Below are positions 1 to 36,442 of a stretch of DNA of 36,442 nucleotides, in pieces. The stretch comes from Beijerinckiaceae bacterium. GTDB lineage: Bacteria; Pseudomonadota; Alphaproteobacteria; Rhizobiales; Beijerinckiaceae. The translations under genes were made by a program, and so were the position numbers. Location: contig CANGFT010000044.1 of the NCBI GenBank assembly GCA_947453205.1, positions 1-36,442 of the forward strand, read 5' to 3'. How positions within the stretch are numbered: position 1 is the first letter of the stretch; every line of letters starts with the position of its first letter. Under the pieces are notes generated by a model. It ran no database searches. It was given only the letters and a program-made list of their open reading frames with translations, and was not told where the DNA came from.

Positions 1-101
1 TCAAGCGGACCAAGAAGCAGATTCGTAACCTGCGCGGCACCAATGTCCTGTTCAAGACGGACGGCGACAACATCATCAAGTACTTCCTGCCCAACGGCTG
101 A
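1..101 (+). CDS. rpmI: 50S ribosomal protein L35, C-terminal part
   Basis: This is the last 32 codons of bL35, cut by the window edge; the reading frame runs from base 3 to TGA at 99-101. The translation contains KKQIRNLRG and ends IIKYFLPNG, which is characteristic of the L35 C-terminus. L35 is a small basic protein of the large ribosomal subunit. rplT follows 46 bases downstream on the same strand, the usual rpmI-rplT arrangement, so the two are very likely co-transcribed, probably with infC upstream outside the window. Confidence 0.93.
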
Positions 102-147
102 AGTCCTGCCCCCTTACGAACCTTTTTGAAGTTACAGGAGATCAGCC

Positions 148-513
148 ATGGCTCGCGTTAAACGTGGCGTAACCGCCCATGCCAAGCACAAGAAGACCCT
201 CGAAGCCGCCAAGGGCTTCTATGGCCGTCGCAAGAACACCATCCGCGCCGCAAAGGCCGCCGTCGACAAGGCGATGCAATATGCCTATCGCGACCGCAAG
301 AACAAGAAGCGCACCTTCCGCGCCCTCTGGATCCAGCGCATCAACGCGGGCGTCCGGGAATTCGGCCTGACCTACAGCCGCTTCATCGACGGCCTCAACC
401 GCGCCGGCATCGAGATCGACCGCAAGGTTCTGTCCGAACTCGCCATCCACGAGCCTGCGGCCTTCAAGGCCATCGTGGAGCAGGCCAAGGCCGCGCTTCC
501 CGCCGCCGCCTGA
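148..513 (+). CDS. rplT: 50S ribosomal protein L20
   Basis: bL20 (121 aa, normal family length) binds 23S rRNA early in large-subunit assembly and in some bacteria represses its own operon. The N-terminus is the highly conserved MARVKRGV, followed by the basic helix with KGFYGRRKN, the segment [11 protein letters not shown] and the C-terminal globular part with LWIQRINA and YSRFIDGL. The ATG at 148 is preceded by an AGGAG ribosome binding site 7-8 bases upstream. It is the second gene of the rpmI-rplT unit, and a strong intrinsic terminator follows 24 bases after the stop. pheS and pheT, which often follow rplT, do not continue this transcript here. Confidence 0.97.
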
Positions 514-537
514 TCTAGCGACGCTTGAAATGAAGAA

Positions 538-565
538 GGCCCGCTCGATATGAGCGGGCCTTTTT
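538..565 (+). terminator. Rho-independent terminator of rpmI-rplT
   Basis: A perfect 9-bp stem (GGCCCGCTC at 538-546 with GAGCGGGCC at 552-560) closes a 5-base loop and is followed at once by five T residues (561-565). It lies 24 bases after the rplT stop and just before the convergent 3' end of pheT at 595, so it ends the ribosomal protein transcript. Confidence 0.93.
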
Positions 566-594
566 CGTTTGGGCGGACTGGCGAGGCCCCGGCC

Positions 595-3027
595 TCAGCC
601 CCTCAGGGCAGCGCCCGTCTTTTTCGACACGTCCGCCACGACCTTGGCGGCGACCGCCTCGATCTCGGCGTCGGTCAGGGTCTTTTCCCGGGGCTGGAGC
701 GTCACCGACACCGCCACCGACTTCTTGCCCTCGGGAACGCCCGTCCCCTCATAGACGTCGAAGACGTCGGCGCCTGCGATCAGCGTCCGGTCGGCGCCCT
801 GCGCGGCGCGCAGGATGTCGCCCGCCTTGACGTCGCGGTCCACCACGAAGGCGAAATCGCGTCCGAGCGGCATGAATTCGGAGACCTCAAGCTTGCCCTT
901 GGTCTTCGTGGGCTTGGCCTTGGGCGGCGGGATGTCGTCGAGCAGGATCTCAAATGCGACGATGGGCCCTTGCACGTCGAGCGCCTCCAGCACCCGCGGA
1001 TGCAGCTCGCCGAAATGGCCGATGACAGTCTTCGGCCCGAACTGCAGCGTGCCCGAGCGGCCCGGATGGAACCAGGACGGCGCGCCCGCCACAAGCTGCA
1101 TGCCTGCGACCGGCACGCCCAGCGTCGAGAGAAGCGCCATGACGTCGGCCTTGGCGTCGAAGGCGTCCACATCCGCCGCGCAGGCGGACCAATGACGCCC
1201 GGCGCCGGCAGGCTTGGCCCCGCCGCGCCGCACAGCCGCCGCGCCCATGCGCTGGTCGCCCTCGCCATCACCCTTGAAGACCTGGCCCACTTCGAACAGG
1301 GCGGCGTCGCCAAGGCCTTTGTCGGCGTTGCGCTGCACGGCCGCGATGAGGCCCGGCAGCAGGGAGGGGCGCATGTCCGACAGATCCGCCGCGATGGGAT
1401 TGGCGAGCGCCAGCTCCGGCGCCCCGCCGCCAAACAGGGCGGCGCGGGCTTTCGACACGAAGGACCAGGTCACGGCTTCGACAAGCCCACGAGCCGCCAG
1501 CGCCCGGCGGGCGGCGCGGGTGCGCTTTTGCAGCAGCGTGAGGATCGGCTTGGCGATGGTCTGCTCCTCGCGCAGCAGCGGCGTCGAGACGACGCGGTCG
1601 AGGCCCGCGATGCGCAGCACTTCCTCCACGAGATCGGCCTTGCCCTCCACATCCCCGCGCCAGCTCGGGATCTGCACGAAGACCCGGTCGGCGTTGCTGG
1701 CCTGCGCCATGACGCCAAAGCCGAGGTTCTCCAGAATGGCCGCCATTTCGGAGGTGGTGAGGTCGAGCCCGGTGAGCCGCCTGACCTCGCTCCAGGGAAA
1801 TTCGATGGCGGGCCTGGCCGGGGGAGCGGCGCCCGCGACCACGAGCGTGGAGGGCTCGCCGCCGCAGATCTCCATGACGAGGCGCGTGGCCAGCTCCGCG
1901 CCGGGGACCGTGAAGGCGGGATCGATCCCGCGCTCGAAGCGATAGCGGGCGTCGGTGACGATGCCGAGCCCGCGGCCCGTGCGGGCGATGTTCAGGGGAT
2001 CCCAGAGGGCGCTTTCGATGAGCACGTCGGTCGTGCCTTCGTCGCAGCCCGAGGCCTCGCCGCCCATGACGCCTGCGATGGATTCAACCCCATGGTCGTC
2101 GCAGATGACCACATTGTCGTCATCGAGCCTGTAGGTCTTGCCGTCGAGGGCCAGCATCTCCTCGCCCGCCCTGGCGCGGCGCACCACGAGGTTGCCCGCG
2201 ACCTTCTTCGCGTCGAAGACGTGAAGGGGGCGGGCGCGGTCGAAGGTGAGGTAATTCGTGATGTCCACCAGCGCATTGATCGGCCGCAGGCCGATCTCCT
2301 TCAGGCGCTTCTGCATCCACTCGGGCGAAGGGCCGTTCTTGACGCCGCGCACGAGGCGCAGGGCGAACATGGGCGCGAGATGCTTGTCGGCGGAGGCGAA
2401 ATCGAGGGTGACGCCCACCGGGCAGGGGAACGTCCCCTCGACCGGCTTGATCTCCCGGTCCTTGAGGCGGCCAAGGCCGGCGGCGGCCAGATCGCGCGCC
2501 ACGCCATGCACGCCCGCCGCGTCAGGCCGGTTGGGGGTGAGGTTGATTTCGATCAGCGGCTCATCGAGCCCGGCATAGGACACATAGGCCTGCCCCACCG
2601 GCGCGTCGGCAGGCAATTCGATGATGCCCTCGTGGTCGTTGGAAAGCTCAAGCTCGAAGGCCGAGCAGAGCATGCCATTCGACTCGACGCCGCGAATGAC
2701 CCCTTTGCCCAGCGTGATCCCCTTGGCCGGGATATAGGTTCCCGGCGGCGAGAAGACGCTCTTCAGTCCCGTGCGGGCGTTGGGCGCGCCGCAGACGACC
2801 TGCACGGGCGCTTCCCCACCGGCGTCCACGATGCAGACCCGCAGGCGGTCGGCGTTCGGATGGGGCTTGGCCTCGACCACATGGGCGATGACGAAGTCCT
2901 TCAGCTTTTCAGCGGGGTTCTCGACATGCTCGACCTCAAGGCCGATGCGGGTCAGCGTCTCGACGATCTCGGTGGTCGACGCCGTGGTTTCGAGATGGTC
3001 CTTGAGCCAGGAGAGGGTGAATTTCAT
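595..3027 (-). CDS. pheT: Phenylalanine--tRNA ligase beta subunit
   Basis: This is the beta chain of the alpha2-beta2 PheRS, which charges tRNA-Phe in the cytoplasm. At 810 aa it has the usual bacterial length. The N-terminal tRNA-binding OB fold (about residues 40-150) contains [13 protein letters not shown] and [10 protein letters not shown]. The B3/B4 region includes [13 protein letters not shown] and the B5 and catalytic-like core occupy the middle. The C-terminal FDX-ACB anticodon-binding domain (about 715-808) contains [14 protein letters not shown]. The start is the ATG at 3025-3027, opening [12 protein letters not shown], the family N-terminus. The gene is unusual in being convergent with rplT and having no pheS next to it: a ygiQ-type gene lies upstream on the other strand. 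A functional alpha subunit must be encoded outside the window. Confidence 0.96.
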
Positions 3028-3306
3028 GAACGTGCTCCAGCCGAGCGATCCAGCAGCAGGCGGCTGGTCTCCTTTGGCGACTGCGTTGCAATAACCAAAG
3101 CGGGAAGGGGGTTCAAGGGCTCAAAGCGCAGGAGGCCGGGCCTGCGCCATCATGCGCCCCATCGCGGACGCGCCCGCTCCCGCCGACGCGCTTTGTTGAC
3201 CTTGCGGGCCATTTCCGACAGAACACGCGGCGAAAGCCGCCAGCGCGGCGGCCCGCTTCATCCGAAACCCGCGTCGCGGCGCATCTTTCCTGCTACGGTG
3301 ACGCCG

Positions 3307-5427
3307 ATGTCCGTGCCCGCCATGCCCAGCGCCTCCCTTTCCGCCGCCCCTTCGCTCAAGGCCGCGCCAGCGGCCAAGCCGCTGTTTTCCTATCGCAAGC
3401 ACTGGGCGCATCGTTTCGGCGTGGCGCCCTTCTTCCCGATGTCGCGGGCGGAGATGGATGTTCTGGGCTGGGACTCCTGCGACGTCGTGCTTGTCACCGG
3501 CGACGCCTATATCGACCATCCCAGCTTCGGCATGGCGCTGATCGCGCGGCTTCTGGAGGCGCAGGGTTTCCGCGTCGGCATCATCGCCCAGCCCGACTGG
3601 CGCGACGCCTCGGCTTTCAAGGCGCTTGGCAAGCCGAACGTCTTTTTCGGCGTCACCTCCGGCAATATGGATTCGATGGTGAACCGCTACACCTCGGACC
3701 GTCGGCTGCGCCATAACGACAGCTATACCCCCGGCGGCGAGGGCGGCAGGCGGCCGGACCGCGCCGTGATCGTCTATGCCCAGCGTTGCCGCGAGGCCTT
3801 CCCCGACGCGCCGATCATTCTTGGCGGCATCGAGGCCTCGCTGCGCCGCATCGCCCATTACGATTACTGGTCCGACAAGGTGCGCCGGTCGATCCTGGTC
3901 GATGCGAAGGCCGACCTTCTGCTCTATGGCAACGCCGAGCGCGCTCTCGTTGAGGTGGCGCATCGCGTCGCCAGGGGCGGGCTCAAGCAGGATTTCAGCG
4001 ATGTGCGCGGCGTCGCCTTCATCCGCCATGGAACGCCCGAGGGCTGGGTCGAAGCGCCCGCCGACGACATTGACAGCCCCGACGAAGGGTTTCGCCGCAA
4101 GCAGATGCAGGATGCCCCGGCGGTGATCCGCATGCCCTCCTTCGAACAGGTGGCGGAGGACAGGGAGGTCTATGCGCGGGCGTCGCGGGTGCTCCACAAG
4201 GAGGCCAACCCCGGCAATGCGCTGCCGCTCATCCAGCGCCATGGCGACCGGGAGGTGTGGCTCACGCCGCCGCCGATCCCGCTGACCACGGAGGAGATGG
4301 ACGGCGTCTATGGCCTGCCCTACGCCCGCGCGCCGCATCCCGAATATGCGGGCCAGAAGATCCCGGCGTGGGAGATGATCCGCCATTCCGTCACGATCAT
4401 GCGGGGCTGTTTCGGCGGCTGCTCCTTCTGTTCGATCACCGAACATGAGGGGCGCATCATCCAGTCGCGTTCGGAGCAGTCGATCCTCAAGGAGATCGAG
4501 ACGATCCGCGACAAGACCGAAGGCTTCACCGGCGTCATCTCCGACATTGGCGGCCCCACCGCCAACATGTACCGGATCGGCTGCAAGGATAAGGAGACCG
4601 AGGCGCTGTGCAGAAAGCCCTCCTGCGTCTATCCCGACATCTGCAAGAACCTCAACACCAGCCATGATCCGCTGATCCAGCTCTATCGCAAGGCGCGGGC
4701 CGTGCCCGGCGTGAAGAAGGTCAATGTGGCCTCGGGCGTGCGCTATGATCTGGCGGTCGAGAGCCCGGAATATGTGAAGGAGCTCGTCGAGCATCACGTC
4801 GGCGGCTATCTCAAGATCGCGCCGGAGCATACCGAGGACGGCCCGCTCTCGAAAATGATGAAGCCGGGCATCGGCTCCTACGACGCCTTCAAGGCGCTCT
4901 TCGACGCTGCGGCGAAGAAGGCGGGCAAGAAATATTTTCTCATCCCCTATTTCATCGCGGCCCATCCCGGCACCACGGATGAGGATATGATGAACCTTGC
5001 GCTGTGGCTGAAGAAAAACGGCTACCGCGCCGATCAGGTGCAGACCTACCTGCCCTCGCCCATGGCTCTGTCGACGGCCATGTACCACACCGGGTTCAAT
5101 CCGCTGAAGCCCGTGCGGCGCGGCGCCTCCGACCCCGTCGACACCGTGCGCGGCTTGCGCCAGCGGCGGCTGCACAAGGCCTTCCTTCGCTATCACGATC
5201 CCGAAAACTGGCCGCTGCTGCGCGAGGCCTTGAAGAGCATGGGACGCGCCGACCTCATCGGGCCGGGCAAGCACCAGCTTGTGCCGATATGGCAACCCGC
5301 CGGCACAGGCCTGCAGGGCGAAGGCAAACGCATCGGCCACAAGGGACGCCAGCGCCCCGGGCAGGCGCAGGGCCAAAAATTCCTCACCAAGGGCGTGCCG
5401 TCGCCCCGCCCGCCCGGTCGGGGCTGA
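3307..5427 (+). CDS. YgiQ-type radical SAM protein (UPF0313)
   Basis: A 706-aa protein of the YgiQ/UPF0313 family, radical SAM enzymes of unproven function. The radical SAM cluster motif is visible as [10 protein letters not shown] with Cys368, Cys372 and Cys375 (CX3CX2C). The N-terminal family domain contains [17 protein letters not shown] and the segment [18 protein letters not shown]. The C-terminal family extension contains [19 protein letters not shown] chose the ATG at 3307, which gives the usual family length of about 700 aa and a short Ala/Ser/Pro-rich leader before [12 protein letters not shown]; a second ATG lies five codons later. The open frame extends far upstream antisense to pheT, but that part is a GC artefact. 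The neighbour pheT is divergent, with 279 bases between the start codons. Confidence 0.92.
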
Positions 5428-5437
5428 ACAGGAACGC

Positions 5438-7528
5438 CTATCCCTCCAGAGCCTCCATCGGCTTGGCCACCCAGAAGGTGAACATGCCGATGAAGGCGTC
5501 GGGGTGGCGTTCCTCGAACTGATCCCATTGGAGCAGGCTTGTGAGGTCGGCCTGTGCCCCCTGTTCGGCGAGGAAGATTTGACGGAAGCTTTCCTGCGGC
5601 AGGCACAGGCCGAGAAACCGCAGGTCGAGCTCCTCGATCATCGCAGCGATCTGCACCAGCGAATAGCTGCTTTCCTGAACATGGAACATCAGGTCGATCG
5701 CTTCGTTCAGGCTGAAGAAATCCCGTATGGTTAGGAACTGCTGCAGATTTGCGGCGCCCTCGCTCGCTCTTGCGATGATGTCCCGACGGATGGCCCTGAC
5801 CTCGTCGGGACCGGGAATGACCCCTTCTTTCACATAGCGGTCCCGCAGTTCGAAAACCGTCGCCCGCGCCCTGCGGCTGTAAAGACCGATCTTCATGACG
5901 CCGCCGGGCTTGAGGACGTCAACGAGCGCCTTCCAGCCGCGCATGGGATCTTTCATGTGGTGGAGCACGCCCACGCTTTCTATGACATCGAAGCGCTCGC
6001 CAAGGCGGCCGACATCGAGCAGGTCGCCATGCAGGAAGTCCACATTGGCCAGACCGCATTCGCGCGTCTTGCGGGTCGCGTAGGCGAGGCTCGAGAGGCT
6101 GAGGTCGACAGCCGTCACGCGCGCGGGCCGGTAACGGCCACCGCAGAACATGGAATGTTGCCCGGAGCCGCAGCCCGCGATCAGAACCCGGGTCTGCTCG
6201 TTGATCGCGCGGTCTTGGTGGAGGCCTTGGGCGTGGCCTGCCAGGCCATCGACCGCCAGCGCCTGCGAAACAGACGCGACGGGGTTGACGATGCAGGGCT
6301 TTGTCCAGCGCGGATAGGGGCTGCTCTCATACATGCCCTGCACTTTCTGCGAGACCGAATCTTCGATGGGCAGCAGCTTTGCGATGGTCGGGCGGATCTG
6401 CGCCTCAAGGGCGGGCTCTCGATGCTGCTGGTTCAACAGGCCATCCAGAGATTCGGCGAGCGGCGCCTGTGCGATCTGTGCGGCGACGCCAAGCTCCATC
6501 AGAGCCCTGTAGCTGCAGAAACAGACGATCCGCCTCCAATCGATGCGTCCAGCGGCGACGGAGCTCTCGATCGTTTCCTTCAGGCGCGCGATCTGGACCT
6601 TTTCCTGCGGGGTCTCGAAGAACACATAGTCATTGTTGAAGCAGAACTGCGCGAGCGCGATGGAGAAGGCGAGCGGCGGAGCGTCGTCGCTCTGCGCCTG
6701 CGTCAGTTGATCGAGCTGCTGACGCCGCAGCTCCGTGAAGAAAATCTCGTGGTTGGCGTCCACCGCCGAGCTCAGCTCCATCATCTTGATGAGAGAACTG
6801 ACGCCGCTGAGCGCCTGCGCCTGCGATTCATAACTGACCGCATCGCTCGCGCCCGCAGCCGAACGCGCCATCATCTCCTTTATGACGGGATGGGCGTTCA
6901 AGAAACGATAGACTGGCCGCGCATAGGAGGAAGCCCAAATGGAGGGCGATGACAGCACGCGCGGCAACAGCGCATCAATACGCTCGTCATAGACCGGCAG
7001 AACATTCTGCAGGAAAGCGCCGCCCCAGACCTCGAGCAAGCCTGGCTCATCCGGCTTGCGGCTGGCAGCTTCGGTCAGGATCTCGAAGGCTTCCCTTGCT
7101 TGCCCCTGCGCCTTCAACACATTGGCGAGACCGAGACTGAGCTGCGTCGCGTCCGGGATCCTGGCGAGTCCCTGTTTCAGGATGGAAGCGCAGGCCCCGG
7201 GATCGCCGAGCGCCAGGACGGCGTTGGCCAGCGTGACCCAGGCCTCCAGATTTTGCGGCGCAAGCCGGACAGCTTTTTCAAGAACCTCCTTGGCTGGCCC
7301 ATTCTGTCCCTGCACATGCAGGATGGCGCCAAGATAATTCATCGCCCAGGCATCGGCGGGCAAGGCGCGGAGGATGGCGCGATAATAATCTTCGGCCTCT
7401 TTGTAGGCGGCTGCATTATGGGCGTTCACCGCCAGCGTGCGCACTTGCGCAAGCGGCAGGCGCCGGCCCGCCGCGAGCGCGATCATCTGCGCCTTTTCAG
7501 GCCTAAACCCCTTGCGAAGATTGCTCAA
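5438..7528 (-). CDS. TPR-repeat protein fused to a class I SAM methyltransferase
   Basis: A 696-aa two-domain protein. About residues 30-165 are TPR-like helix pairs (for example AEDYYRAILRALPADAWAMNYLGAI). A middle region with no recognised motif follows. About residues 440-560 form a Rossmann methyltransferase with motif I LIAGCGSGQHSM, an acidic motif II VTAVDLSLSSLAYA and the post-motif DVIESVGVLHHMKDPMRG. The substrate is unknown; TPR-methyltransferase fusions often act on proteins or glycans. The ORF opens with TTG at 7526-7528, preceded by AGTGAGG about 7 bases upstream, which supports it; an ATG 14 codons later is the alternative. The protein ends 10 bases from the convergent YgiQ gene. 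Confidence 0.85.
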   Translation of the reverse strand: MSNLRKGFRPEKAQMIALAAGRRLPLAQVRTLAVNAHNAAAYKEAEDYYRAILRALPADAWAMNYLGAILHVQGQNGPAKEVLEKAVRLAPQNLEAWVTLANAVLALGDPGACASILKQGLARIPDATQLSLGLANVLKAQGQAREAFEILTEAASRKPDEPGLLEVWGGAFLQNVLPVYDERIDALLPRVLSSPSIWASSYARPVYRFLNAHPVIKEMMARSAAGASDAVSYESQAQALSGVSSLIKMMELSSAVDANHEIFFTELRRQQLDQLTQAQSDDAPPLAFSIALAQFCFNNDYVFFETPQEKVQIARLKETIESSVAAGRIDWRRIVCFCSYRALMELGVAAQIAQAPLAESLDGLLNQQHREPALEAQIRPTIAKLLPIEDSVSQKVQGMYESSPYPRWTKPCIVNPVASVSQALAVDGLAGHAQGLHQDRAINEQTRVLIAGCGSGQHSMFCGGRYRPARVTAVDLSLSSLAYATRKTRECGLANVDFLHGDLLDVGRLGERFDVIESVGVLHHMKDPMRGWKALVDVLKPGGVMKIGLYSRRARATVFELRDRYVKEGVIPGPDEVRAIRRDIIARASEGAANLQQFLTIRDFFSLNEAIDLMFHVQESSYSLVQIAAMIEELDLRFLGLCLPQESFRQIFLAEQGAQADLTSLLQWDQFEERHPDAFIGMFTFWVAKPMEALEG

Positions 7529-7739
7529 TTTGACGCCTCACTGCAAATCCGCCGTCAACGCTCAAGTTCCCCTCTTTGAGCGGCGCCCGTCAAGTCCTGC
7601 GGCGGCTCCTGAGGACTGCGCGGAATCGATGATGGATGGCGTTCCGGTCGAAAGCCCGATTCCTCGTTGTCTTTTCTGAAAGGCGGGGCCGCGTCCGGCA
7701 TATTCTGGTTTGTCACTTCGGCGGAAGGGAGCAGACCTG

Positions 7740-7771
7740 AAAAAACCCCGCCGCATCGCTGCGACGGGGTT
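7740..7771 (-). terminator. Rho-independent terminator of rplS
   Basis: Read on the minus strand, a GC-rich hairpin (AACCCCGTCGC pairing with GCGGCGGGGTT, one mismatch, arms around 7744-7754 and 7761-7771) is followed by a run of six T residues (complement of 7740-7745). It lies about 40 bases after the rplS stop, the correct place and orientation to end that transcript. Confidence 0.9.
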
Positions 7772-7811
7772 GCAAACTTCTTAGGAAGCTTGGCGCCGGA
7801 GCGCCAGGTGA

Positions 7812-8249
7812 TTACTTGCCAGCGGCCAGCTTGGCGGCCTTTTCCTTGGCCTTCTTGGCGGTCTTGGCCTCGACGCGGGCGGTGCGCTCGGCCACCGTCT
7901 CCTGCTTCTCGGCGATGCGGGCGGACTTGCCGCGGCGATCACGCAGGTAATAGAGCTTGGCGCGACGGACCTTGCCGCGACGCACGACCTTGATCGAGTC
8001 GATGTTGGGGGAGAAGATCGGGAACACGCGCTCCACGCCTTCGCCATAGGAGATCTTGCGGACGGTGAAGCTCTCGTTGATGCCCGCGCCGCCACGGGCG
8101 ATGCAGACGCCCTCATAGGCCTGCACGCGGCTGCGTTCGCCTTCCTTCACCTTCACATTCACGATGACCGTGTCGCCGGGGGCGAAGGTGGGGATTTCCT
8201 TGGCGAGGCGAACGATCTGTTCGGCCTCGATCTGGGCGATGATATCCAT
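7812..8249 (-). CDS. rplS: 50S ribosomal protein L19
   Basis: bL19 sits at the interface of the 30S and 50S subunits. The core (about residues 1-120) starts [11 protein letters not shown] and contains [24 protein letters not shown] and [14 protein letters not shown], both diagnostic. The total is 145 aa with a Lys/Ala-rich C-terminal extension (ending [12 protein letters not shown]), common in alphaproteobacteria. The ATG at 8247-8249 has an AGGAG site 8 bases upstream. In many bacteria rplS directly follows trmD; here ruvC and an opposite-strand permease gene separate them, and a terminator follows rplS. Confidence 0.97.
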
Positions 8250-8362
8250 AACAAACTCCTGCGCTTTTCGCCCTCGTTGGAGCGAGCGTTTTGCGACGCT
8301 GTTTTCAGTTGAGCGGTCCCTTTACCCCAGCGCGCCCGGCTTGTCCAATGAATAGCGCAGCC

Positions 8363-8875
8363 CTAGCGCGCCATTCTTGCGGCGAGCTCCCGCGCGCCCC
8401 GGTGCTGGGCATGGGTGATGGCCACGGCCAGCGCATCGGCGGCGTCCGGGCTTGCGGCGTCGGATTTCGGCAGCAGAACCTTGACCATCATGCCGATCTG
8501 CGCCTTGTCCGCATGGCCTGCGCCCACCACGGTCTTTTTCACGAGATTGGCGGCGTATTCTGCGACGGGAAGGCCGGCGAGGCTCGGGACCACCAGCGCG
8601 ACGCCGCGCGCCTGCCCGAGCTTGAGCGCGGACTGGGGGTCGCGGTTGACGAAGGTCTCCTCCACCGCCGCCTCCTGGGGCTGGTGCAGGTGGATCACTT
8701 CGGCCAGGCCCTCGTGCAGCTGCCGCAGCCGGTCCGCCAGCGACAGTCTGGCGTTGGAATGGATGGAGCCGCAGGCCACGAAGGACAGGCGCGAGCCTTC
8801 GCTCTCCACCACGCCCCATCCGAGGTTGCGGAGACCGGGATCTATGCCGATGATGCGAATCGCCGCCGTGCCCAT
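8363..8875 (-). CDS. ruvC: Holliday junction resolvase RuvC
   Basis: RuvC is the homodimeric endonuclease that cuts Holliday junctions during recombinational repair. At 170 aa it is normal in length. The four acidic metal ligands are recognisable: Asp12 in [10 protein letters not shown], Glu72 in [11 protein letters not shown], and Asp144 and Asp147 in [15 protein letters not shown]. The start is ATG at 8873-8875. ruvA and ruvB, which often follow ruvC, are not downstream; rplS is next, 113 bases away, on the same strand. The divergent neighbour is a TauE/SafE permease gene starting 59 bases away. Confidence 0.95.
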
Positions 8876-8934
8876 ATCAAAGCTCTAACAGCCCGGCGGC
8901 CTCAGCCCTAGCGCCGTCAGAACCGGAGTTCCCC

Positions 8935-9732
8935 TTGCCCGATCTTGCGTCCCTGCCCGCAGAGCTTCTGGAGGGCCTGTGGTCCGCCGTGCAGGAGCCG
9001 CGCCTGTGGTTCGTCTTCGCCGTGTCGCTGATCGGCGGGGTGGTGCGGGGCTATTCGGGCTTTGGCGGGGCGCTGATCGTCATTCCCCTGGCGGCCATGG
9101 CCATGGGGCCGATCGTGGCGGTGCCCATGTTCTACCTCTTCGATCTGGGATCAGCCACGCCCTATGGCTACAGGGCCCTGCCGAAATGCCGCTGGGCGCA
9201 GGTGACGCCCATGCTGGCGGGTCATCTGCTGATGCTGCCTGTGGGCACGTGGATGCTGACCAATCTGCGTTCGGAAACCGTGCGCTGGGCCATGGCGGGG
9301 ACGGTGTTCCTCATGCTGGGATTGCTGGTGACGGGCTGGCGCTACAAGGGCAGGCCGACGCCCCCCGCCTCCTTCGGGGTGGGAACCGTGGCGGGCCTCA
9401 TGGGCTCCTCCACCGGCATTTCCGGGCCGCCGGTCATCGCCTACTGGCTCGGGCAGAAGGACAACGCCGCCGACATCCGCACCAACATCATGGCCTATTA
9501 CGCCCTGAGCTCCACGGCCATGGACGTGCTCTTGTGGTGGAAGGGACTCTTCACCTGGCAGATCGTGCTCTACGCCATCGTCATCTGGCCCGCCTATGCC
9601 CTTGGCCTGTGGGGCGGGGCGAAGCTGTTCCATCGCTCCAGCGAACGGTTCTTCCGCATCTCCGCCTATGTGCTGATCCTGATCTCGGCCATCATCAGCC
9701 TGCCGCTGATGGACAGGTTGCTGATGCGCTGA
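8935..9732 (+). CDS. TauE/SafE-family membrane permease
   Basis: A 265-aa polytopic inner-membrane protein with about eight hydrophobic segments. It contains the family features RGYSGFGGALIVIPL (first repeat) and LMGSSTGISGPPVIAYWL (second repeat), each in a hairpin-like re-entrant region. TauE/SafE proteins are proposed exporters or importers of sulfite, sulfoacetate and other organosulfur or organic anions; the substrate here cannot be told. The start is a TTG (codon 1 at 8935) after a CCGGAG site. The stop codon abuts the stop of trmD on the other strand with no gap. The gene sits on the opposite strand inside an otherwise minus-strand ribosomal/tRNA modification cluster. Confidence 0.88.
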   Translation: MPDLASLPAELLEGLWSAVQEPRLWFVFAVSLIGGVVRGYSGFGGALIVIPLAAMAMGPIVAVPMFYLFDLGSATPYGYRALPKCRWAQVTPMLAGHLLMLPVGTWMLTNLRSETVRWAMAGTVFLMLGLLVTGWRYKGRPTPPASFGVGTVAGLMGSSTGISGPPVIAYWLGQKDNAADIRTNIMAYYALSSTAMDVLLWWKGLFTWQIVLYAIVIWPAYALGLWGGAKLFHRSSERFFRISAYVLILISAIISLPLMDRLLMR

Positions 9733-10413
9733 TCAGGGCTTGAGGAGGTCCGGCCGCCGCGCCTTCGTCAGCGCCAGCGCCTGCTCGCGCCGCCACTTTT
9801 CGATTTTCGCGTGATCGCCAGAGAGCAGGACGTCGGGAATGGACCGTCCCTCGAAATCGCGCGGGCGGGTGTAATGAGGATATTCGAGGAGGCCGGATTC
9901 GAAGCTCTCCTCCGACCCTGACTCCATCTTGCCCATGACGCCCGGGATCAGCCGCACGCAGGCGTCGAGCAGCACCATGGCGGCGAGTTCGCCCCCCGAG
10001 AGCACATAGTCTCCAATGGAGACCTCCTCGAGGCCGCGCGCCTCGATCACCCGCTCGTCCACGCCCTCGAAGCGCCCGCAGACCACGGCGACGCCCGGCC
10101 CCTCGGCCAGCGCCCGCACACGGTCCTGCGTCAACGGCCGTCCGCGCGGCGACATCAGAAGGCGCGGGCGCGGATCGTCGGCTTGAAGCCCCGCGTCGAG
10201 GCTGGCGGCCAGCACATCGGCGCGGATGACCATGCCCGGCCCCCCGCCCGCAGGGCTGTCGTCGACGGACTTGTGTCGGCCCAGCCCGTGGTCGCGGATC
10301 TGCCGCGTCTCCAGCGCCCAGAGCCCGCGCGCCAAAGCGTCGCCGGACAGGGACTGGCCGAGCGGGCCGGGGAAGAAATCGGGATAAAGGGTGAAGATGG
10401 TGGCGCGGAACAT
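9733..10413 (-). CDS. trmD: tRNA (guanine-N1-)-methyltransferase TrmD
   Basis: TrmD methylates G37 of tRNAs, preventing frameshifts. The N-terminal trefoil-knot SPOUT domain begins [18 protein letters not shown] and contains [16 protein letters not shown] and GGGPGMV. The SAM knot is visible as [20 protein letters not shown], and the C-terminal domain contains [27 protein letters not shown]. Length is 226 aa from the ATG at 10411-10413. A GTG five codons upstream (10428) is also in frame; neither has a clear ribosome binding site, and ATG gives the usual family N-terminus. Upstream on the opposite strand lies an AT-rich two-gene insert that separates trmD from rimM. Confidence 0.96.
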
Positions 10414-10538
10414 GGGGGCTTGTAGCACGGTTATGGTTGCGGACGCGCAAATGAAAAAAGCGCCGCCGAATTTATCGTTTTATCTGAAAGGCTAAGCCCG
10501 CCGGGGAATCGATTCTTCGCAAAAGTCAAGGAATTTTA

Positions 10539-10567
10539 TTGCGATTCATGGGGAGTTTGTGTATTTT
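10539..10567 (+). promoter_or_regulatory. Candidate sigma-70 promoter of the AT-rich island
   Basis: TTGCGA (10539-10544) and TATTTT (10562-10567) are separated by exactly 17 bases, each matching four of six consensus positions. They lie in AT-rich DNA and would start RNA about 30 bases before the ATG at 10605. This is by-eye matching only. Confidence 0.45.
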
Positions 10568-10604
10568 GTAGAAACGAAATGACACTCGGGGAAGGAGTCC
10601 TCCC

Positions 10605-10841
10605 ATGGCAAGCATGGAAGATGACCAGCTCCTCTCGCTACTGTTCGATGAGCAGTCGGGTAGGAAGCTGGTGAACATCAAATTTTTCGAAGGGTCGGCA
10701 TGCCCTGATGGCGCAGCCTTGCGAGCTGCTGCGTTCGCCGCCTTGTCGAAGGCCTACAAAAGTAGCGGTGTCTGGACGGATATGCCCCCTGAATCGCCAC
10801 GCGCCCAAAGGCCTGTTAGCGAATTTCTGGCAGAGATTTAA
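10605..10841 (+). CDS. Small hypothetical protein (78 aa)
   Basis: Not recognised. It is a soluble, acidic to neutral 78-aa protein with no signal peptide or membrane segment, beginning MASMEDDQLLSLLFDEQSG and ending PVSEFLAEI. The ATG has a strong GGGGAAGGAG site just upstream, and a plausible promoter precedes it, so expression is credible. A second ATG at codon 4 is possible. It lies 70 bases before the next + strand gene, so the two probably form one transcript. Base composition is more AT-rich than the flanking housekeeping genes, which suggests acquisition together with the downstream gene. The two may be functional partners; this is inference from adjacency. Confidence 0.65.
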   Translation: MASMEDDQLLSLLFDEQSGRKLVNIKFFEGSACPDGAALRAAAFAALSKAYKSSGVWTDMPPESPRAQRPVSEFLAEI

Positions 10842-10911
10842 GCTCTCACCGTTAGTCGGTGAATTTGAGGTCCGGTCAGCCGGGCCTCTTAATTTTGTTA
10901 GGCGGGATTTC

Positions 10912-11502
10912 ATGACGATTAGAAATTTAATCGAGGCCTTTTCCGATCTTACGATGCTTCCAGTTCGCGCAACGGATGTACGGGATTGGCTTATTAAATC
11001 GGGAATTCAGGACGAAATCATCATGACTCCAATTGATTCTGACCCGGAAATTCTTAGGGGAACGTACGAACAATACATTATACACGAAACCGTTTATGCT
11101 TCTCCAACCCTAATTTCACGAATTTCTTACAGTAAGAATCAATGCCCTAAATGGCAAAATTTCATATGTATTAAAGAATTGATGCACGTTCTAGACAAAC
11201 GTAGCATGAAAACGCCCACGCCCCAAGATGTTTTAGCCTTGACTAATGGGCTTTCGAAAATTTTTGCTAGCACAGAGCTTGGGTTCCAAGACTTTCAGAC
11301 TATTCATGACAAAATGATGCCTTATGCAGCCCTAGCAATTTTGCTGCCATACAAGTCGCGCGAAATGCTGCTAGCTCCCTTTGCTCAGGGCAAGATCTCT
11401 GCGGAACGAATTTCGGACGAAACACAAATTCCTATCAGGTATATTTCGATGTTGATGGGCACGGGTTGGGATGAAATTTATGCTTCCCTGCTTAAGCTCT
11501 AG
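10912..11502 (+). CDS. Hypothetical protein, weakly ImmA/IrrE-like, motif degenerate
   Basis: A 196-aa soluble protein in clearly AT-rich DNA (bases 11101-11160 contain 21 G+C of 60, against 45 of 60 at 12841-12900 in ffh). The layout recalls ImmA/IrrE-type domains: FICIKELMHVLD (about residues 84-95) sits where those proteins have F-x-x-A-HELGH, and YAALAILLP (138-146) resembles the Ala/Leu-Pro helix that follows, with a helical C-terminus IPIRYISMLMG. The HExxH motif reads KELMH, with the first zinc-ligand His replaced by Lys88 and Glu89 and His92 kept, so protease activity is doubtful. The start is ATG 10912 after GGCGGGA. Its stop overlaps the stop of rimM by three bases. The family assignment is tentative. 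Confidence 0.55.
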   Translation: MTIRNLIEAFSDLTMLPVRATDVRDWLIKSGIQDEIIMTPIDSDPEILRGTYEQYIIHETVYASPTLISRISYSKNQCPKWQNFICIKELMHVLDKRSMKTPTPQDVLALTNGLSKIFASTELGFQDFQTIHDKMMPYAALAILLPYKSREMLLAPFAQGKISAERISDETQIPIRYISMLMGTGWDEIYASLLKL

Positions 11503-12080
11503 CCGCCTCTCCTCTGTAACCAATCCTTATCACCCTCCTCCTCCCGCGCCTCGCTCTCATGGGGCGGGACGATGGTCACCCGGCCGGCGCCGAGGTCCAC
11601 ATGGGGCGCGACGGCCTTCGTGAAGGGGTAGAGCAGGGTCTCGCCGCCGCTGATGGGACGCACTTCCAGAATGTCGCCGGCGCCGAAGTTCAGGACATTC
11701 ACGACCTCGCCGATCAGCTCGCCGTTTTCAAGATGGGCGGCGAGGCCGATGAGGTCGGAATGGTAATATTCCTCCTCCTCCGCAGGCGGCAGGTCGGCCT
11801 TGCGGATGTGGAGATCCAGGTTCACGAGGGCTTCTGCGGCGGAACGGTCGTTCACGCCCTCGACGCGGGCGACGAACATGTCGTCGCGGATGTGCCGCAG
11901 GCTCTTGAGGGCGAAGCTGCGGAGGCCATCGGCGCTGATGAGGGGGCTATAGTCGCCGATGGCGGCGGGATCGCCCGTGAAGCTTTTCAGCCGCACGTCT
12001 CCGCGCACGCCATGGGCCGCGCCAAAGCGCCCGACAAGCACGAGGTCGCCTGCGGCGTCCGGGGAGGGAGCTTTCGCCAT
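11499..12080 (-). CDS. rimM: Ribosome maturation factor RimM
   Basis: RimM binds S19 and helps mature the head of the 30S subunit. This 193-aa protein has an N-terminal beta-barrel with LVLVGRFGAAHGVRGDVRLKSFT (about residues 13-35) and a C-terminal PRC-barrel containing YYHSDLIGLAA and GEVVNVLNFGAGDILEV. The end, TIVPPHESEAREEEGD, is acidic and somewhat extended. The start is ATG at 12078-12080. It lies 66 bases after rpsP, with a perfect hairpin in that gap. Its 3' end overlaps the stop of the convergent AT-rich gene. In the classic operon trmD would come next; here it follows only after the opposite-strand insert. Confidence 0.96.
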   Translation of the reverse strand: MAKAPSPDAAGDLVLVGRFGAAHGVRGDVRLKSFTGDPAAIGDYSPLISADGLRSFALKSLRHIRDDMFVARVEGVNDRSAAEALVNLDLHIRKADLPPAEEEEYYHSDLIGLAAHLENGELIGEVVNVLNFGAGDILEVRPISGGETLLYPFTKAVAPHVDLGAGRVTIVPPHESEAREEEGDKDWLQRRGG

Positions 12081-12110
12081 CAGAGCCCTTGGTTTTGAAG
12101 CCGGAGCGGT

Positions 12111-12136
12111 CCAGCTCCCCCCGCAAGGGGAGCTGG
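12111..12136. promoter_or_regulatory. Perfect inverted repeat between rpsP and rimM
   Basis: CCAGCTCCCC (12111-12120) and GGGGAGCTGG (12127-12136) form a perfect 10-bp stem around a 6-base loop. No T run follows on either strand, so it is not a standard terminator. Its position between co-directional rpsP and rimM suggests an mRNA stability, processing or attenuation element, or a dispersed palindromic repeat. Confidence 0.6.
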
Positions 12137-12146
12137 CGCCATGGTC

Positions 12147-12506
12147 TTACTCGGCGCTCGCGGCGGCGGCTTCCGCAGCAGCGGCGGCGGCGGCGGCGCG
12201 CTCCTGCGCCTTCTTCTTCGGCTTGGCCTTCTCAGGGTTGTTGTGGGCGGCGCGCTTGCCGACGCCGACGCTCTCGAGCAGGCGGGCGACGCGGTCGGTG
12301 GGCTGGGCGCCCTTGGCGAGCCAGGCCTGCGCCTTCTCGGCGTCGACGACGAGGCGGTCAGCCGCATCCTTGGCCTTCAGGGGATCGAAGATGCCGATGC
12401 GCTCGACGAAACGGCCATCGCGGGGCATGCGGGCGTCGGCGACGACGATGCGGTAGAAGGGGCGCTTCTTGGCGCCGCCGCGCGACAGACGGATTTTCAG
12501 GGACAT
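12147..12506 (-). CDS. rpsP: 30S ribosomal protein S16
   Basis: bS16 helps assemble the 30S subunit. The conserved N-terminus is [38 protein letters not shown] (given here only for orientation of the start), with [14 protein letters not shown] further on. Residues after about 85 form a Lys/Ala-rich tail ending [12 protein letters not shown], as in many alphaproteobacteria; total length is 119 aa. The start is ATG at 12504-12506 with an AAAGGAAAAG stretch upstream. It lies 30 bases after a small unknown gene and ahead of rimM, all on the minus strand with ffh first. Confidence 0.96.
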
Positions 12507-12536
12507 TGGCTTTTCCTTTGTTTGGAGGGGAAGGGT

Positions 12537-12788
12537 TCAGGATTGGTGGTCTTCGACCAGTTGCTCGATCGCGGCCCAGGGGTCGAGGGCCATGCCTTCC
12601 GAACGGAAGACCTCGACATCCACCGAGCCGTCCTCGCGCACGTCGATCTCCCAGTATTCGCCGGGCACATGCACGAGAAACGAAAACGCATCGTCAAGAT
12701 ACGACTTCGTGTCGTAGTAGATGTTCGCCGTGTCGAGCCGTTCCTTGACGGTCTTGAACACGTCGAACATGTTCACTTTCATTTCCAT
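12537..12788 (-). CDS. Small conserved-looking protein between ffh and rpsP
   Basis: Not recognised. This 83-aa protein starts at ATG 12786-12788, only four bases after the ffh stop, and ends 30 bases before rpsP, so it is almost surely translated within the ffh-rpsP transcript. It is acidic, without signal or membrane segments, and contains GEYWEIDVREDGSVDVEVF, which looks like a beta-hairpin, and a C-terminal helix DPWAAIEQLVEDH. Alternative in-frame ATGs lie at codons 3 and 7. The end of ffh supplies an AAGAAG purine stretch that can serve as its ribosome binding site, suggesting translational coupling. Confidence 0.75.
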   Translation of the reverse strand: MEMKVNMFDVFKTVKERLDTANIYYDTKSYLDDAFSFLVHVPGEYWEIDVREDGSVDVEVFRSEGMALDPWAAIEQLVEDHQS

Positions 12789-12792
12789 AAGC

Positions 12793-14364
12793 TCACTTCT
12801 TCTTTCCGAAGGGATTGAAGCTGGGGAAGCCGCCGAGGCCTGGAAGCTTCGGGGCGCCAAGGCCGGGCAGGCCGCCGGGCAAGCCCGGGAGTTTTGGCGG
12901 CGCGCCGGTGAAGGCGCCGGGAGGCGGGGCGTCGGGCAGCTTCGGCGCCCCGCCGCCGCCCATCTGTTTCTGCATTTCGGCGATCTGCTCGGGGCTCGGC
13001 ATGCCCCCGCCCATGCCCCCGCCAAGACCGAACATTTCGGCCATGCGGCCCATGGGTCCGCGCTTTGCGCCGCCCATGGCCTTCATCATGTCGGCCATCT
13101 GGCGGTGCTGCTTGAGGAGCCGGTTGATCTCCTCGACCTTGGCGCCCGAGCCCGCCGCGATGCGCTTCTTGCGGGAGGCCTTGAGGATGTCGGGGTTGCG
13201 CCGCTCCTGCGGCGTCATGGACAGGATGATGGCGCGCTGGCGCTTGATGACGCGGTCGTCGAGATTGGCGCCGGCGAGCTGGCTCTTCATCTTGGCCATG
13301 CCGGGCAGCATGCCCATGATGCCCCCGAGGCCCCCGATCTTCTCGACCTGGGCCAGCTGGTCGGCCAGATCCTCAAGGTCGAACTTGCCCTTGCGCATCT
13401 TGTCGGCGATGCGCTGGGCCTTCTCGGCGTCGATGGTCTGCGCCGCCTTCTCGACAAGCGAGACGATGTCGCCCATGCCCAGAATGCGGTTGGCGATTCG
13501 CGCGGGATGGAAATCGTCGAGATCTTCAAGCTTTTCGCCGGTGCCGATGAGCTTGATCGGCTTGCCCGTGACGGCGCGCATGGAGAGCGCCGCGCCGCCG
13601 CGTCCATCGCCGTCGGTGCGGGTCAGCACGATGCCGGTGACGCCCACGCGGCTGTCGAAATTGCGCGCGAGATTGACCGCGTCCTGACCAGTGAGGCTGT
13701 CGGCGACGAGCAGAATCTCGTGGGGCCTGGCGGCCGCCTTGATCTGCGCCATCTCCTCCATGAGGGGCTCGTCGATATGGGTGCGGCCGGCGGTGTCGAG
13801 GATGACGACGTCGAAGCCCTGCAGGCGCGCGGTCTCCTCGGCGCGGCGGGCGATCTCGACGGGGTTCTGGCCGGCGATGATAGGCAGGGTCTCGATGTCG
13901 AGCTGGCGGCCGAGCACGGCGAGCTGCTCTTGCGCGGCCGGGCGCTTCACGTCGAGCGAGGCCATCAGCACCTTGCGCTTGTGCCGGTCGCGCAGGCGCT
14001 TGGCGATCTTGGCGGCGGTGGTGGTTTTGCCCGCGCCCTGCAGGCCGACCATCATGATGGCGACGGGCGGGGCGGCGTCGAGATTGATCGGGTCGGCGTC
14101 GGAGCCAAGGGTCTCGATGAGGACGTCGTTGACGATCTTGATGACCATCTGGCCCGGCGAGATCGACTTCACGACATTGGCGCCGACCGCGCGCGCCTTC
14201 ACCTTGTCCACGAAGGAGCGCACGACGTCGAGCGCCACATCCGCCTCGAGCAGGGCGCGGCGGACTTCACGCATGGCGGCGTCGACATCCGCCTCGCTCA
14301 AGGCGCCGCGGCGCGTGAGCTGGTCAAAGATGCCGGAGAGCTTTTCGGACAGGCCCTCGAACAT
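12793..14364 (-). CDS. ffh: Signal recognition particle protein Ffh
   Basis: Ffh (SRP54 homologue) binds 4.5S RNA and signal sequences and delivers ribosomes to FtsY at the membrane. The N domain comes first, followed by the G domain with G1 VGLQGAGKTTT, G3 VILDTAGRTH and G4 LTRTDGDGRGG. The methionine-rich M domain contains RQMADMMKAMGG and EMFGLGGGMGGGMP. A low-complexity Pro/Gly-rich tail (about residues 470-520) with repeated PKLPGL units ends in GKKK, making the protein 523 aa, longer than the roughly 450 aa of E. coli Ffh. The start is ATG at 14362-14364 (MFEGLSEKLSG) with GAGGAG 6 bases upstream. It leads the minus-strand cluster ffh-small gene-rpsP-rimM. Confidence 0.96.
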   Translation of the reverse strand: MFEGLSEKLSGIFDQLTRRGALSEADVDAAMREVRRALLEADVALDVVRSFVDKVKARAVGANVVKSISPGQMVIKIVNDVLIETLGSDADPINLDAAPPVAIMMVGLQGAGKTTTAAKIAKRLRDRHKRKVLMASLDVKRPAAQEQLAVLGRQLDIETLPIIAGQNPVEIARRAEETARLQGFDVVILDTAGRTHIDEPLMEEMAQIKAAARPHEILLVADSLTGQDAVNLARNFDSRVGVTGIVLTRTDGDGRGGAALSMRAVTGKPIKLIGTGEKLEDLDDFHPARIANRILGMGDIVSLVEKAAQTIDAEKAQRIADKMRKGKFDLEDLADQLAQVEKIGGLGGIMGMLPGMAKMKSQLAGANLDDRVIKRQRAIILSMTPQERRNPDILKASRKKRIAAGSGAKVEEINRLLKQHRQMADMMKAMGGAKRGPMGRMAEMFGLGGGMGGGMPSPEQIAEMQKQMGGGGAPKLPDAPPPGAFTGAPPKLPGLPGGLPGLGAPKLPGLGGFPSFNPFGKKK

Positions 14365-14775
14365 GGTTGCTCCTCGCATGGCCTCCGGAGAGAGGCGGTT
14401 TCGCCAAAGCCCCAAAGCAGAACGCGCCCGGGGGCGCATCGCGCTGCCGGGCGTTGACCCCCTGCCTCTCGGGCCGGTGGGCGTCAGGTCTCAGGTCTCT
14501 GACGAGAACTCCGGGCTTTTAGGCCGGGAGGGCCGGGGAGTCAAGGAATCCTGACGCTCATGGCGAACGACCTCGCTCTGAACCCTTTGCCGATGCAGAT
14601 TGCACCATATCTTGAGCCAGATTTGTCTTTTTCAGCAAAATCTGGTTCACTCGCCAAAACGTCGTTAAAGTCTTTTTATCATCATTGCATCCGAAAAACG
14701 TCTTCAGTCGCCTTGTCGATTTGAGGACAAAAGCGCCAGCAATTTGTCTGCGATCCAGCGATGGGGGGAGGCCAG
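14365..14775. other. Intergenic region between divergent ffh and doxX genes
   Basis: These 411 bases hold no convincing gene. The part nearest ffh (to about 14570) is GC-rich; the part from about 14590 to 14720 is AT-rich and includes one clear inverted repeat (14617-14645). It must contain the promoters of ffh and of the DoxX pair, but no strong -35/-10 pair stands out by eye. Confidence 0.6.
14617..14645. promoter_or_regulatory. Inverted repeat upstream of the DoxX pair
   Basis: CCAGATTT (14617-14624) is repeated inverted as AAATCTGG (14638-14645) across a 13-base AT-rich spacer. It sits in the AT-rich part of the divergent ffh/doxX interval, about 130 bases before the DoxX start. It could be an operator for a dimeric regulator or form a hairpin in RNA; there is no direct evidence of function. 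Confidence 0.45.
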
Positions 14776-15222
14776 ATGAGCGAGCCTGAAGCGCAAATGC
14801 GCAAATATCTGCCTTGGATGGTCTGGTCCTATCGGCTCGTCGAGCCTTATTCCTTTGCGCTGATGCGCCTTTTCAGCGGCGGCATGTTTTTCATACATGG
14901 CTATGCGCGGCTGTTCACGGACAATCCCGCCTTCGGCTTCAACCCCGCCGTGGAATGGCTGACGCCTGAGGGGGTTGGGGCGATTGAGCTGGTGGGCGGC
15001 GCGCTGCTGGCGCTTGGCCTGCTGACGCGTCCTGCGGCCCTGGCGCTTGCAGGCCTGTGGTTTCTCTTCACCATCGGAGCAACCCCCGGCGGCAAGCAGC
15101 ATTGGCTGATGCTGGGCGCCTTCGATCACTATCCCGCCATGCTGTTCCTCCTGAGCATCGCCTTCTTGATGCGCGGTGGCGGGCGCTATTCTCTCGACCG
15201 CCGGATAGGCCGTGAATTCTGA
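14776..15222 (+). CDS. DoxX-family membrane protein (first of tandem pair)
   Basis: A 148-aa inner-membrane protein with four predicted hydrophobic helices, matching DoxX/DoxD-type proteins, which in some organisms are quinol-linked oxidoreductase subunits; many have no known function. Diagnostic features are LMRLFSGGMFFIHGYARLF near the N-terminus and a GGALLALGLLTRPAALAL segment. The C-terminus is YSLDRRIGREF. The ATG at 14776 has GGGGAGG 7 bases upstream and is preferred over an ATG at 14761. A second DoxX gene starts three bases after its stop, so the two are co-transcribed and probably form a heteromer. Confidence 0.82.
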   Translation: MSEPEAQMRKYLPWMVWSYRLVEPYSFALMRLFSGGMFFIHGYARLFTDNPAFGFNPAVEWLTPEGVGAIELVGGALLALGLLTRPAALALAGLWFLFTIGATPGGKQHWLMLGAFDHYPAMLFLLSIAFLMRGGGRYSLDRRIGREF

Positions 15223-15225
15223 TGG

Positions 15226-15711
15226 ATGGAGAGCACAGTGATCACTGATGAAAATCATGATTCGGGCGCTGAGAAGCTTTTCATCCCGGCTTTGGCGCCC
15301 CTCTACGCCCTTGCATCGCCGCTGAGCTACGCCTTCATCCGCGTGACTATGGGACTGATGTTCCTCCCCTCGGGCATCGACAAGATGTTTCTGGGCGGAA
15401 ATGCGCGCATCGCCGAAGGAAATCTGACCATGCTTGGCCTGCCCAATGTGGTGGCCTGGTCATGGGCGGTGGCGGCGACCGAGTTTTTCGGCGCGATCCT
15501 CATCATTCTCGGCCTCTTCACCCGCTTCGCCGCTTTTTCGCTGGTGGTGCTCCTGACTGTCATCACTTTCGGCGTTCAGATGAAATCAGGGTTTCTGTGG
15601 TCGCCCCGCGGCTTCGAAGTCGGGCTCTTGATGATGCTGATCCTGATCGCCGTCTGCTTTGGCGGCGGCGGTCGGTTTTCTCTGGACCGTCGGATCGGGC
15701 GAGAGTTCTGA
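15226..15711 (+). CDS. DoxX-family membrane protein (second of tandem pair)
   Basis: A 161-aa paralogue of the preceding gene with the same four-helix plan. It shows FIRVTMGLMFLPSGIDKMFLG, then EFFGAILIILGLFTRFAAFSL, and ends FSLDRRIGREF, nearly identical to the end of its neighbour. The first copy therefore probably arose by tandem duplication. The ATG at 15226 has a weak site; a GTG at 15238 preceded by GGAGAG is a possible alternative start. The preceding stop is three bases away. Function and partners are unknown; the DoxX fold is associated with respiratory or redox membrane complexes. Confidence 0.82.
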   Translation: MESTVITDENHDSGAEKLFIPALAPLYALASPLSYAFIRVTMGLMFLPSGIDKMFLGGNARIAEGNLTMLGLPNVVAWSWAVAATEFFGAILIILGLFTRFAAFSLVVLLTVITFGVQMKSGFLWSPRGFEVGLLMMLILIAVCFGGGGRFSLDRRIGREF

Positions 15712-15906
15712 AGACAGGGAGGCATGAACCGGCATGCTTGCGCAGGAGGTTTCGCTCGTTCATGTCCTGGCGCCATTGGGTTGCGGGGCCCATCATGGGC
15801 GCATAGCGCATCATCGTCCTTGACCGCCATCGGCGCCGCATCGCGTTGCAATTTGACCGGGCGCCGCTCTAAATGGACTGGATCTGCCCCGAAATACGGA
15901 AAGACA

Positions 15907-16308
15907 ATGGATCAAACCCAGCCGGAAATTCCTGTCTCGTGGGGCGAACTCATCGACAAGATCACGATCCTTGAAATCAAAAGCTGTCGCATCGTCTCGA
16001 CGCAAGCGGTGGCGAATGTGCGGCTTGAACTCGCCCTGCTCAATGAGCGGGCCTCAGCGGCATTGAGGCAAAAGGCAGATGTCGCAGCGCTCAAAGCGCA
16101 ACTGACCGAGGTCAATGAAGCGCTCTGGGACATCGAAGACAAGATCCGCGGCAAGGAGGCCGCCAGTGATTTCGGCGCCGAATTCATCGAACTGGCGCGC
16201 GCGGTCTATAAAACAAACGACAGGCGCGCCGCGATCAAGCGCGAGATCAACAAGGCGCTTCAGTCGAAGCTGGTCGAGGAAAAGAGTTATTCAGATTACG
16301 CGCCATGA
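15907..16308 (+). CDS. DUF6165-family small protein
   Basis: A 133-aa soluble, mostly helical protein. The start PVSWGELIDKITILEIK is the hallmark of the DUF6165 group, proteins of unknown function often found near sugar or methyltransferase genes. The middle (about residues 40-100) is heptad-like and may form a coiled coil. The ATG at 15907 is preceded by GGAAAG. The 195 bases between the DoxX pair and this gene hold nothing I recognise. It ends next to a hairpin that also follows the convergent SsuA-like gene. Confidence 0.78.
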   Translation: MDQTQPEIPVSWGELIDKITILEIKSCRIVSTQAVANVRLELALLNERASAALRQKADVAALKAQLTEVNEALWDIEDKIRGKEAASDFGAEFIELARAVYKTNDRRAAIKREINKALQSKLVEEKSYSDYAP

Positions 16309-16316
16309 ACGGGCGC

Positions 16317-16345
16317 AGCGCCCCGCAAGGCTCATGCGGGGCGCT
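16317..16345. terminator. Hairpin between convergent genes, probable bidirectional terminator
   Basis: AGCGCCCCGCA (16317-16327) and TGCGGGGCGCT (16335-16345) form a perfect 11-bp GC-rich stem with a 7-base loop. It lies 8 bases after the DUF6165 stop and 11 bases after the stop of the last gene of the long minus-strand operon. There is no T run, so termination efficiency is uncertain, but location and strength suit a 3'-end hairpin for both transcripts. Confidence 0.65.
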
Positions 16346-16356
16346 CCAGCCAGCGA

Positions 16357-17397
16357 TCACTTCTTGCGCCGCCAGGGGCCAAGCTCCTTGGCCGCGGCTT
16401 CGGCGAACGAGAGGTCGATGCAGTCCTCGACCCGCAGCGCCTTGTTGGCGACTTCCCCCTGCTCCTGGAAAAAGGCGAGGTCGCGGGCGATGCTCTCCAG
16501 CGCCGGCTTGCCATCGGGGTCGGTGGCCTGCGGCGTGATGCTGCGCGCGAGATCCAGGGGTATGTTCAGCTTGCGCGAGAAGATGTCGATGACCTCATCC
16601 GCGCCGCCATCCGTGCGCCAGCGACCATTTTCGAGGGCGTCCAGATAGTTGCGGTTCGCCCTGAGAAAAGCACGCATGAAGCGCCTCGCCACATCGGCGC
16701 GCTCCTGCCGGAATTTGTCGCCGAAAAAGAGAAGCGAGAGCTCATACATGCTCACGACCTCCTCCGAGGGGGCGAATTCAATGGCCAATCCCTCGCGCGC
16801 GACAAGGGTCTTGTAGGGTTCGTTCATGACGGAGCCATCGATGGCGCCGCTTTTGAACGCCGCCACCTGCTGCGAGAAGCTCATGAAGGACTTCTCGATG
16901 TCTTCATATTTCACGCCGCCCTTGATCGCCGCCTGATTGATGACCGACAGGGGGCCGACGCCGGCGCCGCCCTGCGCAAATTTGAGTCCCTTCAGATCAG
17001 ACCATGACTTGAAGCGCCCGCTGGTGATGAGCTCCTTGCGGATCATGAAGCTCTGGTAGACGTAACCGGGCTCCGTGCGGCCCTTGTCCGCGACGATGCG
17101 CACGCCGACCTTTCGATCAATGGCGTTGAAGAGGCTGACGGCGGTGGCGCCGCCGCCGACATCAAGATCGCCCACGCCGAGCGAAGGAATCATCTTGGCG
17201 GAGGCGTCGAAGACGATGAATTCGACCTCGATGCCCTCCTGCTTGAAATAGCCCTTCTCATTGGCGACATGCACGGCGATGTCGCCGGATGTGTTGAGCA
17301 CGCCGACCTTGACGAGATCGGCGGCGTGAGCCGCATTGAAGGCGCCGCTGATCGTCGCGATGCAGAGGCAAGCGAGGCGAAGGGTGCTTTTCATCAT
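16357..17397 (-). CDS. ABC-type NitT/TauT/SsuA-like periplasmic binding protein
   Basis: A 346-aa exported receptor of the nitrate/taurine/sulfonate family. The leader runs to AFNAAHA|ADLVKVG, a standard Sec cleavage site. The mature part contains IAVHVANEKGYFKQEGIEVEF and SLGVGDLDVGGG, both typical. The start is ATG at 17395-17397 with GGGAGAGG upstream; an in-frame ATG at 17418 would disrupt the leader. It is the last gene of the minus-strand catabolic operon, 31 bases after the CoA-transferase. No permease (TauC/SsuC) or ATPase gene is present anywhere in the window, so partner subunits must be elsewhere. Ligand unknown; the family binds small organic anions, sulfonates and aromatic acids. 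Confidence 0.88.
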   Translation of the reverse strand: MMKSTLRLACLCIATISGAFNAAHAADLVKVGVLNTSGDIAVHVANEKGYFKQEGIEVEFIVFDASAKMIPSLGVGDLDVGGGATAVSLFNAIDRKVGVRIVADKGRTEPGYVYQSFMIRKELITSGRFKSWSDLKGLKFAQGGAGVGPLSVINQAAIKGGVKYEDIEKSFMSFSQQVAAFKSGAIDGSVMNEPYKTLVAREGLAIEFAPSEEVVSMYELSLLFFGDKFRQERADVARRFMRAFLRANRNYLDALENGRWRTDGGADEVIDIFSRKLNIPLDLARSITPQATDPDGKPALESIARDLAFFQEQGEVANKALRVEDCIDLSFAEAAAKELGPWRRKK

Positions 17398-17428
17398 GTT
17401 CCTCTCCCTTTGATTCATTCAGCCGCTT

Positions 17429-18655
17429 TTATGTTTTATCTCTGGGCGCCATCTGGCGTATGGCGCCGCGCTCCCCGAGAGCTTCGATCTCCGCCTGCGA
17501 GAGATGGAGCACCCTGGCCAGCACCTCCTGCGTGTGCTGGGCGAGCCTTGGGGGAAACATATGGTCGCGCTCCCCATCGCGCGGCAGTTTGATTGGATTG
17601 CCGGCGACGCGCAGGTGATGCCCCTCGTCATCCGTCAGTTCAAGGATCATGTTGCGCCAGGACACCTGCGGGTTCTCGAGCGCCTCGCCGACGGTGTTCA
17701 CGGTGCCCACGGGAACGCCGGCGGCCAGCAGCGAATCGACCCAGTCGCTCGCATCCTTTTCGAGAAAGGCTTTGTCAAAGGCGGCGATGATGCGCTCGCG
17801 GTGATAGTAGCGCCCGCGCCGCGTCGCAAGCTCCGGCTCCGCGCCCATCTCGTGAAGTCCAGCCGCGTCGCAGAGCGAGCGCCACATGCGGTCGGTGTTG
17901 GCGCAGACGACGACGTCGCGTCCATCGCGCGCGGTGAAAGATCGGTAGCTCGGGATGGACTCGTGGCCTCGTCCCTGCCTGCCGGGCACGGCGCCTGACG
18001 CCAGATAATAAGACGCCTGATAGGTCAGCATGGCGATCTGGCAATCGAGCATGGATATGTCGATATAGCGCCCCCGCCCGGTCTCGCGCCGCGATTCCAG
18101 CGCTGCGCAGATGGCGGTCGCCGCATACATGCCAGCCGAGAGATCTGCGAGCGGAATGCCCGCGCGCACCGAGCTTCCATCAGGCTCGCCGGTGAGGCTC
18201 ATGCCGCCGGAGACGGCCTGGATCACCATGTCATAGGCCGGCCTTTGCGCCTCCGGCCCGTCCTGACCAAAGCCGCTGATGGAGCAATAGATGATGCGCG
18301 GGTTCACCGCTGATATGCTGTCGTAGGAAATGCCGTGTTCGGCGAGGCCGCCGGGCTTCTGGTTCTCAAGCAGCACGTCGCATTCGCAGGCCAGACGTTT
18401 GAGAAGCGCGAGGCCTTCCGGCGTTTTATAATTGATGACGATGCTTTTCTTGTTGCGGTTGACGCTGTGGAAATAGGCGCTGTCGCCCGCGATGAAGTTC
18501 GGCGGCAGTTGACGGGTCATGTCGCCGCCGTCGGGCTCGATCTTGATGACCTCCGCGCCCATGTCGGCGAGGATTTGCGAGCCGAAGGGGCCCGAGAGAA
18601 ACAGCGAAAGATCAAGCACACGAATATGGCCGAGCATTTTGGGGTCGCCGCTCAT
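17429..18655 (-). CDS. Family III CoA-transferase (CaiB/BaiF type)
   Basis: A 408-aa cytoplasmic enzyme that moves CoA between carboxylic acids through an aspartyl-CoA intermediate. Evidence: the N-terminal VLDLSLFLSGPFGSQILADMGAEVIKIEP, the segment NRNKKSIVINYKTPEG, DVLLENQKPGG, and GFGQDGPEAQRPAYDMVIQAVSGGMSLTGEPDG, where the Asp of RPAYD corresponds to the catalytic position. Start ATG at 18653-18655, seven bases after the thiolase stop. In this operon it probably activates the growth substrate or an intermediate as a CoA thioester, with succinyl-CoA or another acyl-CoA as donor. The donor and acceptor are inference. Confidence 0.9.
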   Translation of the reverse strand: MSGDPKMLGHIRVLDLSLFLSGPFGSQILADMGAEVIKIEPDGGDMTRQLPPNFIAGDSAYFHSVNRNKKSIVINYKTPEGLALLKRLACECDVLLENQKPGGLAEHGISYDSISAVNPRIIYCSISGFGQDGPEAQRPAYDMVIQAVSGGMSLTGEPDGSSVRAGIPLADLSAGMYAATAICAALESRRETGRGRYIDISMLDCQIAMLTYQASYYLASGAVPGRQGRGHESIPSYRSFTARDGRDVVVCANTDRMWRSLCDAAGLHEMGAEPELATRRGRYYHRERIIAAFDKAFLEKDASDWVDSLLAAGVPVGTVNTVGEALENPQVSWRNMILELTDDEGHHLRVAGNPIKLPRDGERDHMFPPRLAQHTQEVLARVLHLSQAEIEALGERGAIRQMAPRDKT

Positions 18656-18662
18656 GCCGGCC

Positions 18663-19802
18663 TCACGTGTTCAGGATCGTGATGGCGCAGGCACCATGAT
18701 CGAGGCCCGCTATGCCGCCGCCGGTGCAGTGGGTGAGCCCGACCTTCGCGCCCTCGGCCTGCCGCGCGCCCGCCTGTCCGCGCAACTGCCAGACGACTTC
18801 CACAAGCTGCGCCGCGCCGGTCGCGCCCACGGGATGGCCTTTCGACAAAAGGCCCCCGCTCATATTGACGGGGATGCGCCCGCCCACGGACGTCGCGCCG
18901 CTCTCGAGCAACTGATAGGCCTCGCCCTTTTTGCAAAAGCCGAGCGCCTCGTAATACATCAGCTCCGCGATGGCGAAGGCGTCATGCACCTCGGCCACGT
19001 CAACATCCCCGGGGCTGACGCCGGTCTCTTCGTAGATTTCGCCCGCGCCTCGTTGGGTGATCTCGGCCGTGGTGATGTCGCGATAGCCCGTGACAAAGCG
19101 CCCTGAGGTGAGCTCGGCGCCTGCGATCCAGACGGGCTTTGTGGTGTGTTGCGCAGCGACGTCGCCGGCGCAAAGCACAAGCGCCGCTGCGCCGTCTCCG
19201 GTGGGGCAGCAATGCAGCAGGCCGAAGGGTTCTGCGACAGGCCGTGCGGCCATGACCTCCTCCAGCGTGACGGGCTTTTGATACTGGGCGAAGGGGTTCA
19301 GCGCGCCATGGCGCCGCGCCTTCACCGAGACCTGCGAGAGCTGCTCGCGCGTCAGGCCGAATTCGTGCATGTAGCGGCGCGCGCGCATGGCGTAGAGCGC
19401 GGGCATGGTCAGGCCGACATCCACTTCCCAGTCTTCCGGCTGGCCGGGCAGCACGCCGCCGCCGAGCATGGTCAGTTTGTCGATGCCGATCACGAGCACG
19501 CGGTCGTGGCGCCCTTCGGCGATGGCGAGATAGGCCTCGCGGAAGGCCGTCGCGCCGCTTGAACAGGCGTTCTCGCAGTTGATGACGGGCACGCCTGTCA
19601 TCCCCAGCGGGCGCAGGACGCGCTGGCCCGCGAGGCGCCCGCCATAGGCTGAGCCGCAATAGACGGCTTCGATCTGCTTGCGGTCCACGCCCGCGTCTTC
19701 GATCGCGCCTTTGACCGCAGGCCAGCCCAGATCCTGGAAGATAAGTTCGGGATAACGCCCGATGCGCCCCATGGAGGCGCCGATGACAGCGACCTTACGC
19801 AT
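18663..19802 (-). CDS. SCP2/nonspecific lipid-transfer-type thiolase
   Basis: A 379-aa thiolase-fold enzyme of the SCP-x type. Catalytic residues are all kept: Cys80 in CENACSSGA, His273 in EVHDAFA (SCP2-type in place of NEAFA), His323 in KGHPVGATGAA and Cys359 in HCTGGGIAG. It therefore probably performs true CoA-dependent C-C cleavage rather than only the retro-aldol reaction of Ltp2-type relatives, though the latter cannot be excluded. Its ATG overlaps the stop of the upstream DUF35 gene by one base (TGATG), a sign of stoichiometric coupling. DUF35-thiolase pairs are known complexes, for example BbsA-BbsB in toluene degradation. Confidence 0.9.
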   Translation of the reverse strand: MRKVAVIGASMGRIGRYPELIFQDLGWPAVKGAIEDAGVDRKQIEAVYCGSAYGGRLAGQRVLRPLGMTGVPVINCENACSSGATAFREAYLAIAEGRHDRVLVIGIDKLTMLGGGVLPGQPEDWEVDVGLTMPALYAMRARRYMHEFGLTREQLSQVSVKARRHGALNPFAQYQKPVTLEEVMAARPVAEPFGLLHCCPTGDGAAALVLCAGDVAAQHTTKPVWIAGAELTSGRFVTGYRDITTAEITQRGAGEIYEETGVSPGDVDVAEVHDAFAIAELMYYEALGFCKKGEAYQLLESGATSVGGRIPVNMSGGLLSKGHPVGATGAAQLVEVVWQLRGQAGARQAEGAKVGLTHCTGGGIAGLDHGACAITILNT

Positions 19803-20224
19803 CAGCGCGCCTCCGTGACGGGTTTGAATCTGTGGGAGAGAACGGCGACGCCGTCGGCGTCGGTGCGCAGCGTTCCTACGATCAGTTCGACGGGAGCGTC
19901 GAGGGGCGGGGGATTGGCGACACCATCCTCAAGCGGCGCGCAGACGCGCACGCCATCCTCAAGATCGACATAGGCGATGGCGTAGGGCGAGGGCCAGCCC
20001 TTTCGCGCCGCATGAACGACAGAGAAGGAATAGAGCCTACCGCGCGTGGCGAGCGCGACATCTTTTTGCTCGGTGGACCAGCAGGAGGAGCAGATCTTCG
20101 GCTTGGGGAAGACCTTGGCGCCGCATCCCGCGCAAAGCCCGCCCATCAGCCGGGGCTCGCCGGCTTCGTCGGCGCCGATGCTCCCGGCAAGCGCGTAGCG
20201 TGGCTCGACGACCTCTGCGCTCAT
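19802..20224 (-). CDS. DUF35 Zn-ribbon/OB-fold acyl-CoA-associated protein
   Basis: A 140-aa protein with a four-cysteine zinc ribbon (Cys31, Cys34, Cys45, Cys48 in CAGCGAKVF and KICSSCWS) followed by an OB-fold domain with GRLYSFSVVHAARKG and YAIAYVDLEDGVRV. DUF35 proteins act as partner subunits of thiolases or aldolases, binding the acyl-CoA. The start ATG at 20222-20224 has GGGGAGAG upstream; an in-frame ATG at 20245 is less likely. The gene overlaps the thiolase start by one base, so the two are expected to form a complex. Confidence 0.9.
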   Translation of the reverse strand: MSAEVVEPRYALAGSIGADEAGEPRLMGGLCAGCGAKVFPKPKICSSCWSTEQKDVALATRGRLYSFSVVHAARKGWPSPYAIAYVDLEDGVRVCAPLEDGVANPPPLDAPVELIVGTLRTDADGVAVLSHRFKPVTEAR

Positions 20225-20273
20225 GTTTTCTCTCCCCTGTTTCAAGCAGCTTCGCCTGTCGGCGCAGCCATCG

Positions 20274-21299
20274 TCAATTCGCGCCGTAGACGGCCTTGAT
20301 CTTCTGCACGAGGTCGGGGGTCAGATTGCCGACCTCCTGAACGAGCTCCTGAAGCTTCGCTCCATCCATGGGCGTCAGCTCCACGCGCATCTTTTCGAGT
20401 TCCGCGACAAATTCCTGGTCCTTCGTCATGTCCATGAAGGCCTTGCGCAGAGCCGCGGCGCGCTCTGCAGGAAGGCCGGGCGAAGAGAGGATCGCCTTGC
20501 CGATTTCGGTCGCGTTCACCACCGCGCGCAGGATCTGCTTCTGCTCATCGGTTTTCGCGATCTCGACGCAGGTCGGCACGTCCGGCAGATCAGGATGGCG
20601 GTTCAGACCATATTGCACGACGACATTGATCTTCTTGTCCTTGATCCAGTCGGGATGGGCGGACTTATAGGCCTCCCAGCTCGTGGAATGGCCCTCGACC
20701 TCGCCTCGCTCCATGGCCAGCATGGCTTCGTTGGAGCCGCCATAGCCCATCACAAGCTTGAACTTGGCGCCAAGCACGCGGTTCAGCACATTGGGATAGA
20801 CATAGACCGTCGAGCCTGTGCCCGTGGCGCCAAGCGAGGCTTCGGTGGTCATGGCGTCGTTGATGGTCTTGATCTTCGACATACTCCACATGGCCGTGAC
20901 ATTGACGCTGGAGGACACGCGGCCGATCCAGCTGAACTTCGCGGTCTCGAATTTGACCCCCGGCGCGCCCAGCCGCTCGTCCAGCACATTGGTGGCGGCG
21001 AGCAGGCCCAGCACCGTGCCATCCTTAGGGGCCACATTGTAGATATGATTGGCCGCAAGAATGCTGCCCGCCCCCGGCATGTTGCGGAAGACGACCTGCG
21101 GGGAGCCCGGGATGTGGCGCCCGATATGGCGCGCCACCGCGCGGCCATAGACATCGTTGCTGCCGCCCGGGGGATAGCCGACGATCAGCTCGACGGTCTT
21201 GCCAGCGTAGAAGGCGTCGACCCCCTGCGCCATGGCGGGAAGCGTCGCGCCGATGATGAGCGCCGCGCTGATCGTCATCGCCCTGTGGTGCCTGCTCAT
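20274..21299 (-). CDS. TctC/Bug-family periplasmic receptor (orphan)
   Basis: A 341-aa exported solute-binding protein of the tripartite tricarboxylate transporter family. The leader ends PAMAQ with likely cleavage before GVDAF. The mature protein shows KTVELIVGYPPGGSNDVYGRAVARHIG (ligand-binding loop), then HIPGSPQVVFRNMPGAGSI and NVAPKDGTVLG, all family hallmarks. Bug receptors bind small carboxylates with high affinity. No TctA or TctB gene is near. It lies inside the catabolic operon between the CoxG-like and DUF35 genes, so its ligand is probably the pathway substrate. Start ATG at 21297-21299; codon 8 is an alternative. Confidence 0.92.
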   Translation of the reverse strand: MSRHHRAMTISAALIIGATLPAMAQGVDAFYAGKTVELIVGYPPGGSNDVYGRAVARHIGRHIPGSPQVVFRNMPGAGSILAANHIYNVAPKDGTVLGLLAATNVLDERLGAPGVKFETAKFSWIGRVSSSVNVTAMWSMSKIKTINDAMTTEASLGATGTGSTVYVYPNVLNRVLGAKFKLVMGYGGSNEAMLAMERGEVEGHSTSWEAYKSAHPDWIKDKKINVVVQYGLNRHPDLPDVPTCVEIAKTDEQKQILRAVVNATEIGKAILSSPGLPAERAAALRKAFMDMTKDQEFVAELEKMRVELTPMDGAKLQELVQEVGNLTPDLVQKIKAVYGAN

Positions 21300-21323
21300 C
21301 GTTTCCTGATCCCTTGCCTTTGT

Positions 21324-21857
21324 TTATTTCAGCAGATCCTTGCCTGCGTTCCAGAGCCCCTTGGCCATGGTGGAGGCCATGCCGATGTCTTTTGCGGCTT
21401 CGGTCGAGCCTGAGAGATTCGCTTCAAGGTTTCTGGCGAACTGGTTCATGATGACCTGCGCGGTGGACTGCAGAATCGCCGCGCCGCGCGCATATTGCGC
21501 GATGGAGCCTGCGAGCTGGATGTCCGACTCCACGCAGATTTTCGTGCGCCCGTCGATCTCGCTCAAAGCGAAGACGACATCTGCCTGCGCGGCGCCGCGC
21601 GCCTTTTCCTCATTGCCCTGGGCCTTGGCGAGGACGCGATGGTTCGCCGCATCCCGTTCGATGAAGCTGACGGTTCCCTTGAACTTGAGCGCAATGGGGC
21701 CAAGCTTCACGCTGATGGTTCCCACATGGGAATCGTCTGGCCGCGACTCCAGAAGCTCGGCGCCCGGCGCGCAAAGGGCGACGCGGGGAATGTCGTTCAG
21801 CGCCGTCCATATGTCGGCGATGGCCGCCTGAATGAGAATTTCATTTTTGATCTTCAT
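21324..21857 (-). CDS. CoxG-like SRPBCC protein
   Basis: A 177-aa protein of the CoxG/SRPBCC (START-like) fold. Evidence: the beginning MKIKNEILIQAAIADIWTALND with CAPGAELLE, then GTISVKLGPIALKFKGTVSF, and GSIAQYARGAAILQSTAQVIMNQFA, the pattern seen in CoxG of Mo-CO dehydrogenase clusters. CoxG proteins have been linked to membrane anchoring and quinone delivery for molybdenum hydroxylases. The C-terminal 30 residues form an amphipathic helix that could touch the membrane. It starts nine bases after ubiD. In this operon it probably serves the CoxMSL-type enzyme; this is inferred from adjacency. Confidence 0.88.
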   Translation of the reverse strand: MKIKNEILIQAAIADIWTALNDIPRVALCAPGAELLESRPDDSHVGTISVKLGPIALKFKGTVSFIERDAANHRVLAKAQGNEEKARGAAQADVVFALSEIDGRTKICVESDIQLAGSIAQYARGAAILQSTAQVIMNQFARNLEANLSGSTEAAKDIGMASTMAKGLWNAGKDLLK

Positions 21858-21866
21858 TCGAGCGGC

Positions 21867-23510
21867 TCAACTCTTCTTTTCAACAGAGCGGACGGCTGTC
21901 TCCGCGTTCAGGCCGGTGCGTTGCCGCCCCAGCGTCTGCAGGCCATTCGCCTCCCAGTCGCCGTTGACCGCGTTTTTCGCAAATTCGGTCCAGTCATCGC
22001 CCCAGTTGCCGAGTTCATAGCCATGCCATGGCGAGGGAACCTTCAGAGCGGGCAGGCCAAGCTCCTTCCAGATGTCCAGCGCCTCCTCCATGAACTCCTT
22101 CTTAGGCAGGGCGAGGGGCGGCATCAGGCGTTTGCGGGTGGCGTCCACAAGCAGGGCTGAATCGCTCTTGCGTTCGCCATATTGCGAGCCCTGCCCGCCG
22201 CCGCGATAGGGCAGCACGAGCGTGTCCTCCTTCGGGTTGCAGCGATAGGCCATCGACCAGAGGACCGCGTCGACGGAGGAAGGGTCGATGTCATCGCTCA
22301 CGGCGATCACGACCTTGCCGAAGGCGGTGATGTAGCAGCTTGCCGCCTCCAGCCCGCGCCAGACTTCGCTTTGGGGCGCGCCATATTCGAATTGCAGGAA
22401 GATGACAGGCCGCAGGTTCGTCAGGGGCTCGTGCAGCACGACGCGCTTGAGGCCCTTGATGTTGAGGGTCTTGCGCAGGTGATGCAGGAACAGCGGCTCG
22501 TAGGCGACCTTCTTGATGACGCTGGATTCGCTCGGCGTGACCTGACTGATGATGGCGCTGAAGATGGCGTTGCGCCTGTGGGTGATGGCGGTCACCTGCA
22601 TAGGCATGTTGAAGGCTTCAAGCGCTACATAGCCATTGCTCTCGCCAAAGGGCGCCTCGGGCTCCAGGAGATCGGGCTCGATATAGCCTTCGATGACGAT
22701 TTCCGATTGCGCGGGAACCTCAAGGTCGTTGGTGACGCATTTCACCATCTCCACAGGCGCGCCTGCGACCGCGCCCGCCACGGCATATTCATCGAGATCG
22801 ATCCCGAATTTCTGGGGTGAGGTGAAGATGACGACCGGCGCGCCGCCGAGCGCAATGGAGATGGGCATGCGCTCCTTGCGGTCGCGATATTTCAGCCAGT
22901 GGACCCAGCCGCCCGCGCCGCCGGGCCGCGCCACCATGCGCACGACGAGGCGATCGGTCGCCTTGAGGGCGGCGCGATACATGCCGGTGTTCTGCACGCC
23001 GGTTTCAGGGTCGCGCGTCACGCAGAGCGTGGCGGTGAGATAGGGCGCGGCGTCATAGCCGGGCGTCGAGATCGGCACAGGCAGCATGGCGAGGCCGCCC
23101 CCGGGGCGCTTCAAGTCCTCGCCTGTGATGACCACCTCCTGACAGGCGCCGCTCGCCACCGTCACAGGCGGCACGGGATTGGCGACTGCGTCCATCCAGG
23201 CGGGGCCGATCTCGCTTGTCGGCCTGCCCATGCCCATGGCGTAGATGCGCGGCGAGCCTGCAAGGGCGCCGAGCAGCACGGGCATGTCATAGCGCTTGCC
23301 CTTGGAGTCCACGACATTGGTGAAGAGGAAGGCCTTGCGCTCGTCCTCGGGCATGCCGCCGATGAATTGCCAGCGCACGAGAGGCTGCAGCTGCGTGTCC
23401 TTGTTGATGGGACGGTCGACGCGCACGAGAAGGCCTGCGGCGTCGAGCGCGGCGAGATGTTCGTGCAGATCGCGGGGCGGATTGGGGCCTGCGCCCTTGG
23501 CGTCATCCAT
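21867..23510 (-). CDS. UbiD-family prFMN-dependent (de)carboxylase
   Basis: A 547-aa enzyme of the UbiD family, which uses prenylated FMN to decarboxylate or carboxylate aromatic and alpha,beta-unsaturated acids. Evidence: VQNTGMYRAA with Asn174 and Arg179, spaced as the Asn168/Arg173 pair of fungal Fdc1; SEIVIEGYIEPD with Glu270 and Glu274 in the segment that carries the catalytic glutamates; and PFGESNGY. The N-terminus DLHEHLAALDAAGLLVRVDRP is also typical. It is about 50 residues longer than E. coli UbiD (about 500 aa). The prFMN-making UbiX is not in the window. Start ATG at 23508-23510 with AGAGGA upstream. Its place next to a molybdenum hydroxylase resembles the HmfF-HmfABC furan pathway logic. 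Confidence 0.93.
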   Translation of the reverse strand: MDDAKGAGPNPPRDLHEHLAALDAAGLLVRVDRPINKDTQLQPLVRWQFIGGMPEDERKAFLFTNVVDSKGKRYDMPVLLGALAGSPRIYAMGMGRPTSEIGPAWMDAVANPVPPVTVASGACQEVVITGEDLKRPGGGLAMLPVPISTPGYDAAPYLTATLCVTRDPETGVQNTGMYRAALKATDRLVVRMVARPGGAGGWVHWLKYRDRKERMPISIALGGAPVVIFTSPQKFGIDLDEYAVAGAVAGAPVEMVKCVTNDLEVPAQSEIVIEGYIEPDLLEPEAPFGESNGYVALEAFNMPMQVTAITHRRNAIFSAIISQVTPSESSVIKKVAYEPLFLHHLRKTLNIKGLKRVVLHEPLTNLRPVIFLQFEYGAPQSEVWRGLEAASCYITAFGKVVIAVSDDIDPSSVDAVLWSMAYRCNPKEDTLVLPYRGGGQGSQYGERKSDSALLVDATRKRLMPPLALPKKEFMEEALDIWKELGLPALKVPSPWHGYELGNWGDDWTEFAKNAVNGDWEANGLQTLGRQRTGLNAETAVRSVEKKS

Positions 23511-23536
23511 ATGTCAGTCCTCTGGAGATGCGCGGC

Positions 23537-24325
23537 TCAATCCGCATGGACGCGGCTCGCGAAGGCGCGCAGAAGGGCGGCGAATTGTCTTGGCTGTTCG
23601 AGGGGCGCGAGATGGCCGGTGTCGAGCTCACGATAATCGGCGCCGGGAATGGTGGCGGCCAGATCCTTCATTGCGCTCACCGGCGTCGATTGATCGCGCA
23701 GGCCCGCGATGACCATGGCGGGACGCCGCATGGTCTCCAGCCGCTCGGCATAGTTGAGGTCTCGGATCGCGCGCCAGGACCAGCAGTGAACCACCGGATC
23801 GGCCGCCAGCAGCCAGTCGCGCGCCTTCAGCACGAGGTCAGGCCGCTGCGCCATGAGATCAGCATCGAACCAGCGGGTGAGCGTGGTCTGCAACACCGTC
23901 GGCATGCCCTTGAGCGCGGCTTGCGCGCGTTGCTCCATGGTGGCGCGGCCCTGATCGTTGCGGCGATGGGCGGTGTTGGCGATGACGACGCCCGCAAGAA
24001 GCTCGGGCGCCCGCACGGACAGAGCCTGCGCGGTCATGCCGCCCATGGAGCAGCCCGCCACAACGGTCGGGGCCTGGCCGACCGCACGGATGAGCTCCGC
24101 CACATCGTCGGAGAGGTCATCGTGGCCGAAGCCTTCGGCAGGGACGTCGCTGTCGCCATGGCCGCGCGCATCAGGCGTGATGAGGCGAAACTCGCTTTCC
24201 AGCTCCGCCACGACCGGATCCCAGAAGGCGCCGCACAGGCCCACGGGATGCAGCAGCACAATGGTGCGGCCCTGTCCGCGCGAGCGATAGGCGATGCTGA
24301 GGCCGGACTTTGTCCTGAAACGCAT
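23537..24325 (-). CDS. Alpha/beta hydrolase, enol-lactonase-like
   Basis: A 262-aa alpha/beta hydrolase. The catalytic triad is visible: Ser93 in the nucleophile elbow GCSMGG, Asp211 in GLRDQSTP and His238 in DTGHLAPLEQP. The oxyanion-type loop is HPVGLCGAFW. The arrangement resembles 3-oxoadipate enol-lactonase (PcaD) and related hydrolases that open lactones, thioesters or C-C bonds. The start ATG at 24325 has GGGAGG eight bases upstream and is preferred; a GTG at 24331 would overlap the stop of the coxL-type gene as GTGA. In the operon it probably hydrolyses a ring-opened, lactone or CoA-ester intermediate. Confidence 0.9.
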   Translation of the reverse strand: MRFRTKSGLSIAYRSRGQGRTIVLLHPVGLCGAFWDPVVAELESEFRLITPDARGHGDSDVPAEGFGHDDLSDDVAELIRAVGQAPTVVAGCSMGGMTAQALSVRAPELLAGVVIANTAHRRNDQGRATMEQRAQAALKGMPTVLQTTLTRWFDADLMAQRPDLVLKARDWLLAADPVVHCWSWRAIRDLNYAERLETMRRPAMVIAGLRDQSTPVSAMKDLAATIPGADYRELDTGHLAPLEQPRQFAALLRAFASRVHAD

Positions 24326-24327
24326 GG

Positions 24328-26664
24328 TCACTGCCTCCCTTTGGCGTCCAGCACGAGCTGCACGATCGTCTCGGGCGAGACCGGCATCTGGGCGATGCGC
24401 ACGTTGAAGGGGCGCAGGGCGTCCTCCACCGCGCTGATGATGGCGGCGATGACGGCGATGGTGCCGCCCTCGCCCGCGCCCTTCACGCCGATGGGGTTGA
24501 GCGGCGATGGCGTCTCCGTATGCAGCGTCTCCACATGGGGAACGTCGGTCGCCATGGGCAGGAGATAATCGGCGAAGCTGGTCGTCAGCGGCTGGCCGCT
24601 CTCGTCAAAGAGCAGCTTTTCGAAGAGCGCGTTGCCGACGCCATGGGCCACCCCGCCGACGATCTGGCCTTCGACGATCATGGGGTTGATGACATTGCCG
24701 CAGTCATGGTTGACGAGCACGCGGGTGACTTTCACATGGCCCGTCTCAATGTCGACCTCGACCTCCGCCACATGGCAGCTGTTGGCGTAGGTCGATTGCT
24801 CCGGCTTGAAATAGCTCGTCGCCTCAAGGCCGGGATCGCGGTCCGCCTTCATGGAGAAGCCATAGAGCCCGACGGCGTTATAGGCGAGCTCGCGGAAGGT
24901 CTTGCGCATGCCCGGCACGCCGCGCACCTCGACGGCGCCGTCCTTGAGTTCGAGATCGTCGGGCGAGACCTCCAGAAGTTCGGAGGCGATCTTCTTGATC
25001 TTCTCGCGCACCTCTATGGCGGCGAGATGAACCGAGGAGCCTGCATTGACGGCGGTGCGCGAGGCGAAGGTGCCCATGCCGAAGGGAATGGTCGCGGTGT
25101 CCGCCGTCACCACGCTCACATCCTCATAGCTGACGCCAAGATGATCGGCGGCGATCTGCGCCAGGGTGGTCTTGTGCGACTGCCCCTGCGGCGTCGCCCC
25201 CGTGAAGACGACGATCTTGCCGCTGGTGGAGATGCGGATGGTCGCCCCTTCGTAAGGGCCAAGGCCGGTGCCTTCGACGGCGTTGCTGAGGCCGATGCCG
25301 ATGTAGCGGCCCTGCTTCAAAGCAGCTTCCTGCTTCGCGCGGAAATTCTCCCAATCCATATGGTCCAGCGCCATCTGCTGGCTCTTGGGATAATCGCCGC
25401 TGTCATAGGTGACGGGACGGCCATCGCGGAAGATGAGGCCGACCTTGTAGGGAAACTGGTCGGGCTGGATGAAATTGCGCCGGCGCACCTCGGCCCGGTC
25501 GAGGCCGAGCTCCTGCGCGATGCGGTCCATCATCCGCTCCATGACGAAGCAGCCCTGCGGGCGTCCCGCGCCGCGCACGGGGCTGCAGGTGATCTTGTTC
25601 GTCATGGCGACGATGAGTTCGAGCTGGTAGTTCGGCAGCACATAGGGGCCGATGACCGAGGTCGCGGCGATCCACGGCAGCACGAGGCCCCAGGTCACAT
25701 AGGCGCCGCCATCATGCACGAGGCGCCCGCGCAAGCCCAGCAGCTTCGCATTCTCGTCGACGGCGACCTCCATGTCCCAGTATTGGTCGCGCTCCTGCTG
25801 GGTCGCGACGAAATTCTCGCGTCGGTCCTCGATCCATTTGACGGGCTTGCCGACGACCATGGTCGCGGCGGCGAGCGCGCCATATTCAACGTAGAAGGAG
25901 CCCTTGGGGCCAAAGCCGCCGCCCACATCATTGGTGATGACGCGCACCTGATTGTCCGCGAGATCCAACAGGTCGATGAAGGTGCGTTTGAACCTGTGCG
26001 AGCCCTGCGATGAGGCATGGACCGTCAGTTGCTCCGTGCCTGCGTCCCAGTCCGCCACCACGCCGCGGCATTCCAGAAAGAAGGGCCCGCCCCGATGCAG
26101 CGCGAATTGTTCGCGGAAGACATGGGCCGCCTGCGCAAAGGCCTTGTCGGTGTCGCCGATCTTCACCGGCACCTGGGTGACGATGTTGTTGACGGCGCCC
26201 TGCTGGGCCAGCGGCGCGCCATCGACGATGGCTTCGCGCGGATCGATGGAGGCCGGGAGCACATCGTAATCGACCTCGACCAGCGCGGCGCCGTCTTCTG
26301 CAAGATAGCGGCTCTGGGCGATGACGATGGCGATGGCCTCACCCGCGAAGCAGGTTTCGTCCTTCGCCAGAACCCAGGGCATGAAGGTCTGCTTGATCGC
26401 GGGATGCGGCACATAGAGCGGCAGGCGGCGCGAGCGCATGGGCTCGGGCAGATCATCATGGGTGAGGACGGCCACGACGCCGGGCAGGGCGAGCGCCGCG
26501 CTCGTGTCGATGCTCTTGATGCGCGCATGGGCGTAGGTGCTGCGCACGAAGGCGGCGTGCAGCATGCCCGGCAGCTTCACATCATCCACATAGCGGCCCT
26601 TGCCGGTGAGCAGGGCGGGGTCTTCCTTGCGAAGAACGCTGGCGCCGAAGAATTTCATCCCCAT
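24328..26664 (-). CDS. Molybdenum hydroxylase large subunit (CoxL/XdhB-like, not CODH type)
   Basis: A 778-aa molybdopterin-binding subunit of the xanthine oxidase family. It opens FFGASVLRKEDPALLTGKGRYVDD, typical of the CoxL branch, and shows the Mo-cofactor loop VGGGFGPKG (248-256). The active-site motif reads PVRGAGRPQ (about 362-370), the aldehyde/xanthine type; the form I CO dehydrogenase motif AYRCSFR is absent. The catalytic Glu is about residue 732 in GVKGAGEGG. It therefore most likely hydroxylates an aromatic ring or oxidises an aldehyde with water. Start ATG at 26664 overlaps the stop of the small subunit by one base. Confidence 0.93.
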   Translation of the reverse strand: MGMKFFGASVLRKEDPALLTGKGRYVDDVKLPGMLHAAFVRSTYAHARIKSIDTSAALALPGVVAVLTHDDLPEPMRSRRLPLYVPHPAIKQTFMPWVLAKDETCFAGEAIAIVIAQSRYLAEDGAALVEVDYDVLPASIDPREAIVDGAPLAQQGAVNNIVTQVPVKIGDTDKAFAQAAHVFREQFALHRGGPFFLECRGVVADWDAGTEQLTVHASSQGSHRFKRTFIDLLDLADNQVRVITNDVGGGFGPKGSFYVEYGALAAATMVVGKPVKWIEDRRENFVATQQERDQYWDMEVAVDENAKLLGLRGRLVHDGGAYVTWGLVLPWIAATSVIGPYVLPNYQLELIVAMTNKITCSPVRGAGRPQGCFVMERMMDRIAQELGLDRAEVRRRNFIQPDQFPYKVGLIFRDGRPVTYDSGDYPKSQQMALDHMDWENFRAKQEAALKQGRYIGIGLSNAVEGTGLGPYEGATIRISTSGKIVVFTGATPQGQSHKTTLAQIAADHLGVSYEDVSVVTADTATIPFGMGTFASRTAVNAGSSVHLAAIEVREKIKKIASELLEVSPDDLELKDGAVEVRGVPGMRKTFRELAYNAVGLYGFSMKADRDPGLEATSYFKPEQSTYANSCHVAEVEVDIETGHVKVTRVLVNHDCGNVINPMIVEGQIVGGVAHGVGNALFEKLLFDESGQPLTTSFADYLLPMATDVPHVETLHTETPSPLNPIGVKGAGEGGTIAVIAAIISAVEDALRPFNVRIAQMPVSPETIVQLVLDAKGRQ

Positions 26665-27161
26665 CACGCATGCTCCGCTTTGCTGGCGCGCAACTTGGCG
26701 GCGGCGTCGAGGCCAGCCGCGACAATGGCCTGATAGCCAGTGCAGCGGCACAGATTGCCCGTGAGCACCTCGCGCAGCTCTGCTTCGGTGGGGTCGGGAT
26801 TGTCGCGCAGATGTTCGCTCAGGGTGATGAGCATGCCCGGCGTGCAGAAGCCGCATTGCAGGCCATGGTTGTTCTGGAAGGCCTCCTGGAGGATGGAGAG
26901 CTTTCCATCGGCCTGCGCGAGCCCCTCGATCGTGGTGATCGACTTGCCATTCGCCTGCACGGCGAACATGAGGCACGAGCGGGCGGAATGCCCGTCGACC
27001 ATCACGGTGCAGGCGCCGCAGACCCCATGTTCGCAGCCCACATGGGTGCCCGTGAGGTCGAGCGTATGGCGCAGAAAATCGGCGAGCAGCAGGCGGCTTT
27101 CCACCTCCGCCTCATGGCGCTGGCCATTCACGGTGACGGTGATCTTTCTGGTGTCAGGCAT
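26664..27161 (-). CDS. Molybdenum hydroxylase [2Fe-2S] small subunit
   Basis: A 165-aa iron-sulfur subunit that passes electrons from the Mo centre to FAD. Eight cluster cysteines are visible: Cys43, Cys48, Cys51 and Cys63 in the plant-ferredoxin-type cluster ([14 protein letters not shown]), then Cys103, Cys106, Cys138 and Cys140 in the helical domain ([16 protein letters not shown]). Start ATG at 27159-27161 ([14 protein letters not shown]); upstream in-frame codons overlap coxM and lack support. It overlaps the end of the FAD subunit gene by eight bases, giving the usual M-S-L order and tight coupling. Confidence 0.96.
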
Positions 27162-28032
27162 GCTGGAGGCTCCTCTCGCGCGCATGGGCGAGGGCGCGCC
27201 GCAGGGCGCGGGCTGAAAGGATGCTGGCGAGATGCTGGCGATAGGCGGCGCTCACATGGGCGTCGTCCATGGCCTCGACGCTGGAGGCCGCATGGGCGGC
27301 GGCCTTGATGAAGTCATCATCCGGCGCCGCGCCGACGGCCTGCGCCTCAAAATCGCTCAGGCGCGCAGGCGCGGGCGCGAGGCCGCCGATCACCATGGCG
27401 AGCCGCGAGACGGCGCCGCGTGCGTCCAGCGTCAGCAGCACGCCCGCTGAGGCGATGGCGAAATCGCCGTGACGGCGGGCATATTCCTCAAAGCCCCAGC
27501 CATGGGTCTTCGCCCAGGGTTCAAAGGAGATCCGCGTGAGCAGTTCGCCCGGCTCCAGCGCGCTCGTCATGAAGCCAAGCGCGAAGTCGCCCATGGCAAG
27601 CTCGCGCGATCCCTCAGCCGATTGCGCGGTGAGCACCGCGTCATGCAGCATCATCATGGCGGGCGTTTCAGCCGCAGGGTCGAGATGGCAGAGCGAGCCG
27701 CCGATCGTGCCGCGGTTGCGAGTCTGGCGATGGCCCACATGGCGCAGCGCGTCGATGAGGATGGGGCAGGCCTGCGCCAGATCGCCGGAAAACTCCACAT
27801 CCCGCTGGCGCGTCATGGCGCCGAAGGAGATGCGCGCGCCCACCTCAAGGCCGCGCAGCGCCTCGACGCCATTGAGATCGACGAGATGATCGGGCGTCGC
27901 ATAGCGGAAATTCATCATGGGCACGAGGGACTGGCCGCCCGCCAGCGGGCGCGCATTCTCGTGCTGCGCCAGCAAGGCGACGGCCTCCCCGATGGTCGTG
28001 GGGTCGTGATAGGCGAAGGGGGCGGGTTTCAT
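27154..28032 (-). CDS. Molybdenum hydroxylase FAD-binding medium subunit
   Basis: A 292-aa FAD subunit of the CoxM/XdhA-N type. FAD-binding loops are [13 protein letters not shown] (31-43) and [19 protein letters not shown] (about 104-122), both diagnostic. The C-terminal part is the CO dehydrogenase flavoprotein-type domain. Start ATG at 28030-28032 has GGAGG four bases upstream; an upstream GTG/ATG region in the same frame is leader sequence and Pro-rich. It is the first gene of the eleven-gene minus-strand operon, so the promoter must lie in the 176-base divergent gap to 28209. Confidence 0.95.
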
Positions 28033-28131
28033 TTTTCCTCCGGTCGCCGGGCCGTCCCTGCTTTCGCAAGGATCGGGCATCGGCTTTGGGGGGGAAAAGA
28101 CCACAGACCGCCCCGCCCCGCAAGAAGGGCC

Positions 28132-28190
28132 CCGCTGTTTGCCAAATCAGATGAAATCGCCGATCATTTCGAGACGAAAAACCGCTGTTT
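28132..28190. promoter_or_regulatory. Direct repeats in the divergent catabolic promoter region
   Basis: The 9-mer CCGCTGTTT occurs at 28132-28140 and again at 28182-28190, with starts exactly 50 bases apart (about five helical turns), in the 176-base gap between the divergent molybdenum hydroxylase operon and the ModA-like gene. This could mark paired regulator sites. Two 9-mers can also recur by chance, so support is weak. Confidence 0.35.
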
Positions 28191-28208
28191 CAGGGCGTGT
28201 GAGGAAAC

Positions 28209-28946
28209 ATGGCTGTCGACCACAAGACCATTCAAGTCATCTGCGCTGGCGGCTTCAGAGCCGCCATGGAGGAGATCGCCCCGCGTTTCACGCAAGCCAC
28301 CGGCGTCGAGGTCGCGCTGACCTTCGGCGCTCCGGCGAAAACCCGAGAGCTCGTCAGCGCGGGCGCCGGGTTTGACGCGGCTGTCGTCACTCTTGGCAGC
28401 CTGAATGCGGAAGCCTCCGCGCAGCTGGACGAGGCGACGCGGTTCATCGTCGCCAAAAGCCCGGTCGGCATGGGCCTGCGCGCCGGACTTTCGCGGCGCT
28501 CCATCGACACCGTCGAGGGTTTTGCGGCGCTGATCCGCTCCCTGCCCTCGGTCGGCCTGTCCGATCCCAAGGCCGGCACCAACCTTGGCATGGACATCAT
28601 CGCCGCCGCCACGCGGCTTGGCTTTGGCGAAGATTTGAAGTCTCGCGCCCATTTCATCGAGGGGCCGGGCTCGGTCGTCTCCGCCGCCGTGGCCAAGGGC
28701 CATCCTGAAGCGGTGATCACGCTCGTCAGCGAGATCATCACGGTCGATGGCGTGACCTTCACGGGGCTGATCCCCGACGCCATGGGGCTCGGCACGCCCT
28801 TCGTGGCGGCTGCGGGCGGGCAGGCGCAAGCGAAGGCGCAGGCGCAGCAATTGCTGGACTATCTGCGCGGCGACGTCGCCCTCGCCATCATGACGGCCAC
28901 AGGTCTCGTCTGCGGCCCGAGCGCACTGCCGAAAACCGGGCAATGA
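28209..28946 (+). CDS. ModA-like substrate-binding-domain protein without signal peptide
   Basis: A 245-aa protein with the fold plan of family 11/ModA-type extracellular solute-binding proteins: IQVICAGGFRAAMEEIAPRF, then FDAAVVTLGSLN, GLSDPKAGTNLGMDI and a C-terminal QLLDYLRGDVA. ModA proteins capture molybdate, but this group also includes uncharacterised relatives. No leader is present: the N-terminus is MAVDHKTIQ with no hydrophobic stretch, so it probably stays in the cytoplasm unless the start is wrong; no upstream start gives a leader. Start ATG 28209 has GAGGAAAC just before it. It is divergent from the molybdenum hydroxylase operon. Confidence 0.78.
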   Translation: MAVDHKTIQVICAGGFRAAMEEIAPRFTQATGVEVALTFGAPAKTRELVSAGAGFDAAVVTLGSLNAEASAQLDEATRFIVAKSPVGMGLRAGLSRRSIDTVEGFAALIRSLPSVGLSDPKAGTNLGMDIIAAATRLGFGEDLKSRAHFIEGPGSVVSAAVAKGHPEAVITLVSEIITVDGVTFTGLIPDAMGLGTPFVAAAGGQAQAKAQAQQLLDYLRGDVALAIMTATGLVCGPSALPKTGQ

Positions 28947-29196
28947 CGGGGTCCGCCATCTCACGCAGGCGGCGCGTCGGACTGATTCATGGGGATTTGA
29001 GTTCGTCATTTTGCAGACTTGGGCCAGGAGCCAATCAGCCAGATTTTCTCACCGGTGATTTCAATCCGCACCCAGACCGTCCCCTGGGCAAAGTAAGGGG
29101 GGCGCATGGTTGACACCCTGCGCAGCGCCTGTTGAACTGGTCGCAAAGGTGGCGGGTCGGGCCTCGACTTCACAAGCCACCGGAGGAAACCGCCCC

Positions 29197-30657
29197 ATGA
29201 CGAGCATCGCGCCCATGAAATCCGTCGTCATCATCGGCGCGGGTTTTGGCGGCGTCGGCATGGCGATCCGGCTGAAGCAGGCCGGGATCGACGATGTCGT
29301 CGTGCTCGAGCGGGCGAGCGGGCCGGGCGGGGTCTGGCAGGCCAATCGCTATCCGGGCGCGGCCTGCGACGTCGAATCCCATCTCTATAGTTTCTCTTTC
29401 GCGACCAATTTCGACTGGGCGGGCGCCCTTGGCACGCGAGAGGAGATCCTGGCCTATTTCAATCATTGCATCGACCATTTCGGCATCGCTGATCGCATCC
29501 GATACAATCAGGACGTGCTGACCGCGGCCTATGACGAGGCGAGCGGGATCTGGTCCGTGACGCTTGCTTGCGGCGAGGTGATCACGGCGCGTGCCGTCGT
29601 GTCGGCCTGCGGTTTGTTCAACACGCCCTCCATTCCGGAATTTCAGGGCGCAGAGAGCTTTGCGGGCGCGGCCTTTCATTCAGCGGAGTGGAGGGAGGGT
29701 TTCGATCCGCGGGGGCGCAGGATCGCGGTCATCGGCACAGGATGCAGCGCCGCTCAGTTCGTGCCCGCCATCGTCGATGACGCGCAGACCATCACCGTCT
29801 TCCAGCGGACCCCGGCCTTCATCAATCCGCGCGGGCCAAGACCTTTCACCCCGCTCCAACGCTGGGCCTATCGAACCTTCCCGGCGCTGCGCAAGGTCGA
29901 CCGCTATCGGATCTATTCCGACCTCGAGAAGAAGTTCGCCCTGCAGCTTAACCCGGAAGCTCAGGCGAAACGGCTGGAGGCCTCACGCGCCTTTGTCGCG
30001 CGCGAAATACAAGATCCCGAGAAGCGGGCCAAGCTGCTGCCGACGACGCAGGCTGGCTGCAAACGCAACGTCAATTCCAGTCTTTTCGTCAAAGTGCTCA
30101 ACCGCGACGACGTCCATGTGGTGACGGAGCCGATCCGGCGTATCCATCCGCAGGGCGTCGAAACTGCTGATGGTCGGATCCACGAGGTCGACGCCATCAT
30201 CTATGGCACAGGCTTCACCGCGTCTGATTACCTGTCCACCGTGGACTTTCGCGGCGTCAATGGACAGAGCCTGCATGAGGCCTGGCGCGATGGCGCTGAG
30301 GCCTATCTTGGCATATCCGTCTCGGGCTTTCCAAACCTCTTCCTCATCTATGGTCCGAACACCAATTCGCCGGGCTCGATCGTCTTCATGATCGAATGCC
30401 AGATCCAATATATCGTTCAGGCCATCGGGATGATGCTGCGCGAGAGCATCCGCCGGTTCGAGGTGCAGGCGGCGGTTCAGGCCATCTATAATGCTGGCCT
30501 GCAGCAGACATTGCGCTCCACATCCTGGGCGAGCGGCTGCACGAGCTACTTCATGAACAAGGCCGGCCGGATCGTGACGCAGTTCCCCGGTAAGGCCTCG
30601 CGCTACGCCGCCCTGACCCGCCGACTGAAGACGCAAGATTATATCAGGAAGTCCTGA
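29197..30657 (+). CDS. Baeyer-Villiger-type flavin monooxygenase
   Basis: A 486-aa FAD/NADPH monooxygenase. Two Rossmann motifs are visible: GAGFGG (14-19, FAD) and GTGCSAAQ (180-187, NADPH). The BVMO fingerprint FxGxxxHxxxW lies between them (Phe155, His161, Trp165), but the residue after Trp is Arg rather than the usual Pro or Asp. Members insert oxygen next to ketones, making esters or lactones, or oxidise heteroatoms. Start ATG 29197 has GGAGGAAAC upstream; an upstream in-frame ATG at 29110 lacks support. It follows the ModA-like gene after 250 bases and precedes a TctC receptor by 122 bases. Substrate unknown; perhaps a cyclic ketone or lactone precursor. Confidence 0.9.
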   Translation: MTSIAPMKSVVIIGAGFGGVGMAIRLKQAGIDDVVVLERASGPGGVWQANRYPGAACDVESHLYSFSFATNFDWAGALGTREEILAYFNHCIDHFGIADRIRYNQDVLTAAYDEASGIWSVTLACGEVITARAVVSACGLFNTPSIPEFQGAESFAGAAFHSAEWREGFDPRGRRIAVIGTGCSAAQFVPAIVDDAQTITVFQRTPAFINPRGPRPFTPLQRWAYRTFPALRKVDRYRIYSDLEKKFALQLNPEAQAKRLEASRAFVAREIQDPEKRAKLLPTTQAGCKRNVNSSLFVKVLNRDDVHVVTEPIRRIHPQGVETADGRIHEVDAIIYGTGFTASDYLSTVDFRGVNGQSLHEAWRDGAEAYLGISVSGFPNLFLIYGPNTNSPGSIVFMIECQIQYIVQAIGMMLRESIRRFEVQAAVQAIYNAGLQQTLRSTSWASGCTSYFMNKAGRIVTQFPGKASRYAALTRRLKTQDYIRKS

Positions 30658-30779
30658 AGGCCCGCGTCGGGGAAGGCCTTTATCGACTTCGCTGCAGGCG
30701 CGACATCGCCGCCAGAACGAATGAACCAGAGCCGCCGCCGCTACAGTGCGCAAGGGCAGGCCAGACAGAGGAGGATAGC

Positions 30780-31811
30780 ATGACCAGGATCAGCCGAATC
30801 ATGATGGCGTCCGTGCTGCTGTGCGGCTCGGCGTCAATCGCAGCGGCGCAGAGCGTCGAGCAGTTCTATCGCGGCAAGACCGTGACCATCATCGTCGGAT
30901 CCTCGCCGGGCGGCGGCTATGACGCCTATGCGCGTCTGCTGAGCCGGCACTTCTCGAAGCATATTCCGGGGGCGCCGACTGTCGTGGTCAGCAATATGCC
31001 GGGCGGAGGCAGCGAGGTCGCGGCCGGATATGTCGCCAATGTGGCGCCGAAGGATGGAACCTATATCGCTGCGACCTATTCCAACCAACCCCTCGACTCC
31101 GTTCTCGAGAACGTGCCGCCCCTGCCCTATGATCCCAAGAAGCTCAAATACCTCGGCTCGGCCGCTCAGGATGATTGGCTTTGCATCGTGCGCAGCAATT
31201 CGCCCGTGCAGAGTTTCGCCGACGTTTTCAGGACGGAGATAGTCGTGGCCGGCGTCATGAACGCTCAGACCGGCTATGTGCCCATGATGATGAACCGCCT
31301 GCTCGGCGCCAAGTTCAAGCCGATCGTCGGCTATCCGGGGTCGCGTGAGCAGGTTCAGGCCATCCAGACGGGCGAGGTCGACGGGATGTGTGGTCTCGGC
31401 TACACGAGCCTGAAGTCGCAATATCCATCTATGCTGAGGAATGGCGAGGTCAAGATCATTCTTCAGGAGATGGAGAAGGACGTCCCGGAACTGACGGCCA
31501 TGGGCGTGCCGATAATCGGCGGCTTCATCAAGGATGAAGTGAAGCGCCGCGTGTTCGAGATCGTCAATTCCCAACAGGAGTTCAACCGCCCCTATTTCGT
31601 CGGCCCCGGCGTTCCGGAAGACCGACTGACGGCGCTGCGCACGGCCTTCATGCAGGCCTGGAAAGATCCTGAACTGCTCAAGGAGGCCGACAAGATGAGC
31701 CTAGACGTCATGCCCATGTCTGGCCTCGACCTGCAGGCGCTCCTCGAAAAGATTTACAGCAGCCCGCCGGAGGTGCTGAAGCTGGCGCGCGAGGCGGTCG
31801 ACATGAAGTGA
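30780..31811 (+). CDS. TctC/Bug-family periplasmic receptor (orphan)
   Basis: A 343-aa Bug-type receptor. Signal peptide MTRISRIMMASVLLCGSAS runs to cleavage near AAAQ|SVEQF. The ligand loop VTIIVGSSPGGGYDAYARLLSRHF, then HIPGAPTVVVSNMPGGGS and NVAPKDGTYI, are diagnostic. Start ATG 30780 has AGGAGG seven bases upstream. It is related to the receptors at 20274, 32986 and 34615, and no TctAB membrane subunits are nearby. It follows the BVMO gene and probably shares its transcript. A 7-bp hairpin (GACCGCA/TGCGGTC, 31810-31827) overlaps the stop codon and may protect the mRNA 3' end. Confidence 0.92.
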   Translation: MTRISRIMMASVLLCGSASIAAAQSVEQFYRGKTVTIIVGSSPGGGYDAYARLLSRHFSKHIPGAPTVVVSNMPGGGSEVAAGYVANVAPKDGTYIAATYSNQPLDSVLENVPPLPYDPKKLKYLGSAAQDDWLCIVRSNSPVQSFADVFRTEIVVAGVMNAQTGYVPMMMNRLLGAKFKPIVGYPGSREQVQAIQTGEVDGMCGLGYTSLKSQYPSMLRNGEVKIILQEMEKDVPELTAMGVPIIGGFIKDEVKRRVFEIVNSQQEFNRPYFVGPGVPEDRLTALRTAFMQAWKDPELLKEADKMSLDVMPMSGLDLQALLEKIYSSPPEVLKLAREAVDMK

Positions 31812-32182
31812 CCGCAGCTTTGCGGTCGGGATCCCCGTCCGGATAGAAAAAGCGCCAAGCTGGCGCGTCCGGTTGCGCGCCGTTGATGCTCCCCGCGAGG
31901 ATCTTGAGACAAACCTTTGATGATTGGGAATGGAGAATTTCGAGAAAGAGCGATCAGCTCCACTCAATTTAAGCGATTGCTGGCGAATCCGTGTCCGGCA
32001 ACGTCGCCTTGAAGAATTTTCTGGGAGCGGCGCGGCGCCTCCTGTCCCCCTGAACGAGACGAATGGCTCAGGCCTGCGCTCAAGCGCGCGACGCGCGCCC
32101 TCCAAAGCCGATGAAACACATTCAACCCTGGAAGACGTTTTGCGAGGCCAAGGTCAGGCAAAAATAACAGAAGCGATCTCCA
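31812..32182. other. Intergenic region after TctC receptor
   Basis: These 371 bases hold no convincing gene. They contain a hairpin overlapping the receptor stop (31810-31827) and a minus-strand terminator (31847-31866). A short + strand open frame (31924-32208) has no start signal, overlaps the cupin 3' end antisense and is not believed. Confidence 0.6.
31847..31866 (-). terminator. Rho-independent terminator, minus strand
   Basis: On the minus strand GCGCCA and TGGCGC pair across a 3-base loop and are followed by five T residues (complement of 31847-31851). It faces transcription from the cupin gene at 32183-32662 and would end it about 315 bases after the stop. The stem is short (6 bp), so strength is moderate. 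Confidence 0.65.
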
Positions 32183-32662
32183 TCATTCAAAAAACCGCCC
32201 CTCCATGACCTTGGGCGTGGCCAGTTCTGGAAACTGAGCGCTGCGCCCTTTGATCGGGTCGCCCTCCGGCGTCAGACGCAATGACGAATTGGCGTCGGCC
32301 GCCTGAGCGCCGAAACGCAGGACCACCAGAGGGTCAGGGCCTGGATTGATGAACTCATAAAAGCACCCTTTCGGCAACCAGATGCCCTGGTTCCGCCCGA
32401 TTGGGGGCAAACGTCCGTCAAGGCTTGAAAAGACAGCTTCGCCCTGCAGCACAATGAAGACATGCTCCTCTTCGACATGCGCGTGAAATCCGTGGGCCTC
32501 ACCCATGCCGCTGGAATAACAGTGAATGCGAAACGTCGAATTCTCGCCAGAGCATAAGAGGTCGCGGCTCATTCCCTCCGACAACAATGGGATCTTCAGA
32601 TCCAGCATGGTCGGACGCTTGGCGCACATTGCTTTCAGGTCGACATCCGGAAGATCAGACAT
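32183..32662 (-). CDS. Cupin-fold protein with three-His-type motif
   Basis: A 159-aa single-domain cupin. Motif 1 reads HAHVEEEHVFIVLQG, that is H-x-H-x4-H-x6-G, with His where the canonical Glu ligand would be. Motif 2 reads LPKGCFYEF, with Tyr in place of the fourth-ligand His. It could bind a metal with three histidines, as some dioxygenases do, or bind a ligand without catalysis. The start ATG at 32660-32662 has GGAG six bases upstream; an ATG at 32674 is the alternative. It is on the opposite strand to its neighbours, and is a paralogue of the cupin at 34068. Function unknown. Confidence 0.82.
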   Translation of the reverse strand: MSDLPDVDLKAMCAKRPTMLDLKIPLLSEGMSRDLLCSGENSTFRIHCYSSGMGEAHGFHAHVEEEHVFIVLQGEAVFSSLDGRLPPIGRNQGIWLPKGCFYEFINPGPDPLVVLRFGAQAADANSSLRLTPEGDPIKGRSAQFPELATPKVMEGRFFE

Positions 32663-32985
32663 CAGCAGCTCCATGGTTCAAAAAGAGGGATGACGGCAGG
32701 CACGGCGAGAAATCAGTTGCAACGCCCCGAGAGGCCTAAGTTTAGGAAACGCTACATCACGAGGGCGTCACATGGCAAACCAATGCGGCCTTCGCCGCCC
32801 GACAAAGCCGCATCGTTTATTAATTGAAGCATCCAAATAGTTCGCTAAATCCGTCTGAGCAGCGCGCTTCGAAGGGATCATCGCCACCCGGACCGCCGGG
32901 ATTGACCTTCCTCCAGGCTTGGGATTTGATGCAGTCAAGATCCCTTGTAAATGGCGGTCACTGGATGGGCGGGAACTTCCCAAGA
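32663..32985. other. Divergent intergenic region between cupin and TctC receptor
   Basis: No gene is supported in these 323 bases. The palindrome CCTAA-GT-TTAGG (32735-32746) lies about 75 bases before the cupin start and could be an operator. The region from about 32815 to 32850 is AT-rich and could hold the receptor promoter. The open frame of the receptor extends back to 32824, but the part before 32986 does not resemble the family. Confidence 0.5.
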
Positions 32986-34008
32986 ATGGCTTTGCCCACA
33001 TATGCGTCCACTCTGCTTCTGGCGCTCGTGACCTTGGGTGGCCTGATCGACCCAGTCCGCGCGGACAATGTCGCCGACTTCTGGCGCGGCAAAACAATCC
33101 GGTTTCTTATCGGCGTCGGCGCTGGCGGCGACTATGATGTCCAGGCGCGGCTGATCTCACGCTACCTCGGCAAGAACCTCCCGGGCGCTCCCACAGTCAT
33201 CGCCGAAAACATGGTTGGCGCCGGTGGGTTGGGCATGACCAATTATCTCTACAACATCGCGCCGAAAGATGGTTCGGCCCTCGGCATCATCCCGAACAAT
33301 TTCCCCGCGCTTCAGGCGGCGGGCGGGCGTGGCGTTCAGTTCGACGCGCGGCAGTTCAACTGGCTCGGCTCGATCACATCAGAGACCGAAACCATGGTGG
33401 TCTGGAAGACGACGGGAGTGAAGAACATCGAGGATGCAAGGAAGGTGGAGATCATCGCAGGCGCGAGTGGTCGAGGCGCCATCACCTACACCTTTCCCGC
33501 GATGATGAATGATCTTATCGGCACGAAATTTAAAATTGTCACGGGATATTCAGGCGGAAACGCGATCAACCTCGCCATGGAGAGAGGCGAGGTTGAGGCG
33601 CGCATAAACTCCTGGTCGAGCTGGAAGGTGACCAAACCGGAATGGGTGCAGTCTGGCGCCTTTGTCGTCATCGCCCAGGGCGCCCGCCGGCACCCGGATC
33701 TCGGGGATGTCCCGTCCGTCATAGACCTCGCCCGCGAAGGCGATGATCGCGAAGTGGTGCGGCTCATCACCCTGGGCGCTGCGCTTGGGCGTCCCGTCGC
33801 CGCCCCGCCCGGGGTTCCCGAAGAGAGAGTGGCGGCCCTGCGTGAAGCTTTCATGGCGACCACCAGAGACCCCGGCCTTCTGGCGGAAGCCGCCGCCATG
33901 CGGCTGGCGATAGAACCCTTAACGGGGGCGGAGATGCAGCACATGATCGCCAACGTTCTCGATACGCCTGCAAGGGTGGTTGCGCGGGCTAAGGAATTTC
34001 TGGAATAG
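32986..34008 (+). CDS. TctC/Bug-family periplasmic receptor (orphan)
   Basis: A 340-aa Bug-type receptor. With the ATG at 32986 the leader is MALPTYASTLLLALVTLGG and cleavage would fall near PVRA|DNVADF. Family motifs follow: IRFLIGVGAGGDYDVQARLISRYLG, NLPGAPTVIAENMVGAGG and NIAPKDGSALG. No strong ribosome binding site precedes 32986; an in-frame ATG at 32965 is possible and would only lengthen the leader. No TctA/TctB partners are present. A cupin gene follows 59 bases downstream on the same strand, and another lies divergently upstream, making a repeated receptor-cupin arrangement. Confidence 0.9.
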   Translation: MALPTYASTLLLALVTLGGLIDPVRADNVADFWRGKTIRFLIGVGAGGDYDVQARLISRYLGKNLPGAPTVIAENMVGAGGLGMTNYLYNIAPKDGSALGIIPNNFPALQAAGGRGVQFDARQFNWLGSITSETETMVVWKTTGVKNIEDARKVEIIAGASGRGAITYTFPAMMNDLIGTKFKIVTGYSGGNAINLAMERGEVEARINSWSSWKVTKPEWVQSGAFVVIAQGARRHPDLGDVPSVIDLAREGDDREVVRLITLGAALGRPVAAPPGVPEERVAALREAFMATTRDPGLLAEAAAMRLAIEPLTGAEMQHMIANVLDTPARVVARAKEFLE

Positions 34009-34067
34009 GAACGGGCGCGCAAGTCAGCGCCAACATCCCATCCAGTGAAACAAGGAGGGAATAGGCC

Positions 34068-34607
34068 ATGAACGCGAATGTGACATTAAAAAATGGACCG
34101 ACGCACGCGCCAATGGCGAACACGGGGGCCACGCTGTTCTCCATGAACGGAGCGCCGTTGCTGGCCGAAGGCGCCTCATTCGACGGTCTGGCGGCTGCAG
34201 AAAATCTCTGGCTGTCCCTGAAAGTATATTCCAGCGGCGGCGAAAACGCCTTTCATGCGCATACTGTCGAAGACCATGCCTTTGTGGTCCTGCAGGGCTG
34301 CGGCAATTTTTACTTTCCTGACGGAACGAGCCAGTTGGTGTCACGGTTTGAAGGAATCATGATCCCGAAAGGAATCTACTATCGCTTCGAAGCCGACGAA
34401 GCTGAAAATCTTGTCATGATCCGCGTCGGCGGGGCTCAACGCACGACCAAGGGTGTTCCAACCATTTTCAAGAGTTGTCAGCCCGATGAATTAAAGGGCA
34501 CGACGCGAGATCTTGATGGCTCGGAAAAGGACGGACGCGCCGCGAAGACCGGCACGCCGTCAAAGCCAATCGTTCCCATTCCCGGGCGCTATTTTCCGGG
34601 GGGTTGA
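34068..34607 (+). CDS. Cupin-fold protein with three-His-type motif
   Basis: A 179-aa cupin, paralogue of the one at 32183. Motif 1 is HAHTVEDHAFVVLQG, the same H-x-H-x4-H-x6-G variant with the metal Glu replaced by His. Motif 2 is IPKGIYYRF, again with Tyr where a His ligand is usual. The C-terminal 40 residues are a hydrophilic, Lys/Pro-rich tail ending IPGRYFPGG. Start ATG 34068 has GGAGGGA about 10 bases upstream. It sits between two TctC receptor genes, 59 bases after one and seven bases before the other, so all three are likely co-transcribed. A role in processing or sensing the receptor ligand is plausible but unproven. Confidence 0.85.
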   Translation: MNANVTLKNGPTHAPMANTGATLFSMNGAPLLAEGASFDGLAAAENLWLSLKVYSSGGENAFHAHTVEDHAFVVLQGCGNFYFPDGTSQLVSRFEGIMIPKGIYYRFEADEAENLVMIRVGGAQRTTKGVPTIFKSCQPDELKGTTRDLDGSEKDGRAAKTGTPSKPIVPIPGRYFPGG

Positions 34608-34614
34608 TGTGCTT

Positions 34615-35616
34615 ATGCCATATCTGCGCTTTGCACTGGCTCTGTCACTGGTCTTCGCGGCGCATTCGGCTTGCGCGCAGACACAAAAGACCTCGACGAT
34701 CACCATTTTTGCAGGCTCGTCGGTCGGCGGCCTCTATGATCTCACCGCACGACTATGGTCGCGCCATTTAGGCCGCTTCCTGCCTGGCGAGCCAACGGTG
34801 ATCGTGCAAAACATGCCCGGAGCCGGCGGCCTCACTGCGGCCAACCATCTGGCGAATCTGGCGCCCAGAGATGGAACCGCGCTTGGCGTCACGACCGCCT
34901 CCGCCGTCTTGCTATCGCTGTTTGGCGACCCGTCCGCACGTTTTGACGCCAGGCGGTTCGCCTGGATAGGCGGACGCTCCATGGAAACCGCCGTTTGCGC
35001 ATTCTGGCATGAGGCGCACCCCCGGACGTTTGAGGATCTGCGGAGGACTGAGACTGTGATAGGCAGTTCAGGGCCGGGGGCGCGGTCCTATACGCACGCC
35101 ATCATGTTCAACGCCTTGCTCGGAACAAAATTCCGCAATGTCAGCGGCTATCCCGGCGGCTCCGAAATGTCGGTGGCCATGGAGCGGCGCGAAATCGACG
35201 GGGAATGCGGATGGTCCTGGGGCTCATTGAAAAGCCGCACAGGTCAATGGCTGCGGGATGGAAAATTGCGAATCCTCGCGCAATCCGCAATGAAAAAAAG
35301 TCCGGATTTGCCCGACGTGCCAATGGCGCTCGATCTGGCGCCGACCCCGGAAGCGCGCGCGGTCATGGAGGCGCTGTTGACCGACACCCTGCTCGCATGG
35401 CCGCTCATAGGCCCGCCCGGCATGCCCGGATCTGCAATCGCCCGCCTTCGAATGGCCTTCAACGCAATGATGAGCGATCCGGCCCTCCTCAGGGATGCAG
35501 AGAGAAGTCAACTGGATGTGGATGTTGTGCGCGGGGAGGACATGCAAGCCATCGTCAACAAACTCTTCGAGCTGCCGCCTCCGCTCATCGACCGCGCAAA
35601 AGCGCTTTTCAAATAG
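34615..35616 (+). CDS. TctC/Bug-family periplasmic receptor (orphan)
   Basis: A 333-aa Bug-type receptor. The leader MPYLRFALALSLVFAAHSA leads to cleavage near ACA|QTQK. Motifs: ITIFAGSSVGGLYDLTARLWSRHLG, FLPGEPTVIVQNMPGAGG and NLAPRDGTALG. It starts at ATG 34615, seven bases after the cupin stop; the GGGG run in the end of the cupin gene can serve as its ribosome binding site. The open frame extends further upstream inside the cupin gene, but only this start gives a signal peptide. The segment DGECGWSWGSLKSR resembles DGMCGLGYTSLKSQ of the receptor at 30780, marking these two as closest relatives among the four. Confidence 0.92.
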   Translation: MPYLRFALALSLVFAAHSACAQTQKTSTITIFAGSSVGGLYDLTARLWSRHLGRFLPGEPTVIVQNMPGAGGLTAANHLANLAPRDGTALGVTTASAVLLSLFGDPSARFDARRFAWIGGRSMETAVCAFWHEAHPRTFEDLRRTETVIGSSGPGARSYTHAIMFNALLGTKFRNVSGYPGGSEMSVAMERREIDGECGWSWGSLKSRTGQWLRDGKLRILAQSAMKKSPDLPDVPMALDLAPTPEARAVMEALLTDTLLAWPLIGPPGMPGSAIARLRMAFNAMMSDPALLRDAERSQLDVDVVRGEDMQAIVNKLFELPPPLIDRAKALFK

Positions 35617-35757
35617 AATGACGCAACAGGGGGCAGGGCTGCGGACCATCATCTGGATGTCAGCCCTGGCTTGCATGTCCGCCATGGGCCAAATCATGGA
35701 TGGCGGCAGCATCGCCATGCGCGACAAGAGCATCGCGCAAAGCGAGGTGGACGACGC

Positions 35758-36234
35758 TCAGGTTATCCGACCTTCTGTCTGGCCACGCTCCTCATCCTCA
35801 GGAACATTGACGTCGAGGCGCGCATCGATGACATAAACGCCGCCCGCCCTGACGATCTTCTCGCCCCTCGCAAGCGCCTTCCTGAATTCTCGTCCTTCGG
35901 ATATGTGATCGGGTAAGGCGATAATGCGGGCGATGTTGCAGGGTTCATTAAAGGTGATTGAGATCGCCGCGCCCAGACCAAGCCTCGTCGTCACCATGGA
36001 GACTGCCGACGGGATGGCGATGAGATCCATTCGATCAATGCATGATGTATAGCTCAAGGCGTCAAGATCGTCGACGTCGGCGATGAACATCATGTCGATC
36101 TTGCCCCGCTCCATGATCCTGGCCGCATCCCTCCAAAACCGGATGCTATGGCCCCCTTCGACTCTGGCGCCAGGAAGCCGCAAGTCCGCCATATGGTAAT
36201 TGCCGTCCCCTGTGAGAAACATGGACAGGTTCAT
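35758..36234 (-). pseudogene. Truncated luciferase-like (NtaA/SnaA-type) monooxygenase remnant
   Basis: The translated N-terminal part is like flavin-dependent NtaA/SnaA/DszA-type monooxygenases: MNLSMFLTGDGNYHMADLRLPG, then FWRDAARIMERGKIDMMFIADV, TTRLGLGAAISITFNEPCNIARIIA and DHISEGRE, corresponding to the family's LDHLSGGR. After about residue 118 the similarity to the family stops, and the frame ends at 35758 after only 158 aa, where intact members have about 440. The rest of the TIM barrel is missing, and downstream lies the TctC gene on the other strand. It is therefore probably the remnant of a deletion or rearrangement. The start is uncertain: the open frame continues to 36381, but that part is unlike the family and has no good start signal. 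Confidence 0.6.
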
Positions 36235-36442
36235 TTGCCGTAGAACGGCTTGCGCGCCCTTTTCTCCCTTAGAGCAATCATGCGGATGTTTAGGCTTATG
36301 AGACCTGTACGCGGATACGCCTCGACGGATAGCTGTTTTTATGATTCTCTTTCTTAAACCAAATGATTGAGGGGGCTTCATGTCGCGACGGCAAATCGGT
36401 CAGGAAAGCTTCGGTTTTAGGGAATGCAATCGCCGAAATTCA

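What the first reader, a model, noticed from the sequence alone, without database searches (positions are those of the whole stretch)
16357..28032. Eleven-gene operon joining a UbiD decarboxylase, a molybdenum hydroxylase and a DUF35-thiolase pair
Eleven minus-strand genes run from 28032 to 16357 with overlaps or short gaps (1-base overlap coxS-type/coxL-type and DUF35/thiolase, largest gap 49 bases) and end at a strong hairpin. The set includes Mo-hydroxylase M/S/L, hydrolase, UbiD, CoxG-like, TctC receptor, DUF35, thiolase, CoA-transferase and SsuA-like receptor. I do not recognise this exact combination as a described pathway. It reads as a complete route for an aromatic or heteroaromatic acid: uptake, CoA activation, ring hydroxylation, decarboxylation, hydrolysis and C-C cleavage. 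The order of steps is inference.
Basis: partly seen in the sequence, partly recalled or inferred. Interest (0 to 1): 0.75.

Follow-up and report, generated by a model that had tools for sequence, protein, structure and literature searches.

The report
UbiD–molybdenum-hydroxylase ring-acid degradation operon
A bacterium carries an eleven-gene operon that appears to strip a carboxyl group from a ring-shaped acid, add oxygen from water, open the ring and cut the product into central metabolites; the enzyme set recurs in relatives, but the compound it eats is unknown.

Summary
In detail: eleven same-strand genes (28032-16357) with the stated families and tight spacing, ending at an 11-bp perfect hairpin shared with a convergent gene. 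The set travels together: the order recurs in close relatives, and a reordered version (window genes 39-70% identical, no PcaD-like hydrolase) occurs in genome G397. The core pair, UbiD plus Mo-hydroxylase large subunit, lies within 5 kb in 13 of 18 well-flanked loci with UbiD at 60% or more, in Alpha- and Betaproteobacteria. CoA-transferase, DUF35 and thiolase form a separate cassette, found elsewhere beside a PcaD enol-lactonase, or with Mo-hydroxylase but no UbiD on a Variovorax plasmid. The closest described logic is the HMF/furoate (hmf) pathway, but membership fails: HmfA 34% and outside the clade, HmfF His replaced by Ser, no AMP ligase. Substrate unknown; furan-type or N-heteroaromatic acids are the main candidates. 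Five paper searches aimed at the gene set found no description. New variant of a known kind; the named strain Propylenella binzhouense L72 carries the UbiD/Mo-hydroxylase part, so it is testable.

The parts
27154..28032 (-). Mo-hydroxylase FAD subunit (M)
   Evidence: PF00941 151 bits, PF03450 60 bits
26664..27161 (-). Mo-hydroxylase [2Fe-2S] subunit (S); ORF open from 27185
   Evidence: PF01799 100 bits, PF00111
24328..26664 (-). Mo-hydroxylase large subunit (L); motif VRGAGR at residue 364 (numbered from 26667), not the CO dehydrogenase CSFR motif (recalled)
   Evidence: PF20256 295, PF02738 254 bits; motif; best solved relative quinoline 2-oxidoreductase 1t3q 513 bits
23537..24331 (-). alpha/beta hydrolase, PcaD (3-oxoadipate enol-lactonase)-like, Ser in GCSMGG, GLRD Asp, GHL His
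   Evidence: best solved relative 2xua enol-lactonase; TIGR02427 187.6 bits, below cut-off 255.85; motifs
21867..23510 (-). UbiD prFMN decarboxylase; Arg179, Glu285, Glu290 at the positions of the E-R-E triad
   Evidence: PF01977 179 bits; triad; profile of 13 relatives matches PtHmfF best, 222 bits, E. coli UbiD 183
21324..21857 (-). CoxG-like SRPBCC protein, likely partner of the Mo-hydroxylase
   Evidence: PF06240 54 bits; found in 15 of 42 relative loci
20274..21299 (-). TctC-type periplasmic binding protein
   Evidence: PF03401 41 bits
19802..20224 (-). DUF35 (zinc ribbon + OB fold), BbsA-like thiolase partner; two CxxC at 38 and 52 (numbered from the longer ORF)
   Evidence: PF01796, PF12172; BbsA model 89 bits, below cut-off
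18663..19802 (-). SCP2-type thiolase, BbsB-like, active-site Cys and HDAF/GHPVGATG motifs kept
   Evidence: 7pxp benzoylsuccinyl-CoA thiolase 281 bits; motifs
17429..18655 (-). class III CoA-transferase (CaiB/BaiF), candidate Asp in PAYDMVIQ
   Evidence: PF02515 399 bits; succinate-hydroxymethylglutarate CoA-transferase 9br7 287 bits
16357..17418 (-). NMT1/SsuA-like periplasmic binding protein
   Evidence: PF09084 55 bits; follows CoaT in L010, L033 and L137
16317..16345 (.). 11-bp perfect inverted repeat between convergent ORFs, candidate bidirectional terminator without T-run
28209..28946 (+). divergent PF13531 binding-protein-like gene, in the same divergent position in L008, L010, L048

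Best explanation
This is one catabolic operon for a carboxylated (hetero)aromatic ring acid. TctC- and NMT1-type proteins bind it outside the cell (inferred). UbiD with prFMN, supplied by a UbiX-type protein encoded elsewhere, removes a ring carboxyl group. The three-subunit Mo-hydroxylase adds oxygen from water to the ring, with CoxG as its docking or electron-transfer partner. The product is a lactone- or lactam-like tautomer that the PcaD-like hydrolase opens. The resulting keto acid is activated by the class III CoA-transferase, probably with succinyl-CoA, and cut by the BbsAB-like DUF35/thiolase pair. Shown: the families, catalytic residues, and that the genes co-occur as two cassettes (UbiD + M/S/L + CoxG; CoA-transferase + DUF35 + thiolase). 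Inferred: the reactions, their order and the substrate. The preferred substrate class is a furan-type acid, because alpha-hydroxylation of a furan gives an enol lactone directly, the substrate type of PcaD; an N-heteroaromatic acid is nearly as likely.
For: Families and active-site residues. Same gene order in the closest relatives as far as contigs reach: L010 (= L134-L135, one added dehydrogenase gene), L048 + L033 (= L100), L008 + L137 (two contigs of G380), L136 partial. Distant, reordered version L138: thiolase, M, S, L, IclR, CoaT, crotonase, DUF35, UbiD, TctC, CoxG. L within 5 kb of UbiD in 13 of 18 loci with UbiD at 60% or more and 5 kb on both sides. Own genome: 3 of 7 UbiD within 5 kb of one of 12 L, expected 0.25, P 0.0012. 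UbiD and L distances correlate, r 0.92, 25 rows. Window-type L subunits form a supported clade of 22. Cassette with a hydrolase above the NCBIfam PcaD cut-off in L162 and L163. Same set without UbiD on Variovorax plasmid CP063167.1 (seven proteins 38-62% identical, hydrolase 27%). By profile, the UbiD clade is nearest to the furan-dicarboxylate decarboxylase HmfF among solved structures.
Against: No substrate evidence of any kind. The HmfF signature His is Ser in this clade. With the single UbiD sequence, E. coli UbiD scored slightly above HmfF (158.7 vs 151.8). Thiolase at 90% or more identity is in 5 of 51 genus genomes, so the CoA cassette may be a local add-on. 13 of 42 UbiD loci show no L in the DNA held: L015, L016, L020, L031, L032, L034, L037, L041-L044, L046, L047 (L044 has S and M; L015, L031, L037 and L047 are short or cut contigs); also L094, L096, L099, L101. 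The hydrolase is below the PcaD cut-off, is missing in L138, and the Variovorax one is only 27% identical. The correlation of distances also reflects species kinship.
Confidence: 0.6

Rival explanations
1. It is a member of the known hmf (5-hydroxymethylfurfural/2,5-furandicarboxylate/2-furoate) pathway: UbiD = HmfF, M/S/L = HmfABC, CoA enzyme = HmfD, hydrolase = HmfE (gene names of the pathway partly recalled).
For: Same kinds of parts. HmfF-type clusters on Cupriavidus pENH92 and Paraburkholderia pBN1 hold UbiD, UbiX, Mo/FAD/FeS subunits, AMP-binding and enoyl-CoA hydratase proteins, and the pBN1 Mo subunit carries a fused CoxG-like tail (window CoxG vs that tail 23%, E 1.5e-6). The UbiD clade profile matches PtHmfF best.
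Against: L vs HmfA-type subunit 34% identity and outside the clade; the His of HmfF (E-H-L-L-L-G) is Ser in all 8 window-clade UbiDs aligned; a class III CoA-transferase instead of an AMP ligase; no UbiX among the eleven genes; DUF35/thiolase not needed for 2-furoate (inference).
Confidence: 0.07
2. It degrades an N-heteroaromatic carboxylate (pyridine, pyrrole or indole type): Mo-hydroxylase next to the ring N, UbiD decarboxylation of the hydroxy acid, then lactam or amide hydrolysis, in the style of nicotinate or indoleacetate catabolism (both recalled).
For: Best solved relatives of L are quinoline and hydroxypseudooxynicotine oxidoreductases together with CO dehydrogenases. A NicX-like protein sits in or beside the cluster in L014, L018, L019 (only 24.6 bits to NicX, measured on the L018 protein). 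UbiD members decarboxylate pyrrole- and indole-carboxylates (PMC7976604 and PMC8988006, passages).
Against: The NicX-like gene was not found in the window; the hydrolase is closest to enol-lactonases; no nitrogen-handling gene (amidase, deaminase) was recognised among the eleven.
Confidence: 0.25
3. CoA comes first: the class III CoA-transferase makes an aroyl-CoA that UbiD decarboxylates, as in anaerobic phthalate degradation (recalled).
For: Class III CoA-transferase next to a UbiD-type enzyme; phthaloyl-CoA decarboxylases are in the same superfamily.
Against: Phthaloyl-CoA decarboxylase is among the weakest solved matches to the clade profile (96 vs 222 bits for HmfF); CoaT found in 3 of 42 UbiD loci.
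Confidence: 0.08
4. The M/S/L set is a CO dehydrogenase of the form II type and the rest is an unrelated neighbour.
For: CoxG beside M/S/L; NF040766 'aerobic CO dehydrogenase group 5' 863.7 bits, below its cut-off 950.
Against: Motif VRGAGR instead of the CSFR motif of true CoxL (recalled), below the cut-offs of both CO dehydrogenase large-subunit models matched, co-occurrence with UbiD.
Confidence: 0.03

Closest known systems
hmf pathway for HMF, 2,5-furandicarboxylate and 2-furoate (HmfF UbiD, HmfABC Mo-hydroxylase, HmfD, HmfE)
   Same: UbiD decarboxylase plus three-subunit Mo-hydroxylase plus CoxG-like domain plus CoA activation plus crotonase or hydrolase
   Different: 34% L identity, different L clade, HmfF His absent, class III CoA-transferase, DUF35/thiolase and PcaD-like hydrolase added, CoxG as a separate gene, no UbiX in the operon
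Variovorax paradoxus VAI-C plasmid cluster CP063167.1 (annotated record; I found no study of it and did not search for one by name)
   Same: CoxG, DUF35, thiolase, M, S, L, CoA-transferase, alpha/beta hydrolase together; L 50%, thiolase 56%, S 62% identity
   Different: No UbiD within the 22-kb stretch shown; branched-chain-type ABC transporter, IclR, GMC oxidoreductase and enoyl-CoA hydratase added; hydrolase only 27% identical
Benzoylsuccinyl-CoA thiolase BbsAB with class III benzylsuccinate CoA-transferase (bbs, anaerobic toluene; pathway recalled)
   Same: DUF35 + thiolase pair (7pxp 281 bits) and class III CoA-transferase logic
   Different: Below the BbsA and BbsB equivalog cut-offs; no glycyl-radical or acyl-CoA dehydrogenase among the eleven genes
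Beta-ketoadipate lower pathway PcaD-PcaIJ-PcaF (recalled)
   Same: PcaD-like hydrolase followed by CoA transfer and thiolysis; a hydrolase above the PcaD cut-off stands beside the same cassette in L162/L163
   Different: CoA-transferase and thiolase are of other classes; the hydrolase here is below the PcaD cut-off

Membership tests
UbiD family | PF01977 fold and E-R-E catalytic triad | tested here: met
   178.7 bits vs cut-off 23.3; R179, E285, E290 conserved
HmfF (furan-2,5-dicarboxylate decarboxylase) | furan-specific His (H297 in PMC7976604 passage; residue 296 of the 6h6x chain as printed) | tested here: not met
   Ser in all 8 window-clade rows vs His in PtHmfF and two plasmid HmfF-like rows; alignment has a 2-residue gap nearby
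hmf pathway | HmfA-clade Mo large subunit | tested here: not met
   34% identity; separate supported branch in a tree with long branches flagged
hmf pathway | AMP-forming furoyl-CoA synthetase | tested here: not met
   none among the eleven genes; class III CoA-transferase instead; rest of the genome not searched for it
Aerobic CO dehydrogenase (form I) | CSFR active-site motif (recalled) and curated cut-off | tested here: not met
   VRGAGR; TIGR02416 578.8 vs cut-off 991
Xanthine-oxidase-family Mo-hydroxylase, M/S/L type | FAD, 2x[2Fe-2S] and MoCo domains on three subunits | tested here: met
PcaD 3-oxoadipate enol-lactonase | TIGR02427 above cut-off | tested here: not met
   187.6 vs 255.85; closest solved structure is nevertheless 2xua
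BbsAB benzoylsuccinyl-CoA thiolase | NCBIfam equivalog cut-offs | tested here: not met
   BbsA 89 vs 250; BbsB 309.5 vs 750
SCP2-type thiolase with nucleophilic Cys (not Ltp2-type aldolase) | Cys in the NACSSG stretch and HDxF, GHP motifs | tested here: met
   BbsB 281 bits vs lipid-transfer protein 6ok1 135.5 bits
Class III CoA-transferase | CoA_transf_3 fold and catalytic Asp | tested here: met
   398.6 bits; PAYDMVIQ; role of that Asp recalled
Substrate and reaction of the operon | enzyme activity on a named acid | not testable with these tools
   needs growth and enzyme assays

The most novel reading that the evidence does not exclude
A widespread, undescribed oxygenase-free route by which environmental Alpha- and Betaproteobacteria open carboxylated heteroaromatic rings: UbiD decarboxylation, Mo-hydroxylation with water, enol-lactone or lactam hydrolysis, and a non-homologous lower 3-oxoacid pathway (class III CoA-transferase + DUF35-thiolase in place of PcaIJ + PcaF). 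UbiD-Mo-hydroxylase pairing is a recurrent solution, seen with distinct UbiD and L subfamilies, perhaps for polycarboxylated ring acids of dissolved organic matter.
Probability: 0.28. Interest if true: 0.75.

Novelty: new variant of a known kind. Interest (0 to 1): 0.5.

Why it matters
Ring-cleaving catabolism in aerobic bacteria is usually traced through oxygenases. This pairing of a prFMN decarboxylase with a water-using Mo-hydroxylase is spread over many genomes, most of them metagenome bins (some titles name lakes), and would give a route that needs no oxygenase, possibly for carboxyl-rich ring compounds of dissolved organic matter (inference). A named strain with the UbiD/Mo-hydroxylase part (Propylenella binzhouense L72, L019) and a named strain with the Mo-hydroxylase/CoA part but no UbiD beside it (Variovorax paradoxus VAI-C) exist, so the function can be tested directly.

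Tried and rejected
Chance neighbourhood: rejected. CO dehydrogenase: rejected by motif and cut-offs. Membership in hmf: rejected. Ltp2-type retro-aldolase instead of thiolase: not favoured. Protocatechuate 4,5-cleavage genes beside the Burkholderiales version (LigK, LigA and LigB models over cut-off in L022; same gene families in L023 and L024) were considered as the downstream pathway; these gene families were not seen in the other 39 loci clustered and a gap of about 0.8 kb separates them from the UbiD side, so they were not used. The NicX-like protein had no Pfam or NCBIfam match and only 24.6 bits to NicX: kept as a weak lead. Ten paper searches were run: five aimed at the gene set, the others at HMF/HmfF (26, 52), a PDB entry (42), CoxG (59) and indoleacetate (74). 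Searches found no paper; the listings of 26, 52, 59, 61 and 62 held none whose title or abstract start describes this gene set. Only passages of PMC7976604, PMC8988006 and PMC8379154 were read. The library holds only CC0/CC BY/CC BY-SA PMC papers. Structure prediction, fold search, RNA-family search, viral-contig scans and the 5.8-billion-protein search were not used.


Full report
OBSERVATION. The window is C44:1-36442 of a 4.2-Mb, 109-contig genome. Its nearest relatives in the named UbiD scan are Beijerinckiaceae, Rhizobiales and Hyphomicrobiales metagenome bins (UbiD 96% in L008). Overlaps and gaps follow from the coordinates. The closing hairpin, 16317-16345, lies in a stretch that folds at -34.3 kcal/mol with z -2.31, between convergent ORFs, without a T-run.

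DO THE GENES TRAVEL TOGETHER? A scan of the collection of 84,980 species genomes with the UbiD, which finds close relatives only, gave 42 distinct loci; some come from one genome (L033 and L048; L032 and L038; L045 and L046), so they are not all independent. tblastn of the window genes and added reference genes against them gave an L subunit in 29 of 42, S in 24, M in 23, CoxG in 15, crotonase in 13 (two of these hits, L027 and L030, only 24-25%), PcaD-like hydrolase in 11, CoA-transferase in 3 (L009, L010, L033), thiolase in 3 (one, L042, only 32% and 8 kb away), DUF35 in 2. The L counted in L033 is a second, 48% copy 8 kb away; its first set is on the other contig, L048. Of 22 loci with at least 5 kb on both sides, 13 have L within 5 kb; of the 18 among them with UbiD at 60% or more, 13. 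Counted as misses although near: L019 (L at 5.9 kb) and L044 (S and M at 6.6-7.2 kb). In all 20, 15 show an L-type subunit; among the 11 new ones, 8 of 11. In L102-L107 the L beside the UbiD is of a distant subfamily (34-36%), and the UbiDs are 60-63%.

OWN GENOME. It holds 7 UbiD and 12 L-type subunits at E 1e-40. Three UbiD lie within 5 kb of an L; random placement gives 0.25 and P = 0.0012 (centre distance 6.5 kb used, contig breaks ignored). The other two pairs (C9, C12) belong to other subfamilies (UbiD 26-28%, L 34-37%), so the pairing recurs. UbiD and L distances correlate at r = 0.92 over 25 rows, 0 of 2000 permutations as high; six loci with L (L030, L033, L039, L045, L048, L049) were left out before that count, mostly because one gene is cut or on another contig, and shared species history also contributes. 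In a 40-row tree the 22 window-type L subunits form a supported clade, in an open fork with a second supported group of four (L035, L038, L138, L141), two Variovorax L subunits and a second L of G401; HmfA-type subunits lie far outside (long branches flagged there).

TWO CASSETTES. The thiolase at 90% or more identity occurs in 5 of 51 genus genomes (own, G380, G298, G401, G283), each with the neighbouring genes in the window's order as far as the contig reaches (G401 adds a Zn-type dehydrogenase). At 54-65% it occurs in eight more genomes and in a second copy in G298; of these nine places DUF35 lies beside it or in the same stretch in 9 and CoA-transferase within the stretch in 7 (L140 ends at the contig end, L143 has none called). 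One of them, L138 in G397, carries thiolase, M, S, L, IclR, CoA-transferase, crotonase, DUF35, UbiD, TctC and CoxG in that order, with window-gene identities of 39-70%; it has no PcaD-like hydrolase or NMT1 gene in the 31 kb read (L138, L148). L141 has DUF35, thiolase, M, S, L, CoA-transferase, and a 60% hydrolase on the other strand. In the order at large, 4 of 396 other genomes had the thiolase at E 1e-130, and all four have DUF35 and CoA-transferase beside it. In two of them (L162, L163) these are followed by a hydrolase that passes the NCBIfam cut-off for PcaD (262.3 and 260.0 against 255.85), with a distant M/S/L set (L 30%) within 10 kb; in the other two (L164, L165) no M/S/L, hydrolase or UbiD was seen in 20 kb. 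On Variovorax paradoxus VAI-C plasmid CP063167.1 the annotated order is SRPBCC (CoxG), OB-fold, thiolase, M, S, L, IclR, CoA transferase, GMC oxidoreductase, enoyl-CoA hydratase, alpha/beta hydrolase, with no UbiD in the stretch.

WHAT THE PARTS DO. UbiD keeps Arg179, Glu285 and Glu290. The profile of 13 clade members matches PtHmfF best among solved structures (222 and 212 bits), then E. coli UbiD (183); with the single sequence E. coli UbiD was slightly ahead (158.7 vs 151.8). That 6H6V is PtHmfF is from PMC8988006 (passages). The furan-specific His of HmfF (PMC7976604, passages) is Ser in all 8 clade rows and in all 13. No UbiX is among the eleven genes; two PF02441 proteins are elsewhere in the genome, one of them possibly CoaBC by its longer frame (inference). 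L has the VRGAGR motif; the hydrolase is nearest to 3-oxoadipate enol-lactonase; the thiolase is nearest to BbsB and keeps its Cys; the CoA-transferase is nearest to succinate-hydroxymethylglutarate CoA-transferase, which fits a dicarboxylate acceptor. That CoxG-type proteins anchor or serve enzymes at the membrane is recalled (only a search listing was seen).

MECHANISM. UbiD and M/S/L occur without a CoA-transferase in the DNA held for most relatives, and the CoA cassette occurs without UbiD. I therefore place decarboxylation and hydroxylation first, hydrolysis next, CoA transfer and thiolysis last. Chemistry (inference): alpha-hydroxylation of a furan gives an enol lactone; hydrolysis gives a 4-oxo acid; for a 2-furylacetate this is 3-oxoadipate, which is exactly what a CoA-transferase and thiolase would finish. 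This is a consistent example, not evidence for that substrate. N-heteroaromatic acids are the chief rival.

NOVELTY. Five full-text searches of the PMC subset aimed at the gene set listed no paper on it. The parts and the UbiD + Mo-hydroxylase principle are known from hmf; I found no description of the combination, the clade or the cassette in what I could search. Hence a new variant of a known kind.

Noticed in passing
window 28209-28946 (+): Divergent PF13531 protein that by eye starts without a signal peptide, in the same divergent position in L008, L010, L048 and with relatives near the operon in L011 and L012; could be a cytosolic ligand sensor.
   Followed up: no
window 29110-36381: Upstream genes: an FMO-like flavin monooxygenase, three TctC-type binding proteins, a cupin-like protein and a short luciferase-like ORF matching only positions 13-99 of the 314-position model; looks like another catabolic cluster.
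   Followed up: no
L135 4514-14352 (G401), also L149 (G298): Just downstream of the operon in two relatives lie a second M/S/L set, a second UbiD of another subfamily (380 bits to 7pda for the L135 copy) and a third M/L/S set: two UbiD and three Mo-hydroxylases in a row.
   Followed up: partly
L014 3391-4458, L018 363-1406, L019 11598-12761: NicX-like protein (L018 copy 24.6 bits to 2,5-dihydroxypyridine dioxygenase 7cn3; no Pfam match for the L014 copy) in or beside the operon in three relatives.
   Followed up: partly
L102; L107 looks similar by eye: UbiD relatives (60-63%) with a small two-gene TPP-type enzyme, a carboxymuconolactone-decarboxylase-like protein, another S/M/L set and, in L102, an FAD_binding_2 protein resembling TcuA (the name is recalled; Pfam).
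   Followed up: no
L168 14134-17163: The HmfA-type Mo large subunit carries a CoxG-like C-terminal domain (23%, E 1.5e-6 to the window CoxG), where the window has a separate coxG gene; the L167 copy is also long but was not tested.
   Followed up: partly
own genome, C9, C12, C37: Other UbiD/L or hydrolase/L neighbours in the same genome (L057, L055, L154): the organism seems rich in such clusters.
   Followed up: partly
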